This document shows, piece after piece, positions 1 through 64,000 of a stretch of DNA of 64,000 nt. The stretch is from assembly GCA_017528345.1 (NCBI GenBank), contig JAFXOX010000081.1, positions 1-64,000 of the forward strand. Direction: 5' to 3'. Both the position numbers and the translations under genes were made by a program. Positions within the stretch are counted from its first letter, which is position 1; each line of letters opens with the position of its first letter. The notes beneath the pieces are model-generated. The model did not search any database. It saw nothing but the letters and a program-made list of their open reading frames with translations, and was not told where the DNA came from. This DNA comes from Desulfovibrio sp. Lineage in GTDB: Bacteria; Desulfobacterota; Desulfovibrionia; Desulfovibrionales; Desulfovibrionaceae.

Positions 1-140
1 CGGTCATCCTGCTTCAGGGTGAAATCCCCAAGAACCATGAGCTTTAAAGGCAGTTCAATCTCTTCCTGAGCATCACCCGTAGCCGGGCGGTAGACAATAT
101 TGACCCGTTCTTTGGGAGCAACAGAGGCTTCCTTGGCCAT
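1..140 (-). CDS. tssB: Type VI secretion sheath small subunit TssB (5' part only)
   Basis: The first 46 codons of a minus-strand gene start at 140 and run off the window edge. The translation begins MAKEASVAPKERVNIVYRP and continues through ELPLKLMVLGDFTLKQDD, which is the conserved N-terminus of TssB/ImpB/VipA. TssB pairs with TssC to form the contractile cytoplasmic sheath of the type VI secretion system. An AAGGAG ribosome site lies 7 bases before the ATG. The only other type VI gene visible is tssA at 9953-11512 on the same strand, so the two are separated by accessory genes. Identification rests on the N-terminal motif alone. Confidence 0.85.
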   Translation of the reverse strand, partial: MAKEASVAPKERVNIVYRPATGDAQEEIELPLKLMVLGDFTLKQDD

Positions 141-689
141 AATGGACTCCTTAGGATATGCGTTTTCAAGCTTTGCCGTCTTCAGACGCAATTGTGCTAG
201 AGCAGAGAGAGTAGCGGCTACGCAAAAATAGCGAATTGGACAGGGAAGTGCAAGAAAAGAAGGAAGCACGAATACCGGTTCAGCCGAGGAAAGAAAAGGA
301 GAAGTGTCCGTGGGATGTACGTAAACGGCAATGGGAGAAGGTGCGTGTGCGTGAGGCTTTGAGACGTAAGGCTTCATTTTTTTTCGCAGACGCACAGCTG
401 TTTTTCAAAAAAAACATGCATGCCCAGAAAAATCAGCGCATGTTGAGACAAAAGACCGCTGCAAAAGGCGGTAGCTCAGCGAGATAACTATGAAAAATAA
501 TGATACCAACGGTTTATGCAGCGAAGTGCATCGTATGGACGAAAGACGTGCTAGCCAGAGGAAATGGGGAAGTTCTTGACTTTATCACGTCGAACACATA
601 AATTTTTCGTAAACATCGCAATCCACAGCCAGCGCTTAAAAAACTTCCTTATTTACAAAATTATCCCAGTTAATCTCGTAGCTGTATTC
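141..689. other. Intergenic leader upstream of tssB
   Basis: No convincing gene is visible in these ~550 bases. The open frame at 236-487 is rich in Lys/Arg and low in complexity and matches nothing I recognise. The region should contain the promoter and leader of tssB on the minus strand, but I cannot place a clear promoter. Confidence 0.4.
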
Positions 690-2129
690 TCAATACCCGA
701 GGAATGTTTTCAGGTCCTTGTTCGGAAGAAGTTCTTTTTTCCCCAGACCGAACGAGTAGTCCGGAACGATCTCCAGATATTGGTCGAGGAATTCCTCATA
801 GGTCTTTGCCTCGAAGCAGTACGGTGTGATGAAAAAGTCCCTGCTGCCGCCGGCCGTACGGTTTCCTGCCGTTACTCTTACCATGTAGTCGCCTGTCTCC
901 AGCCTGTAAACATCATATCTTTCCAAATTCCATCCGTGAAGTTCGACGTGCCCGAAAGGAACGGAGTAACGATCCGTAATCGTATTTTCATGAAGAGCCG
1001 TGCTCTGATAATCGCTCTCCACACACTCTAGAAAACGCTCGGCGCTTTCGACGTCGTACACCGAATATTCGCTTTCATCACGGTACTTCCTTACGAATTC
1101 CAGGTCGCCATCAACACGCTGTATATCATACTGCCAAGTCTTACCGATCATCTTTTTATCGAGCCAGCGATAATCCTTTTTCACCTTATTGAAAGCCTTT
1201 TCGAGGTATACATTGATGTCTGTGCCGAACTTGAATTTCTCTTCCGGATTCGAGTGTTTGACCGTATCGTGCGTATATCTGCACAGAAAATCGATGAACT
1301 CGTCTGCGCAGGCGCCCTCTGTCCAGGGGGTTACGATATCCGAATCGTCATAACAGTTTTTGCTGATCTGACCGAAAACATATTTGCCGTGAAGGGGCGC
1401 GATCTGCCAGACAGGTGTGCATTTTCTCATCATCGTAAGGGTTGCCCAGGAGAACTCCTCACGCAGTTTTTCCAGTGCTTTTTCGTAATATACGTTAATA
1501 TCCGTCCCGTATTTGAACAGCTCAGGATCCACCCAAGGGCTCTTGTTTAGCTTCTTTTCGCGCTTTTTCTCATTCTCCCGTTCTAGCTCCATCGCGAAGA
1601 ACTGATCGATACTGAGCGGAGTCCACGCCCATACCATATCCGAGCTGTGTCCTGACAGCGCCGGCGAGTAAAGAAAGGTGCCTCCGGCTTCGTCGTGCGG
1701 CCAATTGCGCCATCTGCCTGCCTCCAGACTTCCATCCTTCATGATCAGGAGACAGTACTGTTCCTGTTTCGGGTTCTTTCCGTCGGCAAACGATTTGAAG
1801 TCAGCAAATTGAACACTGCGGCAGCCTTCTTTTTCCGGCCCGAGATTTATCCAGTTGCTCCCTTCTTTTTCAAGGCTCTCAGTCAGGTCATAACGCCCCA
1901 GAGAGTGCCATCTCTCCACTTCCGCCGATTCGATTGCGTCGGCGGTTCCGCGGATGAAACTGCCTGCTGTGCTACGTCCATTCCCTGACGGATGCCAGCT
2001 ACCTGCGGTATAGGCGCCTGTTTTCAGCTCAAGCAGACAGCATTCTCCGTACTGCGGCATATCGTTGTCCGTAACATCGTGAAATTCATTAAAGGACAGT
2101 CTGAGATCTTTATAATTGACGATAAACAT
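690..2129 (-). CDS. Hypothetical protein with two internally duplicated modules
   Basis: I do not recognise a named family for this 479-residue protein. It has no signal peptide or membrane segment and is rich in aromatic and acidic residues. Two modules occur twice. A Gly/Trp-rich segment at about residues 25-50 (GECCLLELKTGAYTAGSWHP) recurs at about 120-145 (QYCLLIMKDGSLEAGRWR). An FKYGTDINVYYEKALEKL segment near 207 recurs as FKFGTDINVYLEKAFNKV near 300, each time followed by a similar ~20-residue stretch. The first module faintly resembles the small phage-type DUF551 domain. The gene sits downstream of tssA and upstream of tssB on the same strand, so a type VI accessory or immunity role is possible but unproven. 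Confidence 0.7.
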   Translation of the reverse strand: MFIVNYKDLRLSFNEFHDVTDNDMPQYGECCLLELKTGAYTAGSWHPSGNGRSTAGSFIRGTADAIESAEVERWHSLGRYDLTESLEKEGSNWINLGPEKEGCRSVQFADFKSFADGKNPKQEQYCLLIMKDGSLEAGRWRNWPHDEAGGTFLYSPALSGHSSDMVWAWTPLSIDQFFAMELERENEKKREKKLNKSPWVDPELFKYGTDINVYYEKALEKLREEFSWATLTMMRKCTPVWQIAPLHGKYVFGQISKNCYDDSDIVTPWTEGACADEFIDFLCRYTHDTVKHSNPEEKFKFGTDINVYLEKAFNKVKKDYRWLDKKMIGKTWQYDIQRVDGDLEFVRKYRDESEYSVYDVESAERFLECVESDYQSTALHENTITDRYSVPFGHVELHGWNLERYDVYRLETGDYMVRVTAGNRTAGGSRDFFITPYCFEAKTYEEFLDQYLEIVPDYSFGLGKKELLPNKDLKTFLGY

Positions 2130-2373
2130 GGTTTCTCCTCCGTCTTCCCGGCCGCCCTGATCAGATAAAGTAGTACTCGGAGCGCAGCGCAGTTCTCATA
2201 GCATAAACAGATCTGCCGATTCTCGATTTAGCATTATTCCGCTAAATTAGTATTTGTTGTAATATTCTATCATATGAACACAAATGTAAAAATGGATTAA
2301 GAAAAAATCTCAATAAAGTACGTTGTTTTTTTAAATAAAAGTAAATCTGGTAGTCAGAAAAGGAGGCGAATAC

Positions 2374-3023
2374 ATGGCAAAAAAAGTAGCAGTTGTCGTT
2401 GGTGCAGGAAAAGGAATGGGTGTCAATATTGCGAAGGTCTTTGGACAGCACGATTTTACAGTGGCGCTCATAGCGAGAAAACTTGAGAAGCTCAACCCAT
2501 TGGTCGATGAACTGAAGAGTTTGGGTATTGAAGCGTAGCCTATACCGCTGATGCGGCAGATACAGATTCGCTTTCAACGGCATTTTTAAAAATCCAACAG
2601 GATCACGGCTTTGTGGATGTTCTCATATACAATGCCGCAATACTGACTTCTGGATTACCAAGCAAACTCACAAGTGACGATCTCCTCAAGCACTACCAAG
2701 TAGATGTTGCCAGCGCGCTTCATACGGCCAAGCTCGTATTGCCGCAACAAATAGAGAAGGGAGAGGGTGCCATTCTCTTTACTGGCGGAGGTTTTGCTCT
2801 GCATCCCGTGGCAGAGTACACATGTATTTCTATTGATAAAGCAGCTCTTCGCGCCTTGGCTTTTGCGCTGTCTCAAGAAGTGAAGGAAAAAGGCGTGTAT
2901 GTGGGTATCGTGACAATTATGGGAAGCATTGCACCTGGTACGCATTATGATCCGGCTGATATTAGTACAAAATATTGGGAACTCTACGATAAACGCGATA
3001 ATATTGAATACGTCTTTAAATAA
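2374..3023 (+). pseudogene. SDR-family oxidoreductase, frameshifted
   Basis: The gene starts at ATG 2374 behind a strong AAAGGAGG site. It encodes a short-chain dehydrogenase/reductase with the N-terminal Rossmann motif VVVGAGKGMG (glycine-rich NAD(P) loop) and helix VALIARKLEKL. The frame stops at TAG 2536 after residue 54. A -1 shift at that point restores a continuous protein (AYTADAADTDS, then NAAI, and on to a C-terminus ending EYVFK) that stops at 3023. The lesion is therefore a single-base change, and both halves are otherwise well preserved. It may be a recent mutation or a sequence error. The next gene, a flavodoxin-fold reductase, lies 100 bases downstream. Both are AT-rich and look horizontally acquired. 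Confidence 0.8.
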
Positions 3024-3122
3024 ATATCATATCAAATTAATTTGTGTGACATATAAAAACCATTATTGATCACTACTTATTAACATTTTTAAATAAAAAC
3101 TCTGATGTTTAAAGAAGTTATT

Positions 3123-3779
3123 ATGAAAAAAATTTATGCTATCAATGGAAGTCCTCGCAGGAATAGAAATACGGCAACATTGCTCGACAAGGTTCTGGAA
3201 GGAGCAAGAAAAGATGATCCTGATGTTTTGACTGAGAGGATTGATCTCTATACGCTAAAATATACTGGATGTATCAGTTGTTTTGCCTGCAAACGTAAGG
3301 GTGGATCAAGTTACGGAAAATGCGCTGTTCATGACGATCTTCACGATGTTTTGGTAAAACTTGCCGATGCAGATGCTGTTGTATTTGGATCACCTATCTA
3401 TTATCGCACTATTACTGGTCAACTTCATGCTTTCTATGAGCGTTTTTTCTTTCCCTATATGCAGTATAAAGTAGGGTATCCAAATCTCGTAGAAAATAAA
3501 ATTCCAACAGCATGTATTTACACTATGAATGTGATGGAAGATGAAATGGTCAGAGATGGTTATCAAAATTATATAGGTCTTTTTGAAAAATTCCTCGAAA
3601 TGTACTTTCAGAAGCCGCTCGTGCTTTATGCATTTAATACATATCAATTTGATAATTACGATAAGTACGTTTGCGAGGTGTTTTCAAAAGAGGAAAAAGC
3701 TGCCTATCGTGATAAACATTTTCCTGAAGATTGTCAAAAAGCCTTTGCTATTGGAAAACAACTTTTAGCAAGAGCATGA
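3123..3779 (+). CDS. Flavodoxin-fold NAD(P)H-dependent oxidoreductase
   Basis: The 218-residue protein belongs to the NADPH-dependent FMN reductase/flavodoxin superfamily. The N-terminal INGSPRRNRNTATLL is the phosphate-binding loop for FMN. A short Cys cluster GCISCFACKR follows near residue 52, as in many iron-sulfur flavoprotein-like family members. GSPIYYRTITGQLHAFYERF near residue 95 is the second flavin-contacting loop. An upstream in-frame ATG at 3105 would add MFKEVI, but 3123 matches the family start better. The low GC content and strand contrast with the type VI genes around it. The substrate cannot be told from sequence. Confidence 0.85.
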   Translation: MKKIYAINGSPRRNRNTATLLDKVLEGARKDDPDVLTERIDLYTLKYTGCISCFACKRKGGSSYGKCAVHDDLHDVLVKLADADAVVFGSPIYYRTITGQLHAFYERFFFPYMQYKVGYPNLVENKIPTACIYTMNVMEDEMVRDGYQNYIGLFEKFLEMYFQKPLVLYAFNTYQFDNYDKYVCEVFSKEEKAAYRDKHFPEDCQKAFAIGKQLLARA

Positions 3780-4339
3780 TATAAATCACAATCTTCTTGG
3801 TATTTAAAAGCACTTTTTTGCAAAGAAATCTTTCTATAATAATATTATACTTCTGCAATAATGACTAATTTGCAGAGTTTGCTGTAGCTAATGTGTATTG
3901 TTGGTTTTATTTTATATTTTATGAAAATATTTTTCATAATAAATATTTGATAGATTATTAGTAAGTAATTTTTTTTATCTTTTACATGTCTTCAACTTGT
4001 GGATACTGCCTGATAAGCGTTAGAGATGAGCCGTTTCTCCTTTATTAGGTCACAACATGGGAAATATGTGATAATGCGCTCAGAGGAAAGACTGTTTTTC
4101 AAAGAGATATTTTTTATCTTCGCTTGCTAATGTCCATGCTGGACAAATACATCCTAGAACTTGTCATTTTTGGCTGTATCGTTTGATGCATTGCAAAAGA
4201 GAAATATCATATTTTTGTCTCATGTTCCTCTTTTTCTTGATGCGCAAAGGGGACTCTTTACCAATGCTTTCAGGTGACAAAAAATGTGGCTTTGTCTTCT
4301 ATAGCGTAACGCGTACATTGTAAATTGGTGGAGAAATCT
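3780..4339. other. AT-rich intergenic region
   Basis: About 560 bases with no open frame of note. The composition is strongly AT-rich up to about 4000, then more balanced. No repeat, terminator or RNA gene could be recognised. It probably holds the promoter of the following membrane hydrolase gene. Confidence 0.4.
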
Positions 4340-4372
4340 ATGGAAAATTTTGAGAAATAGTATCCACATTTT

Positions 4373-5824
4373 TTGTTGTTTTTGGGATTGTTGCTGACAA
4401 TGCTGTCGTACGGCATTTTTAATACCGGTATCTGTGCGTGGATATTTGCGATACCGCTTATGAGATTTATTAACAATCGTACAAAGTGGCTATCAATTAT
4501 CTTAATGCTTATCGGGATGGTTGTTGTAGCCAATATCACTTTTTATAGACTTGTTGAAGATGATTTTAATATCAAGAATCAATTATTTTGTACATTGAAT
4601 GGTGTAAGGATTTGGTTCCCATTTTTTGTTTATTTTCTTTGCAGATATTTTAAAGCTCAGAAAATCGTAGGCTACTATGCATTTCCAGCAACAGTGGCTG
4701 TTACAGAGTTTTTTATAGATAATCCGTTTATTTCAATTATGACTTCACTTTCCGTATCGCAATTTTTGAATTTAGGCCTCATGCAGGTTGCAAGCGTTAC
4801 GGGTGTCGTCGGTGTTTCATTTATTGTAACGTTGTTTGCTTCCATCGTAAACTATATCTGGGAAGAAGGAGTACGAAAGTCGACAATTGTTAATGCTGTT
4901 GGATATGGAATAGTTGTTGTTATAATTACAAGCATAGGTATGCTGACAGTAGAAAAAATAACTACAACGGATAAGACGGTAAGAATAGCTGCAGGCGTAG
5001 AAAATACGAATTTGTTGGTTGAAAAGAAAGAAATTCTTGATAGATTTGTTGGGTCTGAGGAAGAAAGGATTTTTCAAGCAAGTATTTATATAATTAAAGA
5101 ACGTGCTAAACAGGCAGTGCAAAATGAATCAAGTCTATTAGTATTTCCTGAAGACGCCTTTACTTGTTCAGAACATGTAAGTAAAAAATTTATTGAGCAA
5201 GTGCAGGTTATAGCAAAAGAAAATAACATTAATATAATTCTTCCTTTACTGAGAATGCCAGAAGAGAAAGATCAAAAACAAAAGAATACATTAAATTTCA
5301 TCGATAGCAAAGGTAATCTTTTAAATACATATTTGAAGAATCACCTTGTACCTGTCATCGAAGAGCCATTCACAGAAAAGGGTGATGGCAAAACTCCGGT
5401 CATTGAAGTCGATGGCGTAAAATATACTTACCTTATCTGTGCAGATTATACTTTAAATAAATATGCATATAACGGCAAAGAAGCTGATATCTTTATAAAT
5501 CTGTCTTATGATTGGAAAGCGTTTCAATATTTTACATCTTATGGTGTACAAGCTCGTGCTATTGAATGCGGGTTTTCAGTCCTCAGAAACCCTGTGAATG
5601 GGAATATTGTTCTTTATGATGTCTATGGAAGACCTCTTCATATGGCAAATGTCATGAATGTACATACAGGTATACTTTATCTTGATATACCTAAAAAATG
5701 TAGGCAAACTATATATGGCGCTACTGGAAATTGGTTTTCATGGATCTGCGCGATATATGCAGTGATTGCAATACTTAGTGGTCTTGTTTGCAAAGAAAAA
5801 AATTATAAGATGGGTGCTTTATAA
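4373..5824 (+). CDS. Membrane carbon-nitrogen hydrolase resembling apolipoprotein N-acyltransferase
   Basis: This protein of about 483 residues has an N-terminal block of hydrophobic helices (to about residue 195) followed by a nitrilase-fold domain, the layout of Lnt-type N-acyltransferases. The Glu-Lys-Cys catalytic set can be seen: Glu in LVFPEDAF (~260), Lys in TYLKNHLVPV (~322), and Cys in LICADYT (~362). A final hydrophobic helix near the C-terminus (WFSWICAIYAVIAIL) is also present. The frame opens with a TTG at 4373. An ATG at 4340 in the same frame reads MENFEK, then an amber codon at 4358, then YPHF leading into this frame. The natural start may therefore have been lost by a nonsense mutation, leaving an inefficient start. 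AT-rich; the family is clear but the substrate is unknown. Confidence 0.75.
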   Translation: MLFLGLLLTMLSYGIFNTGICAWIFAIPLMRFINNRTKWLSIILMLIGMVVVANITFYRLVEDDFNIKNQLFCTLNGVRIWFPFFVYFLCRYFKAQKIVGYYAFPATVAVTEFFIDNPFISIMTSLSVSQFLNLGLMQVASVTGVVGVSFIVTLFASIVNYIWEEGVRKSTIVNAVGYGIVVVIITSIGMLTVEKITTTDKTVRIAAGVENTNLLVEKKEILDRFVGSEEERIFQASIYIIKERAKQAVQNESSLLVFPEDAFTCSEHVSKKFIEQVQVIAKENNINIILPLLRMPEEKDQKQKNTLNFIDSKGNLLNTYLKNHLVPVIEEPFTEKGDGKTPVIEVDGVKYTYLICADYTLNKYAYNGKEADIFINLSYDWKAFQYFTSYGVQARAIECGFSVLRNPVNGNIVLYDVYGRPLHMANVMNVHTGILYLDIPKKCRQTIYGATGNWFSWICAIYAVIAILSGLVCKEKNYKMGAL

Positions 5825-5864
5825 AAAATTCGGTGTGTCTAATCTTACCTATTTTATGAGACCG

Positions 5865-5872
5865 CAAAAAGA
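5865..5872. repeat. Left 8-bp target-site duplication of the IS66 element
   Basis: CAAAAAGA immediately before the left inverted repeat is repeated exactly at 7726-7733 after the right one. Eight bases is the usual duplication length for IS66-family elements. Confidence 0.95.
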
Positions 5873-7725
5873 GTAACAGCTCACGTACCTACAAAAGGCG
5901 TGAAAAAGGAGGGGCTTCCTTTCCCCTCCAGGTATCCAAAAGTTGATTGGTGTTTTTGTGTTCAAAGAGCGTGCTGATTCGGTAGAAAGCAGCAGTCGTT
6001 GCCGTACATCCATGCATTGTTCAGACGCCAAACGGACTTGCGTATCCAGTAGGTTTGTGGACGCGTCATATTGTGATAACAGTCGATTGCCTTAACCAGA
6101 ACCGTAAAATACGATCTCCCGTGCAAGGCACACGTCTTTCTCAAAGAGAGGCTCCTCTCTATCCAGCGTTCTCCCTTTGGTGCGGAGGATCCAAAGCTTA
6201 TCTTTCGATGACAGACAGCCGTTCTTATCTGTCGTTCGGCGAAATTGTTGGTCTTATCCACCAATGGTTCTGTCACAAAGAACCAGAGAGACTCGAAGTT
6301 CTTCTCAAGACGACGTACAAAGGCTCCGGCATGACCCTTGAGATGGCCAAAGCGACGAGCAAGCTTTACTATACGAGACTTCAGAGCCCAAATATCGCCC
6401 ACAGTCGTAGATTCCGAGCTCATATCGCATAGAGTCTTAAAGAATGAGCCGGCCAGTTCCCCAAGCTTTCTTTCTTCGGGGTTTGCGCTTTGTTTCAGTT
6501 TCAGGATCTCCCTTTTGAGATGGGCCAGACAGCTTTGCCTGTAACCTTCCCACAATTGGTAGATCCTATAGTCATCTGAGATGAGTATTCCTCGCCATTC
6601 TCCAATCAGCCTGTAAAAGGCCTCCTTGGATCGATGCTCATCAATCATGAAATAAGCAAGCAAGCAGCATCCCATGAACCACAGCCAGTGCAGGTGTTTA
6701 CCCATCTGGCCGTGTGTTGGCCACGAGGTCTCATCAATGTGGCAAGCTGGGCATTTGCGAACACTCTTACCTATGACTTTGTGATGAGGATCAATGGCTT
6801 CAGAGGCTCTCTCTACGACATTTTGGATGCCACCCTGGCTGATGTCCAGACCAAAAATGTCCATCAGCAGCTTCCGAACCTGTCTTCTTGGCAGACCAGC
6901 TTCACTCAGCAGATAGGCTATAAGCGCTGAAAGCCGGCTTCCGTAGCTCGTTTGATATTCTTGAGGAACAGCCCCCTTAACGACCTTGTGGCAGTTCGAA
7001 CACCGTCCTTTAAAGATACGGAAGAGGATGACTATCAGACAAACCACAGGAAGCTCTATGTATTGAAAATGGGAGCATTCCGTGAGGTCATCAAAATGCG
7101 TTCCGCCACAGTGCGGGCAAACCTGAGGAACACACTGCCGTTCTTCAGTCGGCGTCATAGGCTTCTGTGCGGCACCGCGATGATAAGGCCTCTTCTTGGG
7201 CTTAGCGTGATTTTCTGAGTTATCAGCAGTCTCGGAAGTTGATGGCTTAGAGTCATTCTGAGAAGAAGGCTTTGAGCGATCAACAAATGGAGGATCAGTT
7301 GAAGGGGGACGGTTAGAGTTGGTCGAGTTCGTATTGAGCCGGTTTTCCAGTTCCTGATTACGGCGCGTCAATGAGTCGATTATCTTGTCCTTCTGGTCAA
7401 GAAGCTTCTTGGCTCCGTCAAGTTCTTCCTTAAGGACTGCATTTTCAGTCTTAAGAGCCTGGTTCTCAAGCTTGAAGTCCTCATATCCCTTTGACAAAGC
7501 ATCGATTAACGACAGCGTCCATGGCGAGAGACCCTGAGTCTTCGAAGGCAAGCTTAGGAAGCTGAAAAGAGGGGGAAAGGAAATGGGACTTGAAGAGTTT
7601 TCCATAAAAAAAGTAATGCAAAATTCTGCCCATTTATCAACAGAAAACCTCACGAAACTCTATGCGAAAACCTCCCTATGAAACTGCCAAATATCGCGTT
7701 TTTTTTCGGACACGTGAGCGGTTAC
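5873..7725 (-). mobile_element. Complete IS66-family insertion sequence
   Basis: The element is 1853 bp long. The terminal inverted repeats are GTAACAGCTCACGTA at 5873-5887 and, on the opposite strand, GTAACCGCTCACGTG at 7725-7711 (13 of 15 matching, GTAA start as expected for IS66). It carries one transposase gene and no tnpA/tnpB accessory genes, like the single-gene IS66 subgroup. The flanking 8-bp direct repeats are identical, which indicates a fairly recent insertion. It landed between the membrane hydrolase gene and the amidase gene without breaking either. Confidence 0.95.
5962..7605 (-). CDS. IS66-family transposase
   Basis: The protein has about 547 residues from the ATG at 7605. 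A longer frame starting at 7653 has an upstream ATG, but MENSSSP is the likelier start. Order of parts: a Leu-zipper-like coiled coil (LENQALKTENAVLKEEL), a Pro/Ser-rich linker, a zinc-finger region (CPHCGGTHF and CSNCHKVV), then the DDE catalytic domain with Asp in HIDETSW, Asp in LISDDY and Glu in NFAERQIRTA. No frameshift is visible, so the enzyme could be active. It is the only gene in the element bounded by the inverted repeats at 5873 and 7725. Confidence 0.95.
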   Translation of the reverse strand: MENSSSPISFPPLFSFLSLPSKTQGLSPWTLSLIDALSKGYEDFKLENQALKTENAVLKEELDGAKKLLDQKDKIIDSLTRRNQELENRLNTNSTNSNRPPSTDPPFVDRSKPSSQNDSKPSTSETADNSENHAKPKKRPYHRGAAQKPMTPTEERQCVPQVCPHCGGTHFDDLTECSHFQYIELPVVCLIVILFRIFKGRCSNCHKVVKGAVPQEYQTSYGSRLSALIAYLLSEAGLPRRQVRKLLMDIFGLDISQGGIQNVVERASEAIDPHHKVIGKSVRKCPACHIDETSWPTHGQMGKHLHWLWFMGCCLLAYFMIDEHRSKEAFYRLIGEWRGILISDDYRIYQLWEGYRQSCLAHLKREILKLKQSANPEERKLGELAGSFFKTLCDMSSESTTVGDIWALKSRIVKLARRFGHLKGHAGAFVRRLEKNFESLWFFVTEPLVDKTNNFAERQIRTAVCHRKISFGSSAPKGERWIERSLSLRKTCALHGRSYFTVLVKAIDCYHNMTRPQTYWIRKSVWRLNNAWMYGNDCCFLPNQHAL

Positions 7726-7733
7726 CAAAAAGA
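7726..7733. repeat. Right 8-bp target-site duplication of the IS66 element
   Basis: CAAAAAGA follows the right inverted repeat directly and is identical to 5865-5872. Confidence 0.95.
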
Positions 7734-8008
7734 AGCTAGGGGAGGGTAGAAAGCAGATGATGGACAATACCCAGTCTCACGTTTGCTGGGTGATGTCGCT
7801 GGAATGGGAGAGCGTGGACGTTGCTCAAAACATGTTGACATCTCTTCAAGACGTATCGGTATGTGCCAATGTCTGGCAGTTTCCCTCTCCGACGAAAACG
7901 TCTGCTGCTCATGAGAACGTCTGAGTATATTGTGTCATACGAAAGAAAGCCACGAAAAAACATCAAAATGGCTTTCTAAAATACCGTAAAAAATGGGAGA
8001 AATGGCGA

Positions 8009-9607
8009 ATGAAAAAAATGTTTTCTCAAAAATTTCTTGTGGCTTTGACTGCCGTTGCCTTGATGACGCTCGTTGTCTCAGGCACAAGTAGCGTTTATGC
8101 CCAGTCGAAGTTTACGCAGGAGCAGCTGGCCTACATGCCTGCTGTCAAGCTGATAGAACTCTTTAAAAAAGGTGAAACAACGCCAAGTGAAGTTCTGGAA
8201 GCACAGATTGCGCGTGTCAAGGCGTACAACGGCGAATACAACGTATCGCTGCGAGATTTGGTCAAAGAGCTCGATACCTTCAATGCTGGCAAGGTCAATG
8301 CCATTACTTTCGACAAGTTTGCCGAAGCGCGAGCACAGGCAAAGGAAGCGGACGAACGCTATCGGAAAGGCACGGCTCGTAAACTTGAAGGTATTACTGT
8401 TGGCGTCAAGGACGAGAATGAAGTGAAAGGATGGCGTGTCGATTATGCGACCATTCCGCAGAAGGATCACGCGCCCTGCCAGTCCGATGGTGCCATGATT
8501 GAGAAACTTCGCGACGAGGGTGCCATCTTCGTCTTTCAAACGACAGTGCCGGAATTGTATCTCAGTCCCATGACATGGTCGCGTCTATATGGCGTCACAC
8601 GCAATCCATGGAATCTTTATTACGGTGTGGGCGGTTCCTCCGGCGGTTCCGGCGCAGCACTGGCTGCAGGCTTTTGCACCCTTGCCACCGGCTCCGATAT
8701 GGGTGGCTCTATTCGGATCCCCTCTTCGATGAACGGGGTGTATGGCTTCAAGCCGCCATTTGGTCGCGTCGCGACAAGTAACAATGCCTATGAAACTTAT
8801 GGACCAATGACGCGTACGTTTGCCGATATGGTACTCATGCAGAACGTCATTGTCGGTCCCAGCCCCAAAGTTCATTCTTCCATCCGTCCCAAGCTCGACT
8901 ACCCTCAAGAATATGCTTCTCTTCAGGGCCAGAAAGTCGCCGTTGCCTATTTTAAAAATTGGATCAAAGGTGGCTTGAGCCAGGAATCAGATCATTCTCT
9001 TGATATGGTAACAGCCGCTTTGAAAAAGGCCGGCGCGCAAGTTGAAACTGTCGAATTCGATTTTGATTGCAAAAGTTTTCTGCCGACATACTTCAAAGGA
9101 CTTATGTCGACAAACATGTATGAACTTTTTGGGAGCTTGCAAAGCGCAGGTGATGTTTTTAGTTCTTATGTGACACATTTATTCTCGAAATTTGGTAACC
9201 TTACTCCTCAGGATCAGGTTAATGCTGATATCTTGCTTGTGAAGATCCATCAAAATATTCAGCAGAAAGTGTTTGAAAAAGGCTGCATTGCCTTGATTAT
9301 GCCGACACTGGCAACGCCACATTTTCCTGCAGATCTCGAAGTGACGCCTGATAAAATGGCACAAGTGCATGGGGAAAAATATCCTGGAGAAAACCTCATG
9401 TTGACGCCTATATGGAATCTTGCCAGTAGATATCCCGTTGTCACAATGCCGGTTGAGCTGTCGAACAAGAACGTTCCCGTTGGCGTGCAGATTGTCAGCA
9501 ACACCTATGATGATTTGAGTGCCTTCCGTGTTGCCTATGCGCTCTCAAAAACCATAGAGCCGCTGTATATGGATGGGCGTTTCCCAGATTTTAGAAATGC
9601 AAAATAG
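8009..9607 (+). CDS. Exported amidase-signature hydrolase
   Basis: The 532-residue protein has a clear Sec signal peptide (MKKMFSQKFLVALTAVALM, probable cut after VYA near residue 31), so it should act in the periplasm or outside the cell. The mature part is an amidase-signature enzyme with the Lys-cisSer-Ser triad: Lys in GVKDENEVKG (~residue 132), cis-Ser in GGSSGGSGAAL (~212), and nucleophile Ser in GSDMGGSIRIPSS (~236). Such enzymes hydrolyse amide bonds of small amides or peptides. A GGGAG site precedes the ATG, and a stem-loop follows at 9625-9649. Its position between tssB and tssA makes a link to secretion tempting, but the fold is not a known type VI amidase effector family and the gene is on the opposite strand. 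Confidence 0.85.
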   Translation: MKKMFSQKFLVALTAVALMTLVVSGTSSVYAQSKFTQEQLAYMPAVKLIELFKKGETTPSEVLEAQIARVKAYNGEYNVSLRDLVKELDTFNAGKVNAITFDKFAEARAQAKEADERYRKGTARKLEGITVGVKDENEVKGWRVDYATIPQKDHAPCQSDGAMIEKLRDEGAIFVFQTTVPELYLSPMTWSRLYGVTRNPWNLYYGVGGSSGGSGAALAAGFCTLATGSDMGGSIRIPSSMNGVYGFKPPFGRVATSNNAYETYGPMTRTFADMVLMQNVIVGPSPKVHSSIRPKLDYPQEYASLQGQKVAVAYFKNWIKGGLSQESDHSLDMVTAALKKAGAQVETVEFDFDCKSFLPTYFKGLMSTNMYELFGSLQSAGDVFSSYVTHLFSKFGNLTPQDQVNADILLVKIHQNIQQKVFEKGCIALIMPTLATPHFPADLEVTPDKMAQVHGEKYPGENLMLTPIWNLASRYPVVTMPVELSNKNVPVGVQIVSNTYDDLSAFRVAYALSKTIEPLYMDGRFPDFRNAK

Positions 9608-9624
9608 AATACTATCGTGAGTAA

Positions 9625-9649
9625 CTGGGGAGGGGGGATTCCTCCCCAG
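9625..9649 (+). terminator. Stem-loop after the amidase gene
   Basis: CTGGGGAGG at 9625-9633 pairs with CCTCCCCAG at 9641-9649, 17 bases after the amidase stop. No strong T-run follows, so it may only protect the transcript end. The rest of 9650-9952 shows no gene. Confidence 0.6.
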
Positions 9650-9952
9650 TGAGCATGTCGCTCTCACGAGGCAAGTTCTTGCATCATTATTTCTGCAAGG
9701 ATCCTGATGACTTTTTCAAGCAGGTGGGCCTTTAGAAGTTCACTTGCATTCTCCTGAACGTTCATTGCCTATCTTTACCGATAGTACCAGTATCAAAGAT
9801 CGCATCTACGTATATTTACCACCTACTATCTTCACAATGTTTTCTTACACCGACTCCCCACCAACTATATCGACGTCAATCCTTTCCCTCTACCAGAGTT
9901 CCATAATTTTTATTTATGCTTTGTGCTAATGCTGAATCTACGCCGCTTCTTA

Positions 9953-11512
9953 TCAATGTTTCCAGCCAAGAGCTGCGGAAGGGCAGAGGCTGGCAATGGT
10001 TTCCTGAACAGCATTGGCCTGATCGGTGTTTTTGGCAAGGGTAAAGGCCTCGCGTGCGGCTATCAGCACATCAAGAGCCAGGGATGTGTCCCACCTGTCA
10101 ATCTGCCGCTCTTGGAGCTCTTTGAGCAATCCTTGGGCGAGAGCGGCTGCGATGTTGCGCTCACCAGATCGGCACAAAAGGCGAAGCTCGCGAACTCGCA
10201 GGGCCATATTCTGGGCAGGTGAGGATCCCTGAGCCTTTTCAAGCAGCTGCAAAGAAGCCCCAAGCTCTTTGTTGGCATACAGTCGCTCTGCCTCAGCTAA
10301 AAGTTCAGCCAGCGCATCATCGGAAACACGTTGCGGGCTTTGTGAAGGTTCTCCATTTTTTGCTTGCGGCTCTTCGCACGTTCCAAGAGAAGAGAGCCAC
10401 GCTTGGGTTTCGTCGCTTGCAAAGGCAACGCCTCCGTCAAAGCTCAGCTGTTCAAGTCCTGGCAGACGTTTGAGAAAGGCCGCTGTTTCCTTCTGTACCA
10501 GCCTGCGTGCGGCGGCATAGCTTTCTCCAAGCTCTCCAAGGGCTTTGTCGACAATACACTGCAAATCAAGGCAAAAGATGGCTGTGGCAAAGAGATCCTC
10601 GGCGGCAAGCGCAGCCTCAAGATATTTCCCGGTCGCAAGGGTCTTCTTCAGACCTGCCAGGCGATCAGCATCTGGCGGTGGAATGGGGGTCTGCCCATTG
10701 TCTGCCGGTGGCAGGTGGGTCACTTTGCTCCAGAGAGCCAGGCGCATGATCTGCCAGGCTAAGGGATCTTCCGGGTTTTCCCGATGGGCCAGAAGGGCGT
10801 AGCGGACACCGGCTGCCGAAAAGTCCTTGAGGGCTGTTGGCAGATCATCTGCCGAGGGCTGCTCAGATAAAGCTGGGGCGGGAGCTTGCGTCGGAGCCTG
10901 AGCTTGGGGCGCAGGCGGTGCTGGTTCTGCTTCCTGCACCTTTGTCGTCTCTTCTTGCTGCTGGGTGTTTTCCTGCTCGGCAGGCAGTCTGCGTACGGTT
11001 TCCATGAGGTCTCTGAGTGGCACAGCATCTGGCATGAGCTCGCTAGCCAACTGATCAAGACTTGAAAGCTCCTCGTTCAGCTGCTTAAGCATTTCCGCAG
11101 GCTGCGCCGTTTGCTCGCCGTCTTTCTCAAGCTCTGCCAAAGCGCGTTCATGCCACCAGTCAAAGGCATTGGTGCGTCTGCGAAGCTTGTTTACGGGCGG
11201 AAATGCCGTTTCCCAAAATGTGCCAAGCAGGCCGAGGTAGAGTTGAACGGCCTTGTGAAATCCTGCCAGTCCCTCAGTTTTTTGCCAGGCAATACCGACA
11301 TAGGCTGCAATCTGCAGATCCTTGGTTTTTTGAGCAAGAAGGATTTCTCCCTGCTGAGCGATTTTTGTCCAGGCGACAGCCCCTCCCTGTGTGGCACTCC
11401 CAAGCTTGCTGATTTCTTCAGATACTTCGGTATATTCAGGCTCGTACTTGGCATCCATGCCTGCGGCATGTTCTCCGGGGATGGGAGTTGTCCCTAGTGT
11501 TGTGGCATCCAT
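9953..11512 (-). CDS. tssA: Type VI secretion baseplate-associated protein TssA
   Basis: The 519-residue protein has an N-terminal ImpA domain (PIPGEHAAGMDAKYEPEYTEV, then the helical AAYVGIAWQKTEGLAGFHKA and the RRTNAFDWWHERAL segment). A Pro/Ala/Gln-rich linker follows at about residues 185-225, then a long helical C-terminal VasJ-like region. TssA initiates and caps sheath polymerisation with TssB/TssC. Family length and order fit. The following gene in a typical cluster would be tssB, but here the only tssB start is ~9.8 kb downstream at position 140, on the same strand. No obvious partner lies immediately upstream of it. Confidence 0.9.
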   Translation of the reverse strand: MDATTLGTTPIPGEHAAGMDAKYEPEYTEVSEEISKLGSATQGGAVAWTKIAQQGEILLAQKTKDLQIAAYVGIAWQKTEGLAGFHKAVQLYLGLLGTFWETAFPPVNKLRRRTNAFDWWHERALAELEKDGEQTAQPAEMLKQLNEELSSLDQLASELMPDAVPLRDLMETVRRLPAEQENTQQQEETTKVQEAEPAPPAPQAQAPTQAPAPALSEQPSADDLPTALKDFSAAGVRYALLAHRENPEDPLAWQIMRLALWSKVTHLPPADNGQTPIPPPDADRLAGLKKTLATGKYLEAALAAEDLFATAIFCLDLQCIVDKALGELGESYAAARRLVQKETAAFLKRLPGLEQLSFDGGVAFASDETQAWLSSLGTCEEPQAKNGEPSQSPQRVSDDALAELLAEAERLYANKELGASLQLLEKAQGSSPAQNMALRVRELRLLCRSGERNIAAALAQGLLKELQERQIDRWDTSLALDVLIAAREAFTLAKNTDQANAVQETIASLCPSAALGWKH

Positions 11513-11739
11513 TGGTTGTAGCCTTGATTGTGGTTTGTTGTACTATGGTTGACCTGTGGCCAATGGCCAGAATCTGCAGAGTACGTGAAAGAGAAGAAGC
11601 GTGTGCGCCTTGGCTTTGTCGCTTCTTGAAAAGCTAACGGAAGGCCGGTTTGCGCTTTTGAGCGTAAGATAAGGAGTCGCGTGGACGAAGCCGTTGGTGT
11701 ATTTGCTACAAAAAGAGGGGACGCACAGAGGCAAGGTCT

Positions 11740-12408
11740 CTACTTGCTTGCGATGTTCGCCTGTGCCAGTCCGTGCAGTAAAACGTGAACGTATTTCTGC
11801 ACAGTACGTTGTATTGTCTCTGCACAAGGTATTTCTTTCATGTCAAAGAGAAACTGTGTGTAGACAGTATTGCGCAGCATGCCCACAAAAATGGCAGAAA
11901 CCTCATGGCAGTCCGCAAACCCCACGTCATCTCTGTCACTGGCTTTTTGCAAAAGCTCCGTGAGTTTTGCCTCCACACGTTTCGGCCCATTTTCATGATA
12001 GAGCCTGCCCAGTTCAGGATTGGAAACGCTTTCCATAATCACAAGGCGCATGAAGTTCCATTCTTCTGTGAAGAGCTGTGTCAGAAGAAGCTCGCCTGAG
12101 CGTACGAGCACAGCTTCTGTCGTCATCGGAGCCGCATCAAGGCCATCGAGGATCTTGAAGATGGAGAGGCTTGTCTCAGCGAGCAGGGCGTTGAAAAGGC
12201 CTTTTTTGCTCACAAAAAGCGTATAGAGACTACGCCTTGAGCCACCGCTGAGGCGAATGATGTCATCAATGCTTGAGTCCGTATAACCCTTGGTGAAAAA
12301 AATTTTCTTGGCTGCCTGCAAAATCTTCGTACGTCGCAAATCCTTAGACAGACGCTTGTGGGTTCTGGCCTCCTGACGTTCCAGAGCCTGTGAAAAGCTA
12401 TTACTCAT
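11740..12408 (-). CDS. TetR-family transcriptional regulator
   Basis: From the ATG at 12408, which has a GGGAGG site 10 bases upstream, the protein has about 222 residues. The frame is open to 12504, but the earlier ATGs lack good ribosome sites. The N-terminal helix-turn-helix is typical of TetR: RTKILQAAKKIFFTKGYTDS, then SIDDIIRLSGGSRRSLYTLF with the recognition helix. The C-terminal half is a helical ligand/dimer domain (TetR_C-like; FTEEWNFMRLVIMESVSNPE). It is divergent from the acyl-CoA synthetase gene 94 bases away and probably represses that gene, perhaps sensing an acyl-CoA or its substrate acid. Confidence 0.9.
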   Translation of the reverse strand: MSNSFSQALERQEARTHKRLSKDLRRTKILQAAKKIFFTKGYTDSSIDDIIRLSGGSRRSLYTLFVSKKGLFNALLAETSLSIFKILDGLDAAPMTTEAVLVRSGELLLTQLFTEEWNFMRLVIMESVSNPELGRLYHENGPKRVEAKLTELLQKASDRDDVGFADCHEVSAIFVGMLRNTVYTQFLFDMKEIPCAETIQRTVQKYVHVLLHGLAQANIASK

Positions 12409-12450
12409 GCTGCGCGAGCCTCCCATGATTTCTTGACTCATAGCGCAGCA

Positions 12451-12462
12451 ACAAGTACATGT
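12451..12462. promoter_or_regulatory. Possible TetR operator in the divergent promoter region
   Basis: ACAAGTACATGT is a 12-bp interrupted palindrome (ACA-n-GTAC-n-TGT) lying between the regulator and synthetase starts. Its position is what one expects for an autoregulatory TetR site. The assignment is inferred from symmetry and position only. Confidence 0.4.
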
Positions 12463-12502
12463 CAAAAAAAAATGAGAATATAGAATACCAAGGAGCTTAT
12501 TC

Positions 12503-14119
12503 ATGGATATCCATCAACGCTTTTGCCATGAAGTCTTCGATAGCAGTGGGCAGATTGTGGAGTTCAGCCTGGACTACCCGGACAATTTCAACTTTGCCTA
12601 TGACGTGCTTGATAGACTCGCTGACATGAGCCCCTCAAGTCGTGCTCTTTGCTGGTGCAATGGGCGGGGGCAGGAAGAGGAGCTCACATTTGGCGAGCTT
12701 GCCCTTGCCAGCAGACGTTGCGCCAATGCCCTGCGAGCCTTTGGGGTTGGCAAGGGCGACCATGTGCTTGTGATTTTGAGACGAAATCTTCCTTACTGGT
12801 ATGTGGCGTCGGCTCTAGAACGCCTGGGCGCTGTGATGGTGCCAAGCACGCATATGCTGACGCGCGAAGATATTGGCTACAGACTTGAGCACGCTAAAAT
12901 CCGTTTTGCCATTGCTTCTTCAGAAGGCGCAACACTTGAGGTGCTTTCAGGTTTTCCCTGTCTTGAGCGCATTTTTACCTTTGGTCGTTGTCATGAGGCT
13001 GTGGTCAATCTGACTGAAGTGATGACGCAAATGCCGGATACCTTTGCGCGGGTGGAAACTTCAGCCCAGGAACCCATGCTGATTTTTTTCACCTCTGGCA
13101 CCACAGGGCATCCCAAGGGCGTCATCCACAATCATCTCTATAGTCTCGCCCATATTCCAACGGCCAAGTATTGGCAGAAAGTACGCGATGGCGGTCTCCA
13201 TCTGACCATTGCCGAAACCGGCTGGGGTAAGGCCAGCTGGGGGAAAATGTACGGACAGTGGCTGTGCGGAAGTGCCGTCATGATCTATGACTTTGAGCAT
13301 TTTTCTCCGGCAAGCATTCTTGAAATCATCAGCCGCTACAGAGTCACTTCTTTTTGTGCGCCCCCAACCATCTACCGCTATCTGACGCGGTGTCGGTGCA
13401 AGGACTACGACCTCTCCTGTCTGGAGCATCTCTCGACAGCCGGTGAGGCCATGAGCTGTGAGGTGCACCGAAAAATTGAGGATATGTTGGCACTCCCCAT
13501 CCTCGAGGGTTTTGGACAGACTGAATCTGTACTCATGCTGGCCAATTTTGACTGTGCCCATCCTGGTTCACTGGGCAGACCAAGTCCGCTCTTTGATGTG
13601 CGCATTCGGCTGCCTGACGGACATTTTGCCGAAGGAGACGAGGAAGGAGAAATCGTCGTTGTTCCCCATGGCAAGCAGCACGGGATCTTTTCGGGCTACT
13701 GCAATCAACCCGAGCTTTATGACAAGGTGTGGGAAGACGGAGTTTACCATACCGGAGACATAGCCTGGCGCGATCAGGACGGACTATTCTGGTATGTGGG
13801 GCGAAAAGATGATCTTATCAAAACCCGCGGTTTCCGTGTTGGCCCCTTTGAAGTGGAAACCGTGCTTGAGCGTCATCCTGCCGTCCTTGAATGCGCCGTG
13901 ATCGGTGAGATGGACGCTACCCGCGGACAGATTGTTGTGGCCTTTGTGCAATTAGAGAATACCTATTCTCCTTCTGAAAGCCTTGCGCTTTCCATTCGTA
14001 CCTTCTGTAACGCCAAGCTTGCAGCCTACAAGCATGTCTCAAAGGTTGAATTTGTCAAAAGTCTTCCTAAGACCATTAGTGGAAAGGTCAAGCGCGGGCA
14101 GCTCCGCAAGAAAGTCTGA
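12503..14119 (+). CDS. AMP-forming acyl-CoA synthetase (medium-chain/aromatic acid type)
   Basis: The 538-residue protein belongs to the ANL superfamily and would activate a carboxylic acid with ATP to acyl-AMP and then acyl-CoA. The visible motifs are the P-loop FFTSGTTGHPKGV (~residue 193), the adenine-binding GFGQTES (~338), YHTGDIAW (~416), the hinge KTRGFRVGPFEVE (~437) and the catalytic C-terminal Lys in KTISGKVKR (~527). The overall pattern is close to medium-chain acyl-CoA or benzoate-CoA-type ligases. An AAGGAG site lies 8 bases before the ATG. It diverges from the TetR gene, its probable regulator. The exact acid cannot be read from sequence. Confidence 0.88.
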   Translation: MDIHQRFCHEVFDSSGQIVEFSLDYPDNFNFAYDVLDRLADMSPSSRALCWCNGRGQEEELTFGELALASRRCANALRAFGVGKGDHVLVILRRNLPYWYVASALERLGAVMVPSTHMLTREDIGYRLEHAKIRFAIASSEGATLEVLSGFPCLERIFTFGRCHEAVVNLTEVMTQMPDTFARVETSAQEPMLIFFTSGTTGHPKGVIHNHLYSLAHIPTAKYWQKVRDGGLHLTIAETGWGKASWGKMYGQWLCGSAVMIYDFEHFSPASILEIISRYRVTSFCAPPTIYRYLTRCRCKDYDLSCLEHLSTAGEAMSCEVHRKIEDMLALPILEGFGQTESVLMLANFDCAHPGSLGRPSPLFDVRIRLPDGHFAEGDEEGEIVVVPHGKQHGIFSGYCNQPELYDKVWEDGVYHTGDIAWRDQDGLFWYVGRKDDLIKTRGFRVGPFEVETVLERHPAVLECAVIGEMDATRGQIVVAFVQLENTYSPSESLALSIRTFCNAKLAAYKHVSKVEFVKSLPKTISGKVKRGQLRKKV

Positions 14120-14425
14120 ATGGTGGCAGTAGGAATGCGTTCTTTCCTTGGAAAGCATCATTGCTGCGCGAATCTCTCAGACGAAAACGCTTTGCTCTTC
14201 GTGGGCGGAGGACTTGTCTTGAGAGCAAAAAGCTTCACGTTGAGCTGCGTTTGGAAAGCGAAAAGAGGAGGCGTGAAGCTTTGCAAAAGAGCAGAAGTCT
14301 AGGCACACCTGAGAGAAGTCAAGACCCAAGGAGCATCTGAGCGTTATTGCTTGTGAGGCGCTGCTGATAGAGATTCGAGCTCACAGGCATTTCCACTGCT
14401 CCGAAACGAACGTCGCAAACGTCTC

Positions 14426-14519
14426 TTGACACGACAATTTTTGCAGACTTTTTTAATCATCCCCTCGCATCAGCCTGCGCTATGCGAGCCCCGGTACCCT
14501 GCGGTGCCGGATTTTTTTT
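14426..14519 (+). ncRNA. Candidate small RNA with its own promoter and terminator
   Basis: A TTGACA box at 14426-14431 is followed by a T-rich possible -10 region near 14449-14457 (spacing not ideal). It is followed at once by two stems: CTCGCAT 14464-14470 with ATGCGAG 14482-14488, then CCGGTACC 14491-14498 with GGTGCCGG 14503-14510. A run of eight T residues ends it at 14512-14519. No open frame fits in between. It could be a ~60-nt regulatory RNA or simply a distal terminator for the synthetase gene that ends 340 bases upstream. Confidence 0.4.
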
Positions 14520-14539
14520 GTCGTTATTGAGGCAAAGAC

Positions 14540-14650
14540 AGAGAGGAGGATGATGTTGACGAGCTGTGCTTGGCACAAGAGAGGGGTATGAGCGCTGAGG
14601 TCATACCTTTGGAGGCTGGAGCAAAAGACTATCACTAAGCGATCCCCCGG
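14540..14650 (+). repeat. Dispersed ~110-nt repeat, copy A
   Basis: This stretch is closely similar to 35035-35141 on the same strand, including the shared cores GAGCGCTGAGGTCA and CAAAAGACTATCAC. Small indels break any shared reading frame, which argues for a non-coding element. A hairpin GGTATG/CATACC (14585-14590 with 14602-14607) surrounds the conserved AGCGCTGAGGT loop. No other copy was found in the window. Around it (14120-15188) I see no protein gene. Confidence 0.6.
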
Positions 14651-15010
14651 AGATGAGGCTTAAAGGTAAGCGTAAACTGAATTTTTCTTAACCTGTCATT
14701 CCCGAATTTTTTTGTACTACAAGTTTTTGCCTCTTTGTGATTGTGACGTCAGCTGTTGAGGCAGTGACTATGAGTCGTTTTACTTGATCATGCACAATTG
14801 CCACACCACGCGACCATGATTGACAAGGCAGCAATACTCGCGACAGCTGAGTGAGTGTACAGCAAAATCATCAATCTATAAGACTATTGGCTGTGTTTAA
14901 GAGAGCGCTGATCCCCAGGAGAGGTGATGGAAAGTTCTGCTACGGACAAGGATTTTTGTCCCCATGGCTCTGTTTTTCCCAATGAATATTTAAGCTCAGT
15001 TTACGGTTAC

Positions 15011-15038
15011 AAAAAGGCGGTGTAATGGCGCCTTTTTT
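15011..15038 (+). terminator. Rho-independent terminator upstream of hicAB
   Basis: AAAAAGGCG at 15011-15019 pairs with CGCCTTTTT at 15029-15037 and ends in a T-run. It would insulate hicAB from upstream transcription. Confidence 0.75.
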
Positions 15039-15115
15039 ATATAGTATATCTGGAGGCGGAGATCTTCCGGTAGCTTACCATACTGCCGTCTCAGACCACA
15101 GGGCAGCTCGTTTTT

Positions 15116-15163
15116 ATGGAAAAATTTGCATAAAAAATATTGATAGTATGCAATTTTTTCCAT
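15116..15163. promoter_or_regulatory. Inverted repeat in the hicAB promoter (probable operator)
   Basis: A 17-bp arm, ATGGAAAAATTTGCATA at 15116-15132, is mirrored at 15147-15163 with one mismatch and a 14-base spacer. A plausible TTGATA -35 box (15140) and TACTGT -10 box (15163) overlap the right arm, 26 bases before hicA. HicB antitoxins repress their own operon by binding such palindromes, so this is the natural operator candidate. Confidence 0.65.
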
Positions 15164-15188
15164 ACTGTATATTCAGCAAGGAGGTGCA

Positions 15189-15347
15189 ATGAAACGCAAG
15201 GACATCTTAAAAAAACTCCGTCAGGCTGGGTGTACCTTCGAGGAGGGCGGCAATCACACAAAGGTATACAAGGACGGGGTGTTTCAGGCAATCGTCGGAC
15301 GGCACAATAGTATTGATGAGAAGATTGTGGAAAAAATTGAAAAGTAA
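15189..15347 (+). CDS. hicA: HicA-type mRNA interferase toxin
   Basis: A 52-residue protein, MKRKDILKKLRQAGCTFEEG and onward to VEKIEK. It has the HicA dsRBD-like fold pattern: an N-terminal helix starting KRKDILKKL, then the conserved Gly-x-His active-site strand (GGNHTKVY) and the closing segment HNSIDEKIVEKI. HicA cleaves mRNA through its conserved His and is held inactive by HicB. An AAGGAGGTG ribosome site directly precedes the ATG. The toxin-first order with hicB 60 bases downstream is usual for this family. Confidence 0.9.
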   Translation: MKRKDILKKLRQAGCTFEEGGNHTKVYKDGVFQAIVGRHNSIDEKIVEKIEK

Positions 15348-15407
15348 TCAGGAGTGAAACTCCGTTAACCAGCGGAGGGGCTTAAGCCCCCCCGGAGAGG
15401 AAAATAT

Positions 15408-15821
15408 ATGCGTTATTTGTCCGTATTGTATCCAGCCTCAGAAGGCGGCTATGCTGTAGAATTTCCGGATTTCCCGGAGGCACTGACGCAGGCAGATACG
15501 CTGGAAGATGCCATTGACATGGCCACAGATGCCCTGGGCATTGTGGTTGAGGAATATGCTAAAGCGCGGCGCGACCTGCCCGTGCCTTCCACTCTGGAAC
15601 AGGTGAAGGCTGTGGCTGAGCGCGAAATGGCATCGGCACCGGGAATCGACCATGACCGGGAGCCTTTCTTTCAGCTCATTCCGGCTCCAGCCGTGGATAT
15701 GACGCCTGTGAAAATCTCGGTCAGCTTCACCAAATCCGTTCTGGCTAGCATTGACGCCAAGGCGAAGCAACGTGGCATGACACGCAGCGGCTTTCTAGCT
15801 GCGGCAGCACAGGCGTTCTAA
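15408..15821 (+). CDS. hicB: HicB-type antitoxin
   Basis: The 137-residue protein has an N-terminal RNase H-like HicB domain (MRYLSVLYPASEGGYAVEFP, PDFPEALTQADTLEDAIDMA). Its C-terminal ribbon-helix-helix DNA-binding segment (VKISVSFTKSVLASIDAKAK, then QRGMTRSGFLAAAAQAF) completes the family layout. It would neutralise HicA and repress the operon through the inverted repeat at 15116-15163. A GGAGAGG site precedes the ATG. Length and architecture match complete HicB proteins. Confidence 0.93.
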   Translation: MRYLSVLYPASEGGYAVEFPDFPEALTQADTLEDAIDMATDALGIVVEEYAKARRDLPVPSTLEQVKAVAEREMASAPGIDHDREPFFQLIPAPAVDMTPVKISVSFTKSVLASIDAKAKQRGMTRSGFLAAAAQAF

Positions 15822-16613
15822 GGTGAGACAAAGGGCAAATGAGGCGTAAAGAGACAGGTAGGAAAGCCAAAAGCATGAGCTAAGGGAGGTGCGTCATGCC
15901 AGTGAACGTACTCCCGCCTATAGAGGCCGGAGCTTCCTGATTCAGCGAGAACAGCACTGCAGCTCCGAAGAACTACAGCGTCTTACACTCTCTCCACAGG
16001 CGTAGATTCCCGTGCGACCCACGGTACTCTATGAGTTACGTTAGGCAGATATTCGCCTCGTTTCTTCTCGGATGTTTAGGATCTATAATAGTCGAGGAGT
16101 GAGTTTTGGTTTAGGTGTGCGCTTGAGAGGTTCGGGTAGCTTCTGCGAGATTGGCAGGCTACGATAATGGTTATTATGGCCGATTTCATCAACAATCATG
16201 GGGATGCAGGTGTGTCTGCTACCATACAAGGTCACGCATCTTGTAAAGATAGAGAATAGAGCACAGTGGAAAATATGCATGACATATTCTGATCTACATT
16301 CATTTTTATGATAAATGCACACATCATCAGGCTTTAAGCAAAGAATTCTTCAGCGTTATCTTGTTGCCAAATTTGCCAAGGAAGTTGGAGTGCAGTTATG
16401 TGTAACTGTCAAGATGTACAAGCGCATCGTAATTTAGTGTATAGATATTCAGTAATTCGATACATGCTTCTGAATAAAACCATTATACAACGATAATATA
16501 AAATATATCTAATTATAATAAGAAATAAAACCATCTTGGAATATTATATATATTACATTTATTGATATTTTATAAGTATTAAATTATATTTTATTAAAAA
16601 AAAGTAGGTATCT
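15822..16613. other. Intergenic stretch with a GC-to-AT transition
   Basis: About 790 bases without a convincing gene. The first half has the GC level of the neighbouring host genes. From about 16400 onward the sequence becomes very AT-rich, matching the PIN-domain module that follows. This suggests the left edge of a separately acquired segment. No att site or repeat was identified. Confidence 0.4.
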
Positions 16614-16850
16614 ATGGAGTCTATTCAAGGATATTATGATGGCTTTACTATTAAGCCAATCGGAAGGTTTGATGCAAAACCTAATCAAAAAGTTTTAATT
16701 ACTATTCTAGAAGAATTTATTGAGCCTACTAAACCAGCGTACAAAAATGGGTTGAAAGGCGTTTTCTCTGAATATGCAAATCCTGATTTAGTGGATAAAG
16801 AAAAATATGCTTGGGAGCACGCAATGGTAGAGAAACATGATAATGTTTGA
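16614..16850 (+). CDS. Probable antitoxin of a PIN-domain module
   Basis: A 78-residue, very AT-rich gene starts behind an AAAAAAAGTAGG stretch. It encodes MESIQGYYDGFTIKPIGRFD and onward. Such short proteins with an N-terminal strand pattern, followed by a region rich in Glu/Lys (EYANPDLVDKEKYAWEHA), are commonly VapB-like partners of PIN toxins. Its stop overlaps the start of the PIN gene by 14 bases, so the two are translationally coupled. The family of the antitoxin itself is not certain. Confidence 0.65.
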   Translation: MESIQGYYDGFTIKPIGRFDAKPNQKVLITILEEFIEPTKPAYKNGLKGVFSEYANPDLVDKEKYAWEHAMVEKHDNV

Positions 16851-17202
16851 TGCAAATATGATATTTAGGTATTTGTTGTATGATAATAAAGAAATGGCTA
16901 GTGAGGCAGAAAAATACTTGAATACAAGAAGTGTTATAGTTACGATTGAAATTGTTGCTGAGGTGGTATATGTATTGAAGGGTGTATATTTGATTGAAAG
17001 AGAAATGATATCAGAAAAAATAAAATTATTTTTAGATTTAGTTATTTGTCATAAAAAAGATATTTTATGTATTGCTTTAGATGTTTTTGGAGAAAATAAT
17101 CTTGATTTCATTGATTGTGTTCTTTATGCGTATTACATAAAAGAAAATATTGAGATTGCTATATTTGATAAAAAGCTCTTAAAATTATTGTCAATAAATT
17201 AA
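16837..17202 (+). CDS. PIN-domain ribonuclease toxin (VapC-like)
   Basis: The 121-residue protein has the acidic pattern of PIN nucleases: Asp5 in MFDANMIFRYL, a Glu in TIEIVAEVVYVL (~residue 40), Asp residues in NLDFIDCVLYAYY (~91) and a last Asp in FDKKLLKL (~110). These residues bind the metal for RNA cleavage. The gene overlaps the preceding small gene, the normal arrangement of an antitoxin-toxin pair. The codon composition is far more AT-rich than the flanking hicAB and island genes, indicating a separate transfer. Confidence 0.82.
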   Translation: MIMFDANMIFRYLLYDNKEMASEAEKYLNTRSVIVTIEIVAEVVYVLKGVYLIEREMISEKIKLFLDLVICHKKDILCIALDVFGENNLDFIDCVLYAYYIKENIEIAIFDKKLLKLLSIN

Positions 17203-17580
17203 TGTTTTTAAAACAAGCTGATATTATTTGTATAGAATATATATGGTTGTAGAAAAATATCAAATTAATATATTAAAAAAAGGTATAGTTACTTAAAAGA
17301 TATCGTAGTAAAGTTGTCGCAAAAAATAACGAACATTTTTAAGTGTTTTAATCGTAAAATATTTTCGAAATAACTTCATGGATGTGTACTAAACTCTCCA
17401 ATGAACTATAATTTTTTATACTCTGACTCATCTTTTTGAGAACGTAGATGATCTGATAATTTTAGTTTCAGTTATACTTTGATACAAGCTGATGAAACTG
17501 TATAGTACATCTTTTCTCCCTGGCAATAATTAAAGATGGAATATTAACTCCCATTACTCCTGGGCTTAGCGTCCATAGTC
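17203..17580. other. AT-rich intergenic stretch
   Basis: About 380 bases after the PIN toxin with no gene, repeat or clear terminator. AT-rich to about 17500, then GC-rich from the recombinase remnant onward, marking another composition boundary. Confidence 0.4.
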
Positions 17581-17790
17581 TCAAGGCCTCGTAAATGCAG
17601 GCATGTTACTGCTTTTCTGTCTGGCAAGGAGCTTGTAGACGGTCTGCCGCACGATGCCGTAGCGTCGCGCGATGTACGATACGGACATGCCGTTCGCCTT
17701 CAGTTGCGGCCTTGAATCGTGACCGCTTGCCGAGGTAGCGGCCTGCGGCCTTTGCCTTTTACGGAACATCGAAAGCGAGAAACGCCAGCC
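17581..17790 (-). pseudogene. Remnant of a serine recombinase C-terminus
   Basis: The minus strand encodes NGMSVSYIARRYGIVRQTVY KLLA, the helix-turn-helix that ends Hin/Tn3-type resolvases. Immediately before it, in another frame, is GRYLGKRSRFKAAT, which resembles the basic arm before that helix-turn-helix. The catalytic domain is missing and the two parts are frameshifted. This is a decayed end of a resolvase or invertase, likely from a transposon at the edge of the accessory island. Confidence 0.55.
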
Positions 17791-17886
17791 GTGGCAACGG
17801 TTTCCCGCAATCCGCCTGGGCGGCATAAGGAACGCCCGTGCGCTTCGCGCGGAAAGCGCCCGACGGGCGCGACAAAGGCATGTCAG

Positions 17887-18426
17887 CTATTTCGTTTCTT
17901 CCTTGGGCTTGTCCTTCGGTGTCTCGCCGCCCTCACGCTTCTTGACCTGTACAGCAGGCAGGGGCTTGAATTCCAGCACTCGGGCATTCATGGCGGCGAC
18001 GATCTCGGCGGTGATATCCGCTCCGGCATCCGAGGCCAGCAGGTTCTGCTTTGAAGTCACGGCAACGGCCTTCTTGGTGGCCCGCCACTTCTCGCATTCC
18101 TCCTGCAAGAGCTTCATGACCAAGGCATTGGCGGAATTCTCTTCGGCGGCCATCTGACGGTTCAGGGCGGTCAGGCCCTCGGCAATCGCCTTGCGGCGTT
18201 CTGTCTCGGGAGCGTCCTTCCATTCCTTTTCAAGATCGTCCATGCCCTTTTGCAGAACGGCCCGCGCCTCTTCCAGATGCTTTCTGGCGGCCTGCGCCGG
18301 TACGGATTCGCGCATGACGCGCTCGACATCCACGATGCCCATGAGCGGACCGGATTGCTTGTCAAATTCACAGCCGGCAAGGGCAAGGCAAAGAAGCAGC
18401 AGAAATACGGAAAAGCCTTGTTTCAT
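17887..18426 (-). CDS. OmpH/Skp-like putative lipoprotein
   Basis: The 179-residue protein opens with a lipoprotein signal (MKQGFSVFLLLLCLALAGCE; lipobox LAGC, Cys19), so it should be anchored in the envelope. The mature part starts GIVDVERVMRESVPAQAARK, which matches the start of OmpH/Skp-like chaperones, and continues as a long charged helix to a Lys/Glu-rich tail. Skp-type proteins hold unfolded outer-membrane proteins in the periplasm. A remnant of an autotransporter barrel lies just upstream. It starts 8 bases after the DUF3467 gene, so the two form an operon. Confidence 0.72.
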   Translation of the reverse strand: MKQGFSVFLLLLCLALAGCEFDKQSGPLMGIVDVERVMRESVPAQAARKHLEEARAVLQKGMDDLEKEWKDAPETERRKAIAEGLTALNRQMAAEENSANALVMKLLQEECEKWRATKKAVAVTSKQNLLASDAGADITAEIVAAMNARVLEFKPLPAVQVKKREGGETPKDKPKEETK

Positions 18427-18434
18427 GGCAACCT

Positions 18435-18752
18435 TCAGTTGATGTTGTCCTTGGGCACGGCAAACTGCCCCCGATACTGTTCAAGCGCCATCCGCAACGA
18501 TTCGGCAAGCCGGGCTGCATTCCCGATTGTCATGCCAAGGCACACCTGCGGCTGCACGGACAAAAGCGCACCTTTTTCATCGTTCATGGGAGTGCTTACG
18601 CAGGCGGTTATCAGCAGTTCATCCGTCGTGAACTGCGTATGGAAGGTATTGGCGTACAGCGTTTTCATGCCGGGGGCAGGCTGTATGACAACACGGCCCA
18701 CGGCGGCATTTTCGGATTCCGTTGACAGCGTTCCGTTTCCAGCGTCTCTCAT
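18435..18752 (-). CDS. DUF3467-like protein
   Basis: A 105-residue cytoplasmic protein with the pattern of DUF3467: YANTFHTQFTTDELLITAC in the middle and a C-terminal MTIGNAARLAESLRMALEQY segment ending soon after YRGQF. The function of this family is not established. It lies first in a two-gene minus-strand operon with the Skp-like lipoprotein. The N-terminus has a Pro/Gly-rich stretch (VIQPAPGMKTLYANTF). No signal peptide is seen. Confidence 0.62.
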   Translation of the reverse strand: MRDAGNGTLSTESENAAVGRVVIQPAPGMKTLYANTFHTQFTTDELLITACVSTPMNDEKGALLSVQPQVCLGMTIGNAARLAESLRMALEQYRGQFAVPKDNIN

Positions 18753-18826
18753 GGCACGATCTCCGTGAGTGTCATATCACCATCAGTCAAAGCAAGACGG
18801 GCCGGATTTCCCCGGCTCTCTTCGCA

Positions 18827-19335
18827 TCAGAATTCGTAACGGAACGTGGCGTACACGCCGTGCTGGGTGCTTTTCTCGCCGGCGTCGAGGCTGTAGTTCA
18901 GGCTCAGCTTGACGTTGTCCTTCGAGAATTCAAGGCCTGCCGTGCCGCCGTAGGTGACGTAGTCCAGCGTCTGGCTCCGCATGGTCGCGGGTTCGCTTAC
19001 GCCCGCGAAGCGCACGCCGGCTTTCGACTCGATGTCGCCTGCGTTAGGCGTCACCCGCAGGTCGATGCTCGGCTTGACGCGCCATGCGCCCGCATCGAAG
19101 CTCTTTGAGAAGGTCACGCCGACGGGGAACGACCAGATGTCCTGATGGTAGGCGTCGCCTTCCAGCACGGTCAAGCCGCCGCTTTCCATGTCGTAGCCGT
19201 TGACGTTTACGTGCGTATAACGCACGCCTGCGTGCGGGGTGATATCGACGAAGTCTGTACGGAACGTGTACTCGGCGCGAAGTCCTGCCGAAATTGCCCA
19301 TGATGAAATGTCGGCGCTCAAGTCAGCCATTTGCA
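18827..19335 (-). pseudogene. C-terminal fragment of an autotransporter beta-barrel
   Basis: The minus strand encodes about 165 residues of alternating strands typical of autotransporter translocator barrels (SWAISAGLRAEYTFRTDFVD, ITPHAGVRYTHVNVNGYDME, and others). It ends with the signature C-terminal aromatic FRYEF. The passenger and the first part of the barrel are missing. Homology stops near 19335, where a receiver-domain fragment begins on the other strand. It is therefore a truncated relic, although an open frame continues to 19453. Confidence 0.8.
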
Positions 19336-19629
19336 TGGCGCCTGAACGCCGATCTTGCCATCGAGCTGCTCTCTCATGAAGGCTTCCAAGTCGACCGCGC
19401 GAACGACGGCGACGTCTGCGTCTCCATGCTTTCGCAGGCTCCGGCGGGAACATGGAACGCCGTCCTGATGGACATACAGATGCAGAAGTGGGTTCGTCTT
19501 CGACCTGACGAAGGCGGACGAGGATTTCGTCGTACGGATAGGCGAAGGCGGCATCTCCGTAGAGGAAGTCGCTGTATGGCTTGAAAAGAAACGAAAAAGC
19601 CTCTCCGTTACCGAAGAGGCTGTCGCATA
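19336..19629 (+). pseudogene. Fused fragments: response-regulator receiver piece and an unknown C-terminus
   Basis: From about 19340 the plus strand reads NADLAIELLSHEGFQVDRAN and continues to NAVLMDIQMQ. This is the middle of a two-component receiver domain with the phospho-acceptor Asp in LMDIQM. It ends abruptly near 19490. A different frame then reads FDLTKADEDFVVRIGEGG and onward to SVTEEAVA, stopping at 19629, which looks like the last ~45 residues of another protein I do not recognise. Neither part can be functional. They mark a recombination junction with the autotransporter fragment. Confidence 0.65.
19594..19621 (-). terminator. Terminator of the exported 145-aa gene
   Basis: On the minus strand AGCCTCT pairs with AGAGGCT across a 10-base loop (19598-19621) and runs into five T residues (19594-19598 complement). 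It lies 23 bases after the stop at 19645. Confidence 0.75.
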
Positions 19630-19644
19630 GATTTGCGAGAACTG

Positions 19645-20082
19645 CTATTGTTTGACGCTCTTAAAAATGTCCATCATCACGTCGCGCTTCTCGCCCAGGA
19701 GCAAGACAGCCATGAAGAGTTCCCCTGTTTCCACCGTGAGTACGCCGGCGGGTATGCCATCCTTTTTGCCGTCGAGGAAGACGGCGCCCTTATCGACATT
19801 TTCCTTTATGTCGGTAATCTTTGCACCGTCGGCAAACATCTTGGCCGCATCCTTGAGGGGAATGTTTTTGTTCACCGGCATGAACTGAATGGTGATGCAG
19901 TTGTTGCCGTCAGCGGTCTGAACGGCACAGCCGTCAGGTATGGCCTGCCCTTTCCAACCGTCAGGAACAGAAACGGAAAACTTTCCGAACTTGCTGTCGT
20001 AGGTTTCTGTTCCAGCCAATGCAGGTGATACTGCAATAGACAGGACTGCGGCAATGAGCAGTGAGAAGACAATGTTTTTCAT
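19645..20082 (-). CDS. Exported hypothetical protein (PsbP/DcrB-like)
   Basis: From the ATG at 20082, preceded by AAAGGTG, the protein has 145 residues. The signal peptide (MKNIVFSLLIAAVLSIAVSP, cut after ALA) sends it to the periplasm. The mature part (KFGKFSVSVPDGWKGQAIPD, later VFLDGKKDGIPAGVLTVETG) resembles the short PsbP/DcrB-like beta-rich fold of bacterial exported proteins. It has its own terminator at 19594-19621. No enzymatic motif is visible. It is one of several small exported proteins in this island. Confidence 0.7.
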   Translation of the reverse strand: MKNIVFSLLIAAVLSIAVSPALAGTETYDSKFGKFSVSVPDGWKGQAIPDGCAVQTADGNNCITIQFMPVNKNIPLKDAAKMFADGAKITDIKENVDKGAVFLDGKKDGIPAGVLTVETGELFMAVLLLGEKRDVMMDIFKSVKQ

Positions 20083-20313
20083 GAAAGACACCTTTACGTA
20101 ACAGTGTTGACAAATAATGGGTATGCCACAATCTACCAGATAGAATTTATATACGTGCTCTTTTTTGGTGTCAATTCCAGTGAAAGGTTAACAGACTGCA
20201 TAAGGTTCACACCTACGCCCGTGAGTTGAACAGTTTTCTCGAGGGACTTTTCTTTGAAAAGCTATTCGGCGGATGCTAATCTCGAAACAGATGTTAATGC
20301 GTACGCCGAACCA

Positions 20314-20353
20314 AAAATAAAGACCTACTCATTAATGGAGCAGGCCTTTATTT
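20314..20353 (-). terminator. Terminator of the DUF2846-like gene
   Basis: A long near-perfect stem (AAAATAAAG at the left, CTTTATTTT at the right, with inner CCT/AGG pairs) lies just after the stop of the minus-strand gene and contains the T-run. Confidence 0.7.
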
Positions 20354-20364
20354 TACCTATGTTA

Positions 20365-20862
20365 TTATTCTAATTTTTTATTATATTCATTTAATTCGTT
20401 TGCTAATTTAGAACCTGGGATTAATTTTACTTTCTTTAGTTTTGGCTTAATTTTTTCAAAATCATCTTTTTTACTAGTTAAACCTATTGAAAAAAAACCT
20501 TCATTTTTAATTTCTAAGTAGTAGTTTTTATTGGGTTTAAATTCTTCATAAGTAGAAAATCTCTCTATTGGTACTGTTGCAATATTACAGTCTCCTACAG
20601 GAAGAATAAATGTTGAATATGTATTAAAATAAATAACATGAGATGCTTTCTTGTTTAAAGTTATGTAAAGGCTTTCTAAATTTGGATTTTCATTACCTAC
20701 AGCATAAATATATAATACTGCATGTTTACCATCTGGCAAGGGGTCTGGTTCATTTGTTTCTTGATAAGAACTTTCAAAATCTTTGATATCCGCTAGTACT
20801 ACAGTAGGTTCAGTAAAAATAAATAGAGTTAGCAATAAGAGTAAATAGTTAATGATTTTCAT
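20365..20862 (-). CDS. Exported DUF2846-like protein
   Basis: The likely start is the ATG at 20862, giving about 165 residues with a signal peptide (MKIINYLLLLLTLFIFTEPT, cut after VLA). The mature part contains KHAVLYIYAVGNENPNLESL and VIYFNTYSTFILPVGDCNIA, the strand pattern of the DUF2846 family of small bacterial surface/periplasmic proteins. The gene is very AT-rich compared with the genes on both sides (17.9-20.1 kb and 21.6-24.5 kb), indicating a separate origin. Function is unknown; an immunity or envelope role is possible. Confidence 0.65.
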   Translation of the reverse strand: MKIINYLLLLLTLFIFTEPTVVLADIKDFESSYQETNEPDPLPDGKHAVLYIYAVGNENPNLESLYITLNKKASHVIYFNTYSTFILPVGDCNIATVPIERFSTYEEFKPNKNYYLEIKNEGFFSIGLTSKKDDFEKIKPKLKKVKLIPGSKLANELNEYNKKLE

Positions 20863-20992
20863 TAGTACCCCTTTAGTAAGAAATAGCTGTACTCCAAGCA
20901 ACTCCAGCCAGTGACGATTGCGCTTTCTAAACTACCCCTCCACCACCTTCAGCGCAAGCAAAATGTTCACGACTGGACGAATTCAGGCGAAT

Positions 20993-21238
20993 TCACATTT
21001 CAAGCGCAAGGTTTCGGGCGCAAGCACGAATTTCTCCTGAAAAGCAATCCTGTGCTGTTTTCCATCCGAGGACCTTTCTCGGCCGCTTGTTTATACGAAA
21101 GACCGCAGTCCAGTACAAATCTCGCTGCGTTACTTTCGAGAAATCCGTCTTCTTCGGGTAGCATTCCCGCAGGAGGCCGTTTGTGTTCTGGTTGCTCCCT
21201 TTCTGCCAAGGGCTTGGGGATCCGCGATATAACGGCAC
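20993..21238 (-). pseudogene. C-terminal fragment of an IS30-family transposase
   Basis: The minus strand reads SPWQKGSNQNTNGLLRECYP then KKTDFSKVTQRDL and INKRPRKVLGWKTAQDCFSG, the hallmark C-terminal third of IS30 transposases, including the catalytic Glu region (usually NENTNGLLR; here the Glu is replaced by Gln). The N-terminal two thirds are absent. The fragment is not functional. Confidence 0.85.
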
Positions 21239-21363
21239 ATTGAGACGTTATTCGATTTCGGCATACCTCGCAAATTCTTTCCCCCGATTTCCTGTCAACG
21301 ACTTTATCGTTCATACTGGAAGATGGTGCGCAAAGGAAAGAATCACCTTCAAAAAATTTTAGG

Positions 21364-21400
21364 AATCAGGTACCACCGCCTCTGGCGGTGGTACCTGATT
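21364..21400. repeat. Perfect 17-bp inverted repeat
   Basis: AATCAGGTACCACCGCC at 21364-21380 pairs perfectly with 21384-21400 across a 3-base loop. It lies exactly between the IS30 and IS110 remnants. It could be the end hairpin of a lost IS200/IS605-type element or a terminator. Confidence 0.7.
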
Positions 21401-21592
21401 TTACAACTATTATCTCTGAGCATTGGGATGAGTTCAGTGGCGATTTAAAACGAATCCTTGAGGATAATTATTCTGAATACTTGGATTTACAAAATAAGAT
21501 CATGGATATTGATAGGCATATCAAAAATAACGCAAAGAATAATGAACAATGTTGCCAGCTACAGGAAATCAACGGAATGGGTCCATTAACCG
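21401..21592 (+). pseudogene. Internal fragment of an IS110-family transposase
   Basis: The plus strand reads TTIISEHWDEFSGDLKRILE and DNYSEYLDLQNKIMDIDRHI, ending LQEINGMGPLTA. This is the linker and start of the second domain of IS110 transposases. The same DNYSEYL segment occurs in the larger IS110 remnant at 28878-29513. Both the DEDD domain and the Ser-containing end are missing. The fragment joins the HigA-like gene directly. Confidence 0.8.
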
Positions 21593-21832
21593 CTTGGCAT
21601 GACGGCGACGGCTTTCGCATCGCACATCGGCGTATCGCGGAAGACTGTCTCCGCGATCCTCAACGGGCGCGCCCCCCTCACTGTGGCCATGGCCCTGCGC
21701 CTTTCCCGCGCATTCGGCACCACTCCCGACCTCTGGCTGAACCTTCAGCAGAAAGTCGACCTCTGGAACGCCCTTCAGGCGCAGGGTTCATGGACGGAAA
21801 TCAAGCCGCTTCTGGCTTCGGAAACCGTATAA
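21590..21832 (+). CDS. HigA-like antitoxin, 5' truncated
   Basis: The frame from the in-frame PLG-ATG at 21599 encodes 77 residues (MTATAFASHIGVSRKTVSAI and LNGRAPLTVAMALRLSRAFG, ending LLASETV). This is the helix-turn-helix core and C-terminus of HigA/VapI-type antitoxins. The usual first ~20 residues (THPGEIL-type motif) are missing, and the homology starts at 21590, where the IS110 fragment ends. No HigB toxin gene is adjacent. The remaining protein could still be made from 21599, but no ribosome site is evident, so it may be an orphan relic. Confidence 0.7.
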   Translation, partial: PLGMTATAFASHIGVSRKTVSAILNGRAPLTVAMALRLSRAFGTTPDLWLNLQQKVDLWNALQAQGSWTEIKPLLASETV

Positions 21833-21846
21833 CCACGGAGGAAAAC

Positions 21847-22056
21847 ATGGAAACAATTGTTCGCGCCCTGCATTCGACCCTGTCCGTCATGCGGTCCACA
21901 GTGATCGGATTGTCATCAGGCCAGACCGATATCTTCGAGGGGAGCATGCTCCTCAACAGGGAACGTGCGAAATTCATCGCGGCGGCGAAAGCGCTCCGCC
22001 TTGAGGCCGAGATGCGCTGGGCGGCCTTCGACGCGCTCTTCAGCAAGACTGCGTGA
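21847..22056 (+). CDS. Small hypothetical protein
   Basis: A 69-residue protein starts at 21847 with a strong GGAGG site 6 bases before the ATG. It reads METIVRALHSTLSVMRSTVI and ends FDALFSKTA. It is helical, without signal peptide, and belongs to no family I recognise. It follows the HigA-like stop by 14 bases, so it was probably in the same operon. The stop is 150 bases before the ankyrin gene. Confidence 0.6.
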   Translation: METIVRALHSTLSVMRSTVIGLSSGQTDIFEGSMLLNRERAKFIAAAKALRLEAEMRWAAFDALFSKTA

Positions 22057-22205
22057 GGAGAACACGCTTAAAGGGAATACATGCCCCAATCGAGCAGGCG
22101 TGGCCGGATTCCCGGCCCGCGTCTCTCACACCACCTGATATGAAAAGACAACAACCACCTCCCGCCTCCGAGAGATCTGTGGAGCCTGGCGCAAGGAGAT
22201 CGAAC

Positions 22206-24515
22206 ATGCTGAAGCAATGCCTCTTGGCATCGGCCATTATTCTGCTGCTGGAAACGACGGCTTGGGCGAACATCTGGAAAGCGGCGGAGAATGGTGATGT
22301 GCAGACCGTCCTGAAGGAGATCGCAGACGGCGCGGACGTGAACGCGAGGGACGAGCACCAATGGATGCCCCTGCACTTGGCGACGGAAGCGGGCAATGCG
22401 GAAATGGTCAGGCTCCTTATTGCCAAGGGGGCGGACGTGAATGCAAGAGGCTGGAACGACGAGACGCCACTGCATCGGGCCGTGTTTTGGGGGAAAGCCG
22501 ACATGATCGATCTGCTTTTAGCCAATGGCGCGGACGTGAACGCGAAAGACTGCCAGGGCAGGACGCCGCTGATCTCCGCTGGGAGTTGCCACACAGCCGC
22601 CGTCGTGAAATCGCTTCTTGCCGGGGGCGCGAACGTGAACGCGAAAGACAAGTTCGGCTTGACACCGCTCCATGAAGCGGCGGATTCCGGGAGTGCCGAG
22701 GCTGCGAAGCTGCTTCTTGAAAAAGGCGCCGAAGTGAACGCGAAGAGCGGCAGTGGAGAGACGCCGTTAAACAAGGCGATAAACAGCTGTTATGCAGACA
22801 TGGCCGCGCTGCTTATCACCCATGGCGCCGACGTGGCTTGCGACGGTAAATCAGGGCTGACTCTCCTGCATCGCGCCGTCATCTTGCGGGATGGCGAGAC
22901 GGCGGCTTCGCTCGCGGCACGCAGGGAGGTTGTCAGCCGAAAAGATGCGAAAGGCAGGACTCCGCTGCATCTTGCTGGAATTCTTGGCTATGCGGACATG
23001 GTCCGTCTGCTCCTTGCAAACGGCGCCGAAGTGAACGCGAAGGATAATGAAGGTCAGACGGCGCTGTCATTGGCGTTGGAGAAAGGCCGTGCGGATATTG
23101 TCAGCCTGATCCTTGATAGCGGGGCCGACGCTAACGCGAAAGACAAGAAAGGAAAGACCGCGCTGCACAAGGCGGCGGTTGCCGGCAATGCGGAAATTGC
23201 CGGGCTCCTCATCGCCAAGGGCGCGCAGGTGAACGTGAAAGACGCGGTCAATATGACGCCGCTGGAGAGCGCCGTGGACAACGGGCATGCGGACCTTGTC
23301 AGCCTGCTTATCGACAAAGGCGCCAACGTCAATGCGAAAGGTACGTATCACCAAACGCCGCTGCATAAGGCTGCGGATATAGGTCGCGTTGACATGGCCA
23401 GAATGCTGATCGCCAAGGGCGCCGACGTGAACGCAACAGATTATGGCGGCAATACGCCGCTTTGCATCGCCGCGGAAAAAGGCAACGCTGACATGGTCAG
23501 GCTGCTTCTCGCCAAGGGCGCGAATGTGAATGCGAAAGGCAAGGACGGCGTAACACCGCTGCATATAGCCGCGGATTATGGACGAATTGACGTTGTCGAA
23601 ACGCTCCTCGCCAAGGGCGCGAAAGTGAACGCAACAGATTATGGCGGCAATACGCCGCTTTGCATCGCCGCGGAAAAAGGCAACGCTGACATGGTCAGGC
23701 TGCTTCTCGCCAAGGGCGCGAATGTGAATGCGAAAGACAAGGACGACGTAACACCGCTGCATATAGCCGCGGATTATGGACGAATTGACGTTGTCGAAAC
23801 GCTCCTCGCCAAGGGCGCCGACGTGAACTCTAAAGATGATGGGGGCAGTACACCGCTCTCAATGGCCTCGGAAAGCGCCAGCACCAGCATGATTGAGCTG
23901 CTTCTCGCCAACGGCGCAGACGTGAACGCGAAAGATGAGGACGGCGTTACGCCGCTGCATAAAGCGAAGACTGAGGAGATAGCCAAGCTGCTCATTGAAA
24001 AAGGTGCCCGGGATACGCCGGATGAGGATGGCGAAACGGCGCTGCATGAGTTTTGCTTCAAATCCTTTGTTGACGCGGTCAGGCTCTTGATCGAGAAAGG
24101 CGCTGATGTAAACGCTAAAGACAGCGATGGCAGGACGCCATTGCACAGAACCGCTAACGGGGGGAATGCCTATATTGTCAGCCTGCTCGTTGCCAAGGGC
24201 GCAGACGTGAATGCGAATGATAGTGACGGCAGAACGCCGCTGCACATTGCGGCGGAACACATGCACGCGGACGCCGCCGAAGCGCTCATCGCCAGAGGAG
24301 CCGACGTGAACGCTAAAGACAAGTACGGCATGACGCCCCTGCACATCGCAGCTAAAGAGGGGAATGAGAATGAGGTGAAGCTCCTCATAGCTCATGGCGC
24401 GGGCAGGAACGCGAAAATCTCAGGCGGGGAATACGACGGCTGCACGCCGCTCGACATCGCGGAGAAGATGAAGTGGGAAGGAACAGTCAATCTGCTGAAA
24501 GCAGCAACGCCTTGA
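22206..24515 (+). CDS. Secreted ankyrin-repeat protein
   Basis: The start at 22206 (AAGGAG site, 7-base spacing) gives 769 residues. It begins with a signal peptide (MLKQCLLASAIILLLETTAW, cut after AWA) and then NIWKAAENGDVQTVLKEI, the capping repeat. More than 20 ankyrin repeats follow, each with the TPLHxAA and V-N-A-K-D signatures, to the end. No catalytic domain is present. Ankyrin repeats bind proteins, and export would place this one in the periplasm or outside. A 198-bp tandem duplication lies at 23430-23825. A paralogue (25776-28511) shares the signal peptide, cap and C-terminal GGEYDGCTPL segment. Immunity to a toxin or envelope binding are possible roles. Confidence 0.92.
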   Translation: MLKQCLLASAIILLLETTAWANIWKAAENGDVQTVLKEIADGADVNARDEHQWMPLHLATEAGNAEMVRLLIAKGADVNARGWNDETPLHRAVFWGKADMIDLLLANGADVNAKDCQGRTPLISAGSCHTAAVVKSLLAGGANVNAKDKFGLTPLHEAADSGSAEAAKLLLEKGAEVNAKSGSGETPLNKAINSCYADMAALLITHGADVACDGKSGLTLLHRAVILRDGETAASLAARREVVSRKDAKGRTPLHLAGILGYADMVRLLLANGAEVNAKDNEGQTALSLALEKGRADIVSLILDSGADANAKDKKGKTALHKAAVAGNAEIAGLLIAKGAQVNVKDAVNMTPLESAVDNGHADLVSLLIDKGANVNAKGTYHQTPLHKAADIGRVDMARMLIAKGADVNATDYGGNTPLCIAAEKGNADMVRLLLAKGANVNAKGKDGVTPLHIAADYGRIDVVETLLAKGAKVNATDYGGNTPLCIAAEKGNADMVRLLLAKGANVNAKDKDDVTPLHIAADYGRIDVVETLLAKGADVNSKDDGGSTPLSMASESASTSMIELLLANGADVNAKDEDGVTPLHKAKTEEIAKLLIEKGARDTPDEDGETALHEFCFKSFVDAVRLLIEKGADVNAKDSDGRTPLHRTANGGNAYIVSLLVAKGADVNANDSDGRTPLHIAAEHMHADAAEALIARGADVNAKDKYGMTPLHIAAKEGNENEVKLLIAHGAGRNAKISGGEYDGCTPLDIAEKMKWEGTVNLLKAATP
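23430..23825 (+). repeat. 198-bp tandem duplication inside the ankyrin gene
   Basis: Two almost identical 198-bp units (23430-23627 and 23628-23825) each encode two ankyrin repeats (NATDYGGNTPLCIAAEKGNA and onward). Only a few codons differ (for example KGKDGV versus KDKDDV). The period keeps the reading frame, so the protein grew by two repeats recently. Confidence 0.95.
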
Positions 24516-24587
24516 GAAGACACTGATTGAAATTGAGGGGAGCGGCAAGTGCACCAGCTTTTTTTCGTCGCCGTAGAAGCAAAAAGA

Positions 24588-24612
24588 GACCCACCGGCCT
24601 AGCCGGTGGGTC
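24588..24612. repeat. Hairpin at the end of an IS200/IS605-type remnant
   Basis: GACCCACCGGC at 24588-24598 pairs perfectly with 24602-24612 across CTA. IS200/IS605 elements carry such subterminal hairpins, and a Y1 transposase remnant lies next to it. It could also terminate the ankyrin transcript. Confidence 0.65.
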
Positions 24613-24709
24613 TTCTTATGCGCCTGTAAGGCTCTCTTACTAGCGGCATCTAAAAGGTGCTTACGCGGTCTGACATTCGCATATCTGTTACTTGCGACCC
24701 GTAAACGGG

Positions 24710-24975
24710 TTCCCAGGTACGGGAGTGTGAGTTGCTCGCCCAGCTTATCCTCTTCCAGCTGATGGCGTATGTACTCCTCTATCCTGCGTGCATTTTTCCC
24801 GACCGTGTCCGCGTAGTAGCCTCGACACCAAAATTCGCGATTCCGGTATTTGAATTTCAAATCGCCAAATTTCTCATATATCATCAGGCTACTTTTCCCT
24901 TTCAAGTACCCCATAAAACCCGAGACACTCATCTTCGGCGGGATTTCAAGCAACATATGGATGTGATCGAGTGCG
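24710..24975 (-). pseudogene. IS200/IS605-family Y1 transposase fragment
   Basis: The minus strand reads DHIHMLLEIPPKMSVSGFMG then YLKGKSSLMIYEKF and REFWCRGYYADTVGKNARRI, ending near GEQLTLPYLG. This is the HUH motif (HIH) and the catalytic Tyr region (GYYADTVG) of TnpA. The N-terminal half (strand before the HUH motif) is missing: upstream codons (to 25094) do not match. The hairpin at 24588-24612 fits the element end. The copy is dead, since the N-terminal dimer strands are gone. Confidence 0.85.
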
Positions 24976-25094
24976 TTTTTTTGGTCTAGGTGACAACGGC
25001 TAAGTCGACTTTTTTGAGTCCAAAGAGATTGGTGACAACCCGGAGGACTGCGCCTAACGTCAGTAGCTGAGACGTCCACACAAGAGAAATTCAA

Positions 25095-25775
25095 ATCAAG
25101 AGAGTGTTTTCTCCTCGACTTTCGACGGATCGAGCCGTAGTCCCGCCCTTTTCAGCTTGTACGTGTCACAGAGTTTTGCCCCACCGTACCCCTCCCATAA
25201 CCTGATGTCACCTCATGACTGGAAGGGTGTGCCTAGGGGGGCGACTTGCTCAACGTATTTTTGCATGAATCTTTAGGCCCTGCCACGGCCAAGGTCCTTG
25301 GAGAGGTCTTACTGGCCTCCCGGGGCAAAGGGGGGGGGATGGGTTATGCATTGAAAGAGAAAGCCGTTGCGCTCTTCTGCAAAAGAGAGAAGTGCGCGTA
25401 CGGCTCACAGTGCTTTGCCTTCAAAAACAAAACAAGAGAACTGTAGCCCCCCCGTGTGTATGTTGACATTTTTAGCAGGGTGTCCGCACGGAAGAATCCA
25501 AAAGCTGACTCGATTTCACGGCGTCTTTTGAGCGCCTCTTCGATGTTCGAGAGTATGGTCGTGGGTAATCGATCCGGGTGCAGAGTTCGAAAAATATTAC
25601 GTGATCCTCTCTGTGCAAGCTGAATACGCAAAGGGCATTGTGGTCTTGCTGCTTTCCTTCTTCAAGAAAATATGTCATCAGTACGGTGCAACAGCGCATA
25701 CCATAAGGACAGACAAGCTTGTCAATATGTTGCGTTTCTGTGAGAGTACACGCGCGTCCCGCAAAGGAGAGATAT
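25095..25775. other. Gene-free stretch between the two ankyrin genes
   Basis: About 680 bases with no gene that I can support. An open frame on the minus strand (25344-25631) reads EEALKRRREIESAFGFFRA, which loosely resembles the end of a transposase, but I could not assign a family. A run of nine G residues lies at 25332-25340. The last ~60 bases hold the ribosome site of the second ankyrin gene. Confidence 0.4.
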
Positions 25776-28511
25776 ATGGTACAACAATGCTTGTGTGCTA
25801 TTGCTATAGTACTGCTGATATCTGGGTCGGCTTGGGGGAATATTTGGGATGCAGCAAGGGAAGGGGATGTTCAGACTGTCCAAAAGGAAATCGAAAGTGG
25901 AGTTGCCGTAAGCGCGGTGGACAGTGATTTCATGACCCCGCTCCACTGGGCAGCAATCCGCGGGCAGGTGGAGATGATTAAATTCCTCATTGCCAAGGGC
26001 GCTGCCGTTGACGCGAAAGATATCGATAATAGGACACCGCTCACAAACATGCTGGAGAATGGTAATGGGGCAGAAGCATGGTTCATGGAGGTGAGCAAAC
26101 TGCTCATTGCCAACGGTGCCGACGTGAATGTGAAGGATCGCTATGGCATGACAGCGCTCCACTGGGCAGCTGCTCTGGGGGATGCGGGGCTGGTTAGCTT
26201 GCTTCTTGCCAAAGGGGCTGAGATCAACTCGAAAAACAATGCCAGTGGGATACCACTTCATTCAGCAGCAGTTATGGGCTTCGCTGATGTGACCTCTATA
26301 CTTCTTGCCCACAGGGCTGACGTGAATGCGAACGATAAGGACAACGAAACACCGCTGCACAGAGCAGCAGCCGAAGGTCATGCTGAGGTGGTCACACGTC
26401 TGCTTCTGGATAATGGGGTCGAAGTCAACGCTCAGGATGTAAAAGGCGAGTCCGCATTACATAAAGCAGCAGTCAATGATCATGCTGAGGTGGTTAAGCT
26501 CCTTCTGGCCAATGGAGCTCAGATCAATGCTACGGATATGCACGGCAAGACCTCTGTACACAAGGCAGCAGAAAATGGTCACGCCGATGTGGTTGCGCTC
26601 CTTTTGGCCAAGGGTGCCGATGTGGTCTGCAATGAAAAAACAGGGCTTACGCAATTGCACCGCGCTGTTATTAGGCGCAATATGGCGATGATTAGCTCCT
26701 TGTCACAGGACAAAACGCTGATCAACCAAAAAGATGCAGACGGTCAAACCCCTTTACATTTTGCCGCTCTTCTTGGGGATGTTGACGTCGTGAAGCTCTT
26801 GCTGGCCAACAAAGCGGACGTCGATTTGAAGGACAACAAGAAAAAAACGCCCCTGGACGGAGCACATGAGAAAGGCTCTACCGATGTAGTCGTGCTCCTT
26901 CTTGAAAGCAGCGCGAACAAGAGCGTGCAGGGTACTGCCCTGTTGCATGAGGCTGTGAAAAATAACCAGCTCAGCTGGGTTACAGTCCTTCTTGAGAAGG
27001 GCGCTGATGTGAATGGGAGAGACGTCCAAGGGCTTACACCACTGCATCTGGTTAAAAATGTCGATATTGCCAAGCTGCTCATAGAGAAGGGCGCTGATGT
27101 GAACGCGAGAAATGAAGAGGATGAGACGCCTTTATACAGTTGCGTGGGAATGAGTGATAATCGAGACCTGATTAGGCTGTTGATAGAGAAAGGCGCTGAT
27201 GTTAATGCGCAAACCAAGTCCGGATGGACTGCGCTGCATTGGGTTGAGAATGTCGATATTGCCAAGCTGCTCATAGAGAAGGGCGCTAATGTTAATGCGC
27301 AAACCAAGTCCGGATGGACTGCGCTGCTTTATGTTGTCTGTTCTGAAAATGAGTACCCAATTGAGCTGCCACAACTACTCATTGCCAATGGTTCCGACGT
27401 CAACGCGTGCTTGTTAGATAGTGACAATGGCTATTTTGGGAGAACGGCGCTGTACTGTGCGGCCAATCGGGGGCGTGTGGACGTGTCTAGGCTCTTGATT
27501 GACAAGGGCGCGGATATCAATGTGAAAGACCAGAACGGTGAAACACCGCTGATAACAGCTTTAGATAATGGTCATGCCGACGTGGCCATGCTCTTGATCG
27601 ACAAGGGTGTGAATGTGAGGCTGCAAAGCAACCATGGCATGAGTCCCTTGCATGGAGCTGCGAGTAGTGGCTTGATTGACGTGGTCAGGCTGCTCCTTGA
27701 AAAAGGAGAGGATGTGAATGTGGCAACCGACAGCGGCTTCACAGCTCTGCACGCTGCCGGGAAGCATAGTAACGTAATCAGACTGCTTATCGACAAGGGA
27801 GCAAACGTCAACGCGAAACTCACGGAATGGGACCCAGGCCAGACGCCCCTCTATAGGGCAGAGACAGGTGCCGTTGCCAGGCTCCTTATTGAAAAGGGCG
27901 CTGACGTGAATGTGAAAGACAATTCTGGCCAAACCCCGCTGCACGAAGCTGTAATCAGAGGCAATGAGGATGTTGTCGCGGTTCTTCTTGAGAAGGGTGC
28001 GGATGCGCAAGCACAGGATACAAAGGGTGACACCCCACTGCACAATGTATGGAGAGTTAGCGTGGCCGATATGCTTCTTAGGCAGGGCGTGAACGTGAAT
28101 ACGAAAAATTATGAGGGACAAACGCCGCTGCACATTGCTGGTGCAGATTCTATGTTGTATCCTGACATGGCTGAATTTCTCATCGCCAACGGCGCTGCCG
28201 TGAATGTCAAAGATCAGAGCGGCGTAACGCCTCTACACCTTGCGGCAAAGAAAGGTTGGAGGAACGTGCTGGAGCTGCTTCTTGCCAGGGGTGCTGACGT
28301 GAACGCGAAAGACAAGACTGGCATGACGCCCCTGCACCTTGCTGCCAAGGAAGGCCATCTTGGGGTAGTGACGGTACTCCTTAAACGAGGTGCCGATAGA
28401 AACGCAAAAATTGTAGGCGGAGAATATGATGGTTGCACACCGCTTGCTCTAGCAGAGGAAATGGAGGAAGCAGAAATCGTCACACTGCTGAAGAATGATA
28501 CGCCTGAATAG
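25776..28511 (+). CDS. Secreted ankyrin-repeat protein, second paralogue
   Basis: The ATG at 25776 (AAAGGAGA site) gives 911 residues. The signal peptide (MVQQCLCAIAIVLLISGSAW, cut after AWG) and cap (NIWDAAREGDVQTVQKEIES) match the first ankyrin protein. About 25 ankyrin repeats follow, with several irregular, shorter ones in the middle (LTPLHLVKNVDIAKLLIEKG units with a missing second helix). The C-terminus repeats the GGEYDGCTPLALAEEME segment of the paralogue. GC is lower than in the first copy and the two differ throughout, so the duplication is old. The protein would act outside the cytoplasm; no enzymatic part is present. Confidence 0.92.
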   Translation: MVQQCLCAIAIVLLISGSAWGNIWDAAREGDVQTVQKEIESGVAVSAVDSDFMTPLHWAAIRGQVEMIKFLIAKGAAVDAKDIDNRTPLTNMLENGNGAEAWFMEVSKLLIANGADVNVKDRYGMTALHWAAALGDAGLVSLLLAKGAEINSKNNASGIPLHSAAVMGFADVTSILLAHRADVNANDKDNETPLHRAAAEGHAEVVTRLLLDNGVEVNAQDVKGESALHKAAVNDHAEVVKLLLANGAQINATDMHGKTSVHKAAENGHADVVALLLAKGADVVCNEKTGLTQLHRAVIRRNMAMISSLSQDKTLINQKDADGQTPLHFAALLGDVDVVKLLLANKADVDLKDNKKKTPLDGAHEKGSTDVVVLLLESSANKSVQGTALLHEAVKNNQLSWVTVLLEKGADVNGRDVQGLTPLHLVKNVDIAKLLIEKGADVNARNEEDETPLYSCVGMSDNRDLIRLLIEKGADVNAQTKSGWTALHWVENVDIAKLLIEKGANVNAQTKSGWTALLYVVCSENEYPIELPQLLIANGSDVNACLLDSDNGYFGRTALYCAANRGRVDVSRLLIDKGADINVKDQNGETPLITALDNGHADVAMLLIDKGVNVRLQSNHGMSPLHGAASSGLIDVVRLLLEKGEDVNVATDSGFTALHAAGKHSNVIRLLIDKGANVNAKLTEWDPGQTPLYRAETGAVARLLIEKGADVNVKDNSGQTPLHEAVIRGNEDVVAVLLEKGADAQAQDTKGDTPLHNVWRVSVADMLLRQGVNVNTKNYEGQTPLHIAGADSMLYPDMAEFLIANGAAVNVKDQSGVTPLHLAAKKGWRNVLELLLARGADVNAKDKTGMTPLHLAAKEGHLGVVTVLLKRGADRNAKIVGGEYDGCTPLALAEEMEEAEIVTLLKNDTPE

Positions 28512-28877
28512 CGTTGTGTGCAGGCTTCCTATACATCGTTCGATTGGTACGCGGCGTAAGTGATCATTGTGCGCATGGTGATATGGTTACAGAAACTCGA
28601 CTCGACGGAGCGAACAGAAGGCCAGCTATACTCCGGCCTGAAAAAAGATTGCACTTTTGTCTTGACGCCTTCCCTCTGTCAAATGGAATTGTTTTAGATT
28701 TTGTATAGTACCAAGGGAGGGTATCATGATCAGGTCAACTACAAGGGCAAAGAAGAGACACAACGATCAGCTTGTGCTTGACGAGAAATGAGCTGTGTGC
28801 CTCAAGGAAAGCTTTCCACAAAATGCGCTCGTCGTTATGTTGATATTTCGAAGCGGCCTGCCATACCATTACTTTAG
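28512..28877. other. Remnant-bearing intergenic stretch
   Basis: No full gene. A strong ribosome site (AAGGGAGG) precedes ATG 28726, but the frame stops after 21 codons (MIRSTTRAKKRHNDQLVLDE), probably the start of a lost gene. On the minus strand 28735-28920 continues the IS110 frame after a shift (MDRHIKRLCLRNSL and onward) but no longer matches IS110. Confidence 0.4.
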
Positions 28878-29513
28878 TCAATGAGTTACGCAAACAGAGC
28901 CTTTTGATATGCCTGTCCATATCAAAAATTTTTTTTGTATGGCGAGGTATTCAGAATAGTTATCCTCCAGAATTCTTATGAAATCGTCGCTGAATTTCTC
29001 CCAGTATGCGGATATTACGGCAGTAAAATTATGTTCGAATTGGTTTCTACTTTTTTTGAGGCTGATGCCGCATTCAGATAGAAATGACCGTGTTTGGTTA
29101 ATGAGTTCAGTGCGGTTTCGTACAAGACGTTCACGTCTTGACAAATAGTGCTTCATTACCTGCTGGCCAATTGTCTTCACTGTAACGAATCGTGTTCCGG
29201 GATGCATCAGGGCCTTACAGATGGCTTTATCATCAGCGGCATCAGTCTTATTATGATGCCCTAAAAACGCTTTAACCCGAATAGGCTGTATAAGTTTTGC
29301 TTCGTGACCTAATTCGATCAGGGTTCGTGCCCAGTGATGAGCTGTTCCACATGCTTCAATGCCAACCATGCAAGGCGGGAGGTTGGCAAAAAACAGAATT
29401 AGCTGCTTTCTTGTAAGCTTACGATTGGCAAGCGCGCGTCCCTTTTTGTCAGCTAGGAAAACCTGAAATACGTTCTTGGCAATGTCCAAACCAATGTAGT
29501 ACACTTTCTCCAT
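28878..29513 (-). pseudogene. IS110-family transposase, truncated
   Basis: From the ATG at 29513 the minus strand encodes the DEDD RuvC-like domain of IS110 transposases. Asp is in GLDIAKNVF, Glu in GIEACG and two Asp in KTDAADDKAI. The coiled linker with DNYSEYLAIQK follows. Homology ends there: a frame change at a run of eight T bases (28928-28935) leads to DRHIK in another frame, then unrelated sequence. The second domain with the catalytic Ser is missing, so the enzyme is not functional. It shares the linker with the fragment at 21401-21592. Confidence 0.85.
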
Positions 29514-29639
29514 GACCCGGTCTCCTATTTTCTGGCGTATCACAATGATTGCCTGTGGCACTTCTTGATGCCGGTGAGCGTATCGCTCCTTGGGGGCCGG
29601 GTCTATCCCCTCACCTTGTAACCATGTCTACGTCCTTTT

Positions 29640-29835
29640 GCCCTTCTTGAGCCACGCCGCTTCCGTGTCGTCTGAATGAGAGACCATTACCCGCGGATCT
29701 GTATCCGGCTCAGCTCTGTCCTCGGAAACGACTTCAAGTGTCGTCCGAGGACGCCGGGACGATTCAACAACTGTTGCGTCAACACTGACGCCCTGTCTGA
29801 AATCACCCTTCTTGAGTAACTGGCCAAGAACCTGT
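29640..29835 (-). pseudogene. IS5-family transposase fragment
   Basis: On the minus strand the frame QVLGQLLKKGDFRQG, VSVDATVVESSRRPRTTLEV, then SDDTEAAWLKKGKRT matches the region around the first catalytic Asp (VDATVVE) of IS5/IS1031-type transposases. It stops at an in-frame TAG shortly after. Both ends of the gene are missing. It abuts the 3' end of the LprI-like gene at 29854. Confidence 0.75.
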
Positions 29836-29853
29836 AGGCATGAAAAGTGAGCT

Positions 29854-30504
29854 TCACCAATTTAAACCGCATTTTTCATCTTTCGATGGGTTCGCGAAAC
29901 TGATGACTTTAATCTCACCTAAAATGTCATAATCTACAAGTATGCTGCATTTGTCCTTATTGTCTTCCGCTCTCTTTAATATATTATTTACATCTTCATG
30001 CTGCTTTTTGTCTTCTGAAGAACACAGCAATATCCATATGTCGTATTCATTTTTATTTACATATAGTTTTGTATATAGATAATAAGCAGTATCTTCTGCA
30101 TATCGACTTTCTGTTTGTTCAATAACTTGTCCTGTTATCGTTATAGGCAGGTAATTATTTTTAACATATTCTTTATAGAGAATAAGTTCAGCAATTCTAT
30201 CCTTAGTGTAAGTAGTAAAATTAGGAATGTCTGCTGTACCGTTTTCATTTACATAGTTTGCGTCGCGTTCTTTTAGCCAATTTCGTTGATTATCAAGTAA
30301 TTTTTGCTTCTTGTCTTTGTTTTGTATTAAAGAATTTAATTGTTTCCATACGGCATTTAGGTCTTTTTCCGCTTGCACAAATTCTGGAGATAATTGTTTG
30401 CACCGTGCATATTCTTTGTCTGAAATTGCGCAGGCATTATTTATAGGAAGCATTGCAGAAATAACAAACAAGCAAATGAAAATACATGATAAAATTTTAT
30501 TCAT
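29854..30504 (-). CDS. Exported LprI-domain protein (lysozyme inhibitor-like)
   Basis: The 216-residue protein has a signal peptide (MNKILSCIFICLFVISAMLP, cut after ACA) and an LprI/DUF1311 region: SDKEYARCKQLSPEFVQAEK, DLNAVWKQLNSLIQ, then LLDNQRNWLKERD. LprI-type proteins inhibit lysozyme in the envelope. A ~100-residue C-terminal extension of unknown type follows (VIQWILLC-like strands, TGQVIEQTESRYAEDTAYYL). The gene is AT-rich. A GC-rich relative lies at 32285-32659. The last residues (CGLNW) may have been replaced, because an IS5 fragment begins right after. Confidence 0.8.
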   Translation of the reverse strand: MNKILSCIFICLFVISAMLPINNACAISDKEYARCKQLSPEFVQAEKDLNAVWKQLNSLIQNKDKKQKLLDNQRNWLKERDANYVNENGTADIPNFTTYTKDRIAELILYKEYVKNNYLPITITGQVIEQTESRYAEDTAYYLYTKLYVNKNEYDIWILLCSSEDKKQHEDVNNILKRAEDNKDKCSILVDYDILGEIKVISFANPSKDEKCGLNW

Positions 30505-30739
30505 TATTTACTCCTAGTTTGTAAGAATTTGAATATACAGAGGTGCTAACGAAAATACGAACAGAAGAATAGCTAATGCGGCCTCTATGGCATAACAGTT
30601 TCCCTCGTGCTATTAAAGGCGGCCTGTAGCTGCATTCCCAGCAGCCCATCTATCACTCGGAAGGGGAGGGGAAGCCGGTTGCGACCGGGGACAGATAGGG
30701 TGCGCTCTGCGTTGATCCGTGGAGTGCGGAGCAACAGCG

Positions 30740-30850
30740 AAAAAAGTAATGCAAAATTCTGCCCATTTGTCAACCGAAACTCACAAAACGCTATGCTCCC
30801 CTATGAAAGAGCCCAAAACCGCATTTTTTATCGAATGCATGAGCGGTTAC
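30740..30850. repeat. Terminal remnant related to the IS66 element
   Basis: A ~110-bp stretch resembles the right-hand end of the complete IS66 element at 7608-7725. It includes the shared AAAGTAATGCAAAATTCTGC core and the terminal GAGCGGTTAC at 30841-30850. No transposase gene is attached. It is a solo end left by an older copy or a sister element. Confidence 0.85.
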
Positions 30851-30945
30851 TAAAAATGAGGTACGTTCCCAGCCCCCCGTTTACGGTAATGCCGCAGTCA
30901 TCCACCTTGAACGCGTGCTGGAACCGGGCATCCACAAAGAGGAAA

Positions 30946-30966
30946 GCCCCCGGCAATGCCGGGGGC
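30946..30966 (-). terminator. Terminator of the exported 247-aa gene
   Basis: GCCCCCGGC (30946-30954) pairs perfectly with GCCGGGGGC (30958-30966) 20 bases after the stop, followed on the minus strand by a T-rich tail. Confidence 0.75.
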
Positions 30967-30985
30967 ATATTATGCGGCATAATGC

Positions 30986-31729
30986 TCACTTCGCGACTTG
31001 CTCGGAGTACTGGCGCTTCCAAGCCCCCGGAGCTTCCCCCGGTGTGAGCTCGAGGCGGAACGTCGACGGCTTCTTATGCTCATCGTGATCGATAAATTCC
31101 TCGACGACATCTCCTGTCAGGACAAAGCCGTCGCCCTTCGGCTCGATCTTCTTCAGCTCGGCACTAGTGGGCGCGTCGCCGAGCCCTTCGATACTCACGA
31201 AGTATCCCTTATCATTGAGAAGGGTCTCACCGAGAAACTCGTCGCCTTTCGGCGCGACGTGCTTCGTGATACGATGCCCGGTATAGCGCAGGGCACCTAT
31301 CTCGACGGCCTGACGCGTAATGAAGCAGGTGTAGCTTTCGGAAAGCCCTTTGAATGCGTTCGGATTTTCGTGTCGAAACAAGACGCTGTTTGCCGGCACG
31401 TCCGTCCCGTTGACACTGAACATAGCTGCAGTTTCGGGCAAGGGCTGCTTACCCTCTTCCTTGCGCGTATCTTGCGCGATGTTGAACTCGTTTTTCGTTT
31501 CAAAGCAGCCAAACAACGCTGCCTTGATGACGTTCTGCGGCTTCCCCTCATAATCCGATTCGCCTTTCAACTCCAAATAGGAAGCAATTGTCTTCGTGTC
31601 CTTCAGCAGGCGCTTCGCGTCGTCCTGCGACAGGTCGGCAGCCATGACGGACGTTGACATCGCCAACGAGAGCAACAACGTCATAATTGACAGCAAGGGC
31701 CGTGATTTTATGATGCCTGACGTTTTCAT
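30986..31729 (-). CDS. Exported hypothetical protein
   Basis: The ATG at 31729 has an AGGAGT site 5 bases before it and gives 247 residues. The signal peptide (PLLSIMTLLLSLAMSTSVMA, residues 12-31, cut after VMA) sends it to the periplasm. The mature part (ADLSQDDAKRLLKDTKTIAS, later SESYTCFITRQAVEIGALRY and STFRLELTPGEAPGAWKRQY) has two Cys that might pair. I recognise no family. It has its own terminator at 30946-30966 and shares the style of the other exported proteins of the island. Confidence 0.7.
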   Translation of the reverse strand: MKTSGIIKSRPLLSIMTLLLSLAMSTSVMAADLSQDDAKRLLKDTKTIASYLELKGESDYEGKPQNVIKAALFGCFETKNEFNIAQDTRKEEGKQPLPETAAMFSVNGTDVPANSVLFRHENPNAFKGLSESYTCFITRQAVEIGALRYTGHRITKHVAPKGDEFLGETLLNDKGYFVSIEGLGDAPTSAELKKIEPKGDGFVLTGDVVEEFIDHDEHKKPSTFRLELTPGEAPGAWKRQYSEQVAK

Positions 31730-31880
31730 GGGGTACTCCTTTTGTGTTGTAAGTAATGAAGCGTGAAAAGACAGGGACGAAATCTTGGCGGAACCACAAG
31801 ACATGTGAGGAACGACCGTCGAAGCGTCCGAACAGGGAGATGACGGTGGCCTCACCGGACTTGCGGTTGTCAAAGGCCGC

Positions 31881-32189
31881 CTAAATACTGTTTCGATCAT
31901 ACAGGGGGGCATCGCAGTCTAACGACCTCCGCAAAGTCGTCCATCCATCATGGTCCTTGGCTTTCACGTAAGCGCCATTATCGATGAGGAGCTTCGCGAT
32001 GGGCATAGTATCTGTGATCGCGGCAAAAGACAACGGCGTGAAGTCTAAAGTGGCCTTCACGTCTACGCCTTGGGCGATACTATTCTATACGGCCTCAAAA
32101 TCCCCGACGTTTGCCGCATCGAAAAAAAGGCGTGAACCTGCGCCGTCAGCAGCAGCGTTGCCAAAGAATAAATGATCCCCCTTCAGCAT
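31881..32189 (-). pseudogene. Decayed third ankyrin-repeat gene
   Basis: An ATG at 32189 (AAAGGAAG site) opens a 103-codon frame. It reads FFDAANVGDFEAV, then an in-frame TAG (32085-32087), then NSIAQGVDVKATLDFTPLSF and IAKLLIDNGAYVKAKDHDGW. This corresponds to the cap and first two repeats of the large ankyrin proteins, and it stops at 31881. The signal peptide is not recognisable and the rest of the repeats are lost. It is a degraded paralogue, now opposite to the others in orientation. Confidence 0.8.
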
Positions 32190-32284
32190 TTTGACGACTT
32201 CCTTTCTCTTCTATACTCAAAACAGAAAAAAGCTTTCACATTGGAGAGACTTGCGAACCGTCATAAACGCCCTCATTTAGCCTT

Positions 32285-32659
32285 TCAATGGACGATAAGC
32301 TCTTCGTCTGGAGTATAGCTGACAAAAGAGTCCAGGTATTTCGCGCGGGCTCGCGTCACCTTAGCATAAGCCTCACTCCTGCTCATACCGCGATTTATCA
32401 GGGCCTGAGCCTCTTCGTCACGACCGGAAGCGACCCATTCGCGCTGGGAGTCGAGCATTTCCCGGGGCCACATGCCTTCCTTCCTGTTTTTGATGATTGT
32501 CCTTATGCGCTTCCATGCGGTGGAAAGCTCGGCCTCCGCTCGACGGTATTCTGGCGAGGTCTGAAGCATCTCCTTATATTCCCTGTCAGACAGCGCAAAT
32601 GCGCCGGAAGCAGACAAAATAACTGCCATCAGACCTGCCGCCAAGGCAATTCTTCCCAT
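32285..32659 (-). CDS. Exported LprI-domain protein, short form
   Basis: The 124-residue protein starts behind an AAGGAG site with signal peptide MGRIALAAGLMAVILSASGA (cut after AFA). Its LprI/DUF1311 region reads LSDREYKEMLQTSPEYRRAE, AELSTAWKRIRTIIKN, then MLDSQREWVASGRD. It matches the N-terminal domain of the 216-residue protein at 29854-30504 but lacks the extension. LprI proteins counter lysozyme-type muramidases in the envelope. The conserved Cys pairs often seen in DUF1311 proteins are absent here. Confidence 0.82.
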   Translation of the reverse strand: MGRIALAAGLMAVILSASGAFALSDREYKEMLQTSPEYRRAEAELSTAWKRIRTIIKNRKEGMWPREMLDSQREWVASGRDEEAQALINRGMSRSEAYAKVTRARAKYLDSFVSYTPDEELIVH

Positions 32660-32888
32660 TTTTTTCTCCTTGTTTCCCTTGTTGTTAGGTGCGGCAATAG
32701 TGTTTCAGCCTGGAGGCTTTGAAAAGGGCGTTGCAGAAATGATCCATCGGGTTCATTTCGCATGCTCCAGTTTGTCCAGCGGCGGAGAAGCATCAAAGTT
32801 TTCTTCTGGGCCGAGGGGACAGGCGAAGTTGCGGAGGACGAAAGAGTTCTTGTCCATCACAACACCCGTATAGTCCAGAACGCTGCCT

Positions 32889-33515
32889 TCAGGGATATAT
32901 TCTGTCCCCTTGCCGTAGAAATTTTTGCGTCTTGATCCTGCAGACGCTCATCTTTCCTTGAATCGTGGTCGACCATTCGCCATTCCATTCGGCCTGCATT
33001 CCGGGATTCACTTTCAGCCATTCCGCCAGAACCTCGGGACAGCGCTTCCTCGCATGGTCGTTGCCCCAGATGGGGCCGCCCTCGATCTCGATGAATGCGT
33101 CACCCGCCGACATCCCCTTGTCATGGATGTCGATTCTGCCCGGATATCCCGCGAAGATTCCTCCGTAAACATGGAATGAGTGCAGAAGCCGGCTTTTCTT
33201 CCTTTGCACGATGCCGTCGAAAATCAGCTTTCCGGATGGATCAAAAACCCTAATGTTCTTGTCCATGTCGAACATCTCATCGTTTATGTTAATGTAGAGC
33301 GCGTCATAATCGGATTTCCGGATGGTTATCGAATTCCGCCCGTAATCGAAATCAACGACGGCTTCCTTTCCGCGCTGCGCTTCTTCGATGTCGACTTCCA
33401 GCTGGTACATGTGATTCCGCGGGACCTCTTCCTGGCGCCAAACCACATGTTCAGGATGCGGATTGCGCCTGAACCTGCTCATCCACGGGATGGCCGCCGC
33501 ATCTTCCTTGTCCAT
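32889..33515 (-). pseudogene. C-terminal part of an alpha/beta-hydrolase-like esterase
   Basis: The frame from 33515 encodes 208 residues starting PWMSRFRRNPHPEHVVWRQE and including ININDEMFDMDKNIRVFDPS with GKLIFDGIVQRKKS. This resembles the C-terminal end of large alpha/beta-hydrolase proteins of the PHB-depolymerase type. The catalytic N-terminal half (Ser nucleophile elbow) is missing. The frame begins right at a GC-rich hairpin (33538-33557), so the gene appears truncated. A role as an independent protein is unlikely but not excluded. Confidence 0.5.
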
Positions 33516-33572
33516 CCAGTGCCGCTACGCTTGAGGGTGGCGCCCATGCGGGCGCCGTGGAAAAGAAATCGC

Positions 33573-33602
33573 AAAAAAGGCCACGCCGTGAAAGGCGTGG
33601 CC
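33573..33602 (-). terminator. Terminator of the helix-turn-helix gene
   Basis: GGCCACGCC (33579-33587) pairs perfectly with GGCGTGGCC (33594-33602), and the minus strand ends in six T residues (complement of 33573-33578). It lies about 100 bases after the stop at 33702. Confidence 0.85.
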
Positions 33603-33701
33603 GAAAGACAGGCGGCGCGCTAGCCCACTCCCCACTCCGCTACGCTCCGGGACAAGCGCTATGTGCCGCCGGAAACGGTGAGGCCCTGCGGGCTTCGGGA
33701 A

Positions 33702-34355
33702 CTATTTTTGCCATGGCCTTGCCGTCGTCTCGTGCCGCCGGACATACGCCATGATGTCATCTTCGTGCCAGACGGTGGATTTAGCGGATAATCTGATTCC
33801 TTTCGGGATCTCGCCACGTTGGGCAAGCGCCCAGAAATGAGACTTCGAGCAGCCGAGCAGTGCGGCGGCCTCCTTGGCGTGCAGCATCCGCTCTGCGGAA
33901 CGGGCGGGCTCGGCCTGCGCCGGCCTCGGCGGTGTCACGGCCGGCTCGCGCCTGCCGCACTGCTGAATCGCCTTGATGTAATCCGGATTCTCCTTCTCGA
34001 GATGCAGGACATCGCCGAGGAGAAACCAGAGGAAGTCCTGCAGCATTGGGTCTCCGTTTTCGTCGACCGTCTCTTTGCCGCAGTCCGATGCCACCGGGCG
34101 GTTGCGCGCGTCGCGAACTTCCTGATGGAATTCATGCACTCTGACGAAGCGCAGCTCTCCGCGCCGCATGGGATGCAGATACATCGTCTCCTTGTCGGGC
34201 GTTCCGCTCGACGGGATCTCGATCTCGTACGGCGTCAGACCGTCAGGGTCGTTGATGAGACGCTCGATTTCATAGAGGGGTGCGTGCGGCCATCGTTTGA
34301 TGACTGCCCAGATGGACAGGCACTCGGCAATCGGGTAGCATTTTCCGTGTTCCAT
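33702..34355 (-). CDS. Excisionase-type helix-turn-helix protein
   Basis: The likely start is the ATG at 34355 (MEHGKCYPIAECLSIWAVIK), giving 217 residues. The N-terminal 130 residues are of unknown type and Trp/Pro-rich. A Pro-rich linker (TPPRPAQAEPARSAERM) precedes an AlpA/excisionase-like winged helix-turn-helix (LHAKEAAALLGCSKSHFWAL, then RGEIPKGIRLSAKSTVWHED with the DDIMAYVRRH helix). Such domains occur in prophage and integrative-element regulators, so it may be a relic of an integrated element that built the island. It has its own terminator at 33573-33602. Confidence 0.75.
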   Translation of the reverse strand: MEHGKCYPIAECLSIWAVIKRWPHAPLYEIERLINDPDGLTPYEIEIPSSGTPDKETMYLHPMRRGELRFVRVHEFHQEVRDARNRPVASDCGKETVDENGDPMLQDFLWFLLGDVLHLEKENPDYIKAIQQCGRREPAVTPPRPAQAEPARSAERMLHAKEAAALLGCSKSHFWALAQRGEIPKGIRLSAKSTVWHEDDIMAYVRRHETTARPWQK

Positions 34356-34569
34356 GGCCGGAATTATACCGCAGGCCGCGGGCATTGCCAAGAAAAACGT
34401 TCTGGGCTAAAATGCTCGCCCTCTGTTTTCGGGTCGCCGTCCGATCCGAAACGGCACCTTTTATCTCTGTTGGTAAATTTGTAGGTAACAAAAAAGTTAT
34501 GAAAATTTTTTTATAATGAATTTCAAATAGATATCTTCTACTTTGAAAACCTGAATTGACCTGATTAAA

Positions 34570-34607
34570 AAGCCCTCTGAATAAGCTTCAGGGGGCTTCT
34601 CGTTTTT
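34570..34607 (+). terminator. Stem-loop terminator
   Basis: AAGCCCTCTGA (34570-34580) pairs with TCAGGGGGCTT (34588-34598) with one mismatch, followed by five T residues at 34603-34607. No plus-strand gene directly upstream is recognised. Confidence 0.7.
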
Positions 34608-35034
34608 GCCAATCGATTGGAACGTAGGGATTCCTGGTGCAGCTATCGAGCGGCCTTAAAACTCTGTAAGGCTTTCTTCATTGAAACCTACCGCACGCAA
34701 AAGTATCAAGGTATGTTTGTAGTACTAAAGAAACAGGAAATGCCAATTCCTTCGCCATTTTCTTTGCTGCTTAGTTGTTCTAGACATTATCTATGTATTG
34801 CAAATGCTATCCACTGGTCTCTGAATCGAAGTTCACTTCTTTCGTTCAACAACCACGGACTTCCATAGTCCATGTAGCTGTTTAGCGTCACAATGGTCAG
34901 GAGCGCTAGTTGTCTGCCAAGCCTAACACTGATTTCTTTGAGGTTTTGCCATGAAAACGAACTACCTAAGCCCTATTTGCGCCATGCTTCGCAAAAGCAT
35001 GTAAGATCTTTTTCGTAATGGTTGTATAGATAGG

Positions 35035-35141
35035 AAGAGAGAGGATGCTTTTGACAAGCTGTGCTTGGCACAAGAGAGGTGCACGAGCGCTGAGGTCACA
35101 CCTTTGGAGGCTGAGCAAAAGACTATCACAAAGCGATCCCC
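35035..35141 (+). repeat. Dispersed ~110-nt repeat, copy B
   Basis: Copy B of the element at 14540-14650. The hairpin around the conserved AGCGCTGAGGT loop is kept: GGTG 35078-35081 pairs with CACC 35099-35102, where copy A has an A-T pair in place of one G-C pair. A CCCC/GGGG hairpin and the AAGGC/GCCTT hairpin follow, then a terminator at 35222-35257. The arrangement looks like a ~220-nt structured RNA. Confidence 0.6.
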
Positions 35142-35221
35142 AGAGGATGGGGCGCTAAGTAAGGCCAAGCCAGATAAGGCTTACGCCTTGCTCCTCAGAC
35201 TCGTCCACATATCTGCTCTTT

Positions 35222-35257
35222 GCTGTGTTACCTGAATACGGTAACGCAGCTTTTTTT
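35222..35257 (+). terminator. Strong rho-independent terminator after repeat copy B
   Basis: GCTGTGTTACC (35222-35232) pairs with GGTAACGCAGC (35240-35250) with one G-U pair, followed by seven T residues (35251-35257). Confidence 0.85.
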
Positions 35258-35341
35258 GGGTTCTCAGAGCAGGTAATCTCCAGACGCTAAGATTTTCCAC
35301 CGAGATCTTTCAGAGCGTACGCGATCGCTCTATTACCATTC

Positions 35342-36097
35342 TTAGCGGTTTTTCTGCAGCTCAAGAAGTCCTGCGAGGATACTCCAGGGATTGGGAGGGC
35401 AACCTGGGACAAAGAGATCCACAGGTATTTCTTCGGGAATGCCGCCAAGGCACTGGGAGCTTGTGGCAAAGAGCCCGCCGGATATGGCACAGGAGCCCAC
35501 AGCAATAACAATGCGTGGGTCAGGCACGGCGCGGTAGGTGTCAAAGAGGGCCGGGGCCATATTCTTAGTCACAGGGCCAGTGACAAGGATGCCGTCGGCA
35601 TGTCGAGGTGAGGCCACAAAGTCAATGCCAAAGCGGCCAAGATCGTAGAGGAGGGTGCCGAGCACATTGGTGTCGGCTTCACAGGCCGCACAGCCGCCGC
35701 AGCTGACCTGGCGCAACTTGAGAGAGCGGCGGAAGAGGGGTTTTGTGAGAGCTTGAGGAGTGGGAAAGGCTGCGCTATCGCCTGCTTTGACAAGAAGTGC
35801 CTTACGATCTGCGCTGGCAACGTGGTAGTTGCGGCCAAAGGCTATGGCCTTTTGCGGGCAGCATTGGGCGCAGGCGCCGCAGAAGGTGCAGCGGCCAAGA
35901 TCAATAGCCGGGTGGCCATCGATGTGTTGTATGGCCTCAGTTGGACAGAGATCCTGGCAGATATGGCAGTTTGCGCAGTTGATGGCCTTGATCTCGGGTC
36001 TTCCTTTGAATCTGCCCGGCAGAAACGGTTCCTTGGCCGGAAAGTCGAGGGTGCGGTATTTTTGATGAAAGCGCTCTTTGATAATGCCAAACATCAT
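35342..36097 (-). CDS. Ehr/Hyf-type small subunit fused to a two-cluster ferredoxin domain
   Basis: From the double ATG at 36097 the protein has 251 residues. The N-terminal part is a 2[4Fe-4S] ferredoxin (CANCHICQDLCP at 41-52 and CTFCGACAQCCP at 70-81), like HyfH/HycF. The C-terminal part is the NuoB/HycG-type small subunit with cluster ligands in SCGGCAACEADTN (~132), GSCAISGG (~207) and GCPPNPW (~235). These are separate proteins in formate hydrogenlyase, so the fusion is notable. It ends the operon and starts 4 bases after the large-subunit stop. It would pass electrons from ferredoxin towards the membrane part. Confidence 0.88.
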   Translation of the reverse strand: MMFGIIKERFHQKYRTLDFPAKEPFLPGRFKGRPEIKAINCANCHICQDLCPTEAIQHIDGHPAIDLGRCTFCGACAQCCPQKAIAFGRNYHVASADRKALLVKAGDSAAFPTPQALTKPLFRRSLKLRQVSCGGCAACEADTNVLGTLLYDLGRFGIDFVASPRHADGILVTGPVTKNMAPALFDTYRAVPDPRIVIAVGSCAISGGLFATSSQCLGGIPEEIPVDLFVPGCPPNPWSILAGLLELQKNR

Positions 36098-36101
36098 AGC
36101 C

Positions 36102-37577
36102 TCACAGGTCGTAGCCGCAGTAGGAGAGATTGAAGCTCTTATTGCAGAGGGGAAAATCCGAGATCTGATTGTCTCGCAGAGCCATGGCAAGGCCCTGCCA
36201 GTTGTGGAAGGAGGGATCAATCACCTTGTAGACCTGAAAGCCCGAATGCTCGTTAGTAACCGCAAGGTGCACGATTTCCCCGCGAAAGCCCTCCACTTGT
36301 GCCACAGCAAGCATCCCTGTCGGAAGGATTGGTGATGGGGCATACCCCCGCTCTTCAGGGCTTCCTTCCTCAAGGGCGCAGAGATCGTCTTCGACCATGG
36401 CAAAGGAGGCGCGCATCTCTTCTTCGCGCACGAGAACCCGTGCCAGCACGTCCCCTGTCTCACATTTTGCCGGAATGAAGTTTTGCCCAGGCCGAAGAGG
36501 GGCTGTCAGGCGTGCGTCGCAGACAACACCTGCAGCTTTGGCACAGACGCCCACAAGGCCAAGGGCTTTGGCATCTTTGAGGGAGACTGTGCCTGTTGTG
36601 CGCAGACGGTCAAGAACGCTTTCACTTGTCAGCATCACCTTGACAGAGCCCAGGGCATCCCGGCGGGCAAAGTCGAGGCGATGGATGAGATCAGCACAGA
36701 GCTCTGCGTCAAGGTCATTGTGGACGCCGCCTACGGCAATGTGGCCGCGCCCAAAGCGATTGCCTGTGAGAATGGCTGTCATGGTCAGAACGTCGCCGCG
36801 AATGCGTCCATTCCAGGATGAGGTCGGGAGAAAGCCGGTATCACCGGCAATGGCGCCAAGATCGCCAATGTGATTGGCAAGGCGCTCCAGTTCAAGGGCA
36901 AGCCTGCGCAGATGCCAGCTGCGATCAGAGACCGTCAGGCCTGTCAGGCGCTCCATGAGCACAGCATGGGCCAGGGCATGCCCAATACTCGTATCGCCGG
37001 CTGCGCATTCAAGCAGAGGCAGCCTTGCTGAGGGCTTGGCCTGGAGCAGGCATTGCTCAAGGCCTCTGTGTTGATAGCCGAGGGCAATTTCCAGATTGAG
37101 GACATTTTCGCCAAAGCATTGAAAGCGGAAATGGCCGGGCTCAATGATACCGGCATGGACAGGCCCCACGGCAACTTCGTGGACTTCACGGCCATCTGTG
37201 CGGAAGAAGGGATAGCGCTGCGGGGTATTGTCCGGGGTTTGGCGCACAGGTTTGAGCCAGGGGTGGCCTGGAAATTTCACCCCATAGTCTTCGAAAAGCT
37301 CGCGCTCAAAAAGCTGCACAGAAGGATAGCTGTCTGCCAGGGATGGGAGGCTTGTCAGAGGCTTGGCGCAGAAGGCTGTGAGCTTTTGTGTGGCATCGTT
37401 TGTGAAGACGGCCAGAAGGCTTGTTTTTTCCGCTTCTCGTGCCAGGGCTGTGAGGCAGAGCAGGCGTAAGCCCTGGGCAAGGCAGCTTCCCAGTTTTTCG
37501 GCAAAAGCCTCAGCCTCGTAGACAGGAAGATCTGCCAGCGCAATAGCCTGATGATAGGCAAAGGTCGTGTCAGTCAT
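36102..37577 (-). CDS. Ehr-type large subunit (HyfG/NuoCD-like) lacking NiFe ligands
   Basis: The 491-residue protein joins a NuoC-like 30-kDa domain (residues ~1-135, with FERELFEDYGVKFPGHPWLK) to a NuoD/hydrogenase large-subunit domain. Real [NiFe] large subunits carry two CxxC pairs. Here the first site reads LLECAAGDTSIGHALA (one Cys at 191, no CxxC), and the C-terminus reads PLCNKSFNLSYCGYDL, with no DPCxxC. The metal site therefore cannot form, and hydrogen chemistry is not expected. This is the defining feature of energy-converting hydrogenase-related (Ehr) complexes. It is the fifth gene of a six-gene operon. Confidence 0.88.
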   Translation of the reverse strand: MTDTTFAYHQAIALADLPVYEAEAFAEKLGSCLAQGLRLLCLTALAREAEKTSLLAVFTNDATQKLTAFCAKPLTSLPSLADSYPSVQLFERELFEDYGVKFPGHPWLKPVRQTPDNTPQRYPFFRTDGREVHEVAVGPVHAGIIEPGHFRFQCFGENVLNLEIALGYQHRGLEQCLLQAKPSARLPLLECAAGDTSIGHALAHAVLMERLTGLTVSDRSWHLRRLALELERLANHIGDLGAIAGDTGFLPTSSWNGRIRGDVLTMTAILTGNRFGRGHIAVGGVHNDLDAELCADLIHRLDFARRDALGSVKVMLTSESVLDRLRTTGTVSLKDAKALGLVGVCAKAAGVVCDARLTAPLRPGQNFIPAKCETGDVLARVLVREEEMRASFAMVEDDLCALEEGSPEERGYAPSPILPTGMLAVAQVEGFRGEIVHLAVTNEHSGFQVYKVIDPSFHNWQGLAMALRDNQISDFPLCNKSFNLSYCGYDL

Positions 37578-37585
37578 ACTATCTC

Positions 37586-39073
37586 CTAGCCCACAAGGGA
37601 GGCTGCCCGCTCAAGGAAATGCCAGAGCGGATCCGGAATCCAGAGACCCAGGGTGAGGACAATAAGGGCCAGAACAAGTGGGGGAAGCACGCTCAAAAGG
37701 GGCTCTTGCGGGCTTTTGGGCATATCCAGGGGACGGCTTCCCTGCACCATGCGCAGACAGGCGACCGAGAGCCCCACAAAGATAATGGCCAAAAGCACAA
37801 GGTAGGAGACGGCGATCAGCGTACTTCCTTGGGCGAGAATGCCTTTGAAGATGAGCAGCTCGCTCACAAAAAGCCCAAAGGGCGGAGAGCCTGCGATGGC
37901 AAAAAAGCCCGCAAGCCAGAGGGCACCTGTCCAGGGCATGGTCCAGCGCATGCCACGCACGTCATAGCTTGAATAGGTATGGTAGCGGGCAAGGATATTG
38001 CCTGAGAGGAGAAAAAGCAGGCATTTGGTGCAGCTGTGCACAAGGGCATGGAACATGGCGCCCTGGCAGGCTAGGCCACCCATGCCGATACCAAGAGCTA
38101 AAATACCCATATGCTCAACGCTTGAATAGGCGAGCATGCGTTTATAGTGGCCCTGGCCGACAATGAAGACGGCTGCGGTTGCCAGCGAAAAAAGCCCAAA
38201 GAAGATGAGCATCTTTGAGGATAGGTCGCCCAGCTGTGCCGCCTGCATAATCTGGTGGCCACGCAGAAGCCCGAGCATGGCGCAGTTGAGGAGCGCGCCT
38301 GAAAGGAGGGCTGAGACGAGCGAGGGCGCCTGGCTGTGGGCATCGGGAAGCCAGTTGTGGAGGGGGGCTAGGCCCATCTTGGTGCCGTAGCCAACGAGTA
38401 GAAAGACAAAGGCTGCGATCAGCCAGGTGGGATTGGCCTGCTTGGCATGGGCGACAAACCAGGCAACCTGGTCAAAGCCCTCAACCTGGGCCTCCTTGCT
38501 GTAGAAGGCGACAGAGAGGAGAATATTGCCAAGCAGGGCAAGGGCAATGCCCACAGAACAGATGATCAGATATTTCCAGGTGGCCTCAAGGGAACTTTTG
38601 TGGCGGTGAAAATAGATGAGGGGCGCACTGGAAAGGGTGGTTGCTTCAATGCTCACCCACTGTACCCCCATATGCGGGGTAATGGTCCCAAGGCTCATGG
38701 ACGCGAGAAAAAAACAGAGAAAAGCGGCAAAACGGCGCTCGGGCTGATTGGTGAAGTGGCCGTGGTCTAAAAGAATATTGGTGTGGATACCAATGCGCTC
38801 CTCATCGGCTAGATAGGAGACGGCATAGAAGGAGACGACCAGAAAAAGCAGACTTGCGATGGCAAGGAAAAGGGAGCCCAGGGCATCGGGGGCAAGCATG
38901 CCTGAAAGGGCCGTTGGGGTGTGGCCGAGAGAGACCTCGCGGACAATGCAGGCTGTGAGCGTTGTGTGCAAAATGGCTGTGACCGGCAAAAGCAGGCGAC
39001 AGAGCCAGGCCTTGCCAAAGAAGATCATGACAAGGCCCGTGATCACGGGAATGGCAATGAGCGCAATGAGCAT
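37586..39073 (-). CDS. hyfF: Hyf/Ehr proton-pumping membrane subunit (NuoN/HyfF-like)
   Basis: A 495-residue membrane protein of the proton-conducting antiporter family (Complex I NuoL/M/N type) with about 13-14 hydrophobic helices. Family landmarks: VSIEATTLSSAPLIYFHR with the conserved Glu of helix 5, GYGTKMGLAPLHNWLPDAHS (helix 7 Lys and the HNWLPDAH loop) and GQGHYKRMLAYSSVEHMGIL (helix 8). It begins 8 bases after HyfE. It would move protons or sodium ions, driven by electron flow through the hydrophilic arm. Confidence 0.92.
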   Translation of the reverse strand: MLIALIAIPVITGLVMIFFGKAWLCRLLLPVTAILHTTLTACIVREVSLGHTPTALSGMLAPDALGSLFLAIASLLFLVVSFYAVSYLADEERIGIHTNILLDHGHFTNQPERRFAAFLCFFLASMSLGTITPHMGVQWVSIEATTLSSAPLIYFHRHKSSLEATWKYLIICSVGIALALLGNILLSVAFYSKEAQVEGFDQVAWFVAHAKQANPTWLIAAFVFLLVGYGTKMGLAPLHNWLPDAHSQAPSLVSALLSGALLNCAMLGLLRGHQIMQAAQLGDLSSKMLIFFGLFSLATAAVFIVGQGHYKRMLAYSSVEHMGILALGIGMGGLACQGAMFHALVHSCTKCLLFLLSGNILARYHTYSSYDVRGMRWTMPWTGALWLAGFFAIAGSPPFGLFVSELLIFKGILAQGSTLIAVSYLVLLAIIFVGLSVACLRMVQGSRPLDMPKSPQEPLLSVLPPLVLALIVLTLGLWIPDPLWHFLERAASLVG

Positions 39074-39081
39074 GAGGCCTC

Positions 39082-39705
39082 CTAGTCGCGCAGACTTCTG
39101 AAGTGGTCCACATCCATGGAGGCAAAGGAATCGCTGATGCGGTTGATGGCAATGCCCATGACAAATACAGCCACAAAGACGTCGAGGAGAAGTGCCAGTT
39201 CAAACCAGGTGGTGCCCTGGGTCATGAGTGGCATACCAAGGAGAAAAATACCGTTTTCAGCGGCCAGATAGCCGATGACCTGGGTGATGGCCTTGACGCG
39301 GCCAATAATGAGAATGAGCCCGCAGAAAAGCGTTGTGAGACCCAGGGGGAGAAAGAGCTCGGGAAAGAGATTATGGGTGAGATCTGAGCCCAGGCGGCCG
39401 TCAAGCCAGATGGCAAAGGCAAGGCCCGCCATGCCGGCAATGACATCAATGGCTACAAGTCTGTGGGGACAAATGAGCGCCTCAGAGGGCATCTTTTTGA
39501 GCGTGCGCCAGAGAAGGCCAGGCAGGACAAGCCCCTTGATGAGGAGGACTGCGACAGTCAAGACCGTATGCCCAAAGTGGAAGAGGAGGATGGCGAGCAG
39601 AAAACCTTGCAGGGCTGTATATTTGGTCATCTGCACAACGCGTGCTGTTCCCAAAAGCAGAAAGTTGGAGAGCACGAGCAGATAGAGACAGATGTTCAGA
39701 AACAT
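39082..39705 (-). CDS. hyfE: Hyf/Ehr membrane subunit (HyfE/NuoK-like)
   Basis: A 207-residue protein with six or so hydrophobic helices (LCLYLLVLSNFLLLGTARVV at the start, QVIGYLAAENGIFLLGMPLM with the conserved Glu near residue 155). Its length matches HyfE (~216) rather than NuoK (~100). It lies between the NuoH-like and the NuoN-like genes, separated by 2 and 8 bases, in the same order as in hyf operons. It is part of the ion-translocating membrane arm. Confidence 0.9.
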   Translation of the reverse strand: MFLNICLYLLVLSNFLLLGTARVVQMTKYTALQGFLLAILLFHFGHTVLTVAVLLIKGLVLPGLLWRTLKKMPSEALICPHRLVAIDVIAGMAGLAFAIWLDGRLGSDLTHNLFPELFLPLGLTTLFCGLILIIGRVKAITQVIGYLAAENGIFLLGMPLMTQGTTWFELALLLDVFVAVFVMGIAINRISDSFASMDVDHFRSLRD

Positions 39706-39707
39706 GA

Positions 39708-40646
39708 TTACCTCATCTGGGAGAAAATCAACACAAGCGCAGCCATGGCACAGGCCCCGCCCAGAAAGGTGGTGACGCGCTTGAGCCGCAGGCGTGCCAT
39801 GGAAGACTCCACAAGGCCTATGGCACAGGCAACGAGAAAAATAACCGCTATCCAGAGCAGAAAGCCCATGGCTCCGAGATCCGGCACAAGCAGGCCCGCC
39901 ACAAGACTGGCAAAGAACCAGAGTTTGAGGGCTGAGGCATAGAGAATAAGGGCCAGATTGGGTCCAGAATGATCGAGGATCATGACCTCGTGAATCATGG
40001 TCAGCTCAAGGTGGGTTGTGGGGTCATCCACGGGAATGCGACTATTTTCCACAAGCAGCAGCAAAAAGAAGACGATGGGCAGCAGCAGAAGTTCAAACTT
40101 GCCTGAGAGCCAGGCGCCGGCGCTTTGGCCGCCAAAGAGCAGGGAAAGGGAAAAGGCCCAGTCATGGGTTTCGCCAAGATCAAGATGCAGGCTTGTCAAT
40201 ACCGAGATGGCCAGGAAAAAGATGGGCTCGGCAAGGGCAGAAAATGCGGCCTCGCGGCTAGCCCCCATGCCCTCAAAGGATGAGCCTGTCTCAAGGGCTG
40301 CCACAATCATGGCAAAGCGGCCAAGCCCGAGAAGGTAGGCTGCCAGCAGAAAGTCGCCGGCAAAGGCAAGGGGTGAGGCATTGCCGCCAAGGGGCAGAAG
40401 GCAAAGCGCTGCTAGGATGGCCACAAGCTGCAGGGCCGGGGCAAGCTGAAAGAAGAGGCCTGTTGTGGGACTGATGACCTCACTTTTGCGGAAGAGCTTC
40501 GCGAGATCATAATAGGTCTGGAGCAGGGGCTTGCCGTGGCGGCCGGCCACCTTGGCTTTGACGCGGTTGATGACGCCGAAAAGGAGCGGGGCCAGCAGCA
40601 GGGCCAGGGCCAGATTGGCGAGATAGGAGAAAAACGCCGTATTCAT
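39708..40646 (-). CDS. hyfC: Hyf/Ehr membrane subunit (HyfC/NuoH-like)
   Basis: The 312-residue protein matches the NuoH/HyfC/HycD family that anchors the hydrophilic arm and shapes the quinone or ion path. Landmarks: GVINRVKAKVAGRHGKPLLQ, TYYDLAKLFRKSEVISPTTG near the N-terminus and SRIPVDDPTTHLELTMIHEV (~residue 203) with the conserved acidic loop. Eight helices are predicted by eye. Its start overlaps the stop of HyfB by 4 bases (ATGA), indicating translational coupling. Confidence 0.93.
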   Translation of the reverse strand: MNTAFFSYLANLALALLLAPLLFGVINRVKAKVAGRHGKPLLQTYYDLAKLFRKSEVISPTTGLFFQLAPALQLVAILAALCLLPLGGNASPLAFAGDFLLAAYLLGLGRFAMIVAALETGSSFEGMGASREAAFSALAEPIFFLAISVLTSLHLDLGETHDWAFSLSLLFGGQSAGAWLSGKFELLLLPIVFFLLLLVENSRIPVDDPTTHLELTMIHEVMILDHSGPNLALILYASALKLWFFASLVAGLLVPDLGAMGFLLWIAVIFLVACAIGLVESSMARLRLKRVTTFLGGACAMAALVLIFSQMR

Positions 40647-42655
40647 ACGAGCCCCCAGATGAGAAGCCCCACAACCGTTGCCAGAATGTAGAGAATATAA
40701 AGGTGAATTTTGCCGTGCTGGAAGATCTTTAAGGCATTGCAGACGCTTTCAATGGCGGCAAAAAGCGGGCCATAGACATATCTGCGCAGTCTGTCCGGAG
40801 CCTTGACGAGCAGCTGGGAGTATCGGGGAAAAAGTCCGGGCTCCTGGCTGATGCTGACCTTTTGGCCCATGAGGGGCGAGAGCACACGCGCGAGGGGCTC
40901 GGTAAAGGAGGCATCGGTGTACTCAATGCGGGAAGTGCCGCGCTGATAGCCACAAGCCCAGGTCGGCATGAAGCGGATGCCGCGTCTGTGAAGGGTGTGT
41001 TTGCGAAGAGCGACCAGGAGTGCTGTGGCAAGAAGTACGCAGCCAGAGATGGCCGCAACCGTTGTCAGGCTTTGGTCAAGACTTGTGCGCGCCTGGCTGA
41101 AGCCTGTGAGGGTCTGCATGGGAAAGAGCTCGGCAGCAGCCATACCTGTCCCAAGAAAGACAAAGCGTGCCAGAAGACCAAGGGCTAAACAGCCCAAAGC
41201 CAGCACCATGAGCGGCCAGATGCCATGCCAGGATTTTTGATGGACATTTTCGGCAAAGCCTGAGCGCGCAGATCCTAAAAAGACCATGCCATAGGCTTTG
41301 GCGTAGAGCGTCAGGGCCAGGCCGCTTATGGCACAGAGCGCGGCAAAACTTAAGAGCAGGGCCATCTGCCGCTCAGTTGAGGCAAGACTTGAACCGTCAA
41401 GGAGGGAGAGGGCAAGGGTGAGCTCGCCGGTAAAGCCGTTGAAAGGCGGCAGGCACGCAATGGCTGCGCAGCCTGTGGCAAAGCAGGCGGCAAGGACCGG
41501 CATTTTTTTGGCAAGGCCACCCAGCTGCGCCATATTCACGGTGCCTGTGGCATGCAGGACTTCGCCGGCTGCGAGAAAAAGCAAGCCTTTAAAGGTTGCG
41601 TGGTTGAGCATATGCATGAGACAGGCCGCAAGACCAGCGAGAGCCATCCAGCCATTGCCAAGACTTTGGCCGATCATGGCACAGCCAAGTCCCATGGTCA
41701 TGATGCCCATGTTTTCCACACTGGAATAGGCCAGGAGCCGTTTGACATTGCTTTGGGCAAGGGCCTTCAAAATGCCCATAAGCGCTGTACCAAGGCCAAG
41801 GAGGAGAATCAGCCAACCCCACCATTCAGGGGGAATGCCCTTGGGAGATAAGAGCGAGACTGTACGGATGATGCCGTAGAGACCGGCATTGATCATGGCC
41901 CCTGAAAGCAGGGCAGAGACGTGACTTGGGGCGGCAGGGTGGGCTTCAGGCAGCCAGATATGCATGGGGGCAAGGCCTGCCTTGGCGCCAAAGCCTGCCA
42001 GAGCAAGCACAAAGAGCAATGTCCTCTGTGTCTCGGTCAGATTGGTCACAGGTGTCTGCCAGCTGAGACTTCCTGTGCACTGCCAGAAGAGCACAAAGAA
42101 GGCAAGCAGGGCTACCGCTCCCAGGTGGGCTGCCACGAGATAGACCCAGGAGGCATCGCGCACGCGGCTGTCACTGTCGTTGAAGTCAATTAAAAAGAAG
42201 GGGGCAAGGCTCATGATTTCCCAGGATATAAGAAAGAGCACAATGTCCCTGGCGCTGAGCACAAGGGTTAGCCCCAAAAGTAAGAGGAGATAGAAGAGCC
42301 AGTGGACGCCGAGATTGTGCTGACTTGGTCGTTCATGGCGTAAACTCAGAAAACCCTGTATGGCACAGAGAAGCCCAAGACCAAAGACCGGAACCAGAAA
42401 GATGCGGCTTGTGCCATCAAGGGCAAGGGAAAAGGTGCCAAAGGGGAGTCCGAGCTGGGCCTGAAAGCTTGCAAGGGGGGGCTGCCCTGGCCAGAAAAGA
42501 GCAAGAAGGCCACAGACAGAGCCTGCAAGGGTTCCCAAAAGCCCCAGGACATTGGCCAGATGTGCCGACTGCTTGCTCGGTCTGAGCAGGGACGGCACAA
42601 GGCAGGCAAGGGCTGAGAGGGCAAAAATGCCAAGAGCTGCGAGAAAAAAAGGCAT
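40643..42655 (-). CDS. hyfB: Hyf/Ehr membrane subunit (HyfB/NuoL-like)
   Basis: The 670-residue first gene of the operon is a NuoL/HyfB-type ion-pumping subunit. It has about 15 hydrophobic helices. Antiporter-family landmarks: FLISWEIMSLAPFFLIDFND (Glu of helix 5), GFGAKAGLAPMHIWLPEAHP and AQSNVKRLLAYSSVENMGIM (helix 7-8 Lys). HyfB-specific C-terminal hydrophilic loop TWACGYQRGTSRIEYTDASF follows near residue 575, and a last helix ends IWGLV. Length equals HyfB (~672). The start has an AGGAA site 8 bases upstream. Confidence 0.92.
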   Translation of the reverse strand: MPFFLAALGIFALSALACLVPSLLRPSKQSAHLANVLGLLGTLAGSVCGLLALFWPGQPPLASFQAQLGLPFGTFSLALDGTSRIFLVPVFGLGLLCAIQGFLSLRHERPSQHNLGVHWLFYLLLLLGLTLVLSARDIVLFLISWEIMSLAPFFLIDFNDSDSRVRDASWVYLVAAHLGAVALLAFFVLFWQCTGSLSWQTPVTNLTETQRTLLFVLALAGFGAKAGLAPMHIWLPEAHPAAPSHVSALLSGAMINAGLYGIIRTVSLLSPKGIPPEWWGWLILLLGLGTALMGILKALAQSNVKRLLAYSSVENMGIMTMGLGCAMIGQSLGNGWMALAGLAACLMHMLNHATFKGLLFLAAGEVLHATGTVNMAQLGGLAKKMPVLAACFATGCAAIACLPPFNGFTGELTLALSLLDGSSLASTERQMALLLSFAALCAISGLALTLYAKAYGMVFLGSARSGFAENVHQKSWHGIWPLMVLALGCLALGLLARFVFLGTGMAAAELFPMQTLTGFSQARTSLDQSLTTVAAISGCVLLATALLVALRKHTLHRRGIRFMPTWACGYQRGTSRIEYTDASFTEPLARVLSPLMGQKVSISQEPGLFPRYSQLLVKAPDRLRRYVYGPLFAAIESVCNALKIFQHGKIHLYILYILATVVGLLIWGLV

Positions 42656-43122
42656 GCGTTGATTCCTGAAACGATCTGAGCAGATGTTCTGTCAGAAAGA
42701 AAAAAGCGCCGGGATCACCCCTGCGCAAGGATTTCTCAAGGCTTAGGCCCGAAAAAAACGATAAGGACCATGGCAAATACGCTTTTTACGCTCCCTTGGC
42801 AAGGTCTGGGAAAGGATTTTTTTGTGCAGGACTTCAAGATATACGTGAAGGTCCTTCAAGAAAAACATGAAGAAGATAGGGGCAGGTAGTGAGCCTTGCG
42901 CTTGCGCTTTTGTGTGCGTGCATTCTCAAGCAATGGTTTTGAAGACGGCCAGGGCACACAAACGTGCCAAGATCGGCAAGCTTGGCTTTGCAAGCTGTTC
43001 TCACATTTTCGGAATAGCCAACAGAGGGAATCTTTGGGAGATCTTCAAGGAGAAGATGAATATAAGCCCTCCCTGAACAGCTTGGCGCAGGGAGGGCTTG
43101 GATAACGGAAAAGGCTTGGAAT
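42656..43122. other. Promoter region of the Ehr operon with stem-loops
   Basis: A 467-base gap between the operon start and the DUF362 gene end. It contains an imperfect inverted repeat near 42823-42850 (AGGACTTCA and TGAAGGTCCT) that could be a regulator site, a small hairpin (43041-43057) and the stem-loop at 43064-43099. No protein gene is supported. Confidence 0.45.
43064..43099 (-). terminator. Stem-loop after the DUF362 gene
   Basis: AAGCCCTCCCTG (43064-43075) pairs perfectly with CAGGGAGGGCTT (43088-43099) just after the minus-strand DUF362 stop. The T-run on the minus strand is short, so strength is uncertain. Confidence 0.65.
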
Positions 43123-44256
43123 CTAGACGTTCACAAGTTCATAGGTGCGGCTGCCCATGCCAATGGACTCCGCGTATTCCACCTGATGGTAGCCGCGGGT
43201 CTGGGGGTGCTCGGCCTGGAACTTGTCATAGCCTGTGCTGTGGCATTCGTGGTCGCCGATGGCTCGAAGGCTCGGGGTCTCACTGACCAGATCAAAACAG
43301 GCGGTGTCCAGGGCCACGGGATCTGTGGAGGCGAGGATACCAATATCCGGAACCATAGTTGGATCGGACCAGCCGGCACAGTCACACTGCGGGGTGATAT
43401 TCATCAGGAAATTGATGAAGAGGAGACGTCCTTCCTTGCCCTTGAGGGAGCCATAGGCATATTCCACCATGCGCTCAGAGAAGTCTTCATACTCATTGGG
43501 CATGTCAATGCCGATGCCCCCGTTCTTACAGACGCTCATACACTCGTAGCAGCCAAAGCACAGCTCTTTATTGATGACGCAGCGCCGACCTTTTTCCGCC
43601 TTGACCAGAGAGAGCGCCTGGCGCGGGCAGATTTTCACGCACTGGCCACAGCCGATGCAATTGTCTGTGATATTGATATTGCGGCCGTGCTGATCAATTT
43701 TGCCTTCCTGAGGCGCACAGCCCATGGCCAGATTTTTCAACGCGCCGCCAAAGCCGCCAAAGGCGTGGCCTTTGAAGTGGGAGATCACAACCATGGCATT
43801 GGCCGAAAGAATGCCATCGGCAATCTTCACGGATTTGAAATGTTTGAGGTTGACTTCAACCTCACGCCAGGCATGACTTAACACACCATCGGCAATGACC
43901 ACCGGTGCATTGACCACATAGGGGGTAAAACCGTGCAGATAGGCGGTCTCCAGGTGATCTGCGCCATTGTGGCGAAAGGCCTTGTAGAGCGTACAGGTAT
44001 CGGTGAGATAGGGTTTTGCGCCAGAAGCCCGCACCTGATCCACCACCTCTCGCACAAAGGTTGGGTGCACATAGGTATCATTGCCCCGCTCGCCAAAATG
44101 CACCTTGATGGCGCAGAGCTGATCTTCAGCTGAGACCTCAAAGGGTTTGACCTTGTCCTCGAGACCAGCGGCCTTGCAAAGCCTGCGGATCTTGGCAAGC
44201 TTATTGTCTGCAGGATTTTTCACCGTTAATTTGGCAAAATAGACTTTTTCAGCCAT
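43123..44256 (-). CDS. DUF362 iron-sulfur protein with two [4Fe-4S] sites
   Basis: From the ATG at 44256 (GAGG site, 7-base spacing) the protein has 377 residues. It is a DUF362 protein (KVHFGERGNDTYVHPTFVRE, VVISHFKGHAFGGFGGALKN with the conserved His/Gly loop). A bacterial ferredoxin insert carries CIGCGQCVKICP (~214) and CFGCYECMSVC (~246). DUF362/ferredoxin proteins are widespread in strict anaerobes and have an unassigned redox role. The gene is transcribed away from the biotin ligase gene; 271 bases separate their starts. Confidence 0.88.
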   Translation of the reverse strand: MAEKVYFAKLTVKNPADNKLAKIRRLCKAAGLEDKVKPFEVSAEDQLCAIKVHFGERGNDTYVHPTFVREVVDQVRASGAKPYLTDTCTLYKAFRHNGADHLETAYLHGFTPYVVNAPVVIADGVLSHAWREVEVNLKHFKSVKIADGILSANAMVVISHFKGHAFGGFGGALKNLAMGCAPQEGKIDQHGRNINITDNCIGCGQCVKICPRQALSLVKAEKGRRCVINKELCFGCYECMSVCKNGGIGIDMPNEYEDFSERMVEYAYGSLKGKEGRLLFINFLMNITPQCDCAGWSDPTMVPDIGILASTDPVALDTACFDLVSETPSLRAIGDHECHSTGYDKFQAEHPQTRGYHQVEYAESIGMGSRTYELVNV

Positions 44257-44349
44257 GATTTTCCTCACTTTTCTTGGAATAAGCCTTGCCTTCGCACACA
44301 TGTCTTGTGTTTTGTGGGTATTGTCCCGAGTAAGCCATGGCCACAATGT

Positions 44350-44359
44350 GAACATGTTC
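44350..44359. promoter_or_regulatory. Perfect palindrome in the divergent DUF362/birA region
   Basis: GAACATGTTC is a perfect 10-bp palindrome between the divergent starts, within a longer partly symmetric stretch (GTGAACATGTTCTGTG). It is a candidate regulator site; the regulator is unknown. Confidence 0.35.
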
Positions 44360-44527
44360 TGTGTGCGTGAAAGATGCTTTCACGGCTTGCGCAGAAAGCT
44401 CGAAAGCGTTCTTGGCAAAAGACTGTCTTGTGTTTCAAGGGAAAAAAAGCTACGAAAGCCGTAGGGATTTTCCTTATTTTTGCTTTGTCAGCCTGGGCTA
44501 TTGGGCTGGGCGTATTGGTGTGGTGCA

Positions 44528-45454
44528 ATGCCTGCTGCAGTAAAAGTGGGCAGCCATAACCCTGAGATTACGCCTGCTCAGGCCAAGGGTGGGGAAGGCG
44601 ATCGTTTGACGCCGTTCCATCCTGCGTTTCAGTATACACTGAAGCGCCCTCCTTTTCAAAGTCTTTCTGAGGGCTCCGCTTTTTGCCCCAGAGGTAAGGT
44701 TTGTCACGTGGCTGAGACATTGACTCCCATGATCTGGCATTTCGGGCGTGTCGGCTCCTGCCTGGATGTGGCCGCAAAGCTTGCCCGTCGTGGTCTTTTA
44801 GCAGATTTTGACAGTGTACTCTGCGTAAGCCAGGAGCACGGTCGAGGCCAGATGCGTCGCATCTGGCAATCCCCGCCAGGCAATGTCTATGCCACGCTGC
44901 GGCTGCCGGCGACCCCTCCCTTCACGACCGACTTTGCCGCCCCTGCCGTAGGGTATTTGCTTGCGCAGGCTCTGACCGATCAACATATCCCCACACACAT
45001 CAAATGGCCCAATGACCTTGTGGTAGAAAGATCCACGGGCGCAGCCAAGTTCGGCGGCATTCTCCTTGAGGAACGGGCAGGCATTGTGCTTGCCGGCATT
45101 GGCATTAATCTCAGCTTTTCGCCGGATGCCGAGCTTTTGCGCAGGGACCATGCCCTGCCTGCCACATCTCTGGCCTGCCTTGGCTTTTCCGATCTTAGCC
45201 CGCAAAAATTCTGGCAGGCTCTTGTCATGAGGACCATTAAAGTCTACAAAGAAACAAGAACTTTAGCTGATTGCTGGCCGCAACTTCTCTCCCCCTATCT
45301 TCTGGGCCTGGGAAAACAGGTTGTCGTGGAAGGAAGAAGTTCGGAAGAGACCACACAGGGCCTCCTGCAGGGTCTTGGGCCCAATGGCGGTTTTTTGCTC
45401 GCGCAGAACGGATCTGTGCGTGAAATCATGGGCACACATCTTACGTTCTGTTAA
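44528..45454 (+). CDS. birA: Biotin--protein ligase
   Basis: About 308 residues from the ATG at 44528; the frame is open from 44480 and the exact start is uncertain. The BirA catalytic domain is complete: GRGQMRRIWQSPPGNVYATL (biotinyl-AMP loop, GRG variant), HIKWPNDLVV (KWPND), AKFGGILLEE, then VLAGIGINLSF, and a small C-terminal SH3-like domain (GLGKQVVVEGRSS). No N-terminal helix-turn-helix is present, so it is a ligase without repressor function. It ends 132 bases before pyruvate carboxylase, its obvious biotin-acceptor substrate, on the same strand. Confidence 0.88.
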   Translation: MPAAVKVGSHNPEITPAQAKGGEGDRLTPFHPAFQYTLKRPPFQSLSEGSAFCPRGKVCHVAETLTPMIWHFGRVGSCLDVAAKLARRGLLADFDSVLCVSQEHGRGQMRRIWQSPPGNVYATLRLPATPPFTTDFAAPAVGYLLAQALTDQHIPTHIKWPNDLVVERSTGAAKFGGILLEERAGIVLAGIGINLSFSPDAELLRRDHALPATSLACLGFSDLSPQKFWQALVMRTIKVYKETRTLADCWPQLLSPYLLGLGKQVVVEGRSSEETTQGLLQGLGPNGGFLLAQNGSVREIMGTHLTFC

Positions 45455-45586
45455 ATCTCAGGCCAGGGCACCTTGGAGACAGAGCGTTCTTTTTTTCCTC
45501 CCGTTATTCAGGCTGAACGAGCTTGGGGACAACGCAGGGGCTTTTGGCCTGGGAAAGGGATCCCCGTAAACGAAGGGTTTGGCTAT

Positions 45587-48500
45587 ATGGCGCATAAAAC
45601 ATTTGCTGAAGTGCAGGAATTTCTCAAAGGCAAGGTTATTCTTGTCGCCAACCGCGGCATTCCCGCCCGGCGTATCTGCCGTTCCATCCGAGAGGGCTTT
45701 GGTGCCGTCTCGGTGATGACGGCCACAGACGTCGATAAAACCGCACCTGCAGCTTCAGCGGCGCAGGAACTGCTGCTTCTGGGCAATGAAGCACGCTCGT
45801 ATCTGCACATCGATGAAATCATTGCCAAAGCCAAACGCCGCGGCGTGATCGGCATTCATCCGGGCTGGGGTTTTGCCTCTGAAGACACCAATTTCCCCAA
45901 GCGATGTAAGGATGCCGGCATCACCTTTATCGGTGCCAGTGCCGAGGCCATGAATCTTCTGGGCAATAAGGTGCAGGCGCGCAATGTGGCCCGAAAACTC
46001 GGCATTCCTGTTGTGCCCGGCAGCGAAGGGGCCGTGGATGTCGCTACAGCCAGAGAGATTATCAAGGAGATGGGGCTTCCCATCATGCTCAAGGCCGAGG
46101 GCGGCGGTGGTGGCCGAGGCATTTTTGCCATCAACGACGAGGCAGAGCTTGAGGATGCTTTCTTCAAGGCCTCGTCCATGGCGCAGGCCTCCTTTGGCAA
46201 TCCCAGGCTTTTTGTGGAAAAGCTCCTGAAAAATGTGCGCCACATTGAAATCCAGGTCATTGCCGATATCTACGGCAATGTCTTTGCCTTTGATGAGCGC
46301 GACTGTAGCGTGCAGCGCAACAATCAGAAGCTCATGGAAATCACGCCGAGCCCCTGGCCGGCCATGACCAGGGAACTGCGCGAACGCCTCAAAGACTATT
46401 CACGCCGCCTGATCAAGGCTGTGGGCTATTCCTCCCTGGCTACGGTGGAATTTCTCGTGACGCCGGATGGCAATCCCTATCTTATTGAAGTCAATACGCG
46501 TTTGCAGGTGGAGCACGGCATCACCGAAAGCCGCTATGGCATTGATCTTGTGGAAGAGCAGATCGCCATTGCCTTTGGTTCTGAGCTGCGCTATCGCGAG
46601 GATCAGCTCAAGCCTTCCTATTGTGCCATGCAGGTGCGCATCAACTGTGAAAATCCGCAGGACAATTTTACCCCCAATGCCGGTCTCATCTCCCGCTATG
46701 TTTCGCCTGGTGGCCCCGGTGTGCGCCTTGATTCCAATATCAGCGCAGGCTACGATTTTCCGGCCAATTACGATTCAGCCGGTGCGCTTTTGATCACCTA
46801 TGCCCAGACCTTTGAAAAAACGCGCTCCATCATGGAGCGGGCGCTTGACGAATACATCATAGGCGGCATCAAAACGACCATTCCCTTCTTTAAGAAGGTC
46901 TTAAGTAATGCCAATTTCCGCCGCGGCGAATTCACGACGGCCTTTATCAGCGAGCATCCTGAACTTATGCAGTACACGGATGTGGCGCCCGAGGCCGAGC
47001 GTCTGGCAAGACTTGTGGCAGAAATTTCCGCCAAGGGCTACAATCCCTTTGTGCAGCGCGGGGAATACCGTTCCATCACAACACCGCGCCTGGGGCATTT
47101 TGCGCCGGTTCTGCCGCGAATTGACCAGCAGACACGGCGCAAACCTTCCCCCTATCCCCAGGGCGACCGCCTGGCAACGCTCGATTTTATCCGTGACTCC
47201 AACTACGTGCATTTCTGTGACACAACCCCCAGAGATGTCACCCAGTCCAATACGAGTAATCGTTTCCGTCTGGCTGAAGACAGACTGATCGGTCCCTATC
47301 TCGATAATGCCGGCTTTTTCTCCATTGAAAACGGTGGCGGGGCCCATTTCCACGTGGCCATGCTCGCCAATATGACCTATCCCTTCACGGAAGCGCGTGA
47401 GTGGAACAGCTTTGCGCCCAAAACGCTCAAACAGCTGCTCGTGCGCTCAACCAATGTCCTGGGCTATACGCCGCAGCCCTCCAATCTCATGCGCATCACA
47501 GGCGAGATGATCTGTGACCACTATCAGGTGGTGCGCTGTTTTGACTTTTTGAATCACATTGAAAATATGCGCCCCATTGCCGAAGTGGTCATGGCCCGCA
47601 AGGATGTTATCTTCCAGCCGGCCATTTCCATGTCCTGGGCCAAGGGCTTTGATGTGCCCCACTATCTCTCGGTGACCGAGGCCATTTTGGAGATGGTGGC
47701 GAACATCATGGGCAGTGACAAGAAAACCGCTTCACGCCATATCATTCTGGGCCTCAAGGATATGGCCGGTGTCTGCCCGCCGCATTTCATGACCGAACTT
47801 GTGAGCCAGTTGCGCAAGGCCTGGCCGGACCTCGTTTTGCACTATCACAGGCACTGCACAGACGGCCTCTTTATCCCGGCCTGCGGGGCTGCGGCCAAGG
47901 CTGGCGCCCATATCCTCGATGTGGCGCTTGGTTCAAGCGTGCGCAGCTACGGCCAGGGTGATGTGTTGGCCACCTGCGCCTATCTCGAAGACGAGCTTGG
48001 GCTGACCTGCCATCTCGACAAAGACTCCATCCGCGACGCCAATTTTGTCTGCAAGCAGATCATGCCCTATTATGACCGCTACTGCTCGCCGTATTTCCAG
48101 GGCATCGACTACGACGTAACGCGTCACGGCATGCCTGGCGGGGCCACCTCCTCTTCGCAGGAAGGGGCCATGAAGCAGGGCTATATCCATCTGCTCCCCT
48201 ATATGCTGCGTTTTTTGACAAGCACCCGCAAGGTCGTGCGTTATCACGATGTGACCCCAGGCTCCCAGATCACCTGGAATACGGCTTTTCTCGCTGTGAC
48301 CGGGGCCTTCAAGCGCGGTGGCGAGGAAGAGGTGAGCTATCTTCTGCAGGTACTTGAAGAAGTGACCCGCACACCGGAAAACGAGCTTTCAGATGAGATG
48401 CGCCAGGCCCGGCTTTCCATCTATCAGGACTGTAACGACGCCTTCCGCAATCTCCTGCTTGGCAAATTCGGGCGCCTGCCTTTGGGATTTCCGGCAGACT

Positions 48501-49288
48501 GGGTCTATGAGAGCGCCTTTGGCCGCGACTGGAAAAAGGCTGTGGCCGAACGCACAGAGCAGTCGCCGCTCTTAAGCCTCAAGGACGTCAATCTGGCTGT
48601 GGAGAAGAAGGCCTGCACAGATCTTTTGAATCGCGAGCCCAATGACGAAGAATTTGTCATGTACCTCAATCATCCGGCCGATGCCCTGAATACCATCCGT
48701 TTCAAGGCAAAATTTGGTGATCCCAATAATCTGCCGCTGGATGTCTGGTTTGAGGGCTTGAAAGTTGGTGAGGATCTCTTCTTCAACGACAGCAACGGTA
48801 AGCCCCATCACCTTGTGCTTTTGCGTATTCAGCAGCCCAATGATGCCGGCGTCTCCATCTGCCGCTATGTGCTCGACAGTGAATTTATGAGCTGTGAAGT
48901 GCAGGTGCAGAAGCCCACTGGCCAGAGGGTCTCCAATATTCCCATGGCCGATCCCAATGACCCCTATCAGATTGCCTCACCGAGCACCGGTGATCTCTGG
49001 GTGATGTATGTGCATCCTGGTGATATCGTCAAAGCCGGTGAAGAAGTCTTCAATATTTCCATTATGAAGCAGGAAAAGGCCGTGCTTGCCAAAACCGATG
49101 GTATTGTCAAGCGCGTGCTGAAGACTGCCGATTTCAAGGAAAACAAGAAAATGATTCCCGTGTCCGAAGGCGAACTCATCGTCGAGCTCGGGCCCGTGCC
49201 CAAGCTCTGCCCCAATGAGGCCTGCGGCCATGTTCTGCCCAACGACAAGATCAATTTCTGCCCGTTCTGCGGGACGAAAATCAACTAG
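45587..49288 (+). CDS. pyc: Pyruvate carboxylase with a C-terminal zinc ribbon
   Basis: The probable start MAHKTFAEVQEFLKG at 45587 gives 1233 residues. Order of parts: biotin carboxylase with ATP-grasp (GGGGGRGIFAI ~residue 165-180, EVNTRLQVEHGITE ~300), carboxyltransferase TIM barrel (FCDTTPRDVTQSN ~545, LKDMAGVCPP with the carbamylated Lys ~725, HYHRHCTDG metal His pair ~750), and a biotinyl domain. It makes oxaloacetate from pyruvate, CO2 and ATP. The biotin Lys1161 is in SIMKQEKAV rather than the canonical AMKM. After the biotinyl domain a four-Cys ribbon follows (CPNEACGHVLPNDKINFCPF and CG), which is not normal for this enzyme. The ligase gene upstream supports the function. Confidence 0.9.
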   Translation: MAHKTFAEVQEFLKGKVILVANRGIPARRICRSIREGFGAVSVMTATDVDKTAPAASAAQELLLLGNEARSYLHIDEIIAKAKRRGVIGIHPGWGFASEDTNFPKRCKDAGITFIGASAEAMNLLGNKVQARNVARKLGIPVVPGSEGAVDVATAREIIKEMGLPIMLKAEGGGGGRGIFAINDEAELEDAFFKASSMAQASFGNPRLFVEKLLKNVRHIEIQVIADIYGNVFAFDERDCSVQRNNQKLMEITPSPWPAMTRELRERLKDYSRRLIKAVGYSSLATVEFLVTPDGNPYLIEVNTRLQVEHGITESRYGIDLVEEQIAIAFGSELRYREDQLKPSYCAMQVRINCENPQDNFTPNAGLISRYVSPGGPGVRLDSNISAGYDFPANYDSAGALLITYAQTFEKTRSIMERALDEYIIGGIKTTIPFFKKVLSNANFRRGEFTTAFISEHPELMQYTDVAPEAERLARLVAEISAKGYNPFVQRGEYRSITTPRLGHFAPVLPRIDQQTRRKPSPYPQGDRLATLDFIRDSNYVHFCDTTPRDVTQSNTSNRFRLAEDRLIGPYLDNAGFFSIENGGGAHFHVAMLANMTYPFTEAREWNSFAPKTLKQLLVRSTNVLGYTPQPSNLMRITGEMICDHYQVVRCFDFLNHIENMRPIAEVVMARKDVIFQPAISMSWAKGFDVPHYLSVTEAILEMVANIMGSDKKTASRHIILGLKDMAGVCPPHFMTELVSQLRKAWPDLVLHYHRHCTDGLFIPACGAAAKAGAHILDVALGSSVRSYGQGDVLATCAYLEDELGLTCHLDKDSIRDANFVCKQIMPYYDRYCSPYFQGIDYDVTRHGMPGGATSSSQEGAMKQGYIHLLPYMLRFLTSTRKVVRYHDVTPGSQITWNTAFLAVTGAFKRGGEEEVSYLLQVLEEVTRTPENELSDEMRQARLSIYQDCNDAFRNLLLGKFGRLPLGFPADWVYESAFGRDWKKAVAERTEQSPLLSLKDVNLAVEKKACTDLLNREPNDEEFVMYLNHPADALNTIRFKAKFGDPNNLPLDVWFEGLKVGEDLFFNDSNGKPHHLVLLRIQQPNDAGVSICRYVLDSEFMSCEVQVQKPTGQRVSNIPMADPNDPYQIASPSTGDLWVMYVHPGDIVKAGEEVFNISIMKQEKAVLAKTDGIVKRVLKTADFKENKKMIPVSEGELIVELGPVPKLCPNEACGHVLPNDKINFCPFCGTKIN

Positions 49289-49400
49289 ATTTTGGCTCCT
49301 GTGGCGCGAAAAATCGGGGTTTCTCTGGACAAGAAACGCCGCGGGATTTACACTTTCTTAGCAAATCGTTGTAATCCAATCGCAAGATCGGAGGAATACC

Positions 49401-52400
49401 ATGGCAAAAAGCCGCGAAGAAAAACATTCCCAGGCCGTTGAAACAGAAGCCAAAGATATTGATAAGCTCCGTCAGAAACTGATTCTGACGGGCGCCGATA
49501 TCGTTGCCATCGGTCCTGATGCGGAGATGATTGTTGGCGGTAAAAACTATAATACCGCCCTGATCAGCCAGATTGAAGGCATTCAGGCACCGCATTTCAG
49601 GGCTATCTCCTCGCTGGCCTTCCATAAGCTCCTTGATGAAACCAAGGTGAGCAGTAAGGTTTTGCGCAGTGTTGTGGATAAGGAATACAGCCGTATTGAC
49701 TGGAATGATCCTGAAATCAATCACGATCCCGACTTTTTGCAGAAACTCGTGCGGCAGCTCGGGAAACAGACCCATGATGCTGCCCGTGCTGAAGGGGCCG
49801 ATCAGCCGCGCACGAAACTGCGGACCTTTATCAACAATATCGTGGAAGGCTTTGCCACCTCTCCTGAAGGCATTGATCAGCTGCGTAAGCGTTCGGTCAT
49901 GGTTCAGGCCGCCATTCTTTCCGTCGATATTCCCGAGGAGATCCAGGCTGCGGTCAAAGGCGCCTATCGCGATATCTGCCGCGAAAACAGCGATGATATG
50001 ACACCTGTGGCTGTGCGTTCCTCAGCCGCCGGTGAGGATTCCCGCAAGAAAGCTTTTGCCGGTCTTCAGGATACCTTCCTGAATATGGTCGGTGAGGAGA
50101 AGGTTGTTGAGGCCTATCACTGGGACTGCGCCTCAGCCTATAATCTGAGATCCATGACCTATCGTCGTGAATCCATCCTCGATGCCCTGGCCAAGGCCGA
50201 AGAGATCGGTGACGAATCCATTGCCGAAAACGCCAAGAAAGACTGGGCCATTGAGCATACCTCCCTTTCTGTCTGTATGATGCAGATGGTCAATCCCATG
50301 GTCAGTGGTACGGCTTTTGCCGCGGATACTTCCACAGGCTGTCGCGGCACAGACCGTAATGATCTTGTGAGTATTGATACGAGCTACGGTCTTGGTGAAG
50401 CGGTTGTGGGCGGCAAGGTGACCCCCGATAAATTCTATGTCTTCAGCCGTGACGATGGCAGTGAAGTGGTCATTCGTCAGATGGGCTGCAAGGACATGAA
50501 AATTGTCTATGATGAGAAGGGCGGCACACGTGAAGTGGAAGTGCCCGAAATCGAGGCCTACCGCTGGGCCCTGTCATTGAGTCAGGCTGAGCGTGTGGCC
50601 AAGGGCGTGCGCGCGGTGAGCCGTGCCTACGACGGCATCATCATGGACACCGAATTCTGTTTTGATGCCAATGACAATCTCTGGTTTGTGCAGGCCAGGC
50701 CCGAAACCCGCTGGAATGAAGAGCTTGAGCTGCATCCCAATACCATCTATATGCGCCGCCGCGAGGTGGATCCCAAAGCCGCAGCCCAGGCCGAAGTGCT
50801 TGTGGAAGGCAATGGTGCCTCCCATGGTGCCGGGCAGGGTACGGTGCGCTTCCTGCGCAGCGCTCTTGAGCTGAACAAGATTGCTCCCGGTGATATTCTG
50901 GCTGCTGAGCGCACAGACCCCGATATGGTGCCCGGCATGCGTGTGGCTTCGGCCATCATGGCCGATGTGGGCGGCGATACAAGCCATGCCGCCATCACCT
51001 CCCGCGAACTTGGTATTGCCGCTGTTATTGGTATTCAGCATCTGGATGTCCTGCGCAGCCTTGACGGCGTGGATGTGACTGTTGACGGCAGCCGTGGCCG
51101 TGTCTACCGCGGACTTCTCCCCCTGCACGATGTGGGTGGTGAAATTGATGTTGCTGCCTTGCCGCAGACCAAGATGAAGGTCGGTCTGATCTTGGCTGAC
51201 GTTGCCCAGTCGCTTTTCCTGTCACGCCTGCGCAATTACCCGCAGTTTGAAGTAGGTCTTTTGCGTGCGGAGTTCATGCTCGGCAATATTGGCGTACATC
51301 CGCAGGCTTTGGAAGCTTTTGACAATGGCGAGCTTGAAAGTATCGTCAAAGCCCATGTCAAACAGCTGGAAGATCGCCTGACCAAGATTTTGCGTGAACA
51401 GATGGCCACAGGCCTTCTCGTCTTCAATTTCAATCTGCGCGAATATGTGGGTGCTGTCACGGGGCTGTCGCGGGAGCTTGCCTCCATTGCCGATGTGGAC
51501 ACCAATCAGAGTGCTGAAGAGATTCTCATGCAGCACAGAAAGATGCGTGAGCTCGATCATAAGATCGATCAGTACATGGAAATCGCCTCACGTCGCATTG
51601 AGATCCTCAAGACCTCAGACAATCTGGCAGACCATGTGCGCCTGATCATGGGCTATGACGATGAGCTGCGCACGCTTTCCACGACCGATCCCGAAGCTGT
51701 GAAGCGCGCCGCGGAAATTGAAGCGAGCGTGGAAGATCAGGTCTCCAAGATCAAGGATCTGCCCCTGGTGGTCAAGGTTCTTGCCGATATCCATCATCTG
51801 CGTGAGGAAGTGGGTCTGCGCAACGGTATCAAGAAAGAAATCGATACCCTGCTCAATCTGCCGGATAAGATCCGCTTCATCATTAAGTCCCACGGCTATC
51901 GCACCGGTAAAGAGCACTATGTGCAAACCCTTGCCCAGAGCCTTTCGCTCTTTGCCATGGCCTTCTATGGCAAGCCCATCACCTACCGCACAACCGACTT
52001 CAAGAGTAATGAGTACCGTAACCTCCTGGGCGGCAATCTCTTTGAACAGGTGGAAGCCAACCCCATGCTCGGTTACCGCGGTGTGTCGAGAAATGTGCTT
52101 GACTGGGAGCTTGAGGCCTTCAAGCTCGCACGCGGTGTCTATGGCGGCTCCAATCTGCGCCTGATGCTGCCCTTTGTGCGCACGCTTGAAGAGGCGCGCT
52201 CCATGCGCACCTACCTTGAGCAGGTGCATAAGCTCAAGAGTGGCGTCGATGGTCTGAAGATTATCTTGATGAGCGAAATTCCTTCCAACGCCATTCTCTC
52301 CAAGCAGTTTGTGGAGGAATTTGACGGCTTCTCCATCGGCTCCAATGATATGACCCAGATGGTTCTGGCAACGGACCGTGATAATGCCAGACTCTCCCAT

Positions 52401-52982
52401 ATCTATGACGAGGAAGATCCGGCCGTTGTCTGGGCTATCCTCTCGAGTATCTTCACAGCCCAGAAGTACGGCAAAAAGGTCGGCTTCTGCGGTCAGGGTG
52501 TCAGCAATAGTGTTATTCTCCGTGGCCTTGTGGCGATCGCGGGCATTGTCTCAGCCTCAGTTGTGCCGGATACCTATGCTCAGACTGTGCAGGATATTGC
52601 TGCTGTGGAAGCGGAAAATATTCCAACCTCACAGCTTGGCACCTGGCTTGCCCAGAAGCACCATGACCGCCTCTCCAAGCTCATGGAGAAGGAAGGCTAC
52701 GGCCATATCCTCAAGAAGTACACCGAGCCTCAGGATCTCCTTGAATGGTATGAAGGTGAACTGCAGCGCCGTCACGAGCAGCTGCGTGATCACCTGGATA
52801 CCCCCAAGGAAACCTTCTACCGTACAGAGCTTGAGACCTTCCGCTCGGCATTCCATAAGCCTGTGATCTATGCCACCTGGAACTGGAATGAAACTGTGGA
52901 AGATGCCCTGCATCATTCAGGCTTTGCGACCTTTGAAGAGCAGACCGAGGCCATGATCAAGACACGTGAGCTGAACGGCTAA
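49401..52982 (+). CDS. ppsA: Phosphoenolpyruvate synthase, extended form
   Basis: The 1193-residue protein is about 400 residues longer than the usual PpsA (~790). Parts: an N-terminal extension, the ATP-binding PPDK_N domain (MTPVAVRSSAAGEDSRKKAF ~residue 199), the phospho-His domain (GGDTSHAAITSRELGIAAVI; His ~529) and the PEP/pyruvate TIM barrel (LLRAEFMLGNIGVHP ~623; DFKSNEYRNLLGG ~862; GFSIGSNDMTQMVLATDRDN ~978; catalytic Cys in GFCGQGVSNS ~1029). A helical, coiled-coil-like insert of roughly 160 residues splits the barrel between residues ~640 and ~850. A ~130-residue C-terminal tail follows. It converts pyruvate and ATP to PEP, AMP and phosphate. GGAGG precedes the ATG. Confidence 0.88.
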   Translation: MAKSREEKHSQAVETEAKDIDKLRQKLILTGADIVAIGPDAEMIVGGKNYNTALISQIEGIQAPHFRAISSLAFHKLLDETKVSSKVLRSVVDKEYSRIDWNDPEINHDPDFLQKLVRQLGKQTHDAARAEGADQPRTKLRTFINNIVEGFATSPEGIDQLRKRSVMVQAAILSVDIPEEIQAAVKGAYRDICRENSDDMTPVAVRSSAAGEDSRKKAFAGLQDTFLNMVGEEKVVEAYHWDCASAYNLRSMTYRRESILDALAKAEEIGDESIAENAKKDWAIEHTSLSVCMMQMVNPMVSGTAFAADTSTGCRGTDRNDLVSIDTSYGLGEAVVGGKVTPDKFYVFSRDDGSEVVIRQMGCKDMKIVYDEKGGTREVEVPEIEAYRWALSLSQAERVAKGVRAVSRAYDGIIMDTEFCFDANDNLWFVQARPETRWNEELELHPNTIYMRRREVDPKAAAQAEVLVEGNGASHGAGQGTVRFLRSALELNKIAPGDILAAERTDPDMVPGMRVASAIMADVGGDTSHAAITSRELGIAAVIGIQHLDVLRSLDGVDVTVDGSRGRVYRGLLPLHDVGGEIDVAALPQTKMKVGLILADVAQSLFLSRLRNYPQFEVGLLRAEFMLGNIGVHPQALEAFDNGELESIVKAHVKQLEDRLTKILREQMATGLLVFNFNLREYVGAVTGLSRELASIADVDTNQSAEEILMQHRKMRELDHKIDQYMEIASRRIEILKTSDNLADHVRLIMGYDDELRTLSTTDPEAVKRAAEIEASVEDQVSKIKDLPLVVKVLADIHHLREEVGLRNGIKKEIDTLLNLPDKIRFIIKSHGYRTGKEHYVQTLAQSLSLFAMAFYGKPITYRTTDFKSNEYRNLLGGNLFEQVEANPMLGYRGVSRNVLDWELEAFKLARGVYGGSNLRLMLPFVRTLEEARSMRTYLEQVHKLKSGVDGLKIILMSEIPSNAILSKQFVEEFDGFSIGSNDMTQMVLATDRDNARLSHIYDEEDPAVVWAILSSIFTAQKYGKKVGFCGQGVSNSVILRGLVAIAGIVSASVVPDTYAQTVQDIAAVEAENIPTSQLGTWLAQKHHDRLSKLMEKEGYGHILKKYTEPQDLLEWYEGELQRRHEQLRDHLDTPKETFYRTELETFRSAFHKPVIYATWNWNETVEDALHHSGFATFEEQTEAMIKTRELNG

Positions 52983-53045
52983 GTTCTGGTCTTTTCTCAA
53001 AACTGCCAAACCCGGTACGGGGAGGGCGGTTTTGCCTGAAACATT

Positions 53046-53075
53046 AAAAACCCCTGCGAGAGCAGGGGTTTTTTC
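53046..53075 (+). terminator. Rho-independent terminator after ppsA
   Basis: AAAAACCCCTGC (53046-53057) pairs with GCAGGGGTTTTT (53062-53073) and runs on in T residues, 63 bases after the ppsA stop. A weaker stem at 52999-53033 precedes it. Confidence 0.92.
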
Positions 53076-53253
53076 GTTGGCTCTTTGCTGGAACACTAAG
53101 CCTCACATTGGCTGGGAGGCTCGGAAAAATGGTTCTTGAAAAGAGGGGGGATCCGCCGGTTTTTTGGTAAACCTGAACACTGGCAGCTGTTTCAGCGCGG
53201 TTCGTGTTGAACGTAAGACCCAACGATCCCCTTTATTGAAGGAGAGGAGAATG

Positions 53254-54273
53254 TCAAGATTTTACGGCTTGTTCTAGTTCTTGCTGAGAATGATGATGCC
53301 TATGCGTTCCTTCGGTGATCAGGTGACTATGGGAGTGTTGATGGGTAATTGTATGGCTATGCGTGCTTCCGTTATGGGTATGGATAAATGTATGCTGATG
53401 GGCATGGGCATGTTTTCGGATCATGGTATCGACCACAACAAGTGCGGTTCCCGCTAGCATGATAGTCAGCGCAAGCAGGTATACCTCAGTCAGCTTCTCA
53501 TGGAGAATGATAAACGACAGGAACGCACCAATAAATGGAGCTATGGCATAGTACGCGCTTGTTTTCGCCGCACCGAGAACTCTTTGCGCCCTGACATACA
53601 GGAAAATACTCAGCCCGTATGCCACATAACCAAGAATCAGCGCAAGAACGACATATTGAAGCTTCGGTATCTGCTCGCCCATGATCAGTGCGATGAGCAG
53701 AGAACCGAGTCCGCAGCAGATCCCTTTCATCATGACGATTTCATAGGTGCTCTTGGAAGAAATTGTTCTTGTGCAGTTGTTTTCGAGACCCCAGCATGCA
53801 GCGGCAAGCAGAACGTACAGTGATCCAAGGGAAAAGGTGAGACTTTCCGTTCCTTCAAAGGAAAGAAGAATGCTGGAAGCTGTGATCAAAACAATTGCTC
53901 CCCAGAGGCGTTTTGTGACGGTTTCCTTGAAGAGGAACAAGGCGATTACCGTTGTCGCCACAATCTCGAAGTTGCCCAGGAGAGAGGCGTTCGACGAGCT
54001 TCCAAAGCTGATGCCGAGCATGAGAAAAATGGGGGCGCTGATATCCAAAACGATCATACCGATGACAAAAGGAAGATCTTTTTTGGACAGTTTTTCTCCG
54101 TGCTGACAGCTGCCCAGAGACATGATACCGATCCCAATCCCTGCGCCGAGATAGAGGAGCGCAGCCATTGTCGTAGGCTCAACATGATTCAACAACAACT
54201 TTGATAAGGGAACATTGATCGCGTAAAACGCTGCGGCAAGCAGCGCATATAAGATTGCTTTTGCGTTATCCAT
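53254..54273 (-). CDS. EamA/DMT-family transporter with a histidine-rich tail
   Basis: From the ATG at 54273 the protein has 339 residues. Ten hydrophobic helices in two EamA repeats (first AILYALLAAAFYAINVPLSK, second ending ALTIMLAGTALVVVDTMI) mark a drug/metabolite-type exporter of the inner membrane. The last ~50 residues are cytoplasmic or periplasmic and rich in His (HAHAHQHTFIHTHNGSTHSH and HQHSHSH), a likely metal-binding segment seen in zinc or nickel carriers but not usual in EamA proteins. The transported substrate is unknown; metal-linked regulation or transport is plausible. It is convergent with ppsA. Confidence 0.85.
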   Translation of the reverse strand: MDNAKAILYALLAAAFYAINVPLSKLLLNHVEPTTMAALLYLGAGIGIGIMSLGSCQHGEKLSKKDLPFVIGMIVLDISAPIFLMLGISFGSSSNASLLGNFEIVATTVIALFLFKETVTKRLWGAIVLITASSILLSFEGTESLTFSLGSLYVLLAAACWGLENNCTRTISSKSTYEIVMMKGICCGLGSLLIALIMGEQIPKLQYVVLALILGYVAYGLSIFLYVRAQRVLGAAKTSAYYAIAPFIGAFLSFIILHEKLTEVYLLALTIMLAGTALVVVDTMIRKHAHAHQHTFIHTHNGSTHSHTITHQHSHSHLITEGTHRHHHSQQELEQAVKS

Positions 54274-54706
54274 GATCTTTCTTCGCAAATGTTGATTTGT
54301 TTACAAAATAAGGTCAGCCCGGCTGAGTTCGTGTGATTTTTTTTGTGAGGGTGGCGGAGCCATTCCATACGGGATTTATGATATTTCACGAAATGAGAGC
54401 TTTGTTAATGTCGGCATCAGCTCAGACACAGCTGAATTTGCCGTAAACAGTATGCACCTGCTGGTATGAAATGGGAAGCTCTTCTTATCCAGACGCATCG
54501 AATATCATGATCACGGCTGATGGAGGAGGCAGTAGAAAGCGCCTCTGGAAGAAATATCTGCAGGATTTTGCAAACGAAACAAGGCTGAGCATTGACGTAA
54601 CGCATTTTTCTCATAGGGGCTAGGCGCCATTTGCCGATGCAATTGCTTCGGACTAACCTTGATTTTTACCATCAAATGCAGTAATACTGCATGTAATGGA
54701 GAAAAT
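54274..54706. other. Intergenic region before the AbiE module
   Basis: No gene is supported in these 430 bases. It should hold the promoters of the transporter (minus) and of the AbiE module (plus). No clear repeat is visible. Confidence 0.4.
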
Positions 54707-55306
54707 ATGGTCATTTCAACGGCAATGCTTCTTCAAAAATACGCGTTGTATGCGAATCCGGCTGCAAAAATTGCCAGGTTGGTTCGGAACGGTGTTTTCA
54801 TACCGGTCATGAAAGGCCTGTATGAAACAGATCGTTCTGTGCCGGGCTACTATTTGGCTGGAATCATCTATGGGCCATCCTATCTTTCTTTTGAGTTTGC
54901 CCTTGCATGGCACGACCTTATTCCCGAGGCTGTTTACGTGTTTACGTGTGCCACATGTGGCAAGAAGAAAAAGAAGCAGTATGAGACGCCCTTTGGCGTG
55001 TTTACGTACCGGGATGTGCCAGTTGCGGCCTTTCCGTACGGAACCAGGCTTCATGAAGAACATGGCTACGGCTTCGTGATTGCTTCACCAGAAAAGGCAG
55101 TCTGTGACCTTCTGTATACACGTTCACCCTGTGCTAATAGGCGGGAACTCCGCTGCCTTTTGTTTGACGATATGCGCATTGATGAAGGCGCATTCTGGAA
55201 TATGTCACAGGAGAAGATGGTTGAGCTTGCTGGACTGTACCGAACGGTGAACCATCGCTTGTTGATTTCCATGTTGCATTCCCGACGCATGTCGGAGGAC
55301 TCCTAG
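54707..55306 (+). CDS. AbiEi-type antitoxin (type IV toxin-antitoxin)
   Basis: From the ATG at 54707 (GGAG site) the protein has 199 residues. It has an N-terminal winged helix-turn-helix (MVISTAMLLQKYALYANPAA and KIARLVRNGVFIPVMKGLYE), the family entry motif of AbiEi. The remaining part (YYLAGIIYGPSYLSFEFALA, YGFVIASPEKAVCDLLYTRS) matches the AbiEi antitoxin C-terminal domain. It represses its operon and counteracts the AbiEii nucleotidyltransferase. The AbiEii gene follows after an unusually long gap of 185 bases. Confidence 0.87.
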   Translation: MVISTAMLLQKYALYANPAAKIARLVRNGVFIPVMKGLYETDRSVPGYYLAGIIYGPSYLSFEFALAWHDLIPEAVYVFTCATCGKKKKKQYETPFGVFTYRDVPVAAFPYGTRLHEEHGYGFVIASPEKAVCDLLYTRSPCANRRELRCLLFDDMRIDEGAFWNMSQEKMVELAGLYRTVNHRLLISMLHSRRMSEDS

Positions 55307-55491
55307 GGGGGCAGGCTTACCCCTGTAACCTGTGCTTGCGTGGAAAATTCGTTGCCAGGGGCCAATATTTGCTTGCTGATTAGTATTCTTCCATTTGAAC
55401 GCCAGTGGCGCAACACTTGAACGTTCGCGTACCTTCTATCCTTGAATTTTTCGGACAGGGATTTGCGGCGTTTGCGTCAATGAGGAAAAAC

Positions 55492-56358
55492 ATGAACAAC
55501 ATCGTTGAGCAGATGCTCTCCCTGCATGCATCGAAGACGCTGAGTGACAAGAAAAACAGCATTAAGGAAGTCGTGCAGGAAATCATTCTGTGCGGATTGT
55601 CACGGGCCGGTTTTTTCCGGGCAGCAGCATTTTACGGGGGCACTGCGCTGAGAATCTTCCATGGCCTTGACCGCTTTTCAGTAGATTTGGATTTTTCGCT
55701 TATGGAACCCAATGTCCATTTTCGTCTCGATGCCTATCTTTCTCTTTTGGAAAAAGAACTTGGAGCATACGGCTTTCGCTTTACAGCTGAAGAAAAGGTG
55801 AAAGCGAACGGGTCTGATGTGAAGTCTGCCTTTGTGAAGGGCAATACTCGTGAACTTATATTGCAGTGTTATGCCGATGAACACCTTGCCAGGACAATTG
55901 CGAGTTCAGAGCGTATCAACGTGAAGATTGAAGTCGATACCACACCGCCTCCGCATGCGGGATTTGAACGACAGTTTCGGCTGCTACCGATACCTTATGA
56001 GATCAACATCTATGACATGCCATCTCTCTTTGCCGGAAAGATCCATGCCGTCCTGTGTCGAGCATGGAAAGGGAGAATCAAAGGCAGGGATCTCTATGAC
56101 TATGTGTTTTATCTGGCGGGGAAGACGCCGGTCAACGTGAAGCACTTACATGCGAGACTGGTTGATTCAGGTTTTGCAAACGCAAGTGAAGATGCGTCGC
56201 TGGAAGACATTAAGGAGATGCTTTACCGGCGTTTTGAAGTCATTGATTATGCTCAGGCAAGAAACGATGTTCTGCCGTTTATCCGTAATCCTTCGTGTCT
56301 TGACATATGGAGCAAAACGTTTTTCCAGTCTATGACAAATAGCCTGAAAGCCCTATGA
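55492..56358 (+). CDS. AbiEii-type nucleotidyltransferase toxin
   Basis: The ATG at 55492 has a GAGG site 6 bases upstream and gives 288 residues. The frame is open from 55405. It has the nucleotidyltransferase motif YGGTALRIFHGLDRFSVDLD (GG then DxD, ~residue 45-65) and the conserved SLFAGKIHAVLCRAWKGRIK GRDLYDYVFYL segment (~residue 180-205) of AbiEii toxins. AbiE modules protect against phages by abortive infection or stabilise DNA. Length and motifs look intact. Confidence 0.88.
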   Translation: MNNIVEQMLSLHASKTLSDKKNSIKEVVQEIILCGLSRAGFFRAAAFYGGTALRIFHGLDRFSVDLDFSLMEPNVHFRLDAYLSLLEKELGAYGFRFTAEEKVKANGSDVKSAFVKGNTRELILQCYADEHLARTIASSERINVKIEVDTTPPPHAGFERQFRLLPIPYEINIYDMPSLFAGKIHAVLCRAWKGRIKGRDLYDYVFYLAGKTPVNVKHLHARLVDSGFANASEDASLEDIKEMLYRRFEVIDYAQARNDVLPFIRNPSCLDIWSKTFFQSMTNSLKAL

Positions 56359-56507
56359 TGTTGAGGAGAGACGGCAAGGAAAGCACCGGATAATCAATGG
56401 TGTAACAGGATTTGTCTTCTGTGAATAGTGAATTTTAGCATTACTTGACATTGATATGGCAAATAAGTTCAATTATGAATATAAATAATGATACTAGGTA
56501 AATACTT

Positions 56508-56736
56508 ATGGCAAAAATAGAATGATTTCGGATAAAGAACTTTCGGGTATTGAAAGATGTTACACTTGGACGTCTCTGGAATCATCAAGAAGCAAAACCT
56601 CTTACTCCATTGACAGCTGTTATTGGCAAAAATGGTACTGGCAAAAGTACTATCTTCGATGCTTTTGGATTTCTTGCAGATGCTCTAAAATTGGGAATTG
56701 AGGAGGCTTGCTATTCTCGAGTATTGTGTGGAAAGC
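56508..56736 (+). pseudogene. AAA-family ATPase fragment with a nonsense codon
   Basis: ATG 56508 opens MAKIE, then TGA at 56523, then FRIKNFRVLKDVTLGRLWNH in the same frame, with the Walker A motif AVIGKNGTGKST and FDAFGFLADALKLGIEEA. This is the start of an OLD/AAA_21-type ATPase where the sixth codon is normally Trp or similar. The sequence ends near 56735, where the minus-strand hydrolase gene ends, so about 300 residues are missing. The relic is not functional and marks an old junction. Confidence 0.82.
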
Positions 56737-57534
56737 TTAGATCAGGCGTATGTGTTCAAGATCGTAGGGGATATGGATATCGCCATGGTAGACGCTTTGC
56801 GCTTCTCGTAAGAACCGCTCAGAGCGGTGTTCGAGGTCGCTATCGTCAGCGTGGGTGAGAATACAGTGGGGAATATGGAGGCGTTGGGCAAGGCTTGCCG
56901 CATCAAGCACGGTTGAATGCTCAATGGCGTGGGGATGAAAGCGGTCGGCATCTTCTTCGAGGCAGAAGGCTTCGTGCATAAGCCAGGTGCAGCCCTTGAG
57001 ATGGGGAAGAAGCGGTTCGCTGAAGGGAATATCGCCTAAGAAGACGAAGGTCTGATCACAGGTCAGATTGAGGCGAAAGCCGTGCTGTGGGGTATGCTTG
57101 GCACAAAGGGCAAAAAAGCGGACGGGCCTGCCAAGGATCTCTTGGTTGCTTGTTTCTTCAAGAGAGATGGTGTGCACAAGCTCTGTGAGGCAGGGCATAG
57201 CCTTTGGCAGCAAAAGTTTGGTGATCTGCCAGAGGGTATCGAGCACGTGGCTATTGCCATAGAGCCTGAGGGGTTTGGCTAAGCCTTTGCGTGCCCTCTG
57301 CGCTAGGCAGCGCAGAAGCCAGAAAACGCCAAGCATGTGGTCAAGATGGATATGAGAGATAAAGACATCTGAGATGCAGCTTAAATCCGTTCCTGTTTTG
57401 GCCAATTGTGTGAGCAGTCCATTGCCGCCTCCGCTATCAACGAGAAAGGCGCGATCTCCCTCCCTGAGCAGAAAACAGGTGGAAAAACAGCGTGTGACAA
57501 GGGCGTGGCCTGTACCAAGCATCACAAGTTCCAT
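56737..57534 (-). CDS. RNase Z-like MBL-fold metallo-hydrolase
   Basis: The 265-residue protein has the metallo-beta-lactamase metal motif SHIHLDHMLG (HxHxDH, ~residue 60), the next His in ALCAKHTPQHGF (~147), the Asp in FVFLGDIPFS (~168), the family His in MHEAFC (~187) and the last His in LTHADDSD (~229). With the start MELVMLGTGHALVTR it fits the tRNase Z/RNase Z-like family of phosphodiesterases. The substrate is uncertain. The fragment of the AAA ATPase gene is cut by its 3' end. The long inverted repeat at 57554-57594 lies just upstream of its start. Confidence 0.87.
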   Translation of the reverse strand: MELVMLGTGHALVTRCFSTCFLLREGDRAFLVDSGGGNGLLTQLAKTGTDLSCISDVFISHIHLDHMLGVFWLLRCLAQRARKGLAKPLRLYGNSHVLDTLWQITKLLLPKAMPCLTELVHTISLEETSNQEILGRPVRFFALCAKHTPQHGFRLNLTCDQTFVFLGDIPFSEPLLPHLKGCTWLMHEAFCLEEDADRFHPHAIEHSTVLDAASLAQRLHIPHCILTHADDSDLEHRSERFLREAQSVYHGDIHIPYDLEHIRLI

Positions 57535-57553
57535 AGCTTTTTTCCGATAATGA

Positions 57554-57594
57554 CATCTCCCATTTCCCGGCCTTGGTGCGGGAAATGGGAGATG
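57554..57594. repeat. Perfect 16-bp inverted repeat between the hydrolase and the hydrogenase operon
   Basis: CATCTCCCATTTCCCG (57554-57569) is mirrored perfectly at 57579-57594 across a 9-base loop, 20 bases upstream of the hydrolase start. A T-run follows only on the plus strand. It may be an operator for the hydrolase gene, or a terminator reading from the other side. Confidence 0.75.
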
Positions 57595-57674
57595 CGTTTT
57601 TGTGCGGCAAGCTCGTATGTGCAGCCTTTGGCTTTTTAGCGATAGAGCTTAGCCGGAGTTGCTTGGGGTCTCAG

Positions 57675-59474
57675 TTATTCTGTGAGCGTGAGACGGGCTT
57701 TATTACACGCAATGCTCTCTGTGAGAGTGCCACTGCGGTCAGAATAATGGGTATGGAGCAGGTGATGCGCTTTTTCGGAATTGGGCGCATCAAGAAACTC
57801 CTCATAGAGGCGCTTAATCTGCGGATTATTGTGGGATTGCCTGCGCGGCATATTCTGATCAAGGCAGAAGAGGCTATGTCGGCGCCGCTTGCCACCCAGG
57901 TGGTATTCTCCCTTGACGCGGGGAATGCCACCGCCGTTGACGCAGCCGCCGGGACAGGCCATGACCTCAATGAAAGTATAGGGGGATTCACCGCGCACAG
58001 CCTGCTCGGCAAGCTTGCGGGCATTGCGCAGGGTGTGGGCAATGGCCACTTTGATGGTGCCGTATTCTGGGCCAAGGTTGATTTCCGCTTCTCGCAGGCC
58101 GTCAAGGCCGCGAATGGCGTGTACGTCAATGCCCTCAAGCTCTTTGCCGTTGAGTACGGCGTAGACGGTGCGAATGGCCGCTTCCATGACGCCGCCTGTG
58201 GTGCCGAAGATCACAGCGGCTCCTGTGGAATCACTCATATAGGGATTATCCAGAGGCGCCGGTGCAAGTTTGCCAAGATCTATGCCTGTGCGCCGCAAAA
58301 GACGTGCGAATTCCCGAACGGTGAGCACACGGTCGGTATCGCGTACGCCATTGGTCGCAAGCTCAGGCCTGGCACATTCATCTTTTTTGGCCGTGCAGGG
58401 CATGATGGAGATGGTGCGGATGCGTTTGGCATCAATGCTCATCTTGGCCGGGAGATAGGTTTTGGCAAGGCTTCCCTGAACCCCCTGCGGCGAGCGGGTG
58501 GTGGAGAGATGGGGGAGAATGAGCGGGTAATGCTTTTCGGCATAGTTGATCCAGCCGGGACAGCAGGAGGTAAACATGGGCAGCACCCCTTTTTCCCGAA
58601 TGCGACCAAGCAGCTCGGTACCTTCCTCCATGATCACCACATCAGCCCCGAAATCCGTATCCGTGACAATATCGGCGCCGAGACTCTTGAGGGCGGCAAC
58701 AATTCTTCCTTCCACATTGGTGCCAGGCTCAAAGCCAAATTCCTCACCAAGGAGCACGCGCACAGAGGGCGCAAAACTGAAGACTGTGGTGATCTCAGGG
58801 TCTGTCAGCCAGTCGAGGACCTGATCGTTGTCATCGCGTTCGGAAAGAGCGCCTGTGGGGCAGACCAAGATACACTGACCGCACTGGACACAGGCCGAGG
58901 TGCTCTGATTGGGCGCAAGGCCAACGCCAATACAGGTCTCAAGGCCTTTGCCATCAATGGTGAGGGCATGCACGCCCTGTATGGTGCGGCACACTTCAAC
59001 GCAGCGCAGGCAGCGAACGCATTTGCTCATATCGCGGATAATGCCATTGGCGCTGAGATCAAGGGGCCGTGCGGCACAGGGATGCAGCGTTTCCGCAAAA
59101 CGGTTTTGGGTGAGCCCCACAGCCTGTCCCAAGTCCTGCAGCTCACAGTCACCGTGCCGCGCACAGGCCACACAGTTCTGGTCATGGTCGGCAAAAAGCA
59201 ATTCCACCTGCGTGCGCTGCCGCTCGCGCACTTCTTTGGAGAGGGTGTCAACGCGCATGCCGGCAAGCATGCGCGTATCACAGGATGTGGTCATGCGTGT
59301 GCCATGCTCGTCAGTGACTTTGACCAGACAGACGCGACAGGTGCCAGGCTCATGCTTGAGCGGTGCAAAGCGGCACAGGGTGGGAATAAAGATCTGATTT
59401 CTGCGGGCCACCTCAAGGATGGTTTCCCCTTCTGAAAAGTCGTATTCACGGCCATTGATGAGACAGGTTTTCAT
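57675..59474 (-). CDS. hydA: [FeFe] hydrogenase, group A (M3-type), catalytic subunit
   Basis: The 599-residue protein has the full modular set: a [2Fe-2S] ferredoxin (CRFAPLKHEPGTCRVCL; residues ~34-49), the His-ligated cluster (HDQNCVACARHGDC; 97-110), 2[4Fe-4S] (CVRCLRCVEVC 152-162; CVQCGQCILVC 195-205), and the H-cluster domain with L1 FTSCCPGW (301-308), L2 MPCTAKKDE (358-366) and L3 EVMACPGGCVNGGG (503-516). The C-terminal small-subunit segment (~540-599) is fused. All H-cluster cysteines are present. It is the second gene of an operon with the GltD-like flavoprotein, 3 bases downstream. It would be cytoplasmic and ferredoxin/NAD(P)H-linked. Confidence 0.95.
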   Translation of the reverse strand: MKTCLINGREYDFSEGETILEVARRNQIFIPTLCRFAPLKHEPGTCRVCLVKVTDEHGTRMTTSCDTRMLAGMRVDTLSKEVRERQRTQVELLFADHDQNCVACARHGDCELQDLGQAVGLTQNRFAETLHPCAARPLDLSANGIIRDMSKCVRCLRCVEVCRTIQGVHALTIDGKGLETCIGVGLAPNQSTSACVQCGQCILVCPTGALSERDDNDQVLDWLTDPEITTVFSFAPSVRVLLGEEFGFEPGTNVEGRIVAALKSLGADIVTDTDFGADVVIMEEGTELLGRIREKGVLPMFTSCCPGWINYAEKHYPLILPHLSTTRSPQGVQGSLAKTYLPAKMSIDAKRIRTISIMPCTAKKDECARPELATNGVRDTDRVLTVREFARLLRRTGIDLGKLAPAPLDNPYMSDSTGAAVIFGTTGGVMEAAIRTVYAVLNGKELEGIDVHAIRGLDGLREAEINLGPEYGTIKVAIAHTLRNARKLAEQAVRGESPYTFIEVMACPGGCVNGGGIPRVKGEYHLGGKRRRHSLFCLDQNMPRRQSHNNPQIKRLYEEFLDAPNSEKAHHLLHTHYSDRSGTLTESIACNKARLTLTE

Positions 59475-59477
59475 GGT

Positions 59478-61466
59478 TTAGGCCTCCTTGGCTTTGGGCT
59501 GGCCGGGAATGGCCTTTTGGGTCAGCACGGAGATGACCCGGTAGCAGCGCATGCAGCGCGAGGCTTCGGCCCAGGCCTCCTCCTTGCTCATGGTTTGTTC
59601 CACTTCGTAGAAATTGTTTTTGCGGGATTCGGCAGGCAGCTCATGCAGTGGAACACGCTTTTTGAGGGTTTTGGGGGCAAGCATGCGTCCGTCATTGAGA
59701 AGCTTGCCTTCGGCGATCCATTCACTCATACGCCAGCGGGCATCAAAGGGCACAGCTTCCTTGGAGAGATAGCGATCAATGGAGCGGGCTGCAAAATAGG
59801 CCTGCCCCATGCCCATGATCATGGTGCTTGCTCCCTTGGCGCGGGGCCCTGAGGTGCAGTCGCCTCCGGCAAAAACACCCGCACGGCTTGTCTCATGGGC
59901 GGTATTGATGACAATGCAGCCTTTGCGATCGCGTTCAATGCCGTCCTGCTCTGTGAGCATGGAGGTGTCTGTCATTTGGCCAATGGCTGCTATGACGTGG
60001 CGGCAGGCGATAATGTGCTCACTTCCCGGGATGGGCCGCACTCCGCGCCTGCCGCTGGCATCAGGGGCTGTGCGTTCCATATCCTGTACCATAAGGCCTG
60101 TGATCTGGCCGTTTTCCAGCACAAGTTCCTTTTGGCCGCAGAGGAAGTGGAAGACAACCCCTTCCTCGCGGGCGGCTTTAATTTCTTCAGGATCACAGGG
60201 CGCATCGGCTTCAGTTCTGCGGTAGACGAGGTGGACGGTTCCCTGACTTACGCGCTGGGCAGCCCGGCAGCAGTCCATGGCGACATTGCCGCCACCTACC
60301 ACAACGGTGTCGCCGTCAAGCACAGGCACATTCCTGTTTGTCACCCCTTCATAGACGCGCTCAAGAAAGGCTATGCCTGTCTCGTAGGTCGCAAGCGTCG
60401 TATCTTCGCCTTCCATGCCAAGATAGGTGCCCTTGGCACAGCCGCAGGCGATAAAGATGGCCTGATAGCCCTTGGCAAAGAGATCGTCCACTGAAAAGTC
60501 GCGACCCATTTTCTGGTTATAGAAGAAGCGCCCGTTCATGGCACTGACAATGGATGTCTCCTCGGCAAGGACATCCTTGGGAAGGCGATAGATGGGAATG
60601 CCGTAGCGGATCATACCGCCTGCTTCTGCCTTGGCTTCAAAAATATCCACAGGATAGCCGCGCTCGAGAAGATGGTAGGCGCAGGAAAGCCCCACGGGTC
60701 CTGCCCCCACAACGGCTACGCGTGTTGTTTTGCTTTGTTTGGGGCTTGTGGGTGTGAGGACGCCACTGGCAAGCGCACTGTCTGCCGCATAGCGTTTCAG
60801 ATTGCGAATGGAGATGGGCTGATCCACCCAGCCTCTGCGGCAGGCAGATTCACAGCTGCGTACGCAGACTCGCCCGCAGCTGCCCACAAGCGGGTAGTGT
60901 CGCAAAACCGTATTGGCCGCAAGATCGTCGTGGCCGTCGCGGATATAGTCAATATAGCGGGGTATATTCACAAGACCCGGACAGGCCTCAATACATGGGG
61001 CTGTGATGGCTGTGTAGACGGGGGTATCCATCTTCCCGGGCGTCAGGCTTTCCGGGAAATGGGTGAGGGCGGCAATGAGGGGTAAGGCACCTGTCTGACC
61101 TATGCCACACAGGGAGGTTGAAGCCATTTGCTGGGCAAGATCAAGCAGAAGATGGTGGTCTATATCCTTGCCTGCCAGAAGCTCTGTGAGCATCTTGTCA
61201 ATGAGGGGGGCTGCTGCGCGACAGGGAGAACATTTGCCACAGGAGGCTGCGGCAACCTTGTGCATATGCTGAGCGAGCGCTCCAAGCAGTGAGGCGTTTT
61301 CATCAAAGACCAAGAAGCCACGGTCACTGAGAAAAATGCTCGCAGGATTGTCCTTGTTGAAGGATTCGAACATCTCCAGCGAGAGACGTGGCGGAGAGCT
61401 GGGGGCAGTGCATTTGCGATTGTCGTATGCCCTGTCGTCCCAGACGCCAAAGGCCAGTTGTACCAT
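59478..61466 (-). CDS. GltD-like FAD oxidoreductase with an N-terminal NuoF-type iron-sulfur domain
   Basis: The 662-residue protein starts behind a GGAGGAG site. Residues ~1-140 hold the NADH_4Fe-4S motif of NuoF (SCGKCSPCR at 75-83 and the fourth Cys in TSLCGIG ~120), without the FMN-binding part. Next comes a glutamate synthase beta-type Fe-S region (APCIEACPGL ~157; GSCGRVCVRSCESAC ~196-209), the FAD motif VAVVGAGPVGLSCAYHLLER (~251) and the NAD(P) motif VVVGGGNVAMDCC (~390). It resembles the flavoprotein partner of group A [FeFe] hydrogenases. It probably transfers electrons between NAD(P)H and the hydrogenase; the fusion of a NuoF cluster domain to GltD is notable. Confidence 0.85.
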   Translation of the reverse strand: MVQLAFGVWDDRAYDNRKCTAPSSPPRLSLEMFESFNKDNPASIFLSDRGFLVFDENASLLGALAQHMHKVAAASCGKCSPCRAAAPLIDKMLTELLAGKDIDHHLLLDLAQQMASTSLCGIGQTGALPLIAALTHFPESLTPGKMDTPVYTAITAPCIEACPGLVNIPRYIDYIRDGHDDLAANTVLRHYPLVGSCGRVCVRSCESACRRGWVDQPISIRNLKRYAADSALASGVLTPTSPKQSKTTRVAVVGAGPVGLSCAYHLLERGYPVDIFEAKAEAGGMIRYGIPIYRLPKDVLAEETSIVSAMNGRFFYNQKMGRDFSVDDLFAKGYQAIFIACGCAKGTYLGMEGEDTTLATYETGIAFLERVYEGVTNRNVPVLDGDTVVVGGGNVAMDCCRAAQRVSQGTVHLVYRRTEADAPCDPEEIKAAREEGVVFHFLCGQKELVLENGQITGLMVQDMERTAPDASGRRGVRPIPGSEHIIACRHVIAAIGQMTDTSMLTEQDGIERDRKGCIVINTAHETSRAGVFAGGDCTSGPRAKGASTMIMGMGQAYFAARSIDRYLSKEAVPFDARWRMSEWIAEGKLLNDGRMLAPKTLKKRVPLHELPAESRKNNFYEVEQTMSKEEAWAEASRCMRCYRVISVLTQKAIPGQPKAKEA

Positions 61467-61597
61467 GGAATCTCCTCCCTGTTGGATGTGGAAAAAACAG
61501 CGGGAACTGCCTTGAAACTAAAAGAATTTTTACGCCAAAACAAGCAGTCCAGGCTAAGAAAAACGCGTTTTCCAGGCATCATTCAAGGCTCACAACG

Positions 61598-61627
61598 AAA
61601 AAGCCACGGTCCAGGCCGTGGCTTTTT
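61598..61627. terminator. Bidirectional terminator between the hydrogenase operon and AssT
   Basis: AAAAAGCCACGG (61598-61609) pairs perfectly with CCGTGGCTTTTT (61616-61627). The A/T tracts on both sides allow function in both directions. It follows the minus-strand AssT fragment (stop 61657), so it is its natural terminator. Confidence 0.88.
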
Positions 61628-61656
61628 GAGGAGATGGGGATCGTTTTTATGGGGTA

Positions 61657-62640
61657 TCACTCGTAGAAGATGCGCACGCCTGTCTCAAAGATCTTGTCTT
61701 CCACCAAGACCTTGAGATCATAGCAGCCGGAAAGACCGCGTTTGCTGATATTTTGCTTGATTGTGCGCTCATCGTCTTCCAGGTAGGCGCCTGAGCACAT
61801 GGCCAGATGATAGCTTGCCGCCGTATTGATGAAATAGCCGCGAGTTTCCGTGGCATTTTTGAGCAGGACCATGACGAGACTGCCACGCTCAAAGCGGCCG
61901 TGGAAGACGAGACGGTCATTGTCCTCTTCAATGGCAACCTGATGCCAGCTGCCAATCACCTCGCCGCATTCCGGCACATCCGGTATGGTGTCAAAGGTCT
62001 CGGTTTCTTCAAGCTCGCCTAGCAGGACTCCTTCGCCAAGGACGGCATTGTCGCCATCGTGATAGGGCAAGAGCTTTTCGGCTCTGTAGAAATTGCCGTC
62101 GACTTCCATGGCGTAGAGGACAACGCCGTCTTTTTGCTCAACGGTCTTGGCGCAGATATCAGTACTGGGATCTTTTTTGGGATCAAGGAAGGCACCTAAG
62201 GCATCTGAGGCATAGCCGTCCTTCCAGCCGATACCACCTGAGTGAATGAGGTAGTGTCCTTCGGCGTAGTACTCCACATTACAGATATAGGGCGAGAAAA
62301 AGGCTTCGCCAAGTTCTTTGCCGTATTGCCAGACCTGCTCAATTTCCATGGTCTTGGTGTTGAGATGATAGCGCACACCGCGTGAGAAATTGTCGCGGTT
62401 TCGGATATAGCGGGCTTTATTCTTGGAACGGTACTGGCCGTTATCAAAACACATGACATCGCCATCCGGGCAGATCACGCAGGCATGCTGCTCATACTGC
62501 CAGTCGAACTTGGCAAGATCCCCCACAGGCGTAAAGAAGTATTTCTGCATATCTTCGGGCCAGCCTTCGGGATCTCCCACAATCCAGTTGAGCTTGCCTG
62601 TGACAAAGTCGAAGTTGACCACAGCGTCCTTGTCGTTTGC
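61657..62640 (-). pseudogene. C-terminal part of an aryl-sulfate sulfotransferase
   Basis: The frame encodes ~325 residues that match the second half of AssT proteins: DKDAVVNFDFVTGKLNWIVG, YFFTPVGDLAKFDWQYEQHA, ICPDGDVMCFDNGQY, then LIHSGGIGWKDGY and a C-terminal beta domain. The N-terminal ~250 residues, including the Arylsulfotran_N domain and the start of the propeller, are absent. Homology starts at ~62630, exactly where a Crp-type fragment begins on the other strand. AssT moves a sulfate group between phenols. The copy cannot work alone unless an N-terminal module is joined to it by inversion. Confidence 0.8.
62435..62550 (-). repeat. 116-bp inverted repeat in AssT, left arm
   Basis: The reverse complement matches 63872-63987 with 7 mismatches in 116 bases (about 94%), including perfect runs of 27 and 28 bases. 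Flanking AssT sequence toward the N-terminus is only about 78% similar, so this core is unusually well kept. Confidence 0.9.
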
Positions 62641-62873
62641 TTGTGGATTTGATGCGGGACGAAGCTCCGCACACACTGCTCACCCCTTTGACCTATGCGG
62701 AAATTTCCGCGCATCTTTCCATCCATTTTGTGACCGTTGCCAAGGTCTTCAAAGCGTTGCGCAAAGCCTCCATCATCGACAAAAAGCCAGGGACGATTAC
62801 CGTCCTCTATCCTGATGAGCTGCGCCGCATAGCCGATGGCAAGGAACGATTGATCTACAAGGAAAAAAATTGA
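62637..62873 (+). pseudogene. C-terminal fragment of a Crp/Fnr-family regulator
   Basis: The plus strand reads MLVDLMRDEAPHTLLTPLTY, AEISAHLSIHFVTVAKVFKA, then LRKASIIDKKPGTITVLYPD with a short tail. This is the helix-turn-helix and C-terminal strand of Crp/Fnr proteins. The cyclic-nucleotide/effector domain is missing because the sequence joins the minus-strand AssT fragment at about 62640. The stop lies 18 bases before the AssT start, so an intact regulator once preceded AssT as an operon. Confidence 0.8.
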
Positions 62874-62891
62874 AGAAAACGGAGATCATCT

Positions 62892-64000
62892 ATGAGTATC
62901 CAGTACACCGTTATTTCCCATCTGCTTGATGCCCAGTTTGCAGCCGAAGAGGCCATGCTTGCCCAGTGTGCCAAGGGCACCTATACCATTGAAAAACCCT
63001 ATGTGAAGCTCAACCCCTATGGTATCGCGCCTCTGACGGCCTTGGTCTATTTTCAAACAGCTTCTCCCTGCAGCGTCGAGATCTGTGTGCGCGGCAAAGA
63101 GGCAGCCGGTGATATTCGTTGGTCCTTTGTAAGCTCCACAGAGCATTATCTGCCCATCCTGGGGCTCTATGCAGACTCTGAAAACTGTGTGGAAATTTGC
63201 CTCTCAACGGGTGAGCGCACAAATCTCAGCATCAAAACCGATCCTGCCCCTGAAGGCGTACATAGCCCCACAAAAATTGAGACAACAGCCGAGTACCTGG
63301 CAGGCAAACTCATCTTCTTAAGCCCCACATCCCCCGGCAACGTTGCCCCTATGATTATAGGGGCGACGTGCGCTGGTATCTCACAGCCAATCTCGCCTTT
63401 GATCTTAAGCGCGTGCGCAACGGCCACCTCCTCATGGGTACCCATCGCCTGCTTATGCCTCCCTACCATACAACCGGGCTTTTTGAATTTGGCATGATCG
63501 GCAAGATCTATGCCGAGTATCGCCTGCCCGGTGGCTATCACCACGATCAGTTTGAGATGGCAGACGGCAATCTCCTTATTCTGACCCAGGAGCCGGGCCG
63601 CGGTACCGTCGAAGATATGTGCGTGCTTGTGGATCGGAAAAGCGGCGCAATCCTCAAAACATGGGACTACCAGAAGGTTCTGCCGACCAATGCCGCAGGC
63701 TCAGGCTCTCAGGATGAACACGACTGGTTCCACAATAACGCCGTCTGGTATGATGCCAAGACCCATTCTCTGACCTTTTCCGGCCGCCATCAGGATGCCA
63801 TTATCAATCTGGACTATGAGACTGGGGCTCTCAACTGGATTATTGGCGATCCTGAAAACTGGCCTGAAGATATGCAAAAATACTTCTTTACGCCCGTTGG
63901 CGATCTTGCCAAGTTTGACTGGCAGTATGAGCAGCATGCCTGCCTGATCTGCCCGGATGGCGATGTCATGTGCTTTGATAACGGCCACTGGCGCGCCAAG
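62892..64000 (+). pseudogene. assT: Aryl-sulfate sulfotransferase, frameshifted, 3' end beyond window
   Basis: From ATG 62892 (GGAG site) the frame has the Arylsulfotran_N domain (KPYVKLNPYGIAPLTALVYF) and the start of the propeller. After GNVAP at about 63350 the frame is wrong; a -1 shift at a run of four C bases restores YDYRGDVRWYLTANLAFDLK and the rest, including the DEHDWFHNNAVWYD His region, FSGRHQDAIINLDYETG and YFFTPVGDLAKFDWQYEQHA, to the window edge. One base appears deleted. No signal peptide is seen, unlike periplasmic E. coli AssT. If the lesion is a sequence error or slips back, this is the intact transferase. Confidence 0.82.
63872..63987 (+). repeat. 116-bp inverted repeat in AssT, right arm
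   Basis: Partner of 62435-62550, in opposite orientation. The segment between the arms (62551-63871, ~1.3 kb) contains the AssT N-terminal module and the Crp fragment. The true repeat may extend past the window end. Confidence 0.9.

What the first reader, a model, noticed from the sequence alone, without database searches (positions are those of the whole stretch)
14540..14650. Dispersed ~110-nt RNA-like repeat shared with 35035-35141
Two same-strand copies 20 kb apart lie in gene-free DNA. They keep a hairpin around AGCGCTGAGGT with one compensating change (A-T to G-C). Copy B is followed by more hairpins and a strong terminator. Indels rule out a common protein frame. This could be an undescribed structured RNA family or a non-autonomous mobile repeat.
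Basis: partly seen in the sequence, partly recalled or inferred. Interest (0 to 1): 0.6.

Follow-up and report, generated by a model that had tools for sequence, protein, structure and literature searches.

The report
Two-copy decayed non-coding repeat
A stretch of about 120 bases that codes for no recognisable protein occurs twice in one bacterial genome, at the edges of a region full of mobile-DNA debris, and looks more like a decaying relic than a new structured RNA family.

Summary
The repeat is real: 14540-14659 and 35036-35153, same strand, 88% identical (A-B alignment score 178 against at most 47 for shuffled copies). The structured-RNA reading is weak. Copy A folds no better than its shuffles (z 0.29), copy B modestly (z -2.14). 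The consensus fold is no better than column-shuffled alignments (131 of 300 as low). The quoted hairpin is perfect in A, but 4 of its 7 pairs break in B with no compensating change. Exactly two copies were found in the genome and no convincing one in 347 other genomes of the order; phages, plasmids, viral contigs, Rfam and protein libraries give nothing. The tract between the copies holds an IS110 transposase fragment, an AlpA-like gene, ankyrin genes and a solo IS66 end. Best reading: a non-coding mobile-element or junction relic, copied once and now drifting. One open point: the unique DNA after copy B is strongly hairpinned with a plus-strand terminator (z -5.0), so a transcript at that one locus is not excluded.

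The parts
14540..14659 (+). Copy A of the repeat
   Evidence: blastn, local alignment; fold z 0.29 for 14535-14665 and 0.14 for 14540-14659
35036..35153 (+). Copy B of the repeat
   Evidence: blastn, local alignment; fold z -2.14 for 35030-35158 and -1.91 for 35036-35153
14580..14610 (+).
   Evidence: fold; 4 of 7 pairs of the stem not paired in copy B
35155..35258 (+). Unique, strongly hairpinned stretch after copy B, ending in a terminator-like site 35222-35250
   Evidence: fold z -5.04; terminator scan; no second copy of 35150-35265 in the genome
14491..14510 (+). Terminator-like hairpin with T run just upstream of copy A
   Evidence: terminator scan; fold
34983..35001 (+). Smaller hairpin upstream of copy B, followed after a gap by a T run
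   Evidence: fold; not listed as terminator-like by the scan

Best explanation
The repeat is a non-coding relic: a stretch of about 120-155 bp, most likely the end or junction sequence of a mobile element or island, that was copied once within this lineage and has drifted since. It now lies at the two edges of a 20.5-kb accessory tract. It most likely does nothing of its own today. Shown: two copies, same strand, 88% alike, no third copy found in the genome, mobile-element debris between them, no conserved fold. Inferred: that a mobile element did the copying, and that the copies are no longer under selection.
For: Two copies only in the own genome by blastn at E<=10 (other matches 14-22 bases) and by covariance model at E<=10. 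The tract between them holds an IS110 transposase fragment, an AlpA/HTH_17 gene, HicB and PIN proteins, an autotransporter fragment and two ankyrin-repeat genes, with an AMP-binding enzyme on one side and a NADH-dehydrogenase-like operon on the other. In-window precedent: 30740-30856 is a solo copy (79%) of the end of the IS66 element whose transposase lies at 5962-7653. Differences spread over all codon positions, no conserved fold, copy A unstructured.
Against: No terminal inverted repeat common to both copies, target-site duplication or matching transposase was found, so the mobile origin is indirect. 88% identity with long exact blocks could also reflect constraint. Copy B with its downstream hairpins folds unusually well (z -3.99 over 229 nt; 0 of 213 window segments as extreme).
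Confidence: 0.55

Rival explanations
1. Copy B is the 5' part of a real small RNA of about 230 nt (35030-35258) with its own terminator, and copy A is a decayed partial duplicate.
For: Fold z -3.99 for 35030-35258, more extreme than any of 213 sampled window segments after correction for G+C; plus-strand terminator-like site 35222-35250 with no plus-strand gene recognised just upstream.
Against: Most of the signal comes from unique DNA after the repeat: z -5.04 for 35155-35258 against -1.91 for the repeat alone. No plus-strand promoter-like site found at B. No relative of 35150-35265 elsewhere in the genome and no Rfam match at gathering scores. The minus strand of 35128-35258 also folds well (z -3.60).
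Confidence: 0.15
2. The copies are the direct repeats (att-like) left by integration of a genomic island lying between 14.5 and 35.2 kb.
For: Direct orientation, exactly two copies, placed in the non-coding gaps after the AMP-binding gene (ends 14119) and beside the 3' end of the NADH-dehydrogenase-like operon (35342); mobile-type genes between.
Against: No tRNA and no integrase among the ORFs scanned (only part of the ORFs were scanned). 88% identity over about 120 bp is long and diverged for an att core. G+C of the tract does not differ in a consistent way from both flanks. The 12 loci fetched from 10 relatives show no hit to the left-flank genes at 9953-14119, so no empty site could be read.
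Confidence: 0.15
3. The copies are relics of the C-terminal end of one protein gene.
For: One shared open frame over 24 codons (ED..D.LCLAQER..SAEV.PLEA).
Against: No match in Pfam, NCBIfam or PHROGs, none better than E 0.12 in 198 other family genomes, none in plasmids, phages or viral contigs. Differences fall 3/3/1 on codon positions 1/2/3.
Confidence: 0.1

Closest known systems
Solo insertion-sequence ends and similar IS relics (here the IS66 end at 30740-30856)
   Same: Short non-coding stretch stranded without its transposase, about 80-90% like its sister copy, in the same tract
   Different: For A/B no parent element was found in this genome
MITEs and REP/REPIN-type dispersed repeats (definitions recalled; PMC3116915, PMC8266576 and PMC12306157 seen only in a search listing with the start of the abstract)
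   Same: Short, intergenic, dispersed, no recognised gene
   Different: Two copies only, not high copy number; no terminal inverted repeat shared by both copies was recognised
IS110-family bridge RNA (recalled)
   Same: Non-coding IS-end RNA; an IS110 transposase fragment lies in the same tract
   Different: Neither copy adjoins an IS110 transposase; the fragment is at 28878-29561

Membership tests
Structured RNA family | Covariation supporting a shared fold | tested here: not met
   0 of 7 pairs of the named hairpin with a change on both sides, 4 of 7 broken in B; RNAalifold has 1 of 29 pairs with both sides changed; consensus energy reached by 131 of 300 column shuffles. Only two sequences, so power is low.
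Structured RNA family | Further members in other genomes | tested here: not met
   Covariance model: 2 of 61 genus genomes at E<=1, the own genome and one match at 0.19; blastn: 2 of 348 order genomes at E<=0.02, the own genome and one 21-nt match at 0.013
Structured RNA family | Transcription | not testable with these tools
   No expression data
MITE / non-autonomous transposon | Terminal inverted repeats shared by copies | tested here: inconclusive
   By eye, copy B has an imperfect GGATGCTTTTGA / TCACAAAGCGATCC pairing near its ends that copy A largely lacks (sequences); no dedicated inverted-repeat search was run on the copies
MITE / non-autonomous transposon | Target-site duplication and partner transposase | tested here: inconclusive
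   No third copy, hence no parent element found in the genome; target-site duplications not examined systematically
att direct repeats of an integrated island | Empty site in a relative | not testable with these tools
   No close strain held; operon proteins of 10 relatives are mostly about 47-78% identical

The most novel reading that the evidence does not exclude
35030-35258 encodes an unnamed, strongly structured small RNA of the accessory tract, whose 5' module was copied to 14.54 kb, giving two RNAs that share a sequence module.
Probability: 0.1. Interest if true: 0.4.

Novelty: new member of a known kind. Interest (0 to 1): 0.15.

Why it matters
As it stands it is one more low-copy non-coding repeat in mobile-element debris. 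It would matter only if copy B proves to be transcribed, or if the pair marks the ends of a once mobile 20-kb island.

Tried and rejected
Rfam at gathering scores on the window (no match, 4227 families) and at E<=5 on the two loci (3 weak matches, all on L002 and below their gathering scores; the His_leader one, at L002 950-1069, lies outside the repeat). DNA patterns in viral contigs (0 each) and genome contigs (0; 13 loci of a gapped pattern in unrelated phyla; around the match they align to the copies with scores of 24-46, the range of shuffled sequence; taken as chance). Weak hits at L003, L005, L020, L022, L025 and L027 were looked at: L020, L025 and L027 lie in long open frames; the three whose alignments were printed (L003, L005, L020) do not extend beyond about 45 nt. 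Phage and plasmid blastn and tblastn: no match. Papers: (listings only, no paper opened) gave nothing specific; this is not a claim that nothing is in print. The idea that A/B belong to a TnpB element was checked against 7 loci with the TnpB zinc-ribbon family and failed. The idea that the repeat at 15902-16078 is a TnpB 3' end rests on recalled motifs and was not confirmed: it aligns with none of those 7 loci.

Limits: searches drew 149 and 199 genomes from a larger family; one search used stricter filters; one search lists only matches at E<=0.02; the first-look step scored a capped number of candidates per genome. In one search, 37 of 149 genomes had a match at E<=0.5; apart from the two copies in the own genome all were short (at most 38 nt) and at E>=0.026, and I treat them as chance.

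Full report
Observation. The two stretches align without doubt: 14540-14659 and 35036-35153, plus strand, 88% identity. The alignment score is 178; the best of 100 shuffles of each copy against the whole window is 43 and 47. A weaker alignment reaches 14517-14671 and 35009-35164. In the whole own genome (2.9 Mb, 85 contigs) blastn at E<=10 gives, besides these two, only matches of 14-22 bases at E>=0.38, and a covariance model at E<=10 gives only the two.

Structure. Copy A (14535-14665) folds like its dinucleotide shuffles, z 0.29; copy B (35030-35158) has z -2.14. The RNAalifold consensus has 29 pairs, of which 1 has changes on both sides, and its energy (-21.3) is reached by 131 of 300 column-shuffled alignments. 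B makes a different, shifted hairpin from the same stretch. With two sequences, lack of covariation is weak evidence, but nothing positive supports a shared fold.

What follows copy B. The unique DNA 35155-35258 folds very well (z -5.04) and ends in a plus-strand terminator-like site; the 229 nt from 35030 have z -3.99, and 0 of 213 sampled window segments are as extreme after correction for G+C. The same span from copy A has z 1.11. The strong structure therefore belongs mostly to B's own surroundings, not to the repeat. No plus-strand promoter-like site was found at B. This is the best surviving case for a transcript, at one locus.

Coding. The first 73 nt of the copies share a frame open in both, but their 7 differences fall 3, 3 and 1 on codon positions 1, 2 and 3, and no protein library or genome search gives a relative: Pfam, NCBIfam, PHROGs, 199 family genomes (9 with a match at E<=1, best outside the own genome 0.12), plasmids, phages, viral contigs.

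Distribution. DNA: 1 of 61 genomes at E<=0.01, the own genome; 2 of 348 order genomes at E<=0.02, the own genome and one 21-nt match. Covariance model: 2 of 61 genus genomes at E<=1, the own genome and one at 0.19. Phages and plasmids: none. The nearest genomes held are not close: in the loci fetched from 10 congeners, proteins of the neighbouring operon are mostly about 47-78% identical, so a fast-evolving element would be invisible there.

Setting. Between the copies lie an IS110 transposase fragment (28878-29561), an AlpA/HTH_17 gene (33702-34391), HicB and PIN proteins, an autotransporter fragment and two ankyrin-repeat genes. Left of copy A is an AMP-binding enzyme (12503-14119), right of copy B a NADH-dehydrogenase-like operon. 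A second short two-place repeat of the window, 7607-7731 and 30740-30856, is explained: the first copy is the end of an IS66 element (transposase 5962-7653) and the second is a stranded end. A and B look like the same kind of debris, but their parent element was not found in this genome.

Verdict. A real, ordinary, low-copy non-coding repeat, most likely a relic (0.55), with a small-RNA rival at copy B (0.15), an island-junction rival (0.15) and a protein relic (0.1).

Noticed in passing
window 15902-16078: A second dispersed repeat of up to 177 nt with further copies on contigs C70 (95%), C71 (two), C39 and C79 of the same genome. From memory it resembles the 3' end of a TnpB-type element on the minus strand; not confirmed.
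   Followed up: partly
window 14889-14989: A 100-nt stretch with one other copy in the genome at C80:39479-39584, 78% identical, not matched in Rfam.
   Followed up: partly
window 30740-30856: Stranded end of the IS66 element whose transposase lies at 5962-7653; further partial copies of the end on C73, C54, C17 and at C32:92682-92752.
   Followed up: yes
window 62422-62592 and 63830-64000: Inverted repeat of 171 nt at 89% identity at the edge of the window, overlapping the arylsulfotransferase gene on one side.
   Followed up: no
window 22053-24515 and 25719-28511: Two large ankyrin-repeat genes with about 99-nt internal repeats inside the accessory tract.
   Followed up: no

Follow-up and report, generated by a model that had tools for sequence, protein, structure and literature searches.

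The large subunit of an Ehr complex encoded by a Desulfovibrio appears, from a comparison of 107 EhrL proteins, to hold a conserved pocket under selection at the position from which the Ni-Fe centre of hydrogenases has been vacated. As judged from its genes, the locus is a complete, well-conserved member of the already published Ehr family. What is new here is comparative, namely the selected pocket at the vacated site and the arguments against H2, and against quinone as an obligatory acceptor, across the family. Ehr complexes are widespread, and the residues and host groups named below now allow the remaining acceptors to be tested.

Results

The ehr locus

In the window, the whole stretch of 64,000 nucleotides analysed (JAFXOX010000081.1:1-64000, GCA_017528345.1), positions 35342-42655 of the minus strand hold six open, co-directional and tightly packed reading frames (Table 1). 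The coordinates and gene count given by an earlier reading of the same DNA, made from the sequence only, were thus right, as was its statement that the membrane and small subunits are complete: all six frames are intact and matched by Pfam or NCBIfam models (antiporter-type twice, NADHdh, HyfE-like weakly, Complex1_30kDa with Complex1_49kDa, and Fer4 with Oxidored_q6). EhrA also matched the hydrogenase-4 subunit B model of NCBIfam (8.9e-151), under the cut-off of that model. The ehrA and ehrB genes overlap by 4 bp, and 4 nt separate the ehrL stop codon from the ATG of EhrS. The called EhrS frame opens at a TTG within ehrL; the likelier start is the ATG at 36097, which gives a 251 aa fusion of HyfH-like and HyfI-like parts (residue numbers in our EhrS conservation analysis start at codon 36103, and 2 must be subtracted for the 251-aa numbering). 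A strong terminator-like hairpin lies at 35222-35250 (read on the plus strand), and scanning the surroundings of the cluster for promoters and repeats otherwise gave just chance-level promoters. The DUF362 gene upstream of ehrA has the position and direction seen here only in the nearest relative (L035), and in the neighbour comparison a DUF362-ferredoxin gene near ehr was repeated in near relatives only.

Table 1 Genes and EhrL sites of the ehr region, in window coordinates.
Feature	Position	Strand	Basis
EhrA, 670 aa, HyfB/HycC-like antiporter subunit with ND3-like C-terminal extension	40643..42655	-	Proton_antipo_M 1.1e-53
EhrB, 312 aa, NuoH/HycD-like membrane anchor with E-channel acids	39708..40646	-	NADHdh 1.9e-29
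EhrC, 207 aa, HyfE-like membrane subunit	39082..39705	-	NCBIfam hydrogenase 4 membrane subunit 7.4e-11, under cut-off
EhrD, 495 aa, HyfF-like antiporter subunit	37586..39073	-	Proton_antipo_M 6.3e-47
EhrL, 491 aa, fused NuoC-like and NuoD-like large subunit	36102..37577	-	Complex1_49kDa 2.2e-27, Complex1_30kDa 4.4e-08
EhrS, 251 aa, 2x[4Fe-4S] ferredoxin domain fused to NuoB/HycG-like small subunit	35342..36097	-	Fer4_9, Oxidored_q6
EhrL codons 138-149 (GPVHAGIIEPGH), beta1-beta2 loop with H141 and proton-donating E146	37131..37166	-	Invariant or nearly so in 107 proteins
EhrL codons 193-196, A-G-D-T in place of hydrogenase C-x-x-C (L1)	36990..37001	-	Alignment
EhrL codons 485-488, S-Y-C-G in place of hydrogenase C-x-x-C (L2)	36114..36125	-	Alignment
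DUF362 and 2x[4Fe-4S] protein lying upstream of ehrA; accessory role possible, link weak	43123..44355	-	Pfam

The Ehr family

Scanning bacterial and archaeal genomes turned up 489 relatives of EhrL. The best 80 come from Desulfovibrio, Geobacter, Lentisphaerae, Verrucomicrobia, Elusimicrobia, Spirochaetes, Krumholzibacteriota, KSB1 and others; among these 80, loci with enough flanking DNA repeat the gene order A-B-C-D-L-S across many phyla. EhrL forms one clade that includes the Geobacter loci L052 and L053 (support 100/99) and lies apart from Ech, Nuo and Hyc/Hyf. The assignment to Ehr made in the sequence-only reading is borne out by this placement, by the lack of CxxC Ni-Fe ligands and by the presence of the membrane subunits, EhrL and EhrS in one cluster. 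With the Geobacter-type complex the locus shares the six subunit types, the gene order, the large-subunit clade and the absence of Ni-Fe ligands; it differs in having one EhrA, where a second is frequent in Geobacter and in other loci, and in lacking the HTH-EIIA regulator gene. The nearest relatives are Desulfovibrio-type MAGs (74 and 70% identity), one of them from goat rumen; the host is a gut-type Desulfovibrio.

HydDB, a database of hydrogenases, leaves Ehr out as a non-hydrogenase (PMC5037454), and the function of the family is given as unknown (PMC10284858, PMC4378227, PMC6147122); the earlier statement that its acceptor is unclear likewise matches the literature (PMC10284858, PMC10432482, PMC6147122), in which no measured reaction of any Ehr complex came to our notice. 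The name has been given to true hydrogenases too, as a Desulfotomaculum ruminis 'EhrL' is reported to retain each of the four Cys (PMC3569383).

The vacated Ni-Fe site of EhrL

In an alignment of EhrL with HycE and HyfG of E. coli, Hyf and Ech of Desulfovibrio, and NuoD, the Ni ligands that hydrogenases have correspond to A193, T196, S485 and G488, so that none of the four is Cys. The claim that both CxxC motifs are missing therefore stands, and both peptides quoted in its support, including SFNLSYCGYDL, are present. The replacement is all but fixed across 107 EhrL proteins: in L1, A193 and T/S196 each occur in 105/107 and G194 and D195 in 107/107, and in L2, S485, Y486, C487 and G488 occur in 106/106 readable rows, with C487 one residue off a vacated ligand position. 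Intact CxxC pairs were not seen in this set, and sequencing error and chance resemblance are both rejected. The same genome encodes on contig 47 a second PF00346 protein, a standard Ech in which both CxxC pairs are intact (ERVCSLCSNSH and DPCVSCTER), and the ligand loss is therefore specific to the Ehr complex.

Beyond the ligand positions, D195, C154, C487, H141, E146, D246 and R432 are invariant or almost so among the 107 proteins. For ehrL, dN/dS is 0.03-0.12 among close pairs and about 0.15-0.2 at larger, partly saturated distances. An invariant replaced site in 107 proteins together with dN/dS of 0.03-0.2 argues that the site is selected and has not decayed.

With HycE key positions taken from PMC9474812, E146 aligns with HycE E193, the beta1-beta2 loop Glu that donates protons in hydrogenases. 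The canopy Arg is retained (R432), and N483 occupies the position of the canopy Asp, a residue strictly conserved in complex I (PMC9474812). The path for protons to the bulk is retained as well, through H236, E387 and R347 (Lys in the window protein). All Ehr sequences compared have I145 and G194 at the positions of the Nqo4 quinone ligands H38 and Y87, whereas D246 occupies the position of Nqo4 D139, which is kept in complex I and missing from the hydrogenases compared. Four residues, D195, C154, C478 and C487, are specific to Ehr. An AlphaFold2 model of EhrL built without EhrS (pLDDT 85.5, pTM 0.89; low confidence in loops 138-152 and 487-491) matches, among PDB structures, HycE from the formate hydrogenlyase of E. 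coli best (TM 0.83).

Electron relay and pump subunits

All eight ferredoxin Cys and all four proximal-cluster Cys of EhrS are conserved, which is consistent with ferredoxin as the likely donor, as had been proposed; the proximal-cluster motif is CxxC as in HycG, as opposed to the Cys-Cys of NuoB. Ion-pumping antiporter-like subunits of the complex I superfamily are marked by a Glu/Lys pair and a central Lys; these residues are present in EhrA (E146, K225, K305; HycC has L208 and Q285 instead) and in EhrD (E143, K232, K311), so that the ion pumping suggested earlier fits the predicted subunits. EhrA C568 aligns with HycC C537, which belongs to the coupling interface (PMC9474812). In EhrB, E132, E140, D207, E214 and D225 are conserved and aligned with HycD, and in EhrC, E150, E169 and D175 are conserved at 95% or above.

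Hydrogen and quinone markers

In 11 of 47 Ehr-bearing genomes no HypD, a protein required for assembling Ni-Fe centres, was found. Rectinema is an example of an Ehr host that is both HypD-free and quinone-poor. True MqnC/MqnE matches occur in 22 of the 47 and MenD in five; 20 have neither, and 17 of these 20 also lack MqnA/D and a TIGR01475-type prenyltransferase above cut-off. The 17 include all six Elusimicrobia and most of the Lentisphaerae sampled; three spirochaetes without Mqn/Men, which still carry a UbiA-type enzyme, are ambiguous. No completeness values were reported for the 47 genomes, and the absences could partly mean incomplete MAGs or unknown pathways, but loss in assembly is an unlikely explanation where a whole lineage lacks the markers. 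PF01040 (UbiA) was dropped as a quinone marker because it matched 47/47 Ehr genomes and 14/14 controls and was uninformative. Quinone pathways are also missing from Riflemargulisbacteria with Ehr (PMC6349859), a report with which our count of 17 agrees.

The host genome (100% complete by tool) carries PFOR, Ech, Ehr and genes of the futalosine route to menaquinone (MqnC at 485 bits, MqnA/D and a prenyltransferase). It contains neither NuoD nor RnfD, and among the ferredoxin-linked pumps sought only Ehr and Ech were found. Inspection by eye gave no complementarity between Ehr and Rnf within the genus.

The absence of HypD from 11 genomes and of quinone markers from 17 argues against both H2 and a universal quinone family-wide: by these gene and ligand patterns, protons are a very unlikely acceptor and quinone is unlikely to be obligatory throughout the family. 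The acceptor may differ between lineages, and the quinone-free relatives therefore leave menaquinone a possible acceptor in this menaquinone-making host.

Discussion

The simplest reading of the EhrL pocket is probably a proton-coupled reduction of a small molecule. We put at about an even chance the proposal that Ehr is functional and that reduced ferredoxin drives such a reduction in the emptied pocket together with ion pumping. Reduced ferredoxin, for example from the pyruvate:ferredoxin oxidoreductase of the host, would reduce the two [4Fe-4S] clusters in the ferredoxin domain of EhrS, from which electrons would go to a hydrogenase-type proximal cluster, as its conserved ligands suggest, and then to a substrate in the EhrL pocket that houses Ni-Fe in hydrogenases. 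This substrate is probably small and protonatable, because E146 and the proton path (R432, H236, E387, R/K347) are retained, and its surroundings would be marked by N483 in place of the canopy Asp, by D195, C487, C154 and C478, and by D246. The reduction may be relayed through the interface of EhrA C568, EhrL H141 and EhrB to the two intact antiporter-like channels, which would pump H+ or Na+.

That Ehr is instead a decayed, non-functional hydrogenase, as stated for G. sulfurreducens in a 2026 paper (PMC13194489), would account for the loss of 4/4 ligands; it is very improbable given a replaced site strictly conserved across phyla, the low dN/dS of ehrL, intact relay and pump residues, and a Geobacter Ehr whose protein abundance shifts with the electron donor (PMC7894505). 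A more serious alternative, to which we nevertheless give a minority of the weight, is that the complex acts in this host as a ferredoxin:menaquinone oxidoreductase, a shortened complex I that lacks the NADH module. The futalosine genes of the host, its lack of NuoD and Rnf, the complex I-like D246 and a compatible architecture speak for it, whereas the loss of both Nqo4 quinone ligands, the Asn at the canopy Asp position and the 17 genomes without any marker tested speak against it. The complex could also resemble MBS (formerly MBX) of Pyrococcus furiosus, with the proximal cluster or C487/C154/C478 cleaving S-S bonds reductively in polysulfide, persulfide or thiol disulfide. Desulfovibrio is a sulfur-cycle group, and the three Cys are invariant and family-specific. 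MBS is likewise ferredoxin-fed and lacks H38/Y87 and a working Ni-Fe site, yet its activity needs a proximal cluster with just three Cys ligands and it has lost the MbhL E21-type Glu (PMC7684303), whereas EhrS appears to supply four with hydrogenase spacing and Ehr keeps the Glu. Ehr also occurs in lineages without known sulfur reduction, and we hold this reading improbable. The antiporter sets of Ehr and MBS differ as well.

Docking of a formate dehydrogenase, with formate electrons passed inward, was put forward for Margulisbacteria and Saganbacteria (PMC6349859), and Geobacter Ehr subunits increase on formate (PMC7894505). However, neither a formate dehydrogenase nor a HycB/HyfA-like linker lies in or beside ehr here, and neither recurs in the neighbour clusters of the 80 loci, which after codon-position filtering against antisense ORFs in GC-rich loci contained no conserved electron-transfer partner at all; such docking, which would leave the acceptor question standing, is slightly less probable still than the sulfur reading.

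The description of the complex as Hyf-like is loose. HyfB-, HyfE-, HyfF-, HyfH- and HyfI-like parts are present, but the last two are fused, HycB/HyfA and HyfD have no counterpart, and EhrL stands in a clade of its own apart from Hyc/Hyf. With the group 4 [NiFe] hydrogenases Ech and FHL-1/FHL-2 (Hyc/Hyf) of E. coli, among which HycE has the closest fold, Ehr shares the beta1-beta2 Glu, the canopy Arg, the four-Cys proximal cluster and an EhrA-type subunit with an ND3-like tail; it lacks the canopy Asp and, with both CxxC pairs, every one of the four Ni ligands. With complex I (NuoB, CD, H, I, L, M, N) it has in common the architecture of a quinone module and an ion module; apart from the quinone ligands, it differs in a CxxC for Cys-Cys at the N2 position and in that the NADH module (NuoEFG) is not in the ehr cluster. 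The suggestion that Ehr links complex I and group 4 hydrogenases gains no support from our tree, which, being unrooted and long-branched, gives no order of descent, but is compatible with a hydrogenase-like E146 beside a complex-I-like D246.

We think it rather unlikely that the EhrL pocket has been rebuilt as a new active site reducing a so far unrecognised acceptor, possibly with a non-Ni-Fe metal or a reactive thiol provided by D195, T/S196, S485 and C487 with C154/C478. If this is true, anaerobes would possess a respiratory pump independent of both H2 and quinone.

Gene neighbourhood of ehr in other lineages

Among the best 80 of 489 relatives of the large subunit EhrL, a gene encoding a fusion of HTH_17 and PTS EIIA-2 (PtsN-like) domains adjoins the ehr cluster in 26 loci, mostly lying directly upstream and co-directional, with carriers in Geobacter, Lentisphaerae, Verrucomicrobia, Spirochaetes and others. 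This adjacency suggests that ehr is under PTS-linked control; the Desulfovibrio genome of the window lacks the fusion. Many non-Desulfovibrio ehr loci have a second gene resembling that of the antiporter-like subunit EhrA.

Large and small subunit variants

Locus L032 (genome G043; same order) encodes a different large subunit of 514 aa, which has zero CxxC pairs, with LSERISGKSAFSHS ... LATFGLSVAENDR in their place, lacks both the loop His (position H141 of EhrL) and the canopy Arg (R432), and forms a long branch outside Ehr in the tree. In the window's strain, EhrL has Lys at position 347, where nearly all other EhrL have Arg, and in the small subunit EhrS the residue immediately preceding the proximal CxxC is Cys instead of the Ala found in most EhrS.

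Other genes of the window

The pairing of the [FeFe] hydrogenase with a flavoprotein resembles the HydDB neighbour rule for group A2 (PMC5037454). The AlpA/excisionase-like gene may mark where an integrated element borders the locus. Two large ankyrin-repeat proteins are encoded near a small ORF for an autotransporter beta-domain.

Coordinates of features in the window and in other ehr loci
Feature	Coordinates	Strand
Autotransporter beta-domain ORF	18827-19453	
Ankyrin-repeat protein, 820 aa, almost wholly repeats	22053-24515	+
Ankyrin-repeat protein, 930 aa, almost wholly repeats	25719-28511	+
AlpA/excisionase-like HTH protein, downstream of ehrS	33702-34391	-
EhrS	35342-36097	-
EhrL	36102-37577	-
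AbiEii-like nucleotidyltransferase, type IV toxin-antitoxin family	55405-56358	+
[FeFe] hydrogenase adjoining NuoF/GltD-like flavoprotein	57675-61466	-
HTH_17 + PTS EIIA-2 fusion (examples)	L061:1194-1916; L087:3101-3811	
Second EhrA-like antiporter gene	L077:1310-3259, plus about 16 other loci
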